Assembly: GCA_028015205.1 (NCBI GenBank)
Contig: CM051521.1
Coordinates: 87,210,513 to 87,274,512, forward strand
DNA length: 64,000 nucleotides
DNA from: Mytilisepta virgata
Lineage: Eukaryota > Mollusca > Bivalvia > Mytilida > Mytilidae
Reading direction: 5' to 3'
The translations under genes were made by a program, and so were the position numbers. Positions 1 to 64,000 of the stretch are shown here, piece after piece. Numbering within the stretch: position 1 is the stretch's first letter; every line of letters starts with the position of its first letter. The notes beneath the pieces are model-generated. The model was not told the origin of the DNA. It worked only from the letters and a program-made list of their open reading frames with translations, and did no database searches.

Positions 1-860
1 AGTTGAGGCCCCAGAGGGGACATTTTCAATTTTACCCTTATTTGTCCCTGTTCACTGACGTGAACGTCGAAACATTAAAACCAACAGTCTCATTTGAAAG
101 AATAGATATGGAACAACTCACCCAGCTGTATAAAGTTAACATTTTCTTTTTCTGGAAAGTTTCCAGAAAGAAACACCGATTTCGTGTTTTTTAGAACGGA
201 CAATTGAAGGGCAAATGGTCCAGATTATCATGGAAATTGGTTCACTTCCGTTGTTTTTCTAAGTTGACGAATTATGGTGAACATAATCAAGGCCATTAAT
301 AAAGTTTTCTTTTTCATATTTTGGGTGATTTTTGTCAATTTCGTTATTTTTCGAAAATTTCGTGAAATGACGCCATAATCAGTAGTAACAAATTTTTTGC
401 ACTTGATTTGAAATCATTTAGCATTGAGTTATTGCCTCATAAAACACCTTTGCTTAAAATGGACATAAACAGAGAAAAATTAAATCTCAATCATACATAT
501 TTTGTCTATGCGTTTCTTTTTTTGAAGAGTATATATTTCGTAGGCAATATTTGTTCTTATAAATTCATCAACAATGTATCTAATACACTAGGAAACTATT
601 TCATCAAATAACATTACCAAATGCTGAGCCATACATTTACACTTATGTAATTTATAAAACCGTGCGTATTGTCATTATGGTAGACTAAAATATGAAGATT
701 TTGTCCTAAAACTTCTAATAATATTTGAAATTTTATTCATCTGACTGAATGATGTGCCTTAATACTTACTGAAATAAATACGAATTCTCTGTAGAATTAT
801 AAAAAAATGTGTGAGTCTTCCAAGGAAGACATGTGTCGCCTGCGGACGTCAATTTTTACA
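1..860. other. AT-rich non-coding stretch, nothing recognised
   Basis: No open frame of more than about 65 codons, no recognised repeat and no convincing splice-bounded exon on either strand. Two short open frames (3-194 and 408-611) have the Phe/Ile/Lys/Asn-rich composition expected of AT-rich random sequence and are not called as genes. Confidence 0.5.
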
Positions 861-864
861 AAAG

Positions 865-1400
865 ATATTAAAATTTTCTAAAAATGAATTATATATGCAC
901 ACCTTTGCATTAACGTTAATGCAGAGAGAAGGTTTCATCAAATTGTTCTGAGCCGTTATGGAGTAGTTGAGGATAGAAGTTTTGAACCCCCCCTTTTTTC
1001 AAAAATGTAAATTTTTACCCCAAAAAATTTAAAATTTTTAAAAATAAAATATATATGCACACCTGTGCATTAAGGTTAACGCACAGAGAAAGTTTAATCA
1101 AATTCCTTTGAGCGGATATGGAGTAGTTGAGGATAGAAGTTTTGCCCCCCCCCCTTTTTTGCAAAAATGTCAATTTTTACATTTTTTTTTTTTAATTTTC
1201 TAAAAATGAAATATATATGCACACCTTTGCATTAAGGTTAATGCACAAAGAAAGTTTCATCAAATTGCTTTGGGCGGTTATGAAGTAGTTGAGGATAGAA
1301 GTTTTGAACTCCCCTTCTTTCAAAAATGTCAATTTTTACAAAAAAAAATTTGAAAATTTGAAATTTTCTAAAATTGAAATATATATGCACACTGTGGGAG
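865..1400. repeat. 163-bp tandem repeat, about 3.2 copies
   Basis: The marker ATATATGCACACC recurs near 888, 1050, 1213 and 1381, giving a period of about 163 bp. Each unit carries the same order of blocks: the marker, a TTTGCATTAAGGTTAATGCA-like inverted motif, a GTTTCATCAAATT block, a GGAGTAGTTGAGGATAGAAG block, then a run of C followed by T/A tracts. Copies diverge by substitutions and homopolymer length. The C-run grows from 7 to 10 between copies. No coding capacity is seen. It is an ordinary local satellite or a multiplied part of a dispersed repeat. Confidence 0.8.
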
Positions 1401-1504
1401 GGGGGGGCAAAATTTCCAATTTAATCTTCTCATGTGTTCCTAGTTAATGAAGATTTAAAGACTTTCTTTCAAGGTACAACATCTTATCTAGTTTAATTAC
1501 CCAG

Positions 1505-1719
1505 TGTGGCACCGTTAAAGTCCACAATTCCTCTAAAGTCCACAACACCGCTAAAGTCCACAACAAATTTCCGCTAAAGTCCATAACGCCGCTAAAGTCC
1601 ACAAACTTTCCGCTAAAGTCCACAAAATGACCTCCGCTAAAGTCCACAAAAAAACGCCGTTAAAGTCCACAAGAACAAGTTCCTCTAAAGTCCACAAAAA
1701 AACGCCGTTAAAGTCCACA
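1505..1719 (+). repeat. Left terminal inverted repeat, ten TAAAGTCCACAA iterations
   Basis: Ten copies of the motif TAAAGTCCACAA (one copy has CCATAA, the last CCACAC), each preceded by CCGC, CCGT or CCTC, spaced 18-25 bp apart. Uneven spacing with strict motif conservation looks more like a set of protein-binding sites than a slipped microsatellite. The Met-Asp-Phe-Ser-Gly repeat peptide that can be read on the minus strand is only a translation of this array. Confidence 0.85.
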
Positions 1720-2584
1720 CAGCTCTTTTCTTTGTTATTGAAAAAATAATTCTTTTCTTTTTATCCCGGTATTATAGTAAAAAGCATGGACTTTTGTTCT
1801 TGGCAGTTTTTTCTTATCGGTCTGATTTATATATTTAATAAATGAAGATTACATGTATCTGCAGAAGATTTTGATCCTCATAATTTGATCTATCATGTAT
1901 TGTGAATTTTTGTGAATCAACATTTATGATTTTGAAAAAGAGCAGTCTAATGTCGCTACAAGGCAGCACTCGCACCCGCAAAGTGGAAAGGAATTAATAT
2001 AAGTAGCAAACTTGTTTTTCAATCCACTATGAATAAATTTGTATAAACTACCATTTATGAAAAGTTATCTGGTTCTATCTATAAACATAAGATCGAAACC
2101 CATTCAGTTCCTGTCATTCTTCCCAGCAGCAAAAACGGTCCATAAGCCTCAAAGATAGACTTCAAACCAAAATGTTCACGTTTGAAATCACAATGTTAAT
2201 AAATTTTAAAATTCCACAATTGCAGAATATTTTGTGGTGCTAAGCAGATTTCGTTCACTGATTGGTTTGTATGTTTGTTTGGTTTGCTACAAGAAATAGA
2301 TATTTGTTTGAGAATGTGTTGAAGACGATTTGAAAAAAAAATGTGTGGATGCTCTTCATTGTGTTTTACCAATGACGAGTAATAGAATTAAAGGTTTTAT
2401 TTCAACCATGATATATGTATATGTTGTAGGGTACTGTGAAAACAATTTAAAGTTGTTAGTTTGATTAAAACACAGCCCTAATGGAAATCGGTTAAACTTG
2501 CATAAACTAGATTTAAGATTTAGATGTGAAATTCATCAGACTATAATACCAATCATTTTTATAGAGTCCTTTACACAGGAATTG

Positions 2585-2850
2585 AACCTGTCCCAAGTCA
2601 GGAATTCAGTGGTGTCGTGTGTTATGTGTAACATATTTGTTTTTCGTTCATTTTTTGTACATAAATCAGGCCGTTAGTTTTCTCGTTTGAATTGTTTTAC
2701 ATTTGTCATTCGGGGCCTTTTATAGTTGACTATGCGGTATGGGCTTTGCTTATTGTCGAAGGCCGTACGGTGACCTATGGTTGTTAATTTCTGTGTCATT
2801 TGGTCCCCTTGTGAAGAGTTAAATCATTGGCAATCATACCACTTCTTCTT
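2585..2850 (+). repeat. Dispersed mussel repeat starting CCTGTCCCAAGTCAGG
   Basis: The block begins TGAACCTGTCCCAAGTCAGG, passes through TCGTTTGAATTGTTTTACA and TTTATAGTTGACTATGCGGT, and ends AATCATACCACTTCTTC followed by a T run. I recognise this order of blocks as a very common dispersed element in Mytilus DNA. The family assignment is from memory. Another common mussel repeat ending in the complementary motif lies at 40425-40655. It lies inside the TIR element at 1505-4485, so it is either part of that element or was inserted into it. Confidence 0.6.
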
Positions 2851-4270
2851 TTTTTTTTGATATTGAACAACAACTTTACTTTCGGTTAACCAGTTAAAGA
2901 GTTCGAACGATGATCCGAGTAACCTGATGAGCAAAACTGTTGAATTGACAACACGAAAATATAGTATCAATGACAGGAAAGGTGATCAACATAATTTTTT
3001 GTGTTTTATGAGAATTGATAATAAACAAAAACGTAAGAAATCAACATTTAATAAACGACAGGAAATTCTGTACAATATATACATAGATCTTAAACGTTTT
3101 AAACCTCGGGAAGCATGTGATCTTAAGGTTGTATCGCTCCCTGACATAAATAAGATTTAAGAAAACACATGATAGTTTAAAGTTTTCTAAACTTTGGAGC
3201 TCCAGTGCTCGGGCCTCTTGGACATGCATTTCTTTCAACAAAACATTCACACCCACCCTACTGAGGGTTAGTACAAAAGTTTTAATTATCTTTTGCAAAA
3301 TATTTCTAGCAATGGTGGTCATCTTGGATGCTATTGGATACGAATCTAAAAGGAGATTATATTAAAAGAGTGATTCAAATTTTCGTATTGTTTTATCGAA
3401 CGTATTTTGAAAGAAGACACACCCCCCCCCCTTTCAGAGGATTTTTTGTTTCAAAACAGAAAAAAATACGACGAACTGATGTTTATACGTCGACAATGAC
3501 GGTCGCTCAATGTTGGCAAAAACTCACATGTATAAGCAAAAAGAAAAATTGATATTTTAGTCCATCGAAACAAAATACATTTGGTAGTTAACCAGACTCA
3601 ATTTTGAAAGAGCAGCAATCGTAGACTTATATAAAAGTTTGGTCAAAATAGGAAAAAAAATGTTTTTAGAGGAGGAGATGTGCTATTTGTGAACAAATGA
3701 ACAACGGAGGCAGTAATGGCAAACGCTTACATGACCAGGTCATATATATGACTTGACTTTCTACCGTAAAATAATGGCTTCGATACAATTCTTTACTTAT
3801 AATCTTATACCGAAATCTAACTAAATGTTTAAGACATTTTCAGCCAAAGAATAATGTACCTCATTATAGAAAAAAAAGTAAAATCAAAATTAAATTAGAT
3901 GTACAAATACTCAGACTTCTTATCTAACTATTTCATTCCTGAAAAAAAGCAAACACTGCCTTATATAATAACTAGGGATTAACTGACAGAAAGACATTCT
4001 GCATCAAATAAATGAAAATATAACTTCTTCCTCTTATTGTAAAAATCAACATAACTGTGTAATATACAATTTAATATATTCAGGTTTCTTTTTCTGAATT
4101 TTTTATGTAGTTTACATAATAATTTATAATTCTTTTTATCCAATTGCTATGTACAGATGATCCAGACCATATGCGCATTTTGTCCATTAAATCTAAAAAA
4201 ATCTTCTTCATACATTCTTTGTCGAATTTGTTGTATTGGCATGTCTTTCAACAGCAACATCAAAAAAATG

Positions 4271-4485
4271 TGTGGACTTTAACGGTGTTTTTTTGTGGAC
4301 TTTAGCGGAACTTGTTCTTGTGGACTTTAACGGCGTTTTTTTGTGGACTTTAGCGGAGGTCATTTTGTGGACTTTAGCGGAAAGTTTGTGGACTTTAGCG
4401 GCGTTATGGACTTTAGCGGAAATTTGTTGTGGACTTTAGCGGTGTTGTGGACTTTAGAGGAATTGTGGACTTTAACGGTGCCACA
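4271..4485 (-). repeat. Right terminal inverted repeat, ten TTGTGGACTTTA iterations
   Basis: Reverse complement of 1505-1719 with the same order and spacing of the ten motif copies. One mismatch is seen in the innermost motif pair (AACACC-type against AACGCC-type). It is followed immediately by the ACCCAG target duplication. Confidence 0.85.
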
Positions 4486-4625
4486 ACCCAGATATGTTTA
4501 ATTACCAATGAATTTCAAACAGTTGGTTTTAAAAAGACAGACAATTTTAAATAATCTTGTGTTTATATATGAATCAATGAGTAAGTCATTGTATATGAAG
4601 GGTGTGCGAGTCATTAAATACATGT

Positions 4626-4850
4626 ACTTGCAAATCTTCAACGGGCACTGATGGAAAAATTAATTTTACTTTCTTCGCTGCGATACATCTCCATCCAATT
4701 AACTCTTCGTCTTTTTTATTATCAGATTTGTAAAAAGTTACATACATGTTAATTTTCACATTTATTTTTCAATCAACCATTACAAAAGATCATTGCATAT
4801 GTTATGGCCACTTTCTTGAAATTTTCGTTGGATAAATATGAAGATTTTCA
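4626..4850 (+). repeat. Direct repeat shared with 11096-11260
   Basis: The series AATCTTCAAC, TGATGGAAAA, TTAATTTTAC, GTAAAAAGTTACA, TGTTAATTTTCACA, TTGT-type AT tract, and a GATCATTG block followed by CACTTTCTTGAAATTT is found again in the same order at 11096-11260, with one internal deletion of about 50 bp in the second copy. It is a diverged dispersed repeat copy, with no coding potential seen. Confidence 0.6.
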
Positions 4851-4899
4851 ACAATGTGAAGCTGTGTTTCTAGTAATTTTAGCACACATTTTTTTGTTA

Positions 4900-6820
4900 C
4901 CTCAAGGAGGGGGGGGGGGGGGTCATCATATAAATCCGCCAATGTTGCAGGTTCTTCTAACAAGCTTTTCAGCAACCATAAATCTGCCCTTACAAAATTC
5001 GGTTTTATATATTTATCGTAATCTGAACTACATGAACTGTGACGACTATTTCTGTATGGGGGTGAACTACTCTCAAGGTATACCAATCCGTAGGGCATAC
5101 TTTACTTCTTTTTTGGAGGGCTTACAAATTTACTAATTTTGGAGATCTTTGGGATAAAACTTCAGACGCACAACGTATCTTTTGGAGGTAAAAAATTATG
5201 AGGCATTTTAAAAGGGATAAAAGATGTTTTGACGTATATTTAGGAATATTAATATTTGAAAATTTTCATCTTTAGTGCATGTACCTGTGACTTATTTAGT
5301 CCAGAGTCTACAAAATGTATCAAAAATTTTTACATTTTAAAATAAATAGCTCAAATCATACTAAACAAAACATTTTATGTATTTGTTAAGTATTTCATAT
5401 TCTGTCAACATTTAGGTGAGTTTATTATTATTAATATCATGCTAAAAATTTATTAAAGCGTTGGTGGTTAAACGATATTACGCGCGTCATCAGTTTAATG
5501 AAATCTAATATTGCTGATTACGTTTAAAAGTAGTAGAGCCTTTTTCGCAATATTTATTTCACATCTAGGGCCCTTTTCAATAAGCCGTCTGAGGCCTATA
5601 CAAATTTCTGTAGGCATAGCCTAGTATGTGTTCCCTTAAGATATGCTAATACATGTAATAACTAACATATAAGTTACTAAAAAAATTCTTCTTACCTAAA
5701 CATGGGAGACATTTTTAACACAAATTTGCGAAATTAACTTCTTGAATACAATTTTTCCACGTGAAGGACACTCAGAACCAAAACTTTGTTTTTGGTGTAA
5801 ATGAGTTTATGAATCTCTTTTTATATGACAATAGAATGATTTTGGGTCTGAAATTCCTTCTTCGCAATATTCCAAAAATGATACAAATTTACCCAAATCG
5901 CCCATATATACACACGACCTTTGCGGGTAAATTTTTTTTCTTATAAGGTGCATTGCTTACAACCGATTAAGATAAAAAGGAGAAAAATATTTCAGATTAA
6001 GAATGAATGTTTAACAGTGAAACAAATACTGGGGAAAGTGGCCCTACTTATCTGTTTTCTCCATAAAGCCGAATTGATGTTATTCACCTTGAAACTTGTA
6101 ATCGCAGATATAATATATATATAACTATTCCTTCTCTCCACCAAGTATTAAAATAGCAAAATATCCATGGAAACTGATTTGTGCATTGGAAAATGTTTGA
6201 AACCGAGATGAAAAAAGCCAGTTCCTATACGACAGAACTTTAAAAGAAAAAATCAGTCTGTCTGTCGATTAGATGATTCGCAAAGTAGAGATGTCAGATG
6301 AATTTATTCAATTTCTTTCTCTTATACAATTTATTATCACTCCAGCAGGTCTCAATTTTTACGGAAGATTCACACATTTTAACATATTACTGGAAATTTT
6401 GCCAATTAAAAAGATGGTCAATTCAGCATGTTCAGTGCGTGGCCTAAAAAAATTAGTAAAATTTTAAACCTTGCGATGATCAATTAATTTTGTAATTTAA
6501 AAACAACTGTTACAGTGACTATAACAAGCGAGAATTTATACTGAAATTTACTGATTAAAATCACTTTGCAGGATATTATGTCATGAAAATATACAAGTTG
6601 ACTCCAAAAAGTAATAATTTAAACCCGAAAGAGTGTGTATAATACTTTATTTATTTATTTGCAAATGCGCCAAGAAAGGGAGAAAGGCTATTACTTGTTA
6701 TCATCTCTTGCTAAATACGAGGTCATGACCTTCCTGATAAGCCTGTGGCATGATTATTTAGAAGTGACTGCGTATGTGTTGATTAATTACTATTGTATAA
6801 AATAAAAACAATTAGTGGAG
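4900..6820. other. Intergenic, nothing recognised
   Basis: AT-rich sequence with a 12-base G run at about 4910-4922. An open frame on the minus strand (4802-5098) starts with a Ser/Tyr-rich stretch and crosses the G run as a Pro stretch; it lacks recognisable motifs or splice boundaries and is not called. The remaining open frames are short and low in complexity. Confidence 0.4.
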
Positions 6821-6828
6821 GCATATTA

Positions 6829-6985
6829 TAGCAGATAGAAGAATTAATAGTTGACATCTTATAATTGTTATATTAAAATTTCGATTTATCAATACAAACG
6901 TTTACTATAACAAGTTTGTATTGATAAATCAACATTTTGATATAACATAATTCCTATCAATTTTCCAGAATTTAATTTTATTAAA
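6829..6985 (+). repeat. Local duplication copy 1, carrying a MITE insertion
   Basis: GCAGATAGAAGAATTAATAG through AAAGATATAAT is repeated at 7121-7200 (GCAGATAGAGGAATTAATAG and so on). Copy 1 differs mainly by an 80-bp hairpin insertion at 6867-6946. The copies are separated by a GA/G-rich microsatellite. Confidence 0.75.
6867..6946. mobile_element. 80-bp foldback MITE with ATAATT target duplication
   Basis: The segment begins GTTATAT and ends ATATAAC. Its arms pair almost completely (GATTTATCAATACAAAC on the left, its complement GTTTGTATTGATAAATC on the right), leaving a short central loop. It is flanked by ATAATT on both sides (6861-6866 and 6947-6952). The paralogous copy at about 7149-7165 reads CTTATAATTCCTATC without the insertion, which is an empty site with a single ATAATT. 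Confidence 0.85.
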
Positions 6986-7036
6986 AGATATAATGGCAAT
7001 TGGGGCTATTACTTTAGACCAGGCAAATCAAATTTG

Positions 7037-7110
7037 TAGAGAGAGAGAGAGAGAGAGAGATAGATAGAGAGGGGGGGGGGTGACATAGAGAGAGAGAGGG
7101 GGAGGGGGTG
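7037..7110 (+). repeat. GA microsatellite followed by G runs
   Basis: About twelve GA dinucleotides, then GATAGATAGAGAG, a run of ten G, then a second GA block with G runs. It lies between the two copies of the local duplication and may have helped generate it. Confidence 0.9.
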
Positions 7111-7120
7111 ACATATAATG

Positions 7121-7205
7121 GCAGATAGAGGAATTAATAGTTACTATCTTATAATTCCTATCAATATTCCAGCATTTAGTTTTAGTAAAAGATATAATCA
7201 GAAGA
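7121..7205 (+). repeat. Local duplication copy 2 (MITE-free empty site)
   Basis: Matches 6829-6985 except that the 80-bp hairpin is absent, leaving CTTATAATTCCTATC intact. It gives direct evidence for where and how the MITE inserted. Confidence 0.75.
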
Positions 7206-7209
7206 TCCA

Positions 7210-9780
7210 GAAAAATGTCAAACATTCTATCAAGAGGATGAAAGTATTTAAAATTGTGTAAGAAATTATTTCTCTAAACCTGAGACATTTTCTGAACCAG
7301 ATCCTGAAAAAAAGTTGTATTTTATGTAACTTGCAAAGCCAATAAATCAACAATTAAGCTGATTGAAAGTATGTAATCATTATTTTCATCAGTAAGTTAT
7401 CTATTAATATTACATATTTGTTCTCGGATCATTTTTATTAAAACATTGAAACAGAAGGTAATAATTTTTTTTTCGATTTTTCGTCATTGGTCAAATTTTT
7501 AATTTCCCCAGCTTGATTATTGTATGATCCTTCTAGCTTTTAAAAAATACTGCAATTGTTTTACTTTAAAAAAAATCAATGTTTTTATCCATTTTTTCAG
7601 AAACAATGTGTATAAATGTGTATAAACAATGTGGTACAATGATAAGCACTGTAAAAGATAATAAAGTTTGTACCATACACAGATGGAGATAAGATTTTTG
7701 AAAGACCACTACTTATGACCAGCTGTGTTGAATGTCACAAGCAAAACATGCTAATTACCCTTGATAACCATCAGTACAGACAGATAAAGTGACTGAACTT
7801 CTCAGAACTTTTTATCCTCTCAAAAAAAATATTGCGTAAAAAATTTTTAATTTCAAACATTTTTAGCCCCAATATTTCTCAAGCCCCCCCCCCCTCTCCC
7901 TATAAATATTGACCGGCCCCTAAGCTAACATGCCTGTTGTATTTGGATTTTAATTCTATGGTGGTTAAGTCTGTTTCTTTTGGGGAGGTTTCCAAAAGAA
8001 CAAGCCAGGTTTAGAATAGATGGCTTCATAGCAAAGTTTTGTTAAAACCTTTCACTGAAGATCCCAAGAGACTAGCCATGTTGGGCTACCCAGTCAATAA
8101 ATTCACTGCCTATTCAAAGAAAGGCGTATGAAGAAAAGTGAAGACTTAAAAAAAGATACATATTCCGGGAAATGTGGGGTGAAAAACTTGGTGATTTACA
8201 TTTAAAGGGGATTGATTATCTATAAAACATAGGTAATATAAACAAAATATTAATTTTAATAATTAGTAATTTTAAGTTTTATCCCATGTATTTTTTAAAT
8301 CCCGGATTTATACCCATTTGATTTTCCTTGCACGTATTATACATTGTACACATCATAGACATACGTGAAATATTCTTGGTGCATTACATTAAAATTATAA
8401 TAAAGCTTTACGTTCAGGTTTGAAAAATTTTTCACTATCGATATCCTACAATAAAAATGGTTTAATAAATATTTTCATAATTTGGTGTCACCATTGGAGT
8501 TTGAAGCATGTCGGATCGACTTTTATAGTGTGTTATGATACTTTTCTTTTAGTTTCCTTGACCATATTTACAAAAAGGGGGGGGGCTCTTAGATTTAACT
8601 GCTTAACCATTTTATGCTCGTGTCCCAAGTTGAGAATCTCAGTTACCTTTCTGTTAATTTATTTGTTGATATTCTGACATGATATTGTACCACTGGACAT
8701 AACTACTCATGAATACTCTGGGGCCATCAGTCAGGGCATGGTGTGGAGACCATTTGTGCTTTGTTTGAATATATACTTGTGATTTATAATGGCACTCCAT
8801 GTCCGTTTTTCCTCAAACATACAATTAAAAGTTTAACATGAATCATATATTGGATAGTGGAAATAAAGCATTTTCGGATACTCCACAATAAAACAATCCA
8901 CAAAGTCCAGATTCTTTAAATTATTCAAAAGGTGCTTGAAGAACATTCAACAAAGCTTCTTATGCAGCTTGAAATGTCGCCGAACAACTTTAAAATATAG
9001 TCTGTTTGTTAAGTTTGTGAAACGGTGAAACTTTGGCAAATCGGATTTTGATAATTTTTTCGTGTAATTTTTTTTGTAAAATACTCATTAGAGCAAAGCT
9101 ACTTGGGTGACAGGAATAAAATTGGGAAGTAGCGCACCCATATTACTTTACTAATTTTTTTCTTACTTTTGTTGACCGGGTAAATTGCAGAAAAGTAGTA
9201 TGTATTATTTGCAGACATAACATATTCTTTTCTGCGGAAAAGTAAAACTGTTATTTCACAAAAAATTGTGGAAATTTAAATCAATTTATCTCGGTCAAAT
9301 TTACCACCCCCCCCCCCCCCCCTTTCCCATAAAAAAATAAAATAAAATAAAAATGAAAACAAAAAACAAAAACAACAAAAAAGCAAATGAATAAAGGAAA
9401 TGTAATAAAATGGAGACAAACGAAAATTACATAATAACGGATTTACAAATAAAATTTACATTTACTACATTTTAATTCATATTTAAAAAAATATATAATT
9501 GTTTATCCGTCTTGTTTTTTTCAATCAAGATTACCAGTACTACATGTTTTTAGATAAAATACATAAAATCTTGATATCATCCTAACTATCTATCCCGCCC
9601 GTTTATGCCAGATTGTCAGTTCAGAATTTGTTCTGGATGATTAAACACAATAAACATGTGATAAGGTAATTAACACGGGACTTATTGGTCACTCTGACAC
9701 GTGCCGATAAAAAATATTTATGTATGAATCTAATAATAATGAGATTTTAAATTCACGGGTTTTTTTTTGCATTTTAATTT
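7210..9780. other. Intergenic, homopolymer-rich, nothing recognised
   Basis: No gene seen. The stretch has long C or G runs (about 7885-7896, 8577-8585 and a run of about 18 C at 9304-9322 followed by AT-rich sequence). Open frames such as 8420-8677 have no motif and no flanking splice sites. Confidence 0.4.
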
Positions 9781-9788
9781 TCATTTTA

Positions 9789-9938
9789 TGACCTTTTCTT
9801 CATTTCTCTCACCATCATGTCTTTAGATTTTTTTCTTCCAACCAGCAAGATTAAGGTGCTTCGAGGTATTTCTACGAAGCCCTCTTCTTGATGCACGATG
9901 TATCTTGGCCGATTGCCGCGAAAAAATAAACCTTCACA
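9789..9938 (-). CDS. Possible terminal coding exon, unidentified protein
   Basis: On the minus strand, the last 40 or so codons before the stop at 9789 have a composition unlike the surrounding AT-rich noise: NRPRYIVHQEEGFVEIPRST, then a hydrophobic LILLVG stretch and a strongly basic tail ending in KKRS. The upstream part of the same open frame is Phe/Ile/Tyr-rich and looks like intron. An acceptor-like TTTGTGAAG precedes the protein-like part, so the segment could be a last exon or a decayed exon. I do not recognise the family. No AATAAA is seen soon after the stop. Confidence 0.25.
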
Positions 9939-11095
9939 AAAGACAATAACAAAATCAATAACAATTAAATAAAGAAAATATAAAATTATATAAAAAAAAA
10001 TAAATAAAATATGCCTCGATCGTCCACGAATGAGGAAAAGTTTACGAATAGACAAGATATGAACTTCTTGACAACAAAGATCATGGAAATAGGAATCTGT
10101 ATTGTGGTATTCTCTACAATCAAAACTGATGCAAGTTACCTCCCCCCCCCAACACTTTCCTTACCGGGGAATTTAAGCCGATCCTTACATAGTAAGAAAT
10201 TCTGATTACTCTTTAGTTGAAGAAAGCCAAACATAGTGAATCAAACTTTGGCTTTGATATATATATAGAAAAGGAAAATGACATTGTATGCGTAAGAAGT
10301 CGTTCTTGTGCATCGAAATTGGTATCAAAGAATATTATCGTTATCATCATGATCATTTTTAAATGAAATAAAAGCGTAAGAACGGAAATGGACTTAATTA
10401 ATGCATACTACGAACATGTACGTATGTTACAGTTTGTAATTCCGATATGCGAACGATTATAATACGGATGCAGTTTTAGATTTTTTTTCACCCACAGGTG
10501 TTTGAATGCCTTAATCTGATCAACAGAAAATATTAACTTGGAGTTGCCTTATCAGAGGCCCGAATTTTAGATCGTAAAATATTGTCATAGATTCATATCC
10601 AGCTCATACATATCATATTCAAAGGTCTCACTTGGTAACTTCGTAGTTAAACTTATAATAGTCACTTTTTAATGTAAGTTTCATTTTGTAATCTCACATT
10701 TTGATGTGACAAGGGCGAATCTAGAATTTGGGGAGGGGGTGGCATCCACCCAACATTCGAATAATTATTGCCCCTTGCTGCAACGCGACGGATGAATTTA
10801 GTAATGATCTGCATCCGTCCGTGCGCTCGCCTGTGCGTCTCATAATTCGGAACATATTAAACAAAAATAAAGAAATATTAAATGAAAAAAGAATGAAAGT
10901 TAACATTTTGTTTAAAATGTTTTAAATGCCCTTTTGCACTAACACTAACCTAAAAATAAAAAAACAACCCAGCTATACTTGCATGATTAATTTATGCATT
11001 GTACCTATATAAATTTCACATATACTGATTCACAAATATTTAAATAAAAATGAAACCAGATTTTAAAGTTTAAGCCATCGTCTGTGAAGTAATTA

Positions 11096-11260
11096 AATGA
11101 AAATCTTCAATGCACGTTGATGGAAAATTAATTTTACCCCGTTGTAAAAAGTTACACGCGTGTTAGTTTTCACAACTATTTGTCATTTATTATCAATTAC
11201 ATGTACTACAAGAGATCATTTGTAATGATCACTTTCGTAAGATTTGAAAATTATAAACAT
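11096..11260 (+). repeat. Second copy of the 4626-4850 repeat
   Basis: Same block order as at 4626-4850, lacking the TTCTTCGCTGCG to TTATCAGATT segment. Divergence between the two copies is moderate, so they are not a recent duplication. Confidence 0.6.
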
Positions 11261-12039
11261 AATCAAGGAGGTCGATTTGTGTTTTTTTTAATTTTTCATA
11301 TAACATTTTTTGGTGACCTTAACTTAACAGAAGGGGACACGTGCCCCCTGCGCTCCGTAAATCCGCCACTGAGTGATCTTTCTCTAATTTTCATAGTTTT
11401 ATATAATGTATACTTGTAATTAAGTTGAAAAGTTAAGTTATAAAAAGTGCAAAAATGGCCGTTAATACATTTGGCTGGGTTAACAGAGCTCACTCTATAA
11501 AAACACGTGGAAATTTGCATATTCTGTTCGAAATCTACTCTTACATGACATATTTCATGAACCAAGAAATTCTTATTTAGTTTAATTCTATATCTTCGAA
11601 ACAGTTTATATTTTGATGAAATGCCCTCTAATACAAAACTAACAGTTAACAAATCTTTATGATGTCTTTTTTTATCTTGCCTGACCAGAAATGACAAGCA
11701 ACATTTTTAAAACTATTATTCAACATGTTCAAAGGTGACCAAAGCAAAACGTTTTTGCAGCAGAAAATTAATTTGAAACCCTCAATTAATATCTGCAAAT
11801 TCATTCCGAAATCTCATAGCTTAATGGACTGGAATGTGACGTATGAGAGCCCTAGTCATTAAAAAAAGCGAGGTTTGACTTCAGAGGAATCTCGGACTAT
11901 CTACATAATGTATTAAGTTTAAAATTACATGTATTTTCATGATTTTGATTTTATTTCGTCAATTTGGCACCGGTGCACACACTATCAATTTCGCTTCTTT
12001 TTTTAAACTCAGATTGCAAATAATCTTCATATAGTTTGA

Positions 12040-12595
12040 TGTTAGTTTCTCAAAAAACTTTGTCTACTCAGTTTGAAGAAAAAAAATCTTTCCCGGTTTC
12101 TGATGTCAGTATTGTATTGTTTTACCTCTTTTTTTGTTGAAATCAGACAGGAAGACATTCTGATTTAATGAAGTAAGTTTGTTACTGTTTCAGTTAAATT
12201 GAGGCCACTGATTTTCTCAGGTCAGTTTCATTTTTTATTTGTTGAAGTTAGATTCGGAACTATTCAGCTCACATTCATACTCATGTAGATTCTTATTTGA
12301 TCAAGTCAGTTGCATTTCTGATTTGTATTAGTCAGATTCGAATATATATCCGTCTCGCAGTCAAACAAATGAAGATTCTTATTTCATGAAGTCAGTTTGT
12401 TGGGTCCCAGTTACTCATCTCAAGTCAGTTTCATTTCTTATCTATTTAAATCAGATTCGAAAGTACCCAGCTGAAAGTCATACACTTATAGATTCTTAAT
12501 GGATTAAGTCAGTTTGTTCGGTCTCCTTTAAATTGTGCGCACTGATTTTTTTCAATTCGGTTTCATTTATTTTCGTTTAAATCAGATTGAAAGTA
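12040..12595 (+). repeat. Degenerate tandem repeat with AGATTCTTATTT / AAGTCAGTTTG blocks
   Basis: The blocks AGATTCTTATTT, AAGTCAGTTTG or AAGTCAGTTGC, GTCAGTTTCATTTCTTAT and AAATCAGATTCGAA recur several times in the same order between about 12040 and 12595, with spacing that drifts between about 85 and 120 bp. The copies are strongly diverged. No coding role is suggested. Confidence 0.5.
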
Positions 12596-12765
12596 AAGTC
12601 AAGAAATACCAAAGGGATATTCGAAGGAGGGGAAAATCTAAAACAACTGACAAACTCCGAAGAACACCGAAGACAAGACCAAAACAATACAAACACTACA
12701 CTTAAAACCTAAAAACATATGAACAACATGGACCCCACCAAAAAACCGAGGGTAGTCTCTCAATT
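12595..12765 (-). mobile_element. 3' tail remnant of a Penelope-like retroelement
   Basis: Read on the minus strand the block matches, in order, the segment after the retroelement fragment at 60410-60960: GGTCTTGTCTTCG, a CGGAGT-type motif, GTTGTTTTAGATTTTCC-type, CCTTCGAATATCC and TTTGGTATTTCTTGACTTT. It also contains a GGGGTCCATGTTGTTCATA block found at 60820. It is a tail-only, 5'-truncated copy. Confidence 0.6.
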
Positions 12766-12769
12766 TTGC

Positions 12770-14215
12770 AGCGATGTCAGTTTGTTACTTTCTCATATTC
12801 TCATGTAAAGTTATCCTTCATAAAATATACTAGTCAGAGATTCCTCTGACGTCAGATGACCCTGTTTCTCAATTGACTACCGTCAGAGATCACTCTATAT
12901 ACAAAACTGGGAAATTTGTCGACTCTGTCCAGATATTGTTAAACAGTTTTATATATTGATTTTATTTCTTGTAAATGAACTTGAGTTGAGTGCTTTTTTT
13001 ATGTCAGCTAATTACCCCTATCTTTCACAGTTTTTGTCATCACTACAGTGGTAAAAAAGAAGTCATGAAATATTTTTCATCTTTTAATGGAGTAGAATTT
13101 TAACATAATTTATATAACCTATTGTTCTGTAGATTAAACGGTCTAGATATTATATATTACTATGCTTTATTGAGCCAAGCATAATAGTGCTCAGCTGTCA
13201 ATATGAAGCTATCGTATTTAAATACTGTTCGGAGCATCCCTTTTGTGAAGATTACTGTGGTCCTTCTGCATAAATTTTTCATCTTACCTTTTTCGCAAAA
13301 TGTATCTCCTCCGTGACCAATTCATATACCTACTGTTTCTTGTCAGTTAACGTTTGGGTATGAAAGTAGGGTTTTGAGAAGGATTTTTTGTTAGAGAATG
13401 CTATTTTTATCACACAATCCTTTAAAATTTTATTAATATTCACAGCAGAATATAACAAAACATTCATTTTTATGGTAAATCTGTTATCATCATTTATGGT
13501 AAGATTTCCTTTGTTTAATTAATTAAAAGGTGACCAAATTGTTTCAATGAACTCCCAAATGGATTAGCGAATGTATACATAACACGGGATCTTTAAATAA
13601 AAAATCACACTTCTTGACCTGTATTTTACAATGTTATTCCTGAAATTGTATATAATTACAATTTTCGGAAAAGGCTAAAGACAGTTTTCCAAAATGAACA
13701 ATAAAAAATTTTAAAAAAATCGGGACTTTCCAAAGAAGAAAAGATGTATTTTATTATTAACCGGCTCCTTTAGTTTTTTTTATTTAGCAAGTTTATGCGC
13801 ACATCATTTTCTGACTGTAACAAGTAAGTTAAGAACAACGAGAAGGGAAGTTACTCTTAGTCAAAAAATGTCTTGAATTGGATCAAGAAGAAAAATCTTA
13901 ACTTGAACAAACTTACTTGTACAAGTCAGAATAATATACCATTAACTAAAGAGAGATAACTCTTCCCGGATTTTTTTTCTGACTGTTGAGAGTAAGAAAT
14001 ATTCTGACTCAAATATGTAGATCCCCTGACTGATAACAGAAAAACGTGACACTCTTGATGATGAACTTGTGATACACGTTCCAAAGAGCGTAAAACGCAT
14101 CAAAATTGTCCACAATAACGGCAAAGTCATGTCTCTTGAGTTGTAGTAAATTTACGTTAAATATAGTATCTGGTCATTGTGTTGTCAGTAGTATGTATGC
14201 GGTTTTCAGGTCGGA
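12770..14215. other. Intergenic, nothing recognised
   Basis: AT-rich sequence without a supportable gene. The block at about 13790-13990 with GTTACTCTTAG and GAGAGATAACTCTTCCCGG resembles short dispersed mussel sequence but no element borders could be drawn. Confidence 0.4.
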
Positions 14216-14218
14216 TTT

Positions 14219-14620
14219 GAGGTGGAGGTGCCGGAAGTGACGTCAACCGGAAATGACGTCACCGGAAGTCAGGTGACCGGAACCGGAAGTGATTTTTGCG
14301 CGCATGCGCAACCGGAAGTGGGTAGTTTTCCCGCCCTTTGTTGCCGGAAGTGACGCAAGTCACGTGGTAGGACCCGGATGTGTGTTCTGCGCATGTGTAG
14401 GCGGAACCGGAAGTACCCGGAAGTGGTTTGCGCGCATGCGCAACCGGAAGTAGGGTGTTTTTCCGCCATTTGTTGACGGAAGTGACGTAAGTCACGTGGT
14501 AGGACCCGGATGTGTGGTCTGCGCATGTTCGGGCGGAACCGGAAGTGGTTGGTGCAACCGGAAGTAGTGGGTTTTCTCCATTGACGGAAGTGACGCAAGT
14601 CACGGACCCGGAAGTGCCAT
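14219..14620 (+). promoter_or_regulatory. Dense ETS / CRE / NRF1 / E-box site array in about 132-bp repeats
   Basis: A GC-rich island in AT-rich surroundings. CCGGAAGT, the core of an ETS (GABP-type) site, occurs exactly 11 times (14231, 14262, 14283, 14312, 14344, 14407, 14417, 14444, 14539, 14558, 14608), with more near matches. TGACGTCA (CRE/ATF) lies at 14238 and 14254. The NRF1 palindrome GCGCATGCGCA lies at 14300-14310 and 14432-14442, with half sites at about 14398 and 14520. CACGTG (USF-type E-box) lies at 14361 and 14493. The sites fall in two full repeats and one shortened repeat with a period of about 132 bp. It ends about 25 bp before the left end of the giant palindrome and has no partner beyond the right end. 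Confidence 0.75.
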
Positions 14621-14626
14621 GCTTGA

Positions 14627-15760
14627 CCAGATTTAATTATCTCCCTTTTCCCGCACTTCTCGGTCGTCTCTGGCTCTTTCATCGGTCTGATACCCTCACT
14701 GTTATGTCGAAGTCCGAGAGTATACGAAGTACACTATTAGATTATCTCCCCTTATCCCGCTCTTTTCATTTGGGGGTGATGTTTTCTGTGAGGACCAAAG
14801 GTAGGATTGGATTATGTCCCCTTACCTCCAAGTGATGCTTGTCACCAATGGAGTGGTGTCCTTAGCAACTGCCTTAGCAACGGCGGTCCATTTCTATGAT
14901 GCACTTCGTTTCTCTTCTCTTGCTCTATCCCGCTCCTCGCTGCTCTTCTCTTGCTCCGTGCTGCTCAACGCTGCTCTGCACTGTACTCAGACCTGAAAGC
15001 ACCCTAAAGACAATCGTTTACCCTAACACTAGTACCACTTCAAATTCATAAGGGATTGAGCCAGATTGAATTATCTCCCTTTTCCCGCTCTTCTTGATCG
15101 TCTCTGGATCTTTGATTGAATTATCTCCCCTTATCCCGCTCTTTTCATTTGGGGGTGATGTTTTCTGTGAGGACCAAAGGTAGGATTGGATTATGTCCCC
15201 TTACCTCCAAGTGATGCTTGTCACCAATGGAGTGGTGTCCTTAGCAACTGCCTTAGCAACGGCGGTCCATTTCTATGATGCACTTCGTTTCTCTTCTCTT
15301 GCTCTATCCCGCTCCTCGCTGCTCTTCTCTTGCTCCGTGCTGCTCATCGCTACTCAGGCTTGTTGCTGTTCGTCGTCGCTGCTCTTCTCTTGCTCTTTGC
15401 TGCTCAACGCTGCTCTGCACTGTACTCAGACCTGAAAGCACCCTAAAGACAATCGTTTACCCTAACACTAGTACCACTTCAAATTCATAAGGGATTGAGC
15501 CAGATTGAATTATCTCCCTTTTCCCGCTCTTCTCGGTCGTCTCTGGATCTTTGATTGAATTATCTCCCCTTATCCCGCTCTTTTCATCTGTGAGTGATGT
15601 TTTCTGTGAGGACTAGGATTGGATTATGTCCCCTTACCTCAAGTTGATGCTTGTCACCGCTCAATGGAGGGGTGTCCTTAGCAACGGCGGTCTATTTCAT
15701 TGCTCTATGCTTCGCTTCTCTTCGCTTGCTCTTCGCTGCTCCATGCTGCTCATCGCTAAT
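14627..15760 (+). repeat. Left-arm 439-bp subterminal tandem repeats (3 units)
   Basis: Units begin CCAGATTGAATTATCTCCC at 15061 and 15500 (period 439), with a terminal unit starting CCAGATTTAATTATCTCCC at 14627. The terminal unit carries a unique insert of about 50 bp with GTATACGAAGTACACTATTAG and lacks about 66 bp present in the middle unit. The third unit is diverged and grades into the minisatellite. Each unit holds GCTCTTCTCTTGCTC motifs that resemble the minisatellite, so the two repeat types are related. The short hydrophobic reading frames here are repeat translations, not genes. Confidence 0.85.
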
Positions 15761-15839
15761 AATGACTATATTCACCTGCTGATTTAAGATTCTTGGGGTT
15801 ACTTGTCGGTGTTTTCGCTGCTGCTTCCGCTCCTGCTGC

Positions 15840-18160
15840 TTGTTGGTGTTCGTCATTGCTGCTCTTATCTTGTTCATCGCTGTTTTTCTCGTGCTCTTTG
15901 CTGCTCGTCGCTGTTTTTCTCTTGTTCTTTGTTGCTCATCACTGTTTTTCTCTTGCTCTATGCTGCTCATCACTGTTTTTCTCTTGTTCTTTACTGGTCG
16001 TCACTGTTTTTCTCGTACTCTTTGCTGCTCATCGCTGTTTTTCTCTTGTTCTTTACTGCTTATCGCTGTTTTTCTCTTGGTTTTTGTAGCTCGTCGCTGT
16101 TTTTCTCGTGCTCTATGCTGCTCGTCGCTGTTTTTCTCTTGTTCTTTGCTGCTCATCGCTGTTTTTCTCGTACTCTTTGCTGCTCATCACTGTTTTTCTC
16201 TTGTTCTTTGCTGCTCATCGCTGTTTTTCTCTCGTTCTTTACTGCTCATCGCTGTTTTTCTCTTGGTCTTTACTGCTTATGGCTGTTTTTCTCTCGCTCT
16301 TTACTACTCATCACTGTTTTTCTCGTACTCTTTGCTGCTCATCGCTGTTTTTCCCTCGCTCTTTGTTGATCATCACTGTTTTTCTCGTACTCTTTGCTGC
16401 TTATCGCTGTTTTTCTCTTGCTCTTTACTGCTCATCACTGTTTTTCTCTTGTTCTTTACTACTCATCGCTGTTTTTCTCTTGCTCTTTACTGCTTATGGC
16501 TGTTTTTCTCTCGCTCTTTGTTGATCATCACTGTTTTTCTCGTACTCTTTGCTGCTTATCGCTGTTTTTCTCTTGCTCTTTACTGCTCATCACTGTTTTT
16601 CTCTTGTTCTTTACGTCTCATCGCTGTTTTTCTCTTGCTCGTTACTGCTTATCGCTGTTTTTCTCTTGGTTTTTGTAGCTCATCGCTGTTTTTCTCGTGC
16701 TCTTTGCTGCTCGTCGCTGGTTTTTCTCTTGTTCTTTGTTGCTCATCACTGTTTTTCTCTTGCTCTTTACTGCTCGTCGCTGTTTTTTCTCTTGTTCTTT
16801 GTTGCTCATCACTGTTTTTCTCTTGCTCTTTACTGCTCATCGCTGTTTTTCTCTTGGTTTTTGTAGCTCATCGCTGTATTCCACGTGCTCTTTGCTGCTC
16901 ATCGCTGTTTTTCTTGTGCTCTTTGCTGCTCATCGCTGTTTTTCTCTTGGTTTTTGTAGCTCGTCGCTATTTTTCTCGTGCTGTTTACTGCTCGTCGCTG
17001 TTTTTTCTCTTGTTCTTTGTTGCTCATCACTGTTTTTCTCTTGCTCTTTACTGCTCATCACTGTTTTTCTCTTGTTCTTTACTGCTTATCGCTGTTTTTC
17101 TCTTGGTTTTTGTAGCTCATCGCTGTTTGTCTCTTGCTCTTTACTGCTTATCGCTGTTTTTCTCTCGCTCTTTGTTGCTCATCGCTGTTTTTCTCTTGGT
17201 TTTTGTTGCTCGTCACTGTTTTTCTCGTGCTGTTTACTGCTCGTCGCTGTTTTTTCTCTTGTTCTTTGTTGCTCATCACTGTTTTTCTCTTGCTCTTTAC
17301 TGCTCATCACTGTTTTTCTCTTGTTCTTTACTGCTTATCGCTGTTTTTCTCTTGGTTTTTGTAGCTCATCGCTGTTTGTCTCTTGCTCTTTACTGCTCAT
17401 CGCTGTTTTTTCTCTTGCTCTATGCTTCTCATCGCTGTTTTTCTCTTGTTCTTTGTTGCTCATCACTGTTTTTCTCTTGCTCTTTACTGCTCATCACTGT
17501 TTTTCTCTTGTTCTTTACTGGTCATCGCTGTTTTTCTCTTGCTCTTTACTGCTCATCGCTGTTTTTCTCTTGCTCTATGCTTCTCATCGCTGTTTTTTCT
17601 CTTGTTCTTTGTTGCTCATCACTGTTTGTCTCTTGCTCTTTACTGCTCATCGCTGTTTTTTCTCTTGTTCTTTACTGGTCATCGCTGTTTTTCTCTCGTT
17701 CTTTACTGCTCATCGCTGTTTTTCTCTTGCTCTTTACTGCTTATGGCTGTTTTTCTCTCGCTCTTTGTTGCTCATCACTGTTTTTCACTTGTCCTTTGTT
17801 GTTCATCGCTACTCCTTACCTTACTCGCGTGCTTATTTCGTTTTTTGGGGCTACTTGTCTCTGTTTTCGCTGCCACTACTGCTCCTGCTGCTTTTTGCTG
17901 TTCGTTATCGCTGCTCTTCTCTTGCTCATCGCTGTTTTTTCTCTTGCTCATCGCTGATCCTTTCTTGTTCTTTGCTGCTCATCCCTACTCAGGGCCTTAC
18001 TCGCGTGCTCATTTGCTCATCTCTTGCTCATCGCTGCTCACAACTGCTCTTCTCTTGCTCATTGCTGCTCATCACTGCTCATCGCTGCTCTTCTCTTGCT
18101 CTTTGCTGCTCATCCCTACTCAGGACCTTACTCGCGTGCTCATTTCGCTCCTGCTGCTGC
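15840..18160 (+). repeat. Left-arm 31-bp minisatellite, about 60 units
   Basis: The unit is GCTGTTTTTCTCTTGTTCTT followed by TGCTGCTCATC, 31 bp, with point variants and occasional 32-bp units from an added T; regular arrays run from about 15878 to 17800, then break into shorter CTGCTCAT pieces. The unit lacks stop codons in all three forward frames and is not a multiple of 3, so each frame encodes the same 31-residue Leu/Phe/Ser/Cys-rich repeat (CFSLVLCCSSLFFSCSLLL and so on). That explains three overlapping long open frames of up to 705 codons here. Nothing suggests that they are expressed. Confidence 0.9.
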
Positions 18161-18302
18161 TACACAAGGAATGGGGTTTACTGCTGATGATCGGAAGGCC
18201 ACTCGGTACTCATGTTGTCGGTTTGATTGGTAGATCAAGACTGATCGATGTGATTGTATACTGGGATATTTAACACAAACACAAATGAAACAGTTTCATA
18301 TT

Positions 18303-18818
18303 TTATTTTACAAAATCTACATCAGTCAATGTTTTAAGTTCTGGTTCTTTCTCTTCAAACAAAGGTATGATCTTCTTCAGTTCTTGCCATTCGTAAGGAC
18401 TCAGCGTTATACCTCTCTTGGTTGGCTGTAAAGTCAGTTCTCCGTTAGGCACGAAATATTTTCTGATGTGAATGATAGGATAGGGTGCTTTAATGATGAC
18501 ATAAACATCTTCTCCCAGATGATATGTCCAGTCCACCGGTTCTTTGTCCTTGATTCTGGTGATCAGGTCGTCCACCACTTCTGTAGTACTGCACAACATT
18601 TTCCACTGCATTAACGACAGGCTGACTCCGGTCTTGGTGGGCACCGTTTCACTTTCCCAAAATCTGAGATCTACTCTTTTACTGCCATTCCATTCTGTCA
18701 GCTCTGCATAACGTCCTCCACCCAGTAGTACTTTCAAAGGAATATCGGAAGCTGTCATGGCGTCTTGAACGATATCGCGCTTGGTCTGGTCTTTGGTTTT
18801 CTTTTCTTTACGAGACAT
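18303..18818 (-). CDS. Double PC4-like protein, left-arm copy
   Basis: Mirror copy of the gene at 23482-23997; the 171-residue product is the same. It has a basic N-terminus (residues 2-14) and two consecutive segments that match the PC4/SUB1 coactivator ssDNA-binding fold: about residues 29-76 (GGGRYAELTEW, a DLRFWE strand, KTGVSLSLMQW) and about 99-155 (VYVIIKA, IHIRKYF, KRGITLSPYEWQELKK). A candidate poly(A) signal overlaps the stop codon. The gene reads outward, toward the left minisatellite. Confidence 0.7.
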   Translation of the reverse strand: MSRKEKKTKDQTKRDIVQDAMTASDIPLKVLLGGGRYAELTEWNGSKRVDLRFWESETVPTKTGVSLSLMQWKMLCSTTEVVDDLITRIKDKEPVDWTYHLGEDVYVIIKAPYPIIHIRKYFVPNGELTLQPTKRGITLSPYEWQELKKIIPLFEEKEPELKTLTDVDFVK

Positions 18819-18950
18819 ATCGGCTGACTGATTCCTCTTCTTGCTGGTCTATTTATATACATATATTTGTGAAGATGGATTGGATTGGTTCTTATATTAT
18901 GAAACGTGAAACAGGATTGGCTATCTTTCCGACATCGTGATTGGTTAACT

Positions 18951-19175
18951 TCACCCGTTCCGATTGGTCGAAAATCTCGTATTTTCATTGGTCAATTCCA
19001 ACCGTTTCGATAGATCAACACGATGGTACACTGTCCAAATATGTGGCGCCCAATCCGGAAACTGCTCACAATAGGTACGAGTAAACGCCGACAATACGAT
19101 CAGTCTTCCTTGGTTCACCACACCGTCTTCGAACATGGCAGTGACGATTCTCTCGTATACTTGGAAGGGGTCCAT
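18951..19175 (-). CDS. Miniature BH1-like protein, left-arm copy
   Basis: Mirror copy of 23125-23349, 74 residues from the methionine chosen by promoter position. It carries the same FEDGVVNQGR segment that resembles a Bcl-2-family BH1 motif. Its 3' end lies under the CCAAT array of the next gene. Confidence 0.5.
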   Translation of the reverse strand: MDPFQVYERIVTAMFEDGVVNQGRLIVLSAFTRTYCEQFPDWAPHIWTVYHRVDLSKRLELTNENTRFSTNRNG

Positions 19176-19375
19176 CGTACGAATGACTTCTCTGACTATC
19201 TTCACTTCCTTTTATACATTTATGACATGAGACTACTCTGCATTGACAAACTTGTAACTGTCTACATATATACATGTATATATAGTGTTGCCAGAAGATC
19301 CCGATACCGGGGTTTTGTATCTGAGGCACTGGCAGTCCACCCGGACAGAGGAAAATACCGACAATCGTGTTCAGG

Positions 19376-19687
19376 ATGAACGAGATTACATCCGCTACCT
19401 TTTCTGATATGGTTCGCCACACATTCAACCTACAAAATACGACCTTCAAGATCAACGTGTTTGGATTTATACTGAGAAACGCAGAGACCGGAGAACTAAG
19501 ATACTTCCATTCCAGGACGGGGACGAATGTTCTCTGTCTCGATGATGTTAGATGGACATCAAAGATGGCTGCACCCATTCTCTTGCTTTTTGCTGCTCAT
19601 CGCTGTTTTTCTCTTGCTCTGCTAATGATGACCTTACCTCATTTCAGTTTTGGGGCAACTTGTCGCTGTTTTCGCCGCTGTTGCTAG
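19376..19687 (+). pseudogene. Gene fragment joined to repeat sequence, left-arm copy
   Basis: The first 50 or so codons from ATG 19376 read as ordinary protein (NEITSATFSDMVRHTF, then FKINVFGFILRNAETGELRY, then FHSRTGTNVLCLDD). After WTSKMAAP the frame runs into minisatellite-like sequence (FAAHRCFSLAL) and stops. The protein-like part recalls a segment I associate with large mobile-element or virus-like proteins of invertebrates, but that is an unverified recollection. It is opposite in strand to its neighbours. The frame has lost its continuation and is probably a captured fragment. It differs from the right copy by Thr/Ile at residue 4. Confidence 0.45.
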
Positions 19688-19689
19688 TG

Positions 19690-20090
19690 GTGGTCGATTG
19701 TCGTTAGTCAAAGATTGGATCTGTGCGAGAGCACCCTTAGATCCGGGTTATTTAAAAGTCCACTCTGCATTTATCCAGGCTTGTGACTGGCTATCATAAG
19801 ATAGGCTGCATTAATCCTGCTCAATTTTTTAAGGGCACTCTGCATTTGTCCAGGCTTGTGACTGGCTATATATATGTATAAACATATATAGGCTGCATTA
19901 CCCTCCTTCCCTTTTTTTGTTATATTTTTTTCTGTTTTTCTTTGTAATATGTTCCAATTCCTCCGTCACATAGAGTCATTGCTGTCTTCAGCTGCAGGTG
20001 GGTCGTAGTCGTTCAATACACGGTTAAGCAGATATTTTCGTTTTTCTACGGCCTAATCCCATGATTCTTTTGATTCGTAGTCTTCCTATT
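19690..20090. other. Left-arm intergenic with duplicated CTCTGCATTTRTCCAGGCTTG block
   Basis: Between the gene fragment and the acidic zinc-finger gene. CACTCTGCATTTATCCAGGC followed by TTGTGACTGGCTAT occurs twice, about 78 bp apart. The second copy runs into CTATATATATGTATAAACATATATAG, a near-palindromic AT tract that could act as a TATA element. No coding sequence is seen. Confidence 0.6.
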
Positions 20091-20101
20091 CTCTCCAGTG
20101 T

Positions 20102-20533
20102 TTAGCCGTTTTTCTTGATCTCTCTATGTACGGGGTCTTTATTTATGTCTTGATGCCAGGACACCAGTCCGAGGTAATGCTTTCGTATTTCGTCTCTGTA
20201 TGAGTCAAACATGTCTCTATATGCTGCCAAGCGTGCCTTGTCTTCTTCCATTCCGGCTTCCACTACTTCGTTTACTGTCTGTGAGTATTCCGATTGATGT
20301 ACTTGAAATGTTATGTTCAAAACGACTTCCCATAGGGACTGTTCGCAAAGCTCTTCGGAGTCTTCGTTGGATCCATGGTCACTACTTTGTTCCGATTCAT
20401 CGTTATCGGCTTCTGTGGTGGTGTCTGAAGCTGAATCACTATAGTCTGTTGAATCCTCTTCAATACCATGTGCATTCTTTTTGTGTCGCACTAGGTTAAA
20501 GTTTTGCTTGGATTGGTATCCACAGGTATACAT
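20102..20533 (-). CDS. Acidic protein with half C2H2 finger, left-arm copy
   Basis: Mirror copy of 21767-22198 (143 residues). It follows the zinc-ribbon gene in the same frame, separated from it only by the TAA at 20534-20536. The same Cys4, His17 and His22 half finger, acidic stretch and C-terminal helix are present. Confidence 0.6.
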   Translation of the reverse strand: MYTCGYQSKQNFNLVRHKKNAHGIEEDSTDYSDSASDTTTEADNDESEQSSDHGSNEDSEELCEQSLWEVVLNITFQVHQSEYSQTVNEVVEAGMEEDKARLAAYRDMFDSYRDEIRKHYLGLVSWHQDINKDPVHREIKKNG

Positions 20534-20992
20534 TTAAGACGTCTTTATTTCCTGGTAGTCGATAGCAGAATGAGTTCCGGTCGTCCTGCAAGTGCTTATA
20601 TTAGATACAGGTTCCTCAGCGGCTTGTTGATTCATACACAAGCGTTTGGCAAAGTATTCGTTTCGACATTGTTGCAGTTCAGATTTCACTTTTCTGATGA
20701 GGTCTCTTTTAAGTCTTTTCCACTCGTTGTCAATCCTTCTACATCCCTTGCAGATATTCATGTTTTTGTAGAAGTCCGCAAAGCTCTTGTTCGTTTGACA
20801 CTTTTTACATTTCTTGTTTGGATCCACTTTGTTGGGTCCTCCACTTGTGTTATCCAGCCGTTTGGTTCTCTTCACTTTGGTTAGAAGTAATTTCCTTTTC
20901 CTTTGTGGTTTTGCTTTGGTGTTAGAAAGATCCACAGGTATTAAATATCTAGCAGGAACCACTAAATCAACGAGAGGCGTTTTGGATGCCAT
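20534..20992 (-). CDS. C2C2 zinc-ribbon basic protein, left-arm copy
   Basis: Mirror copy of 21308-21766 (152 residues), differing at residue 3 (Ser here, Thr in the right arm). It carries the same CKKC-x15-CKGC zinc-binding pattern and basic patch. Read away from the central spacer. Confidence 0.65.
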   Translation of the reverse strand: MASKTPLVDLVVPARYLIPVDLSNTKAKPQRKRKLLLTKVKRTKRLDNTSGGPNKVDPNKKCKKCQTNKSFADFYKNMNICKGCRRIDNEWKRLKRDLIRKVKSELQQCRNEYFAKRLCMNQQAAEEPVSNISTCRTTGTHSAIDYQEIKTS

Positions 20993-21106
20993 TGATACGT
21001 GTGTGTTGTTTGACGGTCTTCAAACAACTGACGAAATTAAACAAAACCTCTGATTATATTTTCGTTAAAAGCTTTTCATTGGTGTCATGGTGACGAAGAT
21101 TGCTTT

Positions 21107-21193
21107 AGAGTAGGAGTGAGAATCCCACCTTCACCTCCTCAGCAGCAATAGCAACAACGAACAGCGAACTGTGAGGTCTGAATGAATAGAAAA
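21107..21193. other. Central non-palindromic spacer of the giant inverted repeat
   Basis: The stem pairs up to 21106/21194 (TGCTTT against AAAGCA). The 87 bases between do not pair with each other over any length that I can see. They contain AGCAGCAATAGCAACAACGA, which resembles the repeat-rich outer part of the arms. The stems on both sides hold CCAAT/ATTGG and TATA-like elements, so the spacer sits in the middle of a mirrored pair of outward-facing promoters. Confidence 0.85.
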
Positions 21194-21241
21194 AAAGCAA
21201 TCTTCGTCACCATGACACCAATGAAAAGCTTTTAACGAAAA

Positions 21242-21274
21242 TATAATCAGAGGTTTTGTTTAATTTCGTCAGTT
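21242..21274 (+). promoter_or_regulatory. TATA-initiator promoter of the zinc-ribbon gene
   Basis: TATAAT at 21242-21247 and TCAGTT at 21269-21274. TCAGTT fits the TCAKTY initiator consensus, with the predicted +1 A at 21271, 29 bp after the TATA start. The ATG at 21308 would have a 37-nt leader. The mirror copy lies at 21026-21058. Confidence 0.55.
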
Positions 21275-21307
21275 GTTTGAAGACCGTCAAACAACACACA
21301 CGTATCA

Positions 21308-21766
21308 ATGGCAACCAAAACGCCTCTCGTTGATTTAGTGGTTCCTGCTAGATATTTAATACCTGTGGATCTTTCTAACACCAAAGCAAAACCACAAAGG
21401 AAAAGGAAATTACTTCTAACCAAAGTGAAGAGAACCAAACGGCTGGATAACACAAGTGGAGGACCCAACAAAGTGGATCCAAACAAGAAATGTAAAAAGT
21501 GTCAAACGAACAAGAGCTTTGCGGACTTCTACAAAAACATGAATATCTGCAAGGGATGTAGAAGGATTGACAACGAGTGGAAAAGACTTAAAAGAGACCT
21601 CATCAGAAAAGTGAAATCTGAACTGCAACAATGTCGAAACGAATACTTTGCCAAACGCTTGTGTATGAATCAACAAGCCGCTGAGGAACCTGTATCTAAT
21701 ATAAGCACTTGCAGGACGACCGGAACTCATTCTGCTATCGACTACCAGGAAATAAAGACGTCTTAA
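21308..21766 (+). CDS. C2C2 zinc-ribbon basic protein, right-arm copy
   Basis: A 152-residue protein. Residues 28-45 are very basic (PQRKRKLLL, then KVKRTKR) and look like a nuclear localisation or nucleic-acid-binding patch. Cys62, Cys65, Cys81 and Cys84 (CKKC then CKGC) make a C2C2 ribbon with the FADFYK spacing seen in small zinc domains near endonucleases and in virus-like proteins. Residues 88-120 form a charged helix. The start is supported by the TATA/initiator pair at 21242-21274. The next gene follows directly in the same frame after one TAA. A DNA- or RNA-binding regulator is likely but the family is not identified. Confidence 0.65.
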   Translation: MATKTPLVDLVVPARYLIPVDLSNTKAKPQRKRKLLLTKVKRTKRLDNTSGGPNKVDPNKKCKKCQTNKSFADFYKNMNICKGCRRIDNEWKRLKRDLIRKVKSELQQCRNEYFAKRLCMNQQAAEEPVSNISTCRTTGTHSAIDYQEIKTS

Positions 21767-22198
21767 ATGTATACCTGTGGATACCAATCCAAGCAAAACT
21801 TTAACCTAGTGCGACACAAAAAGAATGCACATGGTATTGAAGAGGATTCAACAGACTATAGTGATTCAGCTTCAGACACCACCACAGAAGCCGATAACGA
21901 TGAATCGGAACAAAGTAGTGACCATGGATCCAACGAAGACTCCGAAGAGCTTTGCGAACAGTCCCTATGGGAAGTCGTTTTGAACATAACATTTCAAGTA
22001 CATCAATCGGAATACTCACAGACAGTAAACGAAGTAGTGGAAGCCGGAATGGAAGAAGACAAGGCACGCTTGGCAGCATATAGAGACATGTTTGACTCAT
22101 ACAGAGACGAAATACGAAAGCATTACCTCGGACTGGTGTCCTGGCATCAAGACATAAATAAAGACCCCGTACATAGAGAGATCAAGAAAAACGGCTAA
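21767..22198 (+). CDS. Acidic protein with half C2H2 finger, right-arm copy
   Basis: A 143-residue frame that begins at an ATG abutting the stop of the zinc-ribbon gene (TAAATG, same frame). Residues 4-22 (CGYQSKQNFNLVRHKKNAH) match the second half of a C2H2 finger, with Cys4, His17 and His22, but the first zinc-binding Cys is missing. A TGT codon lies at 21768-21770 in another frame, one base short of the usual spacing. Residues 24-62 are acidic and Ser/Thr-rich, like an activation domain; residues 90-143 are probably helical. Either the frame was damaged by a one-base loss, or the two frames are linked by readthrough or splicing. Confidence 0.6.
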   Translation: MYTCGYQSKQNFNLVRHKKNAHGIEEDSTDYSDSASDTTTEADNDESEQSSDHGSNEDSEELCEQSLWEVVLNITFQVHQSEYSQTVNEVVEAGMEEDKARLAAYRDMFDSYRDEIRKHYLGLVSWHQDINKDPVHREIKKNG

Positions 22199-22199
22199 A

Positions 22200-22610
22200 C
22201 ACTGGAGAGAATAGGAAGACTACGAATCAAAAGAATCATGGGATTAGGCCGTAGAAAAACGAAAATATCTGCTTAACCGTGTATTGAACGACTACGACCC
22301 ACCTGCAGCTGAAGACAGCAATGACTCTATGTGACGGAGGAATTGGAACATATTACAAAGAAAAACAGAAAAAAATATAACAAAAAAAGGGAAGGAGGGT
22401 AATGCAGCCTATATATGTTTATACATATATATAACCAGTCACAAGCCTGGACAAATGCAGAGTGCCCTTAAAAAATTGAGCAGGATTAATGCAGCCTATC
22501 TTATGATAGCCAGTCACAAGCTTGGATAAATGCAGAGTGGACTTTTAAATAACCCGGATCTAAGGGTGCTCTCGCACAGATCCAATCTTTGACTAACGAC
22601 AATCGACCAC
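22200..22610. other. Right-arm intergenic with duplicated block
   Basis: Mirror of 19690-20090: two copies of GCCAGTCACAAGC-TTGG-type block, and a CTATATATGTTTATACATATATATA tract. No gene seen. One substitution against the left arm (CAAGCTTGG here) removes symmetry near 22519. Confidence 0.6.
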
Positions 22611-22612
22611 CA

Positions 22613-22924
22613 CTAGCAACAGCGGCGAAAACAGCGACAAGTTGCCCCAAAACTGAAATGAGGTAAGGTCATCATTAGCAGAGCAAGAGAAAAACAGCGA
22701 TGAGCAGCAAAAAGCAAGAGAATGGGTGCAGCCATCTTTGATGTCCATCTAACATCATCGAGACAGAGAACATTCGTCCCCGTCCTGGAATGGAAGTATC
22801 TTAGTTCTCCGGTCTCTGCGTTTCTCAGTATAAATCCAAACACGTTGATCTTGAAGGTCGTATTTTGTAGGTTGAATGTGTGGCGAACCATATCAGAAAA
22901 GGTGGCGGATATAATCTCGTTCAT
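22613..22924 (-). pseudogene. Gene fragment joined to repeat sequence, right-arm copy
   Basis: Mirror of 19376-19687, starting at the ATG at 22924. Protein-like for about 60 residues, then minisatellite-like until the stop. It is antisense to a longer frame (22722-23234) that I regard as its shadow. Function unknown. Confidence 0.45.
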
Positions 22925-23083
22925 CCTGAACACGATTGTCGGTATTTTCCTCTGTCCGGGTGGACTGCCAGTGCCTCAGATACAAAACCCCGGTATCGGG
23001 ATCTTCTGGCAACACTATATATACATGTATATATGTAGACAGTTACAAGTTTGTCAATGCAGAGTAGTCTCATGTCATAAATG

Positions 23084-23119
23084 TATAAAAGGAAGTGAAG
23101 ATAGTCAGAGAAGTCATTC
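23084..23119 (+). promoter_or_regulatory. TATA-initiator promoter of the BH1-like gene
   Basis: TATAAAA at 23084-23090 and TCATTC at 23114-23119, which fits TCAKTY with +1 at 23116, 32 bp after the TATA start. This places the earlier ATG at 23095 upstream of the transcript and makes ATG 23125 the first start, with a leader of only 9 nt. Mirror copy at 19181-19216. Confidence 0.6.
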
Positions 23120-23124
23120 GTACG

Positions 23125-23349
23125 ATGGACCCCTTCCAAGTATACGAGAGAATCGTCACTGCCATGTTCGAAGACGGTGTGGTGAACCAAGGAAGACTGA
23201 TCGTATTGTCGGCGTTTACTCGTACCTATTGTGAGCAGTTTCCGGATTGGGCGCCACATATTTGGACAGTGTACCATCGTGTTGATCTATCGAAACGGTT
23301 GGAATTGACCAATGAAAATACGAGATTTTCGACCAATCGGAACGGGTGA
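23125..23349 (+). CDS. Miniature protein with BH1-like motif, right-arm copy
   Basis: A 74-residue protein from the promoter-supported start. The segment VYERIVTAMFEDGVVNQGR, followed by LIVLSAF, matches the layout of the Bcl-2-family BH1 region: helix, Phe, acidic-Asp-Gly, then Asn-x-Gly-Arg, hydrophobic residues and Phe. The usual Trp of the Asn-Trp-Gly-Arg core is Gln here. A Trp-rich PDWAPHIW segment lies where a BH2 region might follow. At 74 residues it is less than half of a normal Bcl-2 fold, so it may be a BH1-only fragment or a chance likeness. If real, a death-modulating role would fit a virus-like element. No membrane anchor is seen. Confidence 0.5.
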   Translation: MDPFQVYERIVTAMFEDGVVNQGRLIVLSAFTRTYCEQFPDWAPHIWTVYHRVDLSKRLELTNENTRFSTNRNG

Positions 23350-23421
23350 AGTTAACCAATCACGATGTCGGAAAGATAGCCAATCCTGTTTCACGTTTCA
23401 TAATATAAGAACCAATCCAAT
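23309..23421 (+). promoter_or_regulatory. Six CCAAT boxes upstream of the PC4-like gene
   Basis: CCAAT occurs on the coding strand at 23309, 23333, 23356, 23380, 23412 and 23417. The first four are 23-24 bp apart. All point the same way, and the set ends about 20 bp before the TATA box. This is the layout of a strong NF-Y-type proximal promoter. The mirror set lies at 18879-18991. Confidence 0.65.
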
Positions 23422-23440
23422 CCATCTTCACAAATATATG

Positions 23441-23474
23441 TATATAAATAGACCAGCAAGAAGAGGAATCAGTC
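23441..23474 (+). promoter_or_regulatory. TATA-initiator promoter of the PC4-like gene
   Basis: TATATAAATA at 23441-23450 and TCAGTC at 23469-23474, a perfect TCAKTY initiator with +1 at 23471, exactly 30 bp after the TATA start. The ATG follows at 23482, an 11-nt leader. Mirror copy at 18826-18859. Confidence 0.7.
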
Positions 23475-23481
23475 AGCCGAT

Positions 23482-23997
23482 ATGTCTCGTAAAGAAAAGA
23501 AAACCAAAGACCAGACCAAGCGCGATATCGTTCAAGACGCCATGACAGCTTCCGATATTCCTTTGAAAGTACTACTGGGTGGAGGACGTTATGCAGAGCT
23601 GACAGAATGGAATGGCAGTAAAAGAGTAGATCTCAGATTTTGGGAAAGTGAAACGGTGCCCACCAAGACCGGAGTCAGCCTGTCGTTAATGCAGTGGAAA
23701 ATGTTGTGCAGTACTACAGAAGTGGTGGACGACCTGATCACCAGAATCAAGGACAAAGAACCGGTGGACTGGACATATCATCTGGGAGAAGATGTTTATG
23801 TCATCATTAAAGCACCCTATCCTATCATTCACATCAGAAAATATTTCGTGCCTAACGGAGAACTGACTTTACAGCCAACCAAGAGAGGTATAACGCTGAG
23901 TCCTTACGAATGGCAAGAACTGAAGAAGATCATACCTTTGTTTGAAGAGAAAGAACCAGAACTTAAAACATTGACTGATGTAGATTTTGTAAAATAA
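23482..23997 (+). CDS. Double PC4-like (SUB1-type) protein, right-arm copy
   Basis: A 171-residue protein. Residues 2-14 are basic and lysine-rich, like the regulatory head of PC4. Two PC4-like units follow: residues 29-76 (GGGRYAELTEW, VDLRFWE, then KTGVSLSLMQWKML) and 99-155 (GEDVYVIIKA, IIHIRKYF, then TKRGITLSPYEWQELKKI). PC4 is normally one such unit that dimerises to bind single-stranded DNA; a fused pair would make the dimer in one chain. The second unit is closer to the family, with the K-x-G-[IV]-[ST]-L-x-x-x-[QE]-W signature. Roles could be transcription of the element or protection of single-stranded replication intermediates. Confidence 0.75.
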   Translation: MSRKEKKTKDQTKRDIVQDAMTASDIPLKVLLGGGRYAELTEWNGSKRVDLRFWESETVPTKTGVSLSLMQWKMLCSTTEVVDDLITRIKDKEPVDWTYHLGEDVYVIIKAPYPIIHIRKYFVPNGELTLQPTKRGITLSPYEWQELKKIIPLFEEKEPELKTLTDVDFVK

Positions 23998-23998
23998 A
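23993..23998 (+). terminator. Candidate poly(A) signal overlapping the PC4-like stop codon
   Basis: AATAAA at 23993-23998 contains the TAA stop (23995-23997). A GTTTCATTTGTGTTTGTGTT stretch follows, which would do as a downstream GU-rich element. Overlap of stop and poly(A) signal is typical of compact viral-style genes. The mirror copy is at 18302-18307. Confidence 0.6.
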
Positions 23999-24139
23999 AT
24001 ATGAAACTGTTTCATTTGTGTTTGTGTTAAATATCCCAGTATACAATCACATCGATCAGTCTTGATCTACCAATCAAACCGACAACATGAGTACCGAGTG
24101 GCCTTCCGATCATCAGCAGTAAACCCCATTCCTTGTGTA

Positions 24140-26560
24140 GCAGCAGCAGGAGCGAAATGAGCACGCGAGTAAGGTCCTGAGTAGGGATGAGCAGCAAAGA
24201 GCAAGAGAAGAGCAGCGATGAGCAGTGATGAGCAGCAATGAGCAAGAGAAGAGCAGTTGTGAGCAGCGATGAGCAAGAGACGAGCAAATGAGCACGCGAG
24301 TAAGGCCCTGAGTAGGGATGAGCAGCAAAGAACAAGAAAGGATCAGCGATGAGCAAGAGAAAAAACAGCAATGAGCACGAGAAGAGCAGCGATAACGAAC
24401 AGCAAAAAGCAGCAGGAGCAGTAGTGGCAGCGAAAACAGAGACAAGTAGCCCCAAAAAACGAAATAAGCACGCGAGTAAGGTAAGGAGTAGCGATGAACA
24501 ACAAAGGACAAGAGAAAAACAGTGATGAGCAACAAAGAGCGAGAGAAAAACAGCCATAAGCAGTAAAGAGCAAGAGAAAAACAGCGATGAGCAGTAAAGA
24601 ACGAGAGAAAAACAGCGATGACCAGTAAAGAACAAGAGAAAAAACAGCGATGAGCAGTAAAGAGCAAGAGACAAACAGTGATGAGCAACAAAGAACAAGA
24701 GAAAAAACAGCGATGAGAAGCATAGAGCAAGAGAAAAACAGCGATGAGCAGTAAAGAGCAAGAGAAAAACAGCGATGACCAGTAAAGAACAAGAGAAAAA
24801 CAGTGATGAGCAGTAAAGAGCAAGAGAAAAACAGTGATGAGCAACAAAGAACAAGAGAAAAACAGCGATGAGAAGCATAGAGCAAGAGAAAAAACAGCGA
24901 TGAGCAGTAAAGAGCAAGAGACAAACAGCGATGAGCTACAAAAACCAAGAGAAAAACAGCGATAAGCAGTAAAGAACAAGAGAAAAACAGTGATGAGCAG
25001 TAAAGAGCAAGAGAAAAACAGTGATGAGCAACAAAGAACAAGAGAAAAAACAGCGACGAGCAGTAAACAGCACGAGAAAAACAGTGACGAGCAACAAAAA
25101 CCAAGAGAAAAACAGCGATGAGCAACAAAGAGCGAGAGAAAAACAGCGATAAGCAGTAAAGAGCAAGAGACAAACAGCGATGAGCTACAAAAACTAAGAG
25201 AAAAACAGCGATAAGCAGTAAAGAACAAGAGAAAAACAGTGATGAGCAGTAAAGAACAAGAGAAAAACAGTGATGAGCAACAAAGAACAAGAGAAAGAAC
25301 AGCGACGAGCAGTAAACAGCACGAGAAAAATAGCGACGAGCTACAAAAACCAAGAGAAAAACAGCGATGAGCAGCAAAGAGCACGAGAAAAACAGCGATG
25401 AGCAGCAAAGAGCACGTGGAATACAGCGATGAGCTACAAAAACCAAGAGAAAAACAGCGATGAGCAGTAAAGAGCAAGAGAAAAACAGTGATGAGCAGTA
25501 AAGAGCAAGAGAAAAACAGTGATGAGCAACAAAGAACAAGAGAAAAACCAGCGACGAGCAGCAAAGAGCACGAGAAAAACAGCGATGAGCTACAAAAACC
25601 AAGAGAAAAACAGCGATAAGCAGTAACGAGCAAGAGAAAAACAGCGATGAGACGTAAAGAACAAGAGAAAAACAGTGATGAGCAGTAAAGAGCAAGAGAA
25701 AAACAGCGATAAGCAGCAAAGAGTACGAGAAAAACAGTGATGATCAACAAAGAGCGAGAGAAAAACAGCCATAAGCAGTAAAGAGCAAGAGAAAAACAGC
25801 GATGAGTAGTAAAGAACAAGAGAAAAACAGTGATGAGCAGTAAAGAGCAAGAGAAAAACAGCGATAAGCAGCAAAGAGTACGAGAAAAACAGTGATGATC
25901 AACAAAGAGCGAGGGAAAAACAGCGATGAGCAGCAAAGAGTACGAGAAAAACAGTGATGAGTAGTAAAGAGCGAGAGAAAAACAGCCATAAGCAGTAAAG
26001 ACCAAGAGAAAAACAGCGATGAGCAGTAAAGAACGAGAGAAAAACAGCGATGAGCAGCAAAGAACAAGAGAAAAACAGTGATGAGCAGCAAAGAGTACGA
26101 GAAAAACAGCGATGAGCAGCAAAGAACAAGAGAAAAACAGCGACGAGCAGCATAGAGCACGAGAAAAACAGCGACGAGCAGCATAGAGCACGAGAAAAAC
26201 AGCGACGAGCTACAAAAACAGCGACGAGCAGCATAGAGCACGAGAAAAACAGCGACGAGCAGCATAGAGCACGAGAAAAACAGCGACGAGCTACAAAAAC
26301 CAAGAGAAAAACAGCGATAAGCAGTAAAGAACAAGAGAAAAACAGCGATGAGCAGCAAAGAGTACGAGAAAAACAGTGACGACCAGTAAAGAACAAGAGA
26401 AAAACAGTGATGAGCAGCATAGAGCAAGAGAAAAACAGTGATGAGCAACAAAGAACAAGAGAAAAACAGCGACGAGCAGCAAAGAGCACGAGAAAAACAG
26501 CGATGAACAAGATAAGAGCAGCAATGACGAACACCAACAAGCAGCAGGAGCGGAAGCAGC
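24140..26560 (-). repeat. Right-arm 31-bp minisatellite
   Basis: Reverse complement of the left-arm array, with the motif AGAGAAAAACAGCGATGAGC repeated about every 31 bp. It differs from the left array by indels of whole units and by point changes, for example a duplicated CGACGAGCAGCATAGAGCA segment at about 26140-26290. The minus strand is open in three frames (up to 692 codons) for the same arithmetic reason as in the left arm. Confidence 0.9.
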
Positions 26561-26599
26561 AGCGAAAACACCGACAAGTAACCCCAAGAATCTTAAATC

Positions 26600-27794
26600 A
26601 GCAGGTGAATATAGTCATTATTAGCGATGAGCAGCATGGAGCAGCGAAGAGCAAGCGAAGAGAAGCGAAGCATAGAGCAATGAAATAGACCGCCGTTGCT
26701 AAGGACACCCCTCCATTGAGCGGTGACAAGCATCAACTTGAGGTAAGGGGACATAATCCAATCCTAGTCCTCACAGAAAACATCACTCACAGATGAAAAG
26801 AGCGGGATAAGGGGAGATAATTCAATCAAAGATCCAGAGACGACCGAGAAGAGCGGGAAAAGGGAGATAATTCAATCTGGCTCAATCCCTTATGAATTTG
26901 AAGTGGTACTAGTGTTAGGGTAAACGATTGTCTTTAGGGTGCTTTCAGGTCTGAGTACAGTGCAGAGCAGCGTTGAGCAGCAAAGAGCAAGAGAAGAGCA
27001 GCGATGACGAACAGCAACAAGCCTGAGTAGCGTTGAGCAGCACGGAGCAAGAGAAGAGCAGCGAGGAGCGGGATAGAGCAAGAGAAGAGAAACGAAGTGC
27101 ATCATAGAAATGGACCGCCGTTGCTAAGGCAGTTGCTAAGGACACCACTCCATTGGTGACAAGCATCACTTGGAGGTAAGGGGACATAATCCAATCCTAC
27201 CTTTGGTCCTCACAGAAAACATCACCCCCAAATGAAAAGAGCGGGATAAGGGGAGATAATTCAATCAAAGATCCAGAGACGATCGAGAAGAGCGGGAAAA
27301 GGGAGATAATTCAATCTGGCTCAATCCCTTATGAATTTGAAGTGGTACTAGTGTTAGGGTAAACGATTGTCTTTAGGGTGCTTTCAGGTCTGAGTACAGT
27401 GCAGAGCAGCGTTGAGCAGCAAAGAGCAAGAGAAGAGCAGCGATGACGAACAGCAACAAGCCTGAGTAGCGTTGAGCAGCACGGAGCAAGAGAAGAGCAG
27501 CGAGGAGCGGGATAGAGCAAGAGAAGAGAAACGAAGTGCATCATAGAAATGGACCGCCGTTGCTAAGGCAGTTGCTAAGGACACCACTCCATTGGTGACA
27601 AGCATCACTTGGAGGTAAGGGGACATAATCCAATCCTACCTTTGGTCCTCACAGAAAACATCACCCCCAAATGAAAAGAGCGGGATAAGGGGAGATAATC
27701 CAATAGTGTACCTCGTATACTCTCGGACTTCGACATAACAGTGAGGTATCAGACCGATGAAAGAGCCAGAGACAACCGAGAAGTGCGGGAAAAG
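26600..27794 (-). repeat. Right-arm 439-bp subterminal tandem repeats
   Basis: Mirror image of the left-arm repeats: the block ending GATAATTCAATCTGG recurs at 26880 and 27319, a period of 439 bp. The two full units are nearly identical. The outermost unit stops at GTGCGGGAAAAG (27783-27794), about 20 bp short of what the left end retains. Confidence 0.85.
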
Positions 27795-27799
27795 TCGTG

Positions 27800-28395
27800 T
27801 GATGTTTTTCCATAAATGCATATATATAGACACCAAGAAGATGAAGTACGGATGTAGTACATGTGCATTGTTTTGTTATTAAATATGTATTAAAACTCAA
27901 GCCAATATAAATCTTTCTTTTCTTCAATTATGTTAATTTATCAAACTATAGATGCATACGGTTACTGCGATCCATGATTTAAATTCTTTTGTATGTTTAA
28001 GCAAGGAATTTGCCTTTTTACGCTATAGTATTTTATTTCCATATATTAATGACAACTCATTGATTCTTAGCTTCATTGTACATATTGAATTGATGACCGC
28101 AAGTATAAGATTACATTGTATTGTAATAAGGAATTACATCTCCCTTTTTCATGTTTTTTATACATTTAGATTAAAATAAATATTTTCTTAACTAATATTT
28201 CAGCATAGTGACACTATTGACATTTTGTGTGTCCTTTTAATTCATCAAAAAATCGAAAATATATCCTTAAATATTCCCCCAAAAGATGAAATGTGAGACA
28301 TTGAATTCCTTCCAAAATGCCCACGGCTGTTAATGTTCTACAAACAATTCCTTAATTACAATACAATATAATCTGGCTATCGTGGTCATTCATGC
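27800..28395. other. Right flank of the giant palindrome, nothing recognised
   Basis: AT-rich. CATATATATAGACACC near 27820 could be a TATA-like element but no initiator or reading frame follows. No counterpart of the ETS/NRF1 array is present here. Confidence 0.5.
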
Positions 28396-28789
28396 ATAGT
28401 TACTTAGTACACGGAAAAACTATGTACTATGAAACTTAGAAGACAAATTCAAGCAATATGATTGGACGAGAAGTTGTTAATATGTCCTAAATGGAATGTA
28501 AACAAAGCTATTGATTTCCAACAAGCATTGTTAAATCAACCTGAACATGTTTTTGAAGACATTCATAATCGTATTGACAATTTTAGTGATAGAATATCAC
28601 AAGATGATATAAATTCTTTAGTTAATGATGTGTGTGATATTTTGAATAATCATGCAACTAATGTATTTGGTAAACCAAGAAAATATCATTCTTCACAAAA
28701 TAATAATAGCAAACCTTGGTTCACAAAAGATTGTAGTGTAAAACGTGATGCATTTCATAATATCAGACAAATATACAAAACGGATAAAA

Positions 28790-29394
28790 AATAACAATCC
28801 AAAGATACAATATTAGATATTGTAAATTTATACTATGCTGTATACGACGCATTTCAAGGAGTTACCTCTCATCAGCAGCATTAAAACCGAAACCTTTGGA
28901 AGACCAAAAACCAAACTTATATTAAACAAGAAGTACTCAACCAAAAATACCGAAATAGGAAGCCAAATTTCAACTAAGGAGATCTACCATGTGCAACACA
29001 AGGAATGAACCCTTGGTATTTCTATTATTTTTGAATTTTGCTAAATACTGGTAATTTCTGTAACAAATCAATGAATAATCATGTCAGACAAGTCTGACGA
29101 CTGGGTTGGCGAATACCCTCGGGGACCTAGGGTCCACCAGCAGAGGCATCATCCCAGGAGTTTCAAAATAACAATCCAAAGATACAATATTAGATATTGT
29201 AAATTTATACTATGCTGTATACGACGCATTTCAAGGAGTTACCTCTTATCAGCAGCATTAAAACCGAAACCTTTGGAAGACCAAAAACCAAACTTATATT
29301 AAACAAGAAGTACTCAACCAAAAATACCGAAATAGGAAGCCAAATTTCAACTAAGGAGATCTACCATGTGCAATACAAGGAATGAACCCTTGGT
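28790..29394 (-). mobile_element. Two direct copies of a retroposon terminus inserted in the LINE
   Basis: About 228 bp starting AATAACAATCCAAAGATACA and ending GAACCCTTGGTA occurs at 28790-29015 and again at 29167-29394, nearly identical. The 150 bp between contains GAATACCCTCGGGG and CACCAGCAGAGGCATC, blocks from a common mussel retroposon. The end TATCTTTGGATTGTTATTTT (minus strand) is the conserved 3' terminus of that family. Removing the insertion rejoins the LINE frame (KTDKK to SVENK). Confidence 0.65.
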
Positions 29395-29587
29395 AAATCT
29401 GTGGAAAATAAAAATCTGTTAAAAGAGAGAGCTACCGAATATAAAAGGGAGCTTCAAAAGAGTTATTTTTTATATCAAGATAAATTTGCGCAGGAATTGC
29501 GAACTCATTCAAAATATGATACAAAGGCGTTTTGGAGAACTTTAAACAAGTTTTCAGGAACTCCGAAACACAACACCCCTATTCCCA

Positions 29588-31650
29588 TTGACATTTCATG
29601 ATTATTTCAAAAAATTAAATTGCATTAATGATGATGATGAAGATGATGGTGATGAGAATGATGATGATATTGATTTGAATGCAATTTGTGATGACCCAGT
29701 TCTCAATTCTATATTGAATGGGGAGATCACGCGTACTGAGATAGTTGATGCTATCAATAGATTTAAGAATAATAAATCCCCTGGTCTCGATAATATTTTG
29801 AATGAGTATTTCAAAAACTTACCTCCTGGCTTTTTAGATATTATATCCAAGATCTTCAACCTTGTGTTAGATACGGGTATTATTCCTGAAGAATGGACTG
29901 TGTGTATAATCAAGCCCGTGTATAAGAACAAGGGAGATAATATGGATCCTGATAATTACCGAGCGATTACTCTGATCAGCTGCTTCGGAAAACTATTTAC
30001 GTCGATCTTGAATTCTAGATTGACATCATTTTCAGATGAGATATCATTAGTTTCTAAAAATCAAGCTGGCTTTCGTAAAGGCCATTCTACTACAGATAAC
30101 ATTTTTATATTGAATTCCATTGTCTCATTATATCAACCTCATTCTAAAAAGTTATTCTGTGCTTTCATTGATTTCCGCAAGGCGTTTGACACCGTGTGGA
30201 GAACTGGCTTGTGGAAAAAATTTGCAAAGCAGTGGAATAAAGGGAAAGATATTAGCTGTCATTTATAGAATGTATGTTAATATAAAGTCATGTGTTCAAT
30301 ATAACAGTGAACAATCGGATTTTTTCCCATGTTTGACAGGTGTCAGACAGGGAGAAAACTTGTCTCCATTTTTATTTTCTATTTTTCTTAATGATTTAGA
30401 AATCTTCCTAGAAGGATCAGAGTGTTCGCCCTTGGATCTAGTAAAACATAGAAGTGAACAAAATTTAGATGTTATACTTAAGATATTTGTCATTTTGTAT
30501 GCAGACGATACCGTTTTATTGGCTGATACAAAAGAAGGAATGCTACACGCACTAAATGTTTTTCAAATGTATTGTAACAATTGGAGACTACAAGTAAATA
30601 CTAATAAGACAAACATTTTGATTTTTTCTAAGCGTAAGTTTAATGTCAACTTCGAGTTGAAACTAGAAGATAAAGTTTTAGAGATAGTTGACTCTTTCTC
30701 TTATCTGGGATTACTTTTTAAGTACAATGGGAATTATGCTGATGCTAGAAAAAAGCTGATAAATCAAGCACAGAGATCTTTGTTTAGTATTTATAGTAAC
30801 ATTAGAAACCAAAATATTCCTGTTGATTTACAACTGAAGCTTTTTGATTCCATGGTTGAACCCATACTTCTATATGGGTCAGAAATTTGGGCTTATGAAA
30901 ATGTAAAAGTATTGAACAAGTTCACCTTGCTTTTTGTAAACGTATTTTGAAAGTTAGATCGACGACACCAAATTACATGGTTTACGGTGAACTTGGCAGG
31001 TATCCATTGGAAATTCGCATCAAAACTAGGATGATTTCTTTTTGGTGTAAACTTGTTAATACAAATGAGAAACTGAGTAGTTTGGTTTACTCATTACTGC
31101 ATAATTTGAAGGTAAACGGATCTGAGTGTTATAAATGGTTAAACTATATTGAGAGTATTTTTAATGAAACAGGGCTAAGTTATATATTTACAAATAAGAT
31201 AGGTTATATTGATGTGAGATATGTAACACAAATTTTACAAGATCAATATATCCAAAGATGGTTCAGTGATATTAATAACACTTCTAGAGGTGAATTTTAT
31301 TCTTTATTCATTTAGAGAATTATTTATTGAAGATACCAGAACGAAGCAGAATCTGGATAACAAAATTACGAACTTCAAATTTGCACATCCCAGTTGAAAC
31401 TGGTAGATCGTCCAATATAGCCCGACAAGATAGATTATGTACTTTATGTAATAGACGCATTGGTGATGAATTCCATATTCTATTTCTTTGTTCAAATGAT
31501 TCAGTTCTCAATCTTAGAGAAACATTTTTTCCTAACTACTACGTAACATATCCGAATACTGATAAAATGGCAAGAATGCCTATGTATTGCAATGTAGATT
31601 TTTACAAAAGACTGGCTGTTTATGTTACAAAAGTTAATGCATTATTTTGA
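29588..31650 (+). pseudogene. LINE reverse transcriptase and C-terminal domain, frameshifted
   Basis: Recognisable reverse-transcriptase blocks: NYRAITLISCFGKLF, NQAGFRKGHSTTDN, AFIDFRKAFDTVW, LTGVRQGENLSPFLFSIFLN and the catalytic YADD box at 30498-30509, then a thumb region with SYLGLLF. Frameshifts lie near 30200-30260 and 30930-30950, and a further stop near 31315. The C-terminal part (31327-31650) has CTLC, then GDEFHILFLC, a Cys/His motif usual at the end of such proteins. The element encoded copying of its own RNA at the target site; this copy is dead. Confidence 0.85.
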
Positions 31651-31779
31651 TATGAATCTATCCTGTTATTTCCCTCATTTCATATTGTACATATTGTATT
31701 TGTCCTCATGTTACACACTTAGTGTCTGAGCGTTATACAATAAGATCTTGAAATCTTGAAATCTTGACTATTACGTTAG

Positions 31780-33400
31780 AATAGACTATGATTCAATCAA
31801 GGTATAGTTTTCAGTTTTATTATATTTTGGTTGTGTTCTCTTATTCAAAGAATATTCATTACATTCACCTGAATTGCACTATGTTATGTACATGTATACA
31901 ACATTAATAGACCAATTAACTTAAATTCTGTTGAAAATTTCTAATTTTTGTGCTTTGCCTTAATTTCAAAATCCAGGATCTTGGGTTAGACTTCCATATT
32001 AAAGTTTTTCTTATAAATATGATTTTATTTTGTTATTTCATGATTTTTAATTCATGTTCATGTCCAGATTTTTACTTTTTTTTACTTGGAAAGTCAGCAA
32101 ATTTCAATGATAAGCATGAGAAATTGGTCTATAAAATCACATGTGTATTTTTTTCCAATTTTGGCACTACAGGAGGTGAAATATGTCAAATACACAAAAT
32201 ACAATAATTATTATTCTTAATCAATACAATAAATATTAATTCATGAAAAACAAGATTGAGAAGGCATAGATTATTGTACAAATGTAAAATTTCCTTTTGT
32301 TGAAAAGAATATGCATATGATTCATGTGATTTGCTGGCAAAAATAAATCTGTCCATGTCAGATCCTTACAGTTTTTCACAACTGAGTAATGGATAAGGAT
32401 AATTTTAATAAAATTTTCTTTTTTTCCATTTTTTTTTTTAATTTGTTACTTTTTAACCAAAAACTCACAATTTAGGTCTTGATAAAGACAAAAATCCATT
32501 ATTTAATAGCTTCCAAATTGCAAAATGCACAAACCATTTAAGTAGGAATTGGAGCAATATTTTTTTTTCCAAATTTAAGTGAAAAAAATTTTTGGAAAGA
32601 AAAACTATAAACATTTGTCATTACTCAAACAGACCTATAGCAGTACTTAAGCTACTCCCCAGGCTTTCATTTGTTAATTTCTATGGAAAATAATTTTAAA
32701 TTCATTTGTGCACATTCTACCATTCAACAGAAAATTTATCAACCCCTCCACAAGAAAATGATGGAAGTAAGTGGAAGCACCTGCCTAACCACCCCCCCTT
32801 TTTTCCCTGTTACATTATTCAATTCTAAATATGGGTTGTTTAATGTTTATTGACACATATTTATTATATGATTTGACAATCAAGTGTGAAACTTATCTAT
32901 ATTTTCTTTTTTGATCGATCGTTACCTTCATATCTTCTTTGTTTACATTTTATTGACAACGTCAACGTTGATTATTCCCCTTTATCACGTAATTTTCACA
33001 GAAAAAGCTCGCTCGAATTGCGTTTCACTCGGTTTTTCGGAGAAATATTTAAACAGTTCGTCAGAAAAGTAACAGCACACCTTTTCCGATTTAAAAATCC
33101 CCGTCCCGAGATCTGACAATGAAGAAATTGTCCTTTTCCTGACCAACGGTGACGAAATCGTCGGCGTCATTGCCAACTTTGATTGTAAAATTCTGAAGGA
33201 GAGGCACGCTAAAAATATCTGTTTTATAGTAATATGAAAAGAAAATATTCTCAGAAACCGTTTAATACCACCCCTAGACCCAACCCAACGATGGGCAAAA
33301 ATATCCTCAGGTGATTGACGTTACAAAAAATGACCCATTTTCAAATGAAAAGTCACGTGACTCTGTAAATAAAAACGACGCCATTATTGACTTGGCGGTT
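31780..33400. other. Intergenic, nothing recognised
   Basis: AT-rich, T-run-rich sequence. No gene. A GC-balanced segment near 33000-33180 contains GTAACAGCACACCTTTTCCG and a short minus-strand frame, without recognisable motif. Confidence 0.4.
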
Positions 33401-33409
33401 CGACTGTTT

Positions 33410-33880
33410 GTAATTTTGTAATTTTTTAATTTGCTCTTCAACTTTTTTTATTATTATTTTGGTTTTGAACATTTTAGGCTTTAAGCAAAACTGATGAGTC
33501 GTAAATCGACGAAATGTGCACAAAGGATTGTATTTTTATTACTGAGTCGATGCCACTGCTGGTGGACTCCAAGTTCCTGATAGTATCCCCGGCTCAGTTG
33601 CTATTATTTTTATACTAGCCCGAAATTGATACTTGCAATGTACTGTAACAAAATTGTAAAATTTGTGAAAAATAAGCAGTATCTCCCTCGTGCATAGCTC
33701 TGTATTTAGATGGTTTTGGAATTTTTCAATTTGCTCCTCAACTTGATGGATTTTCATTTTAGTTTTAATCATTTTAGGCCTTGACCACAACCGATGAGTC
33801 GTAAGTCGATGAAATTTTGACATCTTGTGCATCAAAATTGGTATCAAAGAACTGTATTGCAATTATATTTTTTTGTTACA
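33410..33880 (+). repeat. Dispersed mussel retroposon, two partial copies
   Basis: AACTGATGAGTCGTAAATCG then ACGAAATGTGCACAAA at 33490-33525 and ACCGATGAGTCGTAAGTCGA at 33785-33810 are two copies of one motif, each preceded by AATTTGCTC-TTCAACTT and ACATTTTAGGC-like blocks. The first is followed by GTCGATGCCACTGCTGGTGG. The same blocks occur at 39730-40030 (reverse), 52500-52620 and 57180-57270. I recognise the motif set as a very common dispersed element in mussels. Confidence 0.6.
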
Positions 33881-34371
33881 TTTATTTTCATTGTTACATG
33901 TATTTATCGCCATAAGACATACAAAACAAATATTTTTAGAATGTAGATTTACTCATGTTAACAAATTTATGATTTTGATTTAAGAGGAAGATTTACATGC
34001 ACAAAATGTATTATATCAGTTATCATATTCCAAAAGTTTATTGCATTTCACACATTTATAGGTAAATTTGCATCAGCAATCGACCATGCCACCAGTTCTG
34101 TGGCATCTTTATAATTATTCGTATTTAATGTATTTAAACTTTCGATGAATGAATATTACTTTTGAGCAAAAGAATATCTCTTAAATTTTCTCCTATATGC
34201 GAGAATTATAAAATTTGTTCTTTGTAGTAATGCAGTATGCGAGTTCATGGCTGTAGAAAACCATGGACATATATGTTTCTTCCTTCACGACAAAGTTGAC
34301 GATTTACAGATTGTCGAAAAACTTTCCAGTGTTCTACGACAGCTAGCTGTAATTGCTGTCTACATCATTTT

Positions 34372-34450
34372 AGCCTGGTGAAAAGCTTTCAACCTTTGAA
34401 AGCCAGCCCTTGAATGATTTCTAGGTAATCCGATATCGTTTCACCAGGCT
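34372..34450. repeat. 79-bp hairpin element with AGCCTGGTGAAA ends
   Basis: AGCCTGGTGAAA at 34372-34383 and TTTCACCAGGCT at 34439-34450 are perfect complements. Inside, GCTTTCAA-CC-TTTGAAAGC forms a second small hairpin. It is a candidate miniature foldback element; no clear target duplication was seen. Confidence 0.6.
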
Positions 34451-34899
34451 GTAATGCGAGGGAAAAACAGAATTAATTACAGTGGACAAGAATATATTGA
34501 TAGGAAGCAATCAAAATGAAGTAATTCAAAGAGACAAATAAATCGGGACTAAAATCAAAAATATACAAAAACACTTAAAATTTTTTAAAAAGTAAATCCG
34601 AAAACATCAAAGATATGCATCTTGCTCCGTATATTGCATATATATATGTATTACGACTGTTAAGTTACATCAAGCGTCACTTTTGATATTGTTACCCATT
34701 CATGATGATTATGACCGTTAATTTTTCTTATTGAAGGTAAGAATATATTCCAGATTAATCTCTAGTTGAGTAGATTATCTACCTTTAAAGAGGTCATGCT
34801 TTCAAGCACGGGTTAAGTTAAGGAAGAATATCATGCACAAGCAGTGCTGGTATAATATCGCTCAAGAAAAGGAAATTTTTACTAGTAATACTGTGTTGG

Positions 34900-35225
34900 G
34901 ATGCCAACACAAAGTCGCCCAAGTTGGACCCTGTTTCCATGGCAATCAGAATTCTAAACATGTTGGTACCTTTACTTATGGTGCCTAACCTTTCTTCCTC
35001 TGAAGTTTCATGACAATTGGCAGTTTTTTGGATGTTTTCGCACTGTTTCCATGGCAACCAGAATTCCATTACTTGATGACACCACTACAGACGGTGCCCA
35101 ACCACTCTATGAAGTTTAGTCACTTTTCAAATCTTTTTTAAGAATTTAAATTTTTTTGGAGATTTTTGCACCGTTCCATTACTAAATGGCACATCTACTC
35201 ATAGTGCCAAACCTTCCTATAAACT
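34900..35225 (+). repeat. Degenerate tandem repeat with TTTCCATGGCAAYCAGAATTC
   Basis: CTGTTTCCATGGCAATCAGA at about 34931 and CTGTTTCCATGGCAACCAGA at about 35042, each followed by a TTGGTACC/TTGATGACACC block, a TCTATGAAGTTT block and a TTTTTTGGA block. A third, poorer unit follows. The period is about 111-115 bp. Confidence 0.6.
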
Positions 35226-35819
35226 TTGTTTGGGTGACTTAATTAGGCAAGTTTAAGACATTTTTGTATCTTCAAATATCCTTTGTTGTTAGTTTTGGAG
35301 AGATGAACCCAGAAGAATGTATTAGCATCTTTTATTTCATGTTAAAAGGGATAGATGAAACGCAAAAGGTATTTGAATCTGTCATTATTTAGCGATAGAA
35401 ATACCATATACACAATAAAAGCTTAAGGTGAAATTAAACATGATGAAGCACAAGTTATCATTAGGATTCTCCACAGATTACATCCATTCTCTTTCCTGAT
35501 ATTACTACACCAGGAACAACAACCAATGTTTATATAATTACTGAATATACCTAGTTCTAATGACACATTAAAATGCAACTTTCAAAAGCATGTTACTGTA
35601 CGCAAATGTAACATAAATGGTCAATTAAAACGGGACGAAACTGTGCATTTGTTATTCAGGGTAAACTAAAAACCACACACACAGAGGAAAAGAGTGCAAG
35701 GGTGCTGGATTTTTTCCCTGCAATTCCGAAGAAATTTGTCATATTGATAACAGTTCTGCAAAAGTGTAAGCTTTAATACAGCGACAGTATCCTTACTGCA
35801 GCTATGAGAGCCTTAGCTA

Positions 35820-36465
35820 GTTATCCCCGCACTTTCGAAGAAAGGTCGTGGATAAAGTGATTTTCTCTGTCCGTCCCTCCGTCTTTCTTGTGACATCAAC
35901 TTCTTTATTTTGGGTTTATGAATTTAATTTCTAGATAGAATGGTTACATATCACCTGTAGATTCGTAATAAGGTTTTAGAATATTGATTCTCTGAATCTG
36001 GGACCAACAGGGGTCGAAGTTCGAAAATTGTTTTCCATTTTTAAATTTATGCATTTTATTTCTTTACAGTAGATGCACAATAAGGTCATGAAGGTTTTAG
36101 ATTCTTCTCTACAATAGGGGTCCACAGTGGTCGAATTTCAAAATTGTCAATTTAAGCTTGATTCATTTTTCAATGTATGCAATTCATTTCTACAAATTGT
36201 TGTAATGCACAGCTGTCTGTAGATGCGCAATAAGGTTTTAGAATTTTGATTTTTAAATCTTGGGACCCACACGGAAGAATTTTAAAAATAATGAATTTAA
36301 GCTTGTGTCTTAAACTTTTTTCATTTTTCATTGGATTTAGTGATTAATTTCTAAATAGCATGATCGCAAAGAGGCAATAATGTTTAAGTTTTCTTAATTT
36401 GGGTAAGTACCCCAACTAATGGCGGGGGGTACGGGATCACTGTCGATTTCGACAGTAGTTTTCTA
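35820..36465 (+). repeat. Diverged dispersed repeat with internal AATAAGGTTTTAGA units
   Basis: Begins TAGTTATCCCCGCACTTTCG, followed by TCTGTCCGTCCCTCCGTC, and ends with GGGATCACTGTCGATTTCG. In between, the block GTAGATGCRCAATAAGGTTT, TAGAATTTTGATTC and GGGACCCACA-like text occurs three times, about 110-170 bp apart. I recognise the ends as common in mussel DNA. No coding role. Confidence 0.55.
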
Positions 36466-38966
36466 GTTTAACAGTTAAAACGAGCACATTTTGACCCTGC
36501 TATATAAATTATGTTCCGTCCATCCAATATTTTAAGTTCTAGCAACCGTACGAATAAAATTCTTTATACATGGTTTAAGATTTTTAGAAATCGTTGTTTC
36601 AGGAAAAAACATCTATAAAAGCATCTTAAGGTCAAGGCGAAGTAATTGAAAGTATCCTACAGTTTTCTAATTTTTTGTCAGTATGTAAAGCTAATCGAAA
36701 TACATTGGAATATGAAATAAACAAGGGGGGTACCCATGCTTATTTTTTTGCTATAACCCTTTGAAAATGCGTTCTTAAATTAACTTTTAACATAGGATAT
36801 ATAGGGAAAACATCAATTTGTCGACAATTTTGCTCGAAAAGTCTATAAAAACCATAGATGTTAATCCTACAGTTTCTTGAAAAACTAATATTATATTGCC
36901 TCATCCACAAACTTTCTGATGATATAAAAATATTTGGGGGTCCCCTTGATTTTGTTGTATCTGCTGTTAAAGAAAATATCAACTACTAATTTTGTGATCT
37001 TTTTCAGGCAACGTCATAACGTCCAGCGTTCGATAACGTTTATGTATTGCAGATAATAATTATAGGACAAACAACAAACCTTTTTCTTTCATCTGATGTA
37101 TATTTTTTTTAATTTTAATGTTTTTATTAATGTTTTTATTAATTTTGATTTATTTATTTATTTATTTATTTATTTATCTATTGATCATTATATTTATTTA
37201 TTTACTGATCATTTTATTTGTATATTTATTTATTTATTTTTGGCTTTCTGTAAGGAGTTGCAGATTTTATTTATTATTTGTTGAATGACAGTGTTTGATT
37301 TTCATGTTGTCGATGGATTTGTATTGCAACTGAATCCTTATAGTGTCGTAAAATATTAAAATAAATCAAAGTGCATCAAGTGGACCAATTGCAACTCGAC
37401 GTAATTTGAAAACAACATTTTTTATTTCAAAGTGCGTTAAATTTAGAGAGTATTGTCGTTATCACAAAACAAAAGCTTCTAATAAAAAAAATTCTTTCAT
37501 GCGAGAGATAAGCACAAGTGTAAAGCTCCGTAAGGATAATTGACGACGGAAACATTTTTCACACAGTGGGAGCAGATAATGCCTTATTTTGGCCGAAATA
37601 TTCGCCGTTAAATCCCTTACAAATTAGGCCAAACCAAACTGATTTTAGGTCGTTGGATTTCGCAGCTGCAATTTTTTTGCCGCTTCATTTAAAAATAAGT
37701 GCTCAAAATTCGCCCCAGGCGAATTCTAGAGAACGGTGAAATTGCAAAGACGTTTATTCAAAAATATAAGTAACAATATTTTTTTAAAGGATAATGAGGA
37801 CCGTCTTCACTTGCTTGATATGATTTATTTCTCCATCAAATTATATGCGAAACTTGACGTCATATATGCTATCGCGTTATTTACTTGGTTCACAGAAATT
37901 GAGATGTTTAAAAAATTTATAACAGGGTACCCATGATCTAGATGTAAGTGTCAAAAAAGGTGACCCTGCATAATATTTACTGTACAAATAACAACACTTC
38001 TCTATGATTTTGAAAGTCTAAATATGCGTTTACACTTCAAAATAATGCTTTCGAATGTGTTTTGATAATGAAGGGACGTTTGAACGCACAATGCATTTTG
38101 AAACGTTTCGAAAAACTTTTGCGTTGCGTAATAACTGTACGTCTGAACACACCATTATTTATACCTTATGGCGACTCCACTGCATCTCCGGGGTCGACGT
38201 CATAATGGATACAACGTCGGACAATCAGTCTGGGACGTAATACAATGACAAGGGGCTTCGCCTTGACCTTAAACCAAACTTCTAAATGGTGAACATAAAT
38301 GGTTCATCAAGGATCCATTTTGTACATGTTTAAACATATATACATGAATTTTAGTGATGCTGGCGTCTTTTATTTTACGTTTTTAAGTGAGAAATCAAAG
38401 ATTTATATCATCAATTGGATGTCACCTTTAGTGGCCTCGCTGTATTTTTAAGATGAAGAACGGCGAAGAGCGTTTTCTTTGCTTGATTGTGTATCAAGAA
38501 TATATCAACCGTGCCCACGTTAACGTGTTAATTATTTGATAGTGGCTCATACAAGAAATGCTGTTGGTTTAGCATTGACTCGCATTAGTAAGCCGTTTTT
38601 GAAATAAAGATTCGAATGGGTGCTTTACAACTTTCGCTAAGTTTTGTGCAGATGTTCTGAATATTTTGCTTGAATTAACGGTTGTTGATATTGAATGTGA
38701 AGCCATAATATATAAATATCATGTTTGTCTGTGAAATTAAGAAAACAATAATTCTGTAATGTAATATGATCTTATAATCTATGTCAGCTGCTACATGTAC
38801 TCAGCCCCTCTGAATCAGAATACGAGTTATACGGAATTGACAATACAATGATTTATGTTGTTATACTGAATGCTCATTTCTAAAAAAAAAACTTTCTTCT
38901 CGGATTTTACCTTTTAGTAGATAGATATGTTTATCGTCATTCTGGAATACATTACGCGTGTATCTA

Positions 38967-39017
<51 letters not shown>
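38967..39017 (+). repeat. TA microsatellite
   Basis: About 24 consecutive TA dinucleotides. Confidence 0.95.
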
Positions 39018-39019
<2 letters not shown>

Positions 39020-39367
39020 TTATCATATATTTGGTACTAAATATGAATATAAGATAAAGCCCATGATGTTGGTCCGTATCTGACGTATATGACGTCACAC
39101 CCTTTATCGCATGACTTACCCTATATCGCATACCCTTATTCACATAGATTTTTTCAATTTTTTTGCATTTTTTTGGGGGGGGGGGGTCAAATTTCAAAAA
39201 CAAATGTTCAATTTTTTTTCGATTATTTTGCTTTTTTTCAACCGCCCCCCCCCCCCCACTGTTTATAATTTTTTTTTCACAAAATATTTTTCCCAATCAA
39301 TTTCATTTTTGGCAGTGGACTGTAATCTGGAAAATTTTGAGCCCTCTGTTTAAATATATGATAAAGT

Positions 39368-39506
39368 GTATAATACATGTTAAAATATGTATCACATGCT
39401 GTATCAACCTCGACCAATATCAGCCCTCGGGCCAAGGCCCTCTGGCTGATATTGGTTTCTTGGGTTGATACAGTATGTGATAAAGACTTTAACATGTATT
39501 ATTCTA
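39368..39506. repeat. 139-bp palindromic MITE-like element
   Basis: The left half (GTATAATACATGTTAAA, TATCACATGCTGTATCAACC, ACCAATATCAGCC) pairs with the right half (GGCTGATATTGGT, GGTTGATACAGTATGTGATA, TTTAACATGTATTATTCTAC), with a short loop CTCGGGCCAAGGCCCTC that itself contains the palindrome GGGCCAAGGCCC. It is a foldback MITE by structure. Confidence 0.75.
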
Positions 39507-39729
39507 CATATGTATGTACATATATTTTACTGTTAATTAAATTGTGAAATATAGGAAACAAATATATTCAAAAATAAAAATCATTCTTTGAAGATATTTA
39601 ACGTTTTTTTCTACACTAATTGAAATTACAATAAAAATTATCACCTTACAATATTTTTTTTTACTTTTTATTTCTATGGTACTACATTGGTACTACATTC
39701 ATGAGTTCATAACTTACATGTGGATAAAA

Positions 39730-40030
39730 AAAAACAATCCACAGATACTAATATTAGATATAGTAAATTTATACTGTGCTGTATACGACGCATAAGGTAT
39801 ACAAATACACATTTTGATGAATATATAAGATTCTTTGATACCAATTGTGATGCACAAGATGTGCACATTTCGTCGATTTACGACTCATTAGTTGTACACA
39901 AGGCTTAAAATGTTGAAAACCAAAACACCAATCCAAAAGGTTGAAGAGCAAATTCAAAAATTCAAAATGACCAACAATGGTAAAGCCAAAACCATCTAAG
40001 GACAGAGCTGTGCAATTAAACCCGAAAAGA
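39730..40030 (-). mobile_element. Dispersed retroposon copy, reverse orientation
   Basis: Starts (plus strand) AACAATCCACAGATACTAAT, continues with GATATAGTAAATTTATACTG and TGCTGTATACGACGCAT, then TTTGATACCAATTGTGATGC, ACATTTCGTCGATTTACGAC and AAGGTTGAAGAGCAAATTC. It is the most complete copy in the window of the family also present at 28790, 33410, 52380 and 61757. The 3' terminus TATCTTTGGATTGTTATTT is shared. Presumed SINE-like; no tRNA-type head was identified. Confidence 0.6.
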
Positions 40031-40424
40031 ACATGAGTTTACTACTGATAGACCCTCAGATAAAAATCAGATAAGAGAAGAAAACACACACATAGAAACA
40101 ATGCTTAATTTTTAATTTTGTTTACCGTATCATATTTTTTATCATGCTTTAATAAAATGAACCCATGTTGTTCGATTCTACAGGATTTTCTCTACCATAC
40201 AGTGTGCAAGATAAAGGCGTGATCAACCGCCATGATGTAACTCGCAACACGAAATTGCTTCTCCCATAATAAAAAAGGCCGTAAAAATTCAGTATGTATG
40301 AACGGTTGAAGTATTAATAGCTACTTTGGTAAAATTCCTCTGATCTTTAAAGGCTATTAATGTTAATATCTTGGACTGGTAAAAGTAACATCATCGCGCC
40401 AGTGTCAGGAATTAATAGAATAGA

Positions 40425-40655
40425 GAAATGGAAACGCGGAATGTGTCAAAGAGACAACAATCAAAGAGCAGAAAACATCTCAAAGCTACCAATGGGTCTT
40501 CAACGCAGCGAGAAATATCCACACCCGGAGGCGGGCTTCAGCTGGCTAGTTCAGCGAAATGGACGGCACACAAAACTCCAAAACATACAAATGAACCAAA
40601 AATTAAAAAAACAGACAAGACCATAAAGGCTAGAGGTTCCTGACTTGGGACAGGT
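40425..40655 (-). repeat. Common mussel dispersed repeat ending CCTGACTTGGGACAGG
   Basis: The order GAGAAATGGAAACGCGGAAT, GTGTCAAAGAGACAACAATC, AAAGAGCAGAAAACA, GGTCTTCAACGCAGCGAGAA, CACCCGGAGGCGGGCTTCAG, then AGGCTAGAGGTTCCTGACTT is one I recognise strongly from Mytilus sequence; it is my main ground for the organism call. Short open frames here (40360-40643) are repeat translations. Confidence 0.7.
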
Positions 40656-40984
40656 GTAAAATCACGTTGCTTTGCATTTATGTCATTGTTGTTTGTTCAT
40701 CCGTGTCAAATGATCATAATGCCATCCATTAGCAGCAGAAGTTACTATCATGTTGTTTCTTCCTTTACAAACGGATAAATTTTATCTAATCGCACTGCTT
40801 AATACCCAACTGGTTCTGAGGTGTGATCGACTCCAATCATAATTGACAAGGATTTCCAGTTTCTGCTGCTGTTCGGTGGTTCTCTTTGGATATTCCTGCT
40901 TACTCCATCAATAAAAAAATGACCGATCTTCGATACAGCTGAAAGACCCAAATAAACCAAACCAATCGTAACTAATTTGTTAAA

Positions 40985-41055
40985 TATATATCACTTAGGA
41001 AATTTTACGGTCGTCATCACGAGTTGATTGACCCTCAATCAATATAACCTTTATA
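40985..41055 (+). mobile_element. Short Penelope-like C-terminal fragment
   Basis: AAATTTTACGGTCGTCATCA followed by CGAGTTGATTGACC encodes the [11 protein letters not shown] motif that also ends the fragments at 60410-60706 and 61444-61824. Only about 70 bp is left. Confidence 0.6.
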
Positions 41056-41268
41056 AACAATTTAACATCTTTATGTTTTCTTGGACGAATCAGCAAGTTT
41101 AATAAACCAACAAAAAATTAAATTACAATTCTAACAGATGGACTTTCAAAATGCCAAAACTCCATTCCACAAACTGAGGATTAAATTGAGTAGGGAAAAC
41201 TCACACAGGAAAATGATTTAACGTGCTTGCTATAAATGTCAATTTCTTTTCTTTCCAGAAATCATGTC

Positions 41269-41348
41269 TTAATTACATGTATCACCACTATCTGTTGATA
41301 CTATTGTAACTACCACTAAAATGAGAATAAGACCCATCACCGCTACAC
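41269..41348 (-). CDS. Terminal exon, transmembrane helix and short tail
   Basis: Acceptor TCTGCTTTCAG, then 25 codons and TAA (41269-41271). [17 protein letters not shown] is a clear membrane-spanning helix; the cytoplasmic tail is only TDSGDTCN. There is no positively charged stop-transfer cluster after the helix. The phase agrees with the exon at 41809. Confidence 0.65.
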
Positions 41349-44300
41349 CTGAAAGCAGATTTTTCAAATTTGAAAAATTGTAAAGTTTATAGGTAATAAT
41401 ATTAAATCGGATACAAAATTCCTCTAGATTAACCTTAGCAGCAAAATGTTAATTATGATCCCTTTTTAATTTTCCAGTAGTAGTAATTAAGATACAATTT
41501 TATACATGTACTTTAGAAACTACTTAAGAATCGCAATGAAGGTCTTACCACAGAAGTATAGATTTATGGCAATAGTTATGAACACATCATCTGAGACATT
41601 TTTCAGTTTTCGCTGATTGTCTTGCTTCACAACTTGTTAATATGGGCAGCTAAGAGATGTTTTCCAGTGTCGCCACATGTCCATTGTGACCTTTTTTGTA
41701 ATTTTTGTTCGGTTTCATGGGTGTTGTCTTTTGACATTTACCCCAATTCTACTCTAATATTTTGCTGTTAATAACATACGAAAAAGTAATCTGTAAAAAT
41801 AATTTTACCTATGTGTACAAACCAGGAAGTTCCATCGTGTTTTGTAATCGGTGAGACAGTAAAATCAGTAAAATCTGGTGGATAAGTATCTTTTCTGGTA
41901 TCAGGAAACCCATTCACCCGGGTAGAGAGAACGGTATGTCTGTCAAAGACTGCACAGGCAAAAGAAATATCATTTGAAATTAGATCTGTTCGCTGAGTGG
42001 GAAGATTCAAGTATGTATAAGTTCAAAATTAATAATAATTTTGTAGAAAACTCTGTGAATAAGTGTAATAATGTTTTACCATATTCAGTGTCAAAAAGCA
42101 CATTTGCATATCAAGGTCTAATATCAATAGTACAATAAGTTTCATATACAGTTTATATTTTAAGTTGGAGAAAATGTGGAGAACAGCTACATAATGTTCA
42201 AAATGTGCATGTTAAAATCAATACAACAATTAAAAACAGTAATAAAATCCGAAAGTATATCTAAGAATTTTGTACGGAGTTGTTAGTTTCAAAACCTTTT
42301 AAGTGCGGAGTTGTACATGAAATTCAACAACAACTTCTATAATAATAGATATAAAGATATCAGTTGTATGCTAGTATGAATATACTAGGAAATTAGCTGG
42401 TAATACCCTCAGACACATGGAGTCTACAGCCGAGGCATCGACTCATTAATACACATTGAAAAATATACATTAAAATCTATGATATTAATTTTGATATACA
42501 GTATATGGATATTTGGTAAATTTTTTGGTGAGACATGTATTAGAATGTATGTTGTTTCAGGATCAAGGAGACAAATATCAAACCTTAGAATAATGTTATT
42601 TTGAATAATTAATTTACAATACTCATATAGACACATATATTTTTTTTATTATTATGAAACTATTGTTCATCCCTGGAACAAATTGTTATCTCTATTGTTT
42701 TATACCCGCAACATTAGAAAGATATTAATTATTGTAGTAATTTGGTTAGTAAAGATTTTAAAAACAAGCAGTTTGATGAAAGGTGACAATGTTATCCTGT
42801 TTGTCAAACAGAGATTGTAAACCAAATTCGCATTAAATACTGCACCTCTTTCACAATACAATACACTGTATAGAAATAAAATGCGTAAAGTGCAAAAGTG
42901 GAGTTCAGGTCTCAAGCTTAAATTCACAATTTTGAAATTGAACTCCTGTGTGTCTCCAGTTTTGAAAATCAAAATCATATTGCACATCTATATATAGAGT
43001 TTGACAATATTATATAGAACATAAAGCATAATGTGAAAAAGGAAAGAGGAGTTTAGATCACACGCTTTTAAAAATTCACAATGTTCAAACTTCGACCCTT
43101 GTAGGACTCGGGTTTTGAAACCCTATTGTGCAATTACAAGCAGAGCTTGATACTCGTAATACTATAGAAATATAATACATAACGAGGATAATTATTGAGA
43201 AGCTTATGTCACAATGCAAGCTTAAATTCACAGCTTTTAAAATATTGACCCTTTGGTCAAATTCTAAGCCTTTATATAGCATTTACATATAGCGTTAACA
43301 ATACACCACATCCTGTAACGTAAAAGTTAACACTTCTAGCGTCCGTACATCGTATGTATAGCGTCCGTACATCGTTCGTTTAGCGTCCGTACATCGTCCG
43401 TACAACATCCGTTCAGTATATATACGTACATCGTTCGTTCAGCGTCCGTAAATTGTCCGTGCATCGTTTCGTTTATCGTTTGATTTAATGGTAAATCTCA
43501 GTGTTTGGTGTAAAACAGTGTTAGCGTTTCGTTTTGAGTATGGTTTATGATATCGTTTATCGTATGCTAAATGGTACCGTTTAGCGTTTTATTTATCGTA
43601 TGGTACATTGTTTGGCAAATGGTATATTGTTCACTGTTTCGTTAAGCGTTTGCTTCAGCATATCCTACGGTGATTGGTCGCTTATATAGACCACGCGTCT
43701 TCTATGTGAAAACAAAATTGTAGCCCCTCCCTTTTCATTAATAATACAGAAATGTATAGGTCACAGAATATATCATTCTTCTCTTCTTCGCACGCACATG
43801 ACGTATATTTTAGTTTTAATTTTCACTAAACATGCACTTGTATTAGGAAAACTTCACTCACTGTAGGTCTTTTGGCATTGTTAAAAAAACTTAATTACTG
43901 CCAATCTACTCAATATACACATAAGTCATTGTCTAAGGTTAAATGTAAATATCAGTTTAACCACAACTTACAACAAGTAAAATGAAAAGCGTCCAATTGA
44001 CTCTATTAAAAAAAACTTGAGCCCTTCAAAATGCCATTAGTCGAAATAGGAACTATTTGAATTTGTAACTGTTAAGCTTTTAGTTCCTAAGGGATACCTG
44101 GTGTGTGATCTGTGAACTTGATTTTATACATCATTAGAATAGAGAATGGAAACGGGGAATGTGTCAAAGATGTGTCAACATCCCGATCAAAGAGCAGAAA
44201 ACATATACATATCATTGTACATATACGGAATTGAAAACATTTCGTTCAATGAAATGTACCTTGTACAGACAAAAGAAATGATCCCTCATCATTTTAATCA

Positions 44301-47300
44301 GGCATATAAAAATACCAAATTAAGGAATCAAAAACCCATAGAAGGACAAAACTAATGTACGACGTTTTTTTTCTCCAACATCGGGAAGTCACAAAATTCC
44401 TGACAGGCTTATCGGAATTTAATAGGTGATTATAAAAGGGGACAAATTCCTTAACGCTCAGATAATTACATGTAATTACTCCATGTGGCAATCTGACAGA
44501 ATTCGGCACAAGCTACGAAAAATCGTAAAACTGCATTATTCCTGCAAATTATAAACTATTTTGGATTTATTGTTTTTTTTTATAAATATATATATTTAAA
44601 AAGTGTAAAATTACAGACAAAAGTCATTTCAATTACGGCTAATTGCTTTAATTTATAATTTATGGCTTTATAGGACCCAAATGTCATAATTGGTCATTTG
44701 TGAGTTACCCTGTCGCTATCGTTCGATATAAACATATAAAAGGTAGGTAACTGACTACAGCTATTGTAGCAGTACTTGTCCCTTATATCCTTGGGATGTA
44801 ATAAAATTTATACCGATATGCACGTACCTGTAAAGGAAGTTCGGGGGACCACCCAGTGTTTAATGATCGAAGAATGTGATAATGACATAGTTGAAAATTT
44901 TAAGCAAGTGCAAGCTCGTAAATCTTCCTTGCTGTGAAATAATTTCACACTTTTTACAGATAAAATAACAGTAGAACGTCTACTGATACTTTTATCCAGG
45001 TGGACAGTGTCATAACAACTCATTAATAATTAATTTTGATATTCCCAAAGTCATTTCTATTAAAATACAATCTGAACCGCTAATACTGAGATATAAAAAA
45101 CTATTTCAATACTTCAAATTAAAATTTCACACCTGCTTGTTCTACAAGACATTGTCATTCACAAAACTTTGTATATGTATATAGAAAATTAAATTTTGTA
45201 AGAAAAAATGTATTTAATTTTTGGATCTATTAAATCAAAATAACCGCTAACAATGAACGGTAGATCACATAAACTGAAATTCCGAATATTTATGCATACA
45301 TGAAGAACATATGTGATATGCATATAATTTACATCTCTTTGATTCGTATTAAGCATGATAATACAACAATTGCTAATAATATATTTTAAACAAAAACAAC
45401 AAAACAATTAAAAAACAGTAAAATATAAATTAGTTAAAGTTCTTGTCCCGCAAATAACTTCTATATATGGAAAACGCAAAAATATACCATATACGATAAA
45501 CTATACAATGCACGATATAAACAGGAAATGCATATGAATTCAAGCTTGAATGACTCACTGTTGTTTTCCTGCTTGTGGTATGTGCTCTGTTGGGTGGCAC
45601 TCATTGATTGGTATGTCATAATTGACCTTTTCTGTTATCAGTTTTGTTTAATTCAATTCACAATTTTCTTAATCTGGGCCCCATGTTCTGAATATCAATT
45701 TTTTAAAATCCTAGTGTCCATCTACATATAGTGTATGAGAATGTTGTACAGAAAAAAAAATCATAAATTGAAAAATGAAAGAGGAAATTATGTCACCAGG
45801 TTAAAGTCACGATTTTCAAATTTTGACCCTGTGTGCCCAAAGTTTGGAAAATTCTAACATCTTTATGTGCGTTTAGATATAGTATATGGAAATACTATTT
45901 GGAAATGCATAACATTAAAAATGTAAGAGGACTTTACCTGTGAATAAAGTTTAGGTTAAAGAAAAGTATGAGGATGGACGAACGGACAGACAGACGGGAC
46001 GGTTTCTTCATAACTGCGTGGATAGAGACAAATATCAAGCTACTAGCTTTGATTAAAAGCACGTAAAAAGAGTTAGTTGTTTACTGTTCTCTTTTGGTCA
46101 TGTATAAACCGTTTCAACTCTACAGCACATAATTAAATTACGCTACTGTTTCTTCTTTTGTCACATTGTGTATTTCAGATGCGGCATAACGTCATAAATG
46201 AATAGTAATATGAATATAGACGAACACCAAGTATTTTTCCGTATTGTCCATGTTTATTTTTCTAATTCCTTTCTATGCTGAATATCAAAATGAAGAATCA
46301 TTGCATATTTTGATTGATACATGTAGTACGAATGTCAATTGTTCTAAACCTTAAAGTACATAGATTTTAGCTCACCTGACCAAAGGCCATGTACGCTTTT
46401 GTCATCAGTTGGCGTCCGTCGGCCGTCCGTCTGTTAACTTTTCACATTTTAATATTATCCTCTGCAACCACTAGGCCAAGTAGAATAAACTTGTCAGGAA
46501 GCATCTATGTAAAGTCTATTATAAAGTTTGCTCATTTCGTCCCGATCGGAAAACAAACATGCCCGCCATTCCAATAGTTGTTTCTGATTTGCTGACTTTT
46601 CAAACATCTTCTCCTCTGAAACTGCTAAGCCAAATGAAACAAAACTTGACAGGACGCATATATGGGAGGTCTTTTATTACATATTCTCATGTTGTTCCGA
46701 TCTGACTACAAATATGGCCGCAATGGCAACTTCTTATCTCTGATTGGCTGATATAAAAAAATATTCTCCTCTGAAATCGCTTGGCCAAATGGAACGAACC
46801 TTGACAGGAAGTATCTGTGGGAGGTTCTTTACAAAGTTTCCTCATTTCGTCCCGATCGGAAAACAAACATGGCCGCCATGGGAAATTCTGGTTTCTCATT
46901 GGTAAATTAAAACAATTTTTTTTCTCTCGGACTACTGGACCAAATAAAATGAAACTTGACAGGAAACATCTATGTGGGGATCTTTAATTTTTTCCCGATC
47001 CGACTACAAATATGGCCACCATGGGGAGCTCTTGTTTCTGATTGACTGATATAAACAAATCTTCTCTGAAATCGCTTGACCAAATGGAACGAAACTTGAT
47101 AGGAAGTATAATATGGGAGGTCCTTTACAAAGTTTCCTCATTTTGTCCCGATCTGGAAACACACATGGCCGTCATGGGCAATTCTTGTTTCTCATTGGTT
47201 GATTAAAAACACTTTTTTGATCTGGAACTACTTGGCCAAAACTGTCAGCCAAACTTGACAGGAAGCACCTATGGAAATTTTTGTCATTATGATTTGGCGA

Positions 47301-50300
47301 CGAGCATGGTTGCCATGGGCAATTCTTGTTTCTGATTGGCTGATTGAAGAAATCTTCTTCTCTAAAACAACTTGGCCATATTCTCATGTTATTCCGATCG
47401 GACTACAAATATGGCCGCAATGGCAACTTCTTTTCTCTGATTGGCTGATATAAAAAATATTCTCCTCTGAAATCGCTTGGCCAAATAGAACAAATCTTGA
47501 CAGGAATCATCTGGGGGAGGTTTTTTACAAAGTTTCCTCACTTTGTCCAGACCAGGCGACGAACATGGCCGCCATGGGCAATTCTTGTGTCTGATTGGTT
47601 GATTTAAAAAAAATTCTTGTGTCTGATTGGTTGATTTAAAAAAAAATTCTCTGAAACTAATTGGGCAAATAGAGATGGCCAAATAGAGCCAAACTTGACA
47701 GAAAAAGTCTATGGCATATAATAAAAATCTACAGAACTGCTATATCGATTGACACCAAACCCTATGGGAAATACATGCAAAAATCATTTGGAGAACCGCC
47801 AAATTTTAGAATATGCTGACTTGTAAGTAGAAGGACCTTGATGAAGAAACATTTTGCTTAAGACAGTTTTATATTCAGTCGGTCTTCATCACGAATTGAT
47901 TGACCGTAACCTTGTATGACTAGATATCTTCAGTTAGATTCACGCCCTTCTGGAAATGACATCTCACCGGACTTCACTGGCTTATACTCACTGGCAATGT
48001 GACGGGTGCTGTTATTGAAGCAGGACATGGTTACCCTTCCGGAGGACCTGATGTTACTTCCGGTTTTAGTCAAAGTTCACATTGCTAGAGTTTTTGCTTC
48101 TTTGGTGTCTTGTTCTATTTTGTTTAGTTTATTATATGTTTTATTCCCTTGTACAATTGTGGCGTTTGCTTGTTGTGTTCCAATCTCATGACTTTATCTT
48201 TTCCTTGAATTTCGAATTAACGGACTTTTCCAATTTTTTTTTATCTTCGGTATTCTTTGCCGAAATGTTTATGTACGTAAATTACCAGTCATATAATAAG
48301 GCTGATACGTCGAACAGTGACATGATGAATGCCAAAGTTAGAACGGCTCCAAATAGAACGTAACAAAACCGTTTTCGAAGAATGTTCTATAATAAACCTA
48401 ATCGCTTATCAAAAGGTTCTAATTTTGATACAACTCTATCCTCAGACCTATAAACACTCCAAAACGGATATCATCAAGTTAATAGTTCATTTTAATAATG
48501 GCAATGCTACATGATTTGATTAAACACATTTACCATTTGCAGAGCCAAGAAAGTGGTTATATTTTGAAAAACCAAAACTGTTGCTCGCAATGTTTTGGTG
48601 ATTACTCTTGGTATCTTAGTTTACTTTATGTACAGATCTACCATTAAGTTCAATTAAACTACAATTGTACGTCTTTATTTATCATTATTTGAGAAAAAAC
48701 ATCTTATATTTGAGCAGTGTACCTGTGCAATATAGAAAGTTAACCGTGTAAGTTATATGGAAAATAGTTACCAGTTTGATCTACCATATCTACGGTGAAA
48801 ATCTTATCATGTTTGTCAGTCAGGTATTCTTTCACATCTGTAGCGGTTTGTTCAATCCAACCTGAGGGAGTGGTGAACCTGTGACTTGATATTTTCTCAC
48901 TGTCGGAAGTCTTATATACCTTCTCTGTGGTCTTTACACGTGTTTGTGGAGACAATAAACTACCCAATGCTAAAAACATATGATGTTTTAATTACCACAT
49001 TTAGTTAATGAAGCATATGATATTTCAATAAAGGAGGGGAAAGATTTGTTGAAAATACATATGTACATTGTACATACACAGTGATTATTTTTTTTTGTTG
49101 CATAATGAGTATATTACATGTACTATATTTAAGTACACGTAAAAGCTTCTGCTATCAGGCAATCGGGAAATATAAAATACCAATTGTAAATACTAATGTA
49201 AGTAATATGCAATAATATTATAAAATTGGCCTTGTACGTTGCTGATGAAACATTATGTGTTCAAAAATCTGTTACAGTGCCATAAAAGTTCTTCTATACC
49301 AAAACCAAGGCTTGGTTATATCAACTTAAAGAAACATCCTACTATTCAGATTTACCAATAATAAATTGTTGATATCAAGTATCTATATTCTCATCACCTT
49401 TCAATTAAGCTAATAAAAATATGGGGTCAACGACCAGTTTATAGAGTTATGACGTCATCTTTATTACTTGGTTTTATATCAACCGCTTATGTATTATTTG
49501 GCCTATATTTTTTTCAAGATTGTTTTTGGGGCAAAACCCCGATTGTTTAAAGGCGGCATGACTTCTGTAACAAGAATATGTCCCAATGAAATAAACAGTA
49601 TCCATGGTGTTGGCACAAAGTGGTGTTAACAACTTTCCGCCATTTTTTGTTGTTGACTCAAAGTACGCGAAATCGCTAACCGCAAAAATTTTACCAATGA
49701 TAACATGAATAATATAATTATTTTTTTACAGAAGATGGAGAGTTACCTATTCTTCAGTTTTACCTTTGTTGAATCACCATTCCGATTCTGAGTTTCAATG
49801 CATGACAAAAATAAAGTGCAATATTCCACCTGCACGCGTCATATAAATACGGCTTTTCTCCCCCCCTTTTTCCCCATCCCCAAATAATTGATAAACGTTT
49901 TCTGGGCCAGCCGGCGATTCCCTGTGGGAAAAAAACTTTGATATGCGAGTTTGCATTGCTTTTCCTACTTTTAAATTAATCTTTCTGGGAAGGAAAGGAT
50001 TTTAACACCATTAATAAACATGTAACTTAGATTGAATTATTTGTTATAAATAATTACATTATATGTTCTAAAAAGTGATGTATTATAACCCAATAAAGGT
50101 CAAATTCTTGTTGAGAGAGTGTTCCTACGTTAACGTTGATGTCGCTGCAAAGCAGTAGACTAATTTTTTCCATACAATAAGGAGAATATTTAAGAATGCT
50201 TGCAAATGTAAAATGTAATTATAAGAACTGAATTCATAATTTTAGTAGCTGTAAAAGTCTTGACCATGCGCACATTTGTAGTATGAAGTATGTATATAAA

Positions 50301-53300
50301 AAATATGCTTCGGTTAAGGTTTAAGGATGCTCGCTGATCATGTTGAATTTTATAATTCAATCATATATACCTTAAAATGGTATTTGACAAAATCTATGAA
50401 ATCCTTTTTATTTTTTCATATATTTTTGAGAGACTGAGGTTGCCAATGCAAAGACAATGAAAAACCCAGAGAAAACCCATTTCCTGCAAATTTTCAAGGC
50501 CTTATAGCTATAAAAGGAGCACATGAACCTATATTTTTATACCCCCAGCAAACAAATTTTGGGGGGTATATAGGAATCACCTTGTCCGTCCGTCTGTCTG
50601 TCTGTCTGTCTGTCCGTCGTCCAAATATCTTGTAAGCGCAACTCCTCCTAGACCGCTCAATGGATTTCAACGAAACTTTACAGAAAGGAAGTACATCATC
50701 CAAAGATGTGCATGAAGAAAAATCTTTGCTTTCCGATACCACACAAGGGGGATAATTGGACTTCAAAGCAGGGGGTATCCTTTGTGAGCTTTGCTCACAG
50801 TACATCTAGTTTTCTTGCTTATTTGTTTACTATTCATATGTTCTCTCAAACTAAAACACCTATTTCAAATCCTATTTATTTCCTATTAGACTAGCGATCA
50901 TCCTTAAACCATGTACACCCCAATAAAATACAAAACTGAAGCATTAAAGTCTTAACTAAATGTCCCAAAACTGTTTCTATAAATTTTGTATTATATCTTG
51001 TATGTAGTGTCTAAAAGTAACTTGCATTTGTTTGGAAACTGAATATTTTATCATCTGTATTGATCAAAAGAAAAAAGGTTACTCGATTTTTTTCACGTAC
51101 TAGTTCATAACTGACACCGGTTTTGGTAATTGACATTAATTTGTAAAGATGTCTTTTTACTCTGATTTATACTCATTTTTATTTTGATAGGGCCCCACCT
51201 AAAAAGTGCATTTTTAGACTTAGACTTAACGTGTCTATTAAAAAATGTATATTTATTTAAGGAGTAGAATGACTTCATTTGTTGAAAAAATGTTATTCAA
51301 ATTTTATCTGACATAGAGCAAAACCACTATTGTAAAAAAAACTGTATCACAAATACCAAGATAAATTTGATGCACTATATGGCCATTTCGTTGACTGACA
51401 ACTCATTAGCTGTGCTCGAGATCAAAATGTTGGAAATCCGGTAAAAGATAAAATGATGAATTAATAAGCATTGTAAAACATGTTAATACCGGTTGGCCTG
51501 CTTTTAGCCAATTGCAATTCAATAATTTTCACTGATATGATTATATTATATGGCTTTTTGCATTGTTTTGTTGACGAAATCTTATACACAAAAGTGCTTC
51601 TTTAGCAGAACCAAACGTTTTATTATAGGAACTAAAGCATAAGTATGATAATTATGGTCATTTAGATATTCAATATTGCTAGATAAAATAATATTATACA
51701 AAGCATTAAATTACCTGCTGAACAATTGTTAGAAATAATTCTTTTTGCTACAGAGGTTGTTGAGGAACACGCAGCTGGATATGCGTTATTACAAAGTGTT
51801 GGCGAAAAAACTAATTTATTTCGTCTTTTTGTCACTAAAAGACAGCTTATGCTTCGTAAGCCTTCAACTTTACCTAGATAATACATAAATCTAAAGTAAT
51901 ACCATTCGTATTAGCAAGAATCTTTCAAATTATTGTACAAGCATGCATACAACATACCTTTATTCGAGTTTGTACAAGGTAATAACTAGTACAATACCGT
52001 CAATGTGTGATATGTGTTACAATTATGGATAGTAAACCGACTGTTTTGAATTTAGTCACTAATTTGTATGATTAAAGACATGTATTATGACCAGAAACCC
52101 AAATTTTGTCTTAACGGAGATTATGGTTTTGTTTGTTGTTAAATATTAAGAAACAGGCCATATATCACGTTTTGGTCTTATTAACTTTTGTTTTTTTTTC
52201 TGAAACATCAGAAATGGTTAAAATCAACAAAGTCAATATTAAACAAAGATAAACGATGTTATTTCTGCATCTTTCTTTAGATGTAAAATATTTCCAAATC
52301 AATGAAACCTGAGTAAATTAAAATTAAAGAAACCTAACAATGTTATCAAAGTAATATAATGATGATTCGGATGTTTAAAAATAACAATCCAAAGATACTA
52401 ATATTCGATATAGTAAATTTATACTATACTGTATATTAAATTTGCATAGCAACTGTACCCTCCGAAATTGTAAAACTTGTAACACCAAGGAGTATTTCTA
52501 TCGTGCATAGCTCTGTGCTTTTTTTATTGTTGTTTTAGTTTGCAACATTTCAGACCTTCAGCAGAACTAACGAGTCGTAAATCTTGTGCATCAAAGTTGG
52601 TATATCCGGTATTAGGTAAATATTGTTTTATTTTTCGCAAACAGTTTTGATTATAATAAGAAATATTGGTGCTGATGCTTTGAGCATCATGAAATTTATA
52701 ACCGACAAGGAATTTGCTAGACTTTGATGACACGTTTTTCAATAGACATATAAATTTCCTTTGTGGACAAACCTTGGCCGATATATTCTTCTTTTGGTAT
52801 GAGGGAAGAGTAACGTTAGTACTGAGAAAAGAAATGATAAGTTACAATTAGGTCAGTTCTTTTAATTTAAATTCTGCTGTATATGATGCCTGCATTGTAA
52901 TCTCTCAGCTACTCTAATAATTCTTGGTATTAAATTTTGATTGTATGGACTTCCCCTAATTCTTCATGTTGATTTTGGTATATTTATGCCGATATATTTA
53001 CATCACATTTGGTGATTTTTATATTTCATAGAAACTTGTAAATTCGGAGAAGTCATATTATAAATTTTGAAATATATTAACGAAATACACATATAAATTA
53101 ATTTAAGTGCAGATTTAATAACATATCTCATCTAAACACATTACTTTACATATCTTATTCATACAAACAATAACAAGACATTTATATAACCGAATGATTC
53201 TACGTATTACAAGTGGGCTTGTTTTTCAAACATGGAAATATTAATTGGAGGGGACTGCAACTTATTTTTATTGTGAAAAGACGATACAAGGTTTTTAAAG

Positions 53301-56300
53301 TAAATGCGACATATGCATGATCCTATTAAAACATTTGTACATGTAGATCAAAACATACAGTTGTTGTTGATTCATTACATACCACACATTTTTGTTAAAG
53401 TCTCATCATCATCTATCCATTGTAAAACAGCTTTTCTATATACATCGACCCAGTACATAACCCCCTCTTCCAGTTTTTTTTTTACTGTTTCAAGTGACGA
53501 CCACTGAAGTAATGTACACATGTTACTTGAACTCTCGTAAGTAGCTTGTGTCCTGGTAAGACTAATATCTATATCAAAAACAATCTGAATATTATTTGAG
53601 ACTTGCTAATGAGATAACACATTGTCAGTTATTATGTATAAAGACAAAGACATTACGCATTCTTATGGTATTATAAATGATACACTATCTTGATTTCATC
53701 ACTGTGCATGTAGTTATCAACAGGAACAATTGTGAAACCTTGTCAGCCAGTTGTTGACCTTAAAGATAGAATAAGTAATCCACAACAAAGACGGGTTAAA
53801 ACAATGAAAAATTCAGTGAAACTATAGGGCAATAATCTTTAGGAAAAAAACAGCACAGAACATAATTATTTTTAATTTTATTTGCTGTATATTTCTATTT
53901 ATTTAATTGTATAATTGTAGTAGTTGTTTTCTTTGTTCCTCTCTTCAAGAATTGACATGATCATTGGAGTGTGAAATTCGCCTCCATGTTATTGCTTCAC
54001 TACTCTGTTTCGATATTTAAGGATTACATACAATTTATCTACCAAAAGTAGTAAAACATTTTTAAGTTACTCATAAACATTTTACTTAGAGTTATACAGA
54101 TCTTCGATCGTGCTTTCGGGATTTACCACTATAAATTGTAGTCATGAGAGACCACTATTTTCGACAATATTCGACAGGGGCATACAACTAAATATGAAAT
54201 TTTAGTTGTGGTACTAGTGTGGTTGGCCAGTAGAACATGATAGAATATCGTGCGAGATTGTGGCAACGTTTGGTCCATGTAATACATATTGTTATGATCG
54301 ATCTTCGTCTCTAGTAAAAATATCCATTACTTATGAATAAGTAATAAATAATGGAAAAGGTTAACACTTTTTTCAGCAAAACAAAGTTAAAAAAAACGTT
54401 ATACCTACCTTTCATGTTGTTACAAAATCATAAATATAGATATCGAAACCGCTATATACTTTCGTATACAAAACGTCTAATTTTGGGATATTTGTTACCG
54501 TTTATGACAAAACTTTCGTTAGCAAAGAGTACATGTATAAAATTTGTGTTGAAAACAAAATATAAATTTCTAGGTTTATATGTATATTCACTTTGAGTTT
54601 GGCATTTGACTGTTATTTTACGTGTCTGTGTAATTTGTTACAGTACATGTATATTTTTATATGAAGTAATAGAATTGCAAAACATTGGAACTTGAATTTG
54701 ATTGAAACCCCGAGTTTTGAGGAATCAAATAGTTTCGGAAAACTCGACGAGATTACACTTTTTAAAAGCTGGAGATAATTCTGATTTTAAGTCACACGAA
54801 ATTGCAAATTTATGTAGAGAAAAGGCTTATTCCGTTAAGGACCACACTAATTCTGACTAAAAGTATTCTGAAGATGAAATTACAAACATGTTAGATTTTC
54901 TCATAGACAACATATTTGTTGAATTTGGCGGTCGAATGTTTCAACAAACAATTGGCATTCCAATGGGAACCAACTGTGCTCCTCTCCTCGCCGATCTGTT
55001 TCTGTACTCACACGAAGCAGACTTCATTCAAGGACTACTACGTAAAAACAGAAAGAAACTAGCCCAATCCTTTTTCATTTTTCGTTATATAGATGACGTG
55101 TTGTCGTTAAAGAACGATAAATTCCAAGACTTTCTACATCTCATCTACCCAGTGAGCTTTAAATTAAGGATACTACAGATACAGCGAAGTTCGCTTCATA
55201 TTTGGAATTCTTTTTTGAAATAGACAATGAGGGACATTTGAAGATGAAACTTTATGACAAACGCCATAACTTCGACTTTCCTATTGTTAACTTTCCCTTC
55301 TTGAGTAGCTATATAGCAGCATCGCCTGCAAATGGTGTCGACGTTTCTCAGCTTATCCGATAAGGGGCATGGGTGAGTTATCATGACCTTCGACAGGTTG
55401 TTCATTGTTTTTTTGGTTTTAGGTGTTTGTTGTGCTTGTGGTTGTTCCTTTTTCTTCCCGGGTTTGTCTGTCGAAGACAGAAAGTAATTACACAAAAAAA
55501 TCACCAAGCTGGTTAAATACTTTACAACATTAACTACCTGTTTGCCAAGTCAGTTCATTATGTTTGTCTTTTCAACTAAATTAAATTATAATGACACGAT
55601 ACGCCACGATTTATCAGCGTTGTCAGTCACGATAATACTAGCGTGGCCCACGATGTTGTCAGTAAACATTTTACAATTGTCATAATGTCATATCGGAAAA
55701 CTTTATTTCACATTAATTTCCAGAAATTTCTAAGCCTCTTCCTTTTAAAGAGATAACCCTTAGTTAAGTTTGGATACCTTTTTGTTTTAATTGTTTTGAT
55801 TTTTTATGGTTGTGCTTATTAATTAACCATTATATCTTTAACCGGTTTTAAAATATTTTTACTCGGGCACTGCTGATCAGTCAACGAAATGGCCATACAG
55901 TGCATCAAATTTATTTCGGTATTTTGTGATACGTTTTATTATCTAATTTGAATCTGTATCAGTTTTTTAACTTTAAAATATATCAGGTGCTGTTAAAAGC
56001 AGGACAACTTTTACTGGTCTGAAGCATCTGATGTCAACTGCTCGTACATTTTTTCTATCTTGTATTCTGTTTCTGTTGGCTTTACTTTATGTGCTATATG
56101 TTTGTATATACATTGTTTAATTAGCGGTGTTTCTGATCTGATGAATATGCCTTTTGTTTGAATTTCGGTATCCTTTTGCCACTAATAACATATTTCTACA
56201 GTGTATATAGTGATTATAGCTCCCATGTTTTATTGCATATTACTATATGTGAAAAAGTTGTATGTATGTTCATTGATATAGATTAGAGGATTGCAATAAA

Positions 56301-59300
56301 AAATCATAGCATATAAATTTATAATCCGAATTTATATTGAATACAGAAGAATTATCGCTGGAAGTGACATGAAAACATATCGTAAAACATATCTCCTGGA
56401 AATTGCACGATAATTTTAAACGACTAGGTATTATTTGGCCTGATATTTAGCTGCTTGAATTCAAAACTCAAAAAGTAATGAAACTGTGCTGTCTTGTTTT
56501 ATTTTTTTTGTTATTTATTATACATGTTTATTCTTTTATTTATAAATGTATCCTTGTGGCGTTTGTTTATTGTGTTCCATTCTCATCACTTTGTCTTTTC
56601 TTTGTACTTGGAATTTTCCCACTGTTTTGTCACTTCGGTATTCTCTTGCCGATATCGACATTAGATCTAAAAAAGTAAATCCATTTCCCTCTGCATTTAT
56701 TTTACTTCTAGGGCCATTTACTAAAAGTCTCCCAAAACCTTTTAGCCTGGTATACAGTGTATGGTCTCTAAAGATTTCTAAAAAGTTAGTTACTAAAGAA
56801 AATTCTACAGACCTGAATATCGCTTTAGGAAATAGATTTAACACGAATTTGGCAAATTAATGTCTTCAAGAAAGTTTTTTTAACGTGAAGGACACTCAGA
56901 ACCAAAATGAATTCTTGGCTGTAAGTGAGATTACGTATCTCCTTCATATGACAGTGGAATGGTTTTGGTTCTGATTGTCCTTCTTGGCCTTCTTGGCAAT
57001 ATTCCGAAAGGAAATAGAAATTGAACTAGATCGCCTAAATGAACAACCTTTGTCGGTAGAAAACTTGAAGTTATTAATGATTAACCATAACATTTTTGTT
57101 TGCTAATATTCAATGGTTATGAGTGAAACAGGGGAATGTGGCCCTACTCCTTTGCTCTCCAGCGTTTTGGATTATTGTTTTTGTTTTTAGACCTTGGGTA
57201 CAACTGATGAGTCTTAAATATCGACAAAATAGTGGGATGAAATGTACACTTCTTGTGCATCAACATTGGTAACATAGAATTTATTTAGAGTTCGGAATTC
57301 GAATATGTGTAGTTTTAAATTTAAAAATCATACTTAACATTCTTTAAAATGGCGACCTATACTTATTATCCCTATAATTTTAGTTTTACAGATATAAATT
57401 ATCCATTTAATGGTAATAACATAATAAACGCATCAAATGAGCGGTACATTTTTGTACTGTACATTCCACTTAATGTAGTTCTGTCGAATCTGTTACATGC
57501 ATGTACATCGGCTAATATCTTAATTGTTATGTTAAATGTACAGGGTATATATATGAATATATATGTGGAACATTGAATATCAGTATCAGGAAAAAAACAT
57601 TCAAACATAGAATAACTATTTTTCACAATTAGTATGAAAATGAACAAGGACAACTACATGAAGACTTTAATAAAAAGATAAAACAACCCGGAAAATACAA
57701 TGTATATCTTTATGATAATATATACCTGTATATCGTATGCCCGATGCACATGCAACCCGATGTTTCTCTGTGCAATCAACAGCTTTGAAGGTTATTCGTT
57801 GGTTATGCGATAGAGCTACCGAACATCTTAGATTTTGAAATAACTGATTCACTGGAGATTCTTCATCTGCATAAAAATACAAAACATTTCATATTCACAA
57901 AAAACTGCCAAAACCCTTAACAGCTTTAAATTGCTCTCGTTTTTACATGCTGTTTTTAAAGTCTGCTGAGTATACTTTATGATCGGCATGTAATCTATCC
58001 GTTGAATATTTTTTTTAAAGATAATCTTTTTATTGGGTCTTGCAATAATGTTAATAATATGTTACAACTAACAGTTATGTATATAAGGTAACTGGTACGG
58101 CTTAAGTCGAATCTATGATCTGTCTCTATTTTGCTACAGGATTTGGGCCTTTGGCTTTTTGCTGCAGACCTTACAACAACTTTCAAAATGGAGAAAATCT
58201 ATGAAGAGGAGAGTCATAGACAAGAAAAACATGCAACACAGATCATACAATATATATTAGCACTTAGAATTAAAGCAGGACAAACATGTGAATTTCAGAA
58301 AACGAAAACAATATCAAATTGTACTGAAAGGTACATGTCCTGCTGTGCATTCATTGTCACTTGTTGGTAGTTACAACGACAGTACACAGTATGGGTCAAC
58401 AGTGGATGAATTTGACAAGGACCATAAAAATTTGTCAATTTGATATTCCTACTTGCGTACATTGGAGTTGTCGCCCATAATACATGAGTTATCTTTCCGG
58501 ACAGAAGGTGTATTGTATGAAACATAAAGGGCAAATTTTTTTTGAATTTGGGAAGACCTTCATCCGACATTGAAAAATGTGGAAAAATATATCCAAGAAC
58601 ATATCATTAATATTTGTGAAGGATATTGTTAGGAAGGAAAATATTTTGCAGAATTTTTCCATAGATATCTGTGGAAGACACCTTTTCCAACGAGTAGATA
58701 ACTCCGTAAATGTGAGACAAAAATGGGGAATAAAGAAATGCAACAACCAAGAAGTGATGTCGATCGTTTAAATTTCTATGTTTGTTCAAATCTATAACAA
58801 CATTATCTCATTTAAACATTTTCAGTTTTATTTAATTTGTGGCGGTTATTTAGTTAACTTCTTGGTGATTTATTTTGTCCGAACACAAGTCACTATGTTT
58901 GTGTATTCGGATGTACATTATTGTAAGTTTACATGTAACGTACTTGTAAGATGCCTATAGACAGCATACTGAGTGTTGCTACAATCTCTCTTTCTTACTT
59001 TCTTGGTTCCATGTAAAGAGTTCAAGCAAATGCACCAGTTAGGCTAAAAAAATCACTATACGATTATTCAAATTGAAAAATCTAAAAATTTAGGAAACTA
59101 TCGTAACTCTCCTTTGATTTAATGTGCATGTTTTGTTCTCTTTAATGTTATTTGTTGTTTTCGATTACTTAGTTTTATTGAAACAAATACCATTTTTTTC
59201 TGAATATACCCGAAAACAATTAAAGAATTAGTATTTATCTCTGTTTATTTAAATATAAATGTTCTCATTAATTTCTTATTTTCATCTAATTTTTCCACAT

Positions 59301-62300
59301 TACATGTACATAAGTACCAAAGCCAATATAAAAATAAAAAACTACGATGTACAAATAAATCCTCTCTGTAACATTTCATAAAGTTTTGTACATACATGTA
59401 CATGTATGTCTAAATTTTAATTAAAGTTGAGGTTTCTATCTTTGGATAAAACTTTCATTATACCAGAATAGCTGATCATCTTCAAGTTTATTCTAGAAGC
59501 TTTAACACGTTTCTTGACAATATTTCTGGAACAGATTCTACATCATTCTGTACTCAAGACCAGTTTACAGCAACTCCAAAAAAGTTCCATAAAGATTTTG
59601 ATTGCAACTTTTGCACTATTATATCAGCAATATGCGACAACTTATTATCTTCGAACTGAATTTTTTTAAACATATAGTTGTGTGTTGTTGTCTTGGCGCA
59701 CAACATTTACATATACGACAATGCATACACGTCCGTTTTATCACTGATCTGTGACTACGTCCCAAGTCTTATGGACAATAAGAAAGAATTACAGGTCGCT
59801 TCTATATAAAACACGTGTCAATTATTCTAAGAACAACGTCACAATAAATATATTAAGTCAAAAAGCATCGTGTAGAAAAGATACCCAAATCTCGTGACAA
59901 TGAAACATTCACCATTTATTATAATCAGGATGAAATATGACATTTTATTATTTTTTATATTGGATAAGAACATGACAAGTGACAAAAAAACCATGTATAT
60001 CATGCTATACAGTTTATACGGACTGGCGATTTCCAAAAATAGCCTGATTATTTTTCTATATAAATCTTATTTTTCTATAGGATTAGCACATGTCATGTGA
60101 CAAACTAGAAACACATGTAAAGCATGCCATACAGTTTTTACGGACCGGTAATTTCTAAAAATAACCATATTAGAATAACAGTAAGTATATGACCTGTGAC
60201 GTACGTATAGGGATTGTTTGTATTAATTTCCAACAATAAAAATATTTGAATATCCCGCTAACAGTAAGTCTAAGACCTGTGACCATTAGGGTTTGTATAC
60301 ATTAATACAGGACGTAAATCATAACGCAGTAATAAACGAGCAAAGCAAGTCAACATCATTTTGTTTAAACATATATTGTTTAAGTTTTGTTAACTTGTTA
60401 CTTACGTGTCAATTAAATTGTTGTTTTGACTTTCCAATCGTCAACTTCCCATTTTTGAGCGGCAATATTCCAGAAGCGCCGGCGTATGGAGTATATGTTT
60501 CACAACTCATACGTTATTCCAGAGCTTGTGACATATACATTGACTTCCGGGAGAGAGTCCGGCTCCTGATAGAAAAGTTGCTCAAACAGGGGTATGTTGC
60601 TCTTAAGCTGAAGTCATCCTTATTAAAGTTTTATGGGCGTCATCATGAGTTGGTTGACAGGTATGAAAAAACCGTTTCCCAAATGAAAATAGACTTGTTC
60701 CATTGATATTATCTCTTGCTCATACCTAATTTGACATGGGCATCATGGCGGGTGTCCTGCAGGAAGCAGAAACTGATTACTCTTCCGGAGCATTTTAGTC
60801 TACCCCCGGTTTTTTGGTGGGGTCCATGTTGTTCATATGTTTTTAGTTTTTAATTGTAGTTCATGTATTGTTTTGGTCTTGTCTTCGTTGTTCTCCGGAG
60901 TGTTTCAGTTGTTACGATTTTTCTCTCCTTCGAATATCCATTTGGTATTTCTTGACTTTACTTAAAGCCTTTATTGGAATATTAAGCCCTTTCAAAAATG
61001 ATAATTTAATATTGAAGGTTGAAAAATAATAAAGCATGTTGTTTCAGTCGATTCATGATTTTATCGCACTAAGAATAACAAAATATCGACCTCGGACTTT
61101 GCCTTTGGTCCATATTGTTTTTGGTCAGTGCGATAAAACCATGTATCGACCTCATCAACATGATATAATTGTATAATGTCATTCACTTTATACACTTTTT
61201 TGTACCAGCTACTATAAAAAGGACAAACATACCTAAGGAGCAATAAAAAAAAAAACGTAATCCATTGGACAGACAAACCCGGGAAGACAAACGAACAACG
61301 ACAAGCACAACAAACAAACACAGAAAACTAAAAAACAATGGACAACACGAACTACTATAAAAACCAGGAGTGAACCCAAGTGCTCCGGAAGGGTAAGCAG
61401 TTCCTGCTCCGTATACGGCACCCGTCGTGAAGCACATGAAGGGTTACGACAGTGGGAACAGGTACAACATCATCTTAAATATTGGAACACTGTTATGGTC
61501 AATCAATTCATGATGACGACCGTTAAATTTCCTAAGTGATGACATCAACCTATCCCTGATAAAACCCTGGTTAAGAAGCTTTTGTGACAGCAGTAATCCT
61601 CTTTGTCGAAAGTCAGGGTAACTCACGCATGCCCTTGAAAATCTGATCAGCTGAGAAGCGTAGACGCCATATGCAGGCGATGCTGGTATATTGCTACTCA
61701 AGAAGGGAAAATTAACAATAGGAAAGTTGAAGTCATCACGTTTGTCATAAAAAAAAAATAACAATCCAAAGATAAGTTTCGTCTTCAAACGTCCTTCATA
61801 GTCTATGTCAAGAAACAAATCCAAATATGAAGCGGACTTTGGTGTATCTGTAGTATCCTTAATTTCAAGCTCACTGGGGTAGACAAGATGAAGAAAGTCT
61901 TAGAATTTGTCGTTATGTAACGAAAACACATCATCTATGTAACGCAAAGTGAAATCAATGGATTGGGCTCGTTTCTTTTTGTTTTCACGTAGTAACCCTT
62001 GAATGAAGTCCGCTTCATATCAGTACAGAAACAGATCGGCGAGGTGAGGAGCACAGTTGGTTCCCATTGGAATGTCGATTGTTTGTTGAAAAATTAGACC
62101 GCCAAACTCAACGAATCTGTTGTCTATGAGTAAATCTCGGTTCCAAAACATTGATAAATATGTTTTGTTCAAGAATTGTTTAAATATTTGTAATTTCAGT
62201 GCAAAAATATTAAATACATGCATTTTGATTAAAATATTTTCGCAGTATTTGAAGAATTAGCATATCCATAATTCTACCCGAAGAATAATACATTCATGTC

Positions 62301-62970
62301 TTATTGATTTTTAAATTCCAAGATATTTTCAAACAGGACAGGTAATTCCCGGACTTGTTTAAATGGCGTCAAGAGTTTTGATACCAGAAAATACCTAAAC
62401 TTAGAACAAGTGCTCATGAGTGTCGTTACACAAACATAGAAAAAGACAAAGGATCCTGTAAATGTAAATGACGAAGAAATTAACTTTCTTTTATAATTCT
62501 TCTTTGAACAAAGAAAAGCGAAAAATCGTTATTGATTGTGTTTTAAAAACTTGACTGAATTAATTGGGACAGATATGTATTTGGCTTCTTTCTTGAGAAG
62601 ATGACGAAATATCCCATACTGTAACTGTGTATTGTTCCAAATATTTCAAACAAAGAACTGAGTTGACTATATGTCACTCTCAGTTGTTGATCGGCCTGAA
62701 CTAAGCTTTATATTTTCCTTTAAAATTATCCCTTCAAAAGTCTCAGTACTTCCAGTATTTACCAGTATTTATACTTGTGATAGGTAAATGTAAAGTTTTT
62801 GAGAAATGATATTCTTGAGTGAATACATGTACCATATCATGGTGTAATAAGTGTATAACATCCTACCTGAACCGCAAAATACTGTGTCATTCTGCATTGA
62901 ACAGAACATCTCGATTGAGACGGGCGACTAATATTCTCTGAAGCGACACTAACTGTTATACCAAAACAAC
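41269..62970 (-). CDS. Multi-exon gene: probable type I membrane protein with C-type-lectin-like and WSC-like segments (5' incomplete)
   Basis: Six minus-strand exons (57726-57866, 53383-53568, 51715-51873, 48772-48969, 41809-41949, 41269-41348) are each bounded by AG acceptors and GT donors, all join in phase 1, and together encode 300 residues ending in TAA. The order is: the end of one C-type-lectin-like domain, both halves of a second, a Ser/Thr-containing stalk, a further ectodomain segment, and a transmembrane helix with an 8-residue tail. An upstream exon at 62867-62970 looks WSC-like. At least one exon is missing between 57.9 and 62.8 kb, because the phases do not join there. The likely role is surface recognition or adhesion. 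The introns are full of retroelement debris. Signal peptide and promoter lie outside the window or were not found. Confidence 0.65.
41809..41949 (-). CDS. Exon, membrane-proximal extracellular segment
   Basis: A strong acceptor (TTTCTTTTGCCTGTGCAG) and donor ATAG then GTAAAA; 141 nt, phase 1 both sides. The peptide has [17 protein letters not shown] and [11 protein letters not shown]. No domain is recognised. It joins directly to the transmembrane exon. Confidence 0.65.
42020..43310. other. Intron sequence, nothing recognised
   Basis: AT-rich, within the gene above. Three blocks with TTTTGAAA-YTCCTGTGTGT and CACAATTTTGAAATTG / CTTTTAAAATATTGACCCT (about 42900, 43070, 43230, and again near 45820) look like an old dispersed repeat. 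Confidence 0.4.
43335..43650 (+). repeat. Degenerate 20-22-bp minisatellite, AGCGTCCGTACATCGTTCGTT
   Basis: AGCGTCCGTACATCG recurs at 43339, 43361 and 43382, then decays into TCGTTTCGTTTATCGT-type units up to about 43650. It is CpG-rich compared with its surroundings. No function suggested. Confidence 0.75.
44135..44215 (-). repeat. Truncated copy of the 40425-40655 repeat
   Basis: GAATAGAGAATGGAAACGGG, GAATGTGTCAAAGATGTGTC and GATCAAAGAGCAGAAAACAT repeat the head of the element at 40425, then the match ends. Confidence 0.65.
46380..47720 (+). repeat. Tandem array of about 150-bp units with ATGGCCGCCATGG cores
   Basis: Eight units, recognised by a GATCGGAAAACAAACATGGC-like block near 46553, 46703, 46855, 46998, 47150, 47292, 47396 and 47552. 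Each unit then has AATTCTTGTTTCTGATTGG, AAATCTTCTCCTCTGAAA, CTTGGCCAAATGGAAC, AAACTTGACAGGAAGCATC and TTTACAAAGTTTCCTCATTT. The first unit is joined to TAGCTCACCTGACC, a known head of a common bivalve repeat. Several cores read AACATGGCCGCCATGG, close to a YY1-type site. Confidence 0.8.
47870..48245 (+). mobile_element. Penelope-like retroelement 3' tail
   Basis: GGTCTTCATCACGAATTGAT is the decayed end of the coding region (HHELID in other copies). It is followed by GGGTGCTGTTATTGAAGCAG, ACCCTTCCGGAGGACCTGAT, and TTTGGTGTCTTGTTCTATTT, the order found behind the copies at 60410 and 61230. 5'-truncated. Confidence 0.65.
48772..48969 (-). CDS. Exon, extracellular Ser/Thr-containing stalk
   Basis: Acceptor ATGTTTTTAG, donor AACTG then GTAACT; 198 nt, phase 1 both sides (the split Ala codon G-CA joins with the previous exon). 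The peptide is hydrophilic with no cysteine ([18 protein letters not shown], then [17 protein letters not shown]), as expected of a stalk outside the membrane. No domain is recognised. Confidence 0.6.
50530..50815 (+). repeat. Dispersed bivalve repeat with CTGT microsatellite
   Basis: Starts TTTTTATACCCCCAGCAAAC, with AAATTTTGGGGGGTATATAG, then TCCGTCCGTCTGTCTGTCTG, then ACTCCTCCTAGACCGCTCAA, and ends TTTGTGAGCTTTGCTCACAG. I recognise this as a common bivalve dispersed repeat. Two overlapping short frames here are repeat translations. Confidence 0.7.
51715..51873 (-). CDS. Exon, C-terminal half of C-type-lectin-like domain 2
   Basis: Acceptor TATTATCTAG, donor AGCAG then GTAATT; 159 nt, phase 1 both sides. 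The peptide [16 protein letters not shown], then [15 protein letters not shown] resembles in layout the exon at 57726, so the two are paralogous half-domains. It ends in a Ser/Asn-rich stretch leading into the stalk. Confidence 0.65.
52380..52620. repeat. Retroposon fragments of the 39730 family, two orientations
   Basis: AATAACAATCCAAAGATACT, AATATTCGATATAGTAAATT and TATACTATACTGTATATT (reverse orientation) are followed by a forward-orientation piece with ATCGTGCATAGCTCTGTGC, TTCAGCAGAACTAACGAGTC and TGCATCAAAGTTGGTATA. Two truncated copies therefore lie side by side. Confidence 0.55.
53383..53568 (-). CDS. Exon, N-terminal half of C-type-lectin-like domain 2
   Basis: Acceptor GTTTTTGATATAG, donor ATGTGTG then GTATGT; 186 nt, phase 1 to phase 1 (the join with the exon at 57726 makes an Asp codon). 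The peptide has [28 protein letters not shown], and [15 protein letters not shown], matching the first helix, the Cys and the central strand of C-type-lectin-like domains. A second acceptor 7 nt downstream would break the phase. Confidence 0.65.
54720..55400 (+). mobile_element. Penelope-like reverse transcriptase fragment
   Basis: An open frame at 54888-55222 has [35 protein letters not shown] and FRYIDDVLS, with the catalytic YIDD at 55086-55097. The frame shifts near 55200, after which [18 protein letters not shown] and SQLIR can be read before decay. The IPMG block and a YIDD box fit Penelope-like elements, though I could not test this against other reverse-transcriptase groups. It lies in an intron of the lectin-like gene and is in opposite orientation to it. 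Confidence 0.7.
56480..56650 (+). mobile_element. Penelope-like 3' tail fragment
   Basis: TGCTGTCTTGTTTTATTTT, TTGTGGCGTTTGTTTATTG, TGTTCCATTCTCATCACTTT and TTCGGTATTCTCTTGCC repeat the tail found at 48100-48260 with moderate divergence. No coding sequence is left. Confidence 0.5.
57170..57280 (+). repeat. Retroposon fragment of the 33410 family
   Basis: TTTTTAGACCTTGGGTACAA, CTGATGAGTCTTAAATATCG, CACTTCTTGTGCATCAACAT and TTGGTAACATAGAA repeat the blocks of the copy at 33770-33850. Confidence 0.55.
57726..57866 (-). CDS. Exon, C-terminal half of C-type-lectin-like domain 1
   Basis: Acceptor TTTTTATGCAG, donor ACAG then GTATAT; 141 nt, phase 1 to phase 1. The peptide includes [20 protein letters not shown] then TEKHRVACA, which gives the Cys spacing of the last part of a C-type-lectin fold. 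Its N-terminal half was not found upstream. No calcium-binding EPN/QPD or WND motif is visible. Confidence 0.6.
58999..59043 (-). CDS. Possible micro-exon completing the WSC-like segment
   Basis: A 45-nt segment with acceptor TTTTTTAG and donor GTAAGA that reads [15 protein letters not shown] in phase 0, which is the phase left by the exon at 62867. A Cys-x-Cys followed by NSL is what WSC-like domains have at this place. It leaves in phase 0, so another exon would be needed before 57866. Short and therefore uncertain. Confidence 0.35.
60410..60960 (+). mobile_element. Penelope-like C-terminal domain and 3' tail
   Basis: From about 60430 the frame reads [34 protein letters not shown], then [18 protein letters not shown] and YGRHHELVD, ending at a stop near 60706. 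It lacks the reverse transcriptase. The tail (GGGTGTCCTGCAGGAAGCAG, CTCTTCCGGAGCATTTTAGT, GTCTTGTCTTCGTTGTTCTC, ATTTGGTATTTCTTGAC) follows at 60740-60960. 5'-truncated copy. Confidence 0.7.
61230..62230 (-). mobile_element. Penelope-like element, reverse transcriptase to tail, minus strand
   Basis: On the minus strand, from 62223: [18 protein letters not shown] and [10 protein letters not shown] (Gly to Asp change before IPMG), then a frameshifted part with the YIDD region near 61930, then 61824-61444 with [36 protein letters not shown] and [12 protein letters not shown], then the tail at 61230-61440. It is the longest copy here, with several stops and shifts, plus a 26-bp insertion near 61757-61783. 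Confidence 0.7.
61749..61777 (-). mobile_element. Minimal retroposon insertion (about 26 bp) inside the Penelope-like copy
   Basis: Between codons that are adjacent in the other copies (ACGAAACTT and TATGACAAACG, read on the minus strand) lies TATCTTTGGATTGTTATT followed by a T run. This is just the conserved 3' end of the 39730 family with its homopolymer, as expected of an extremely 5'-truncated retroposition. Confidence 0.6.
62867..62970 (-). CDS. Exon, WSC-like half domain
   Basis: Acceptor ATATTTGTAG then GTTGTTTTGG; donor GGTTCAG then GTAGGA. It is open in only one frame, entering in phase 1 and leaving in phase 0. The peptide starts [16 protein letters not shown], then CSVQC and MTQYFAVQ. 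The spacing of the Cys residues and the final YFAVQ resemble the first half of WSC carbohydrate-binding domains in mollusc membrane proteins. Confidence 0.55.
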
Positions 62971-63399
62971 CTACAAATATAATTTATAAAACCATGAAAG
63001 TAAATATAATACAGGTCTTAAGGTTCTTACGTAAAAACATGCTATGTACAAGTCTTTGCTGACTAAAGTTCAACATTGCTATTTAACAGCTTGGACAATA
63101 GCTGCACTAAAAGAGGTTCAGAAAATAATTCTCTCACAGCCTTACTCCAAATAAAAGATCGTCAATTTTCATAGTGAGATATCCAGGTCCTTCTACTGTG
63201 CAAAAATAATATTCAGGTATTGATTGACGTTACTGTGTACCTCCGTGTAAAAGTATTGATGAATGAAATTTATTTGTTTTATAGGATGTTGCAACAAAGA
63301 AGATTAAAATTTATATGGATAAGATTAATGTTATATGGTTAGCAGGTTAGACGTATATATATTCCAAAATTAAAGATACCCGAAAAAAACTGGCAATAC

Positions 63400-64000
63400 C
63401 AGAGTTACAGATACTGGAAGATACTAGCATCTTATAATTCAGTTCTCCTTTGATGTACAATTTATAATACTAGTACATGTAATTCCAGTATTATACAATT
63501 ATCAATACTAGAATCCCAGTAATTCGTGTGCAATAATGACAGTATTTTGCATATATTCCTTACAATCATCTCCTAGAATTGTAAATTTTACAATGCTGAA
63601 ATTCCTAGCATTACAAAATATGAAATACTGGATGAAGTATAAATCACTGGAATTGCCAGTATGTAAATTTTACAATACCATAATTACAAGTATTCTAATT
63701 TTTTCAACATTAGATTGACTAGTACTTTAAAGTAAATGTATAAAATACTGGAATTTCTAGTATTGAAAAGTTAGATTCTTTACAATAATGGAATTTGTAG
63801 TACTGAAAATGAACATGTTTTACAATACTGGAATTTTCTAGTATTATAAAATTTTAAATACTGGAATTACTAGTACTATTATATTTAAAATACTCGATTA
63901 ACTAGTATTGTTAATTTTAAAATGCTGGAATTTCTACTACTATTGCATTTAAAATACTGGAATTAGTAGTACCAAACTTCACAGTATTTAAAAGTTTAAG
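63400..64000 (+). repeat. Degenerate AT-rich satellite with TACTGGAATTNCTAGTA units
   Basis: AATACTGGAATTTCTAGTAT and variants (AATACTGGAATTACTAGTAC, AATACTGGAATTAGTAGTAC, AATACTCGATTAACTAGTAT) recur about every 40-50 bp from about 63590 to the window end, with weaker copies from 63400. Each core is a near palindrome centred on AATT. The array continues beyond the window. Confidence 0.7.

Follow-up and report, generated by a model that had tools for sequence, protein, structure and literature searches.

What kind of DNA is the 13.6-kb mirror-image stretch found in the genome of the mussel Mytilisepta virgata? It lies on contig CM051521.1 within a 64,000-nucleotide stretch that we analyzed as a whole (here called the window). 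The original prediction of a near-perfect palindrome with mirrored gene copies was borne out: arms 16784-21106 and 21194-25516, 4323 nt each and separated by 87 nt, are 100% complementary, and the outer arm pairs 14934-16166/26214-27446 and 16058-16787/25481-26210 match at 99%. Mirrored frames are present in both arms. The features of the window copy are as follows (window coordinates, strand in brackets where one applies).

14181-14186: candidate left copy of a 6-bp target duplication, GTTGTC, placed by means of the AGTAGT end of other copies
14187-14206 (+): left tip, AGTAGTATGT..., with the Maverick (AGT)2 end motif (motif in PMC8097293)
14209-14620 (+): GC-rich subterminal repeats, CCGGAAGTGACGTCA and 132-bp units
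14645-15870 (+): left subterminal region, 439-bp repeat units
15874-17810 (+): 31-bp minisatellite, about 62 units, strong strand asymmetry
18303-18818 (-): tandem PC4-domain gene, left copy, 171 aa
19376-19687 (+): antisense frame, N-terminal ...INVFGFILRNAETGELRYFH
20102-20533 (-): C2H2 zinc-finger/acidic gene, left copy, 143 aa
20534-20992 (-): zinc-ribbon gene, left copy, 152 aa
21107-21193: residual centre, arm sequence after loss of telomere-like repeats and hairpin
21308-21766 (+): zinc-ribbon gene, right copy
21767-22198 (+): zinc-finger/acidic gene, right copy
23482-23997 (+): tandem PC4-domain gene, right copy
24490-26506 (-): 31-bp minisatellite, right arm, about 65 units
26695-27704 (-): 439-bp repeat units, right arm
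27794: right limit of homology; right tip and GC-rich repeats missing

The outline of the element differs from that drawn earlier. Its left end is not at 14645 but at 14187, where AGTAGT stands; the GC-rich sequence at about 14209-14620 belongs to the element because it recurs at both ends of three copies compared. These repeats are found in the left arm only of the window copy and in both arms of copies L021-L026. On the right, homology does stop at 27794, as originally placed, but this is not a natural end: the right tip is truncated, and the right partner of the candidate duplication GTTGTC was lost together with it. The 87 bp taken for a "spacer" are a remnant of arm sequence, the centre of this copy having been deleted; nine other copies have a centre of 736-1079 bp. 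An intact centre forms an imperfect hairpin whose loop of 16 nt lies between telomere-like repeats; the loop is asymmetric and common to copies, and the hairpin keeps mismatches.

The gene block was detected at no fewer than 24 loci of the same genome, at 22 of the 24 as mirrored pairs. L041 and L042 carry it on one side only. The zinc-finger gene alone has at least 150 copies (150 of 2833 candidates were scored). Among these scored copies, 44 of 45 neighbouring pairs are mirror images, and 60 of the 150 stand without a scored partner. We conclude that the window palindrome is one damaged copy of a large multi-copy mobile family.

Thirteen loci were tried for the ends of this family. Nine elements, 9.5-16.2 kb long, have both tips, and all begin with AGTAGT and end with ACTACT. 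They are flanked by 6-bp target duplications, identical in all six positions at eight of the nine evaluable loci and in five of six at the other. Both features are those of Maverick/Polinton elements: the ends, including the left end of the window copy at 14187, agree with the (AGT)2//(ACT)2 or (AG)3//(CT)3 termini of that group, and the duplications agree in length with the 6 bp reported for Mavericks (PMC8097293) and for Polintons (PMC10045372). In vertebrates, (AGT)2 is described as the terminal motif most often seen in Mavericks, and the same work links it with jumping back, a step of protein-primed replication (PMC8097293). The suggestion of an undescribed virus-like or non-autonomous element comes close, this being a multi-copy mobile family with no replication or integration gene seen; what does not stand is the lack of affiliation.

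Explanations that need no mobile element can be set aside at this point. A lone long palindrome with a short spacer has the typical shape of a fold-back assembly artefact, which the original prediction had named in advance as its refuter; we rejected this reading, considering it extremely improbable in view of the 22 mirrored loci, private arm differences in all 11 two-arm loci measured, target duplications that span the dimer and an asymmetric loop shared between copies. Breakage and fusion of host chromosomes, unrelated to mobility, is about as improbable: telomere-like repeats do lie near the centre, but the palindromes are target-duplicated and occur at dozens of loci. Head-to-head telomere fusion was rejected, the CCCTAA repeats being in the wrong orientation, with the C-rich strand towards the centre. 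A normal host gene family, the other refuter named beforehand, does not hold either and was rejected, the block being both mirrored and target-duplicated.

The coding capacity of the family is small. The predicted zinc ribbon, zinc finger and double PC4 were confirmed as frames. In the right arm the zinc-finger/acidic ATG directly follows the zinc-ribbon stop, and the zinc-finger/acidic protein of the window copy has only 143 aa, against 191 aa in L042. PC4 was the sole product above the Pfam cut-off (3.2e-19, two stretches). Its gene is constrained (pN/pS 0.28-0.30 between subfamilies), and it has 173 relatives in sequence collections, in entries that do not show the genomic context. For the zinc ribbon, pN/pS was 0.96-0.98 between subfamilies, indicating no purifying selection, and 0.26-0.84 in close comparisons with few changes each; its likeness to phage endonuclease VII is weak (E 0.0035 at best), and a protein search upheld none of six candidates as relatives. 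A proposed BH1-like gene found no support: its pN/pS came to 1.2-1.6 in the three tests against the other subfamily and to 0.29 in a single close comparison, and was undefined in five. The frame was open in all nine copies of one check, but it overlaps a second frame and has a reduced length in L039, L040 and L051. The antisense frame at 19376-19687, which we took to resemble the N terminus of a Maverick polymerase, did not match the upstream sections of either polymerase lineage compared (L064 and L065/L066), the best E being 0.006 over 15 residues.

As originally noted, no replication or integration gene was seen, and frame lengths and Pfam gave no capsid either. In the window copy, no non-repeat stop-to-stop frame exceeds 181 aa, leaving no candidate there for a protein-primed DNA polymerase B or, by the same measure of frame length, for a retroviral-type integrase; three other central stretches contain no frame above 200 aa. 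Neither the lengths of the window copy's frames nor Pfam scans of eight proteins from the window, L040 and L042 gave a capsid, ATPase or protease. Elsewhere in the genome, 91 of 461 candidates were scored for the PF03175 polymerase, revealing unbroken frames 1374-1445 aa long, for example at C14:24660155 and C33:849777; around 154 element positions, no scored match lay closer than 29 kb.

The two arms of a locus generally resemble each other more than they resemble other copies. Arm-arm differences numbered 1-11 per roughly 2.8 kb (2.1 kb at one locus) versus 5-167 between loci, and the partner arm was the nearest relative in nine of the 11 two-arm loci. At 10 of the 13 loci tried, mismatch between arms reached 51/449 (11.4%) within 45 bp of the loop, compared with 24/3912 at 45-500 bp and 12/3867 at 500-1000 bp; away from the loop, the within-locus difference was 0.3-0.6%. 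The 45 bp beside the loop were mismatched in eight of the 10 loci. An imperfect hairpin with kept mismatches, expected at the termini of a hairpin-ended replicon, is present, but as the centre of an integrated dimer, and the kept mismatches would offer a readable trace of the copying mechanism.

We put at roughly two in three the probability that the palindrome in the window belongs to a non-autonomous kind of element, self-complementary (palindromic) and Maverick/Polinton-ended, which is copied through a helper polymerase and snapback hairpins. In the replication cycle that we infer, a helper Maverick polymerase would initiate at one AGTAGT end or the other, using protein priming and "jumping back". 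The displaced strand would fold into a half-length hairpin, closed at one end and open at the other, and priming at the open end would unfold it and restore the dimer. Arm differences would be erased during the folded stage, save near the loop. A helper integrase would then insert the dimer, producing the 6-bp duplication, and the tandem PC4 protein is predicted to bind single strands or loops during the cycle. Centre and tips would later be lost piecemeal in the chromosome, the window copy being an example. Against this model, no helper bearing matching ends came to light. Gene conversion after insertion could also give arm identity, and the loop mismatches might simply mark failure of conversion near the turn.

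Such conversion is part of one of two rival readings. The palindromes might be foldback or long-TIR DNA transposons moved by another transposase, with the AGTAGT end and 6-bp duplication coincidental and the arms kept alike by chromosomal gene conversion. Foldback elements with long inverted repeats are indeed known, Tetris among them. IS3EU and GingerRoot likewise make 6-bp duplications, but their termini are given as TA..TA or TG..CA (PMC10045372), as opposed to AGTAGT..ACTACT at the nine evaluable loci here. Conversion would not obviously be expected to spare the 45 bp beside the loop, and the constraint on the PC4 gene also speaks against this reading, which we consider unlikely. The idea of a hairpin-ended virus or satellite virus in circulation, replicating in the manner of parvoviruses or poxviruses and caught in the genome as a duplex intermediate, seems to us less likely still. 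It would suit the imperfect hairpin with its kept mismatches and asymmetric loop, as well as a compact gene set whose tandem PC4 has the relatives mentioned above. However, scans of IMG/VR contigs, short-pattern scans among them, confirmed no relative; they used the PC4 protein, an alignment of PC4, a peptide of 57 aa and a degenerate pattern. No nickase, Rep or capsid-sized frame was seen, and random insertion direction alone predicts both loop orientations.

On the preferred reading of a helper-dependent palindromic Maverick-ended element, a further proposal can be made more tentatively, with doubt slightly outweighing belief. The family may represent a lineage of Maverick satellites that has shed every virus gene and exists as a half-length hairpin in its single-stranded form and as a palindromic dimer once integrated; it would possess its own single-strand-binding protein, one end closed as a hairpin with telomere-like repeats and the other a protein-primed Maverick end. 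If true, a single mobile element of animals would combine protein priming with replication from hairpin ends. Mavericks are increasingly viewed as integrated viruses, and defective self-complementary genomes are documented in AAV stocks and known from adenovirus; a palindromic Maverick-ended family would show such genomes becoming stable genomic lineages. It would also account for some of the long palindromes on animal chromosomes, and would provide a setting in which to study the cooperation of protein-primed replication with hairpin ends. Among the papers listed in a literature search, which covered titles and abstract openings outside Repbase and the subscription literature, none describes a palindromic Maverick or Polinton.

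Several known systems share parts of this design. Parvovirus and poxvirus ends are imperfect hairpins with kept mismatches; there the hairpin is terminal, whereas here it is central in an integrated dimer whose outer ends carry the Maverick motif. Symmetric adenovirus recombinants (SYREC) are left-end palindromes of a protein-primed linear virus. The palindromes are alike, but SYREC arose in infected cultures and need adenovirus, whereas those described here form chromosomal families. Foldback transposons such as Tetris have in common with our elements long inverted repeats and a link with tandem repeats, and differ from them in that here Maverick-type ends and duplications are combined with protein genes in the arms. 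Maverick/Polinton elements are alike in the (AGT)2//(ACT)2 ends, 6-bp target duplications and overall size, intact vertebrate Mavericks being reported at 12.7-24.6 kb (PMC8097293). In contrast, no polymerase, integrase, ATPase, protease or capsid gene was seen in the palindromic family, which has a hairpin centre with telomere-like repeats and inverted repeats of several kb that make up nearly the whole element, compared with the 46-1,447 bp reported for Maverick/Polinton. AAV snapback genomes, which replicate with Rep and helper functions, are described as helper-dependent genomes with self-complementary halves that replicate and form dimers (PMC8235507), and may be taken as a precedent supporting a self-complementary element cycle. 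They are encapsidated virus subgenomes with Rep-dependent ITRs, whereas the mussel palindromes are an integrated family with Maverick ends.

The palindrome of the original prediction was confirmed: window positions 16784-21106 and 21194-25516 are inverted with respect to each other over 4,323 nt, are 100% complementary and are spaced 87 nt apart, and other pieces of the arms are up to 99% complementary. The gene frames expected to be mirrored are present on both arms:

Zinc ribbon, 152 aa, mirrored in both window arms
C2H2 zinc finger with acidic region, 143 aa, mirrored in both window arms
Tandem PC4 (PF02229), 171 aa, mirrored in both window arms

Among window frames only PC4 passed the Pfam threshold, with two stretches matching PF02229 at E = 3.2e-19. 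A BH1-like gene had also been proposed; this frame is best dropped, despite being open in 9 of 9 copies compared. The 31-bp minisatellite at window 15783-18273 and its mirror leave one strand with several long overlapping open frames, the longest of 724 codons from stop to stop, and the strands are strongly asymmetric (AT skew about -0.78).

When the genome (1.03 Gb, 109 contigs) was searched with 2.9 kb of one window arm and 25 of 2,753 candidates were scored, at least 46 long matches were detected at no fewer than 24 loci, with mirrored minus-then-plus pairs at at least 22 of the 24. Of the two remaining loci, L012 still has the start of a second arm. At locus L006 (C16:1131134), the centre jumps directly to the 31-bp minisatellite of the opposite side, and one arm is mostly deleted. 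When the 191-aa zinc finger encoded at locus L042 served as a protein query, all 150 scored candidates (of 2,833) matched it, hence at least 150 copies exist; 44 of the 45 neighbouring pairs among them (12 kb apart or less) were minus/plus, and 60 of the 150 had no scored partner. A tip-sequence search (40 of 3,732 candidates scored) revealed more elements with the common tip, the paired tips lying 9.5-16.6 kb apart. Six of these were sampled in part: palindromes carrying the genes are present at L039/L040, L050, and L051; L049 is a palindrome about a zinc-finger pair, its centre being absent from the 14 longest matches listed; L041 and L042 lack this symmetry, just one of their sides having the gene block.

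The element starts with AGTAGTAT and ends with its reverse complement. Target duplications were sought at 13 loci, of which nine had both tips and four did not have both in the fetched stretches. A perfect 6-bp duplication was observed at eight of the nine (TAGATG, GGCGAA, ACCATA, AATATA, TTCACG, CACGTA, TACGTA, and CTCCTA), and 5 of 6 positions matched at the remaining one. A tip pair at locus C5 proved to be a spurious internal match. By tip coordinates, the nine two-tip elements are 9.5-16.2 kb long; the window copy has its left tip at 14187 and lacks the right tip beyond 27794. According to a Maverick survey, vertebrate Mavericks most often end in a doubled AGT, intact copies have 6-bp duplications, and the end repeat permits a jumping-back step in protein-primed replication (PMC8097293). 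A second paper gives 6 bp as the Polinton target duplication length, and TA..TA or TG..CA as the ends of IS3EU and GingerRoot (PMC10045372), which do not match those of our element. Its ends place the element with Mavericks/Polintons.

Core genes are lacking in the copies read, and the element is therefore not an autonomous Maverick/Polinton. Scoring 91 of 461 candidates for the PF03175 polymerase gave at least 117 match rows in the genome; 26 rows, neighbouring pieces of listed genes, were dropped, leaving 91 positions. None of these scored positions came as close as 29 kb to any of 154 element positions, each representing one locus, so the polymerase is not part of the palindromes examined. 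Uninterrupted PF03175 frames include some of 1374-1445 aa and of 1654-1765 aa. These frames are of at least two long kinds (about 1400 and about 1750 aa), several copies scoring equally, and are perhaps young Maverick-like elements.

The centre measures 736-1079 bp in the nine copies with both anchors, and in all nine both arms run through degenerate telomere-like repeats and then into a hairpin. The C-rich strand of the repeats runs inwards; a telomere-telomere fusion would give the reverse orientation. In the one example folded, stems of 14, 8, and 11 bp with mismatches between them enclose a 16-nt loop. A search pattern that required the inner stem and left the loop free recovered 13 loci, though not L004 or copies whose sequence stopped at the centre or short of it; in these 13 the asymmetric loop hardly varies (TGTTTGCCTCATGTTT, one variant). 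It occurs in both orientations, for which a random direction of insertion is explanation enough. Thirteen loci, a set that includes L004, were tried for a comparison of the arms outwards from the loop; the 10 usable ones (all but L004, L041, and L045) gave 51 mismatches in 449 positions over the first 45 bp, 24 in 3,912 at 45-500 bp, and 12 in 3,867 at 500-1000 bp. In L013 and L019 the stems are fully paired.

Within the gene block, the two arms of a locus show 1-11 differences (11 loci, one over 2.1 kb), and comparisons between loci show 5-167. In 9 of the 11, no sequence is closer to an arm than its partner; the exceptions, C7a and C81, have very close relatives. We therefore conclude that the arms are homogenised within each element, either before or after insertion; the chief alternative to the replicative origin of arm identity proposed below is that inserted copies undergo gene conversion.

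Of about 140 differences from the C4/C10 subfamily, about 90 fall in the PC4 gene, whose pN/pS in this comparison is 0.29-0.30. Among more distant copies, pN/pS is 0.41 for the zinc finger, and the zinc ribbon shows no sign of purifying selection (0.96-0.98); its close comparisons give 0.26-0.84, resting on few changes. Across nine compared copies the zinc ribbon is open in all, the zinc finger interrupted in two and PC4 in one; the window-subfamily zinc finger stops early relative to the 191-aa form. Strongly different PC4 allele classes occur on otherwise similar elements (L021-L026, L039/L040, L050, and L051 versus the window), which suggests exchange between subfamilies.

The tandem PC4 protein has 173 relatives at E ≤ 1e-3 in a large protein collection, matched without genomic context, and none was confirmed in IMG/VR contigs. 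Its AlphaFold2 model (18 sequences; mean pLDDT 70, compared with 43-58 for the other four models) predicts two beta-sheet-plus-helix repeats, and Foldseek matched this predicted model to two-repeat PUR-alpha and single PC4 domains. Four relatives (P0007, P0045, P0046, and P0060) lie on contigs 0.4-1.0 Mb long, which may be eukaryotic chromosomes, and the family could be widespread. Protein searches returned six relatives for the zinc finger and none for the zinc ribbon, which weakly resembles phage endonuclease VII.

The window has other features:

1505-4485, two inverted 224-bp arms (98%) built of tandem CCGCTAAAGTCCACAA units and separated by 2.5 kb, perhaps a further element whose inverted ends consist of repeats
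29546-30950, two overlapping frames, which we take to resemble a broken non-LTR reverse transcriptase
46487-47664, 155- and 296-bp units in tandem arrays
61444-61899, minus strand, 151-aa frame that seems to resemble part of a different retroelement protein

No palindromic, self-complementary Maverick relative was found in the literature listings (Repbase and subscription papers were outside scope), and we rate the element as a variant of the Maverick/Polinton kind, seemingly not described before in the literature covered. In the cycle we propose, a helper polymerase would carry out protein-primed copying from the AGTAGT ends, and displaced single strands would snap back into half-length hairpins. 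Folded strands would lose differences between the arms, except close to the loop; another round of copying would unfold the hairpin, and the dimer would integrate with a 6-bp duplication. Symmetric adenovirus recombinants are a further precedent. The nearest documented one is provided by the snapback genomes of AAV, whose replication uses Rep together with adenovirus helper functions (PMC8235507).
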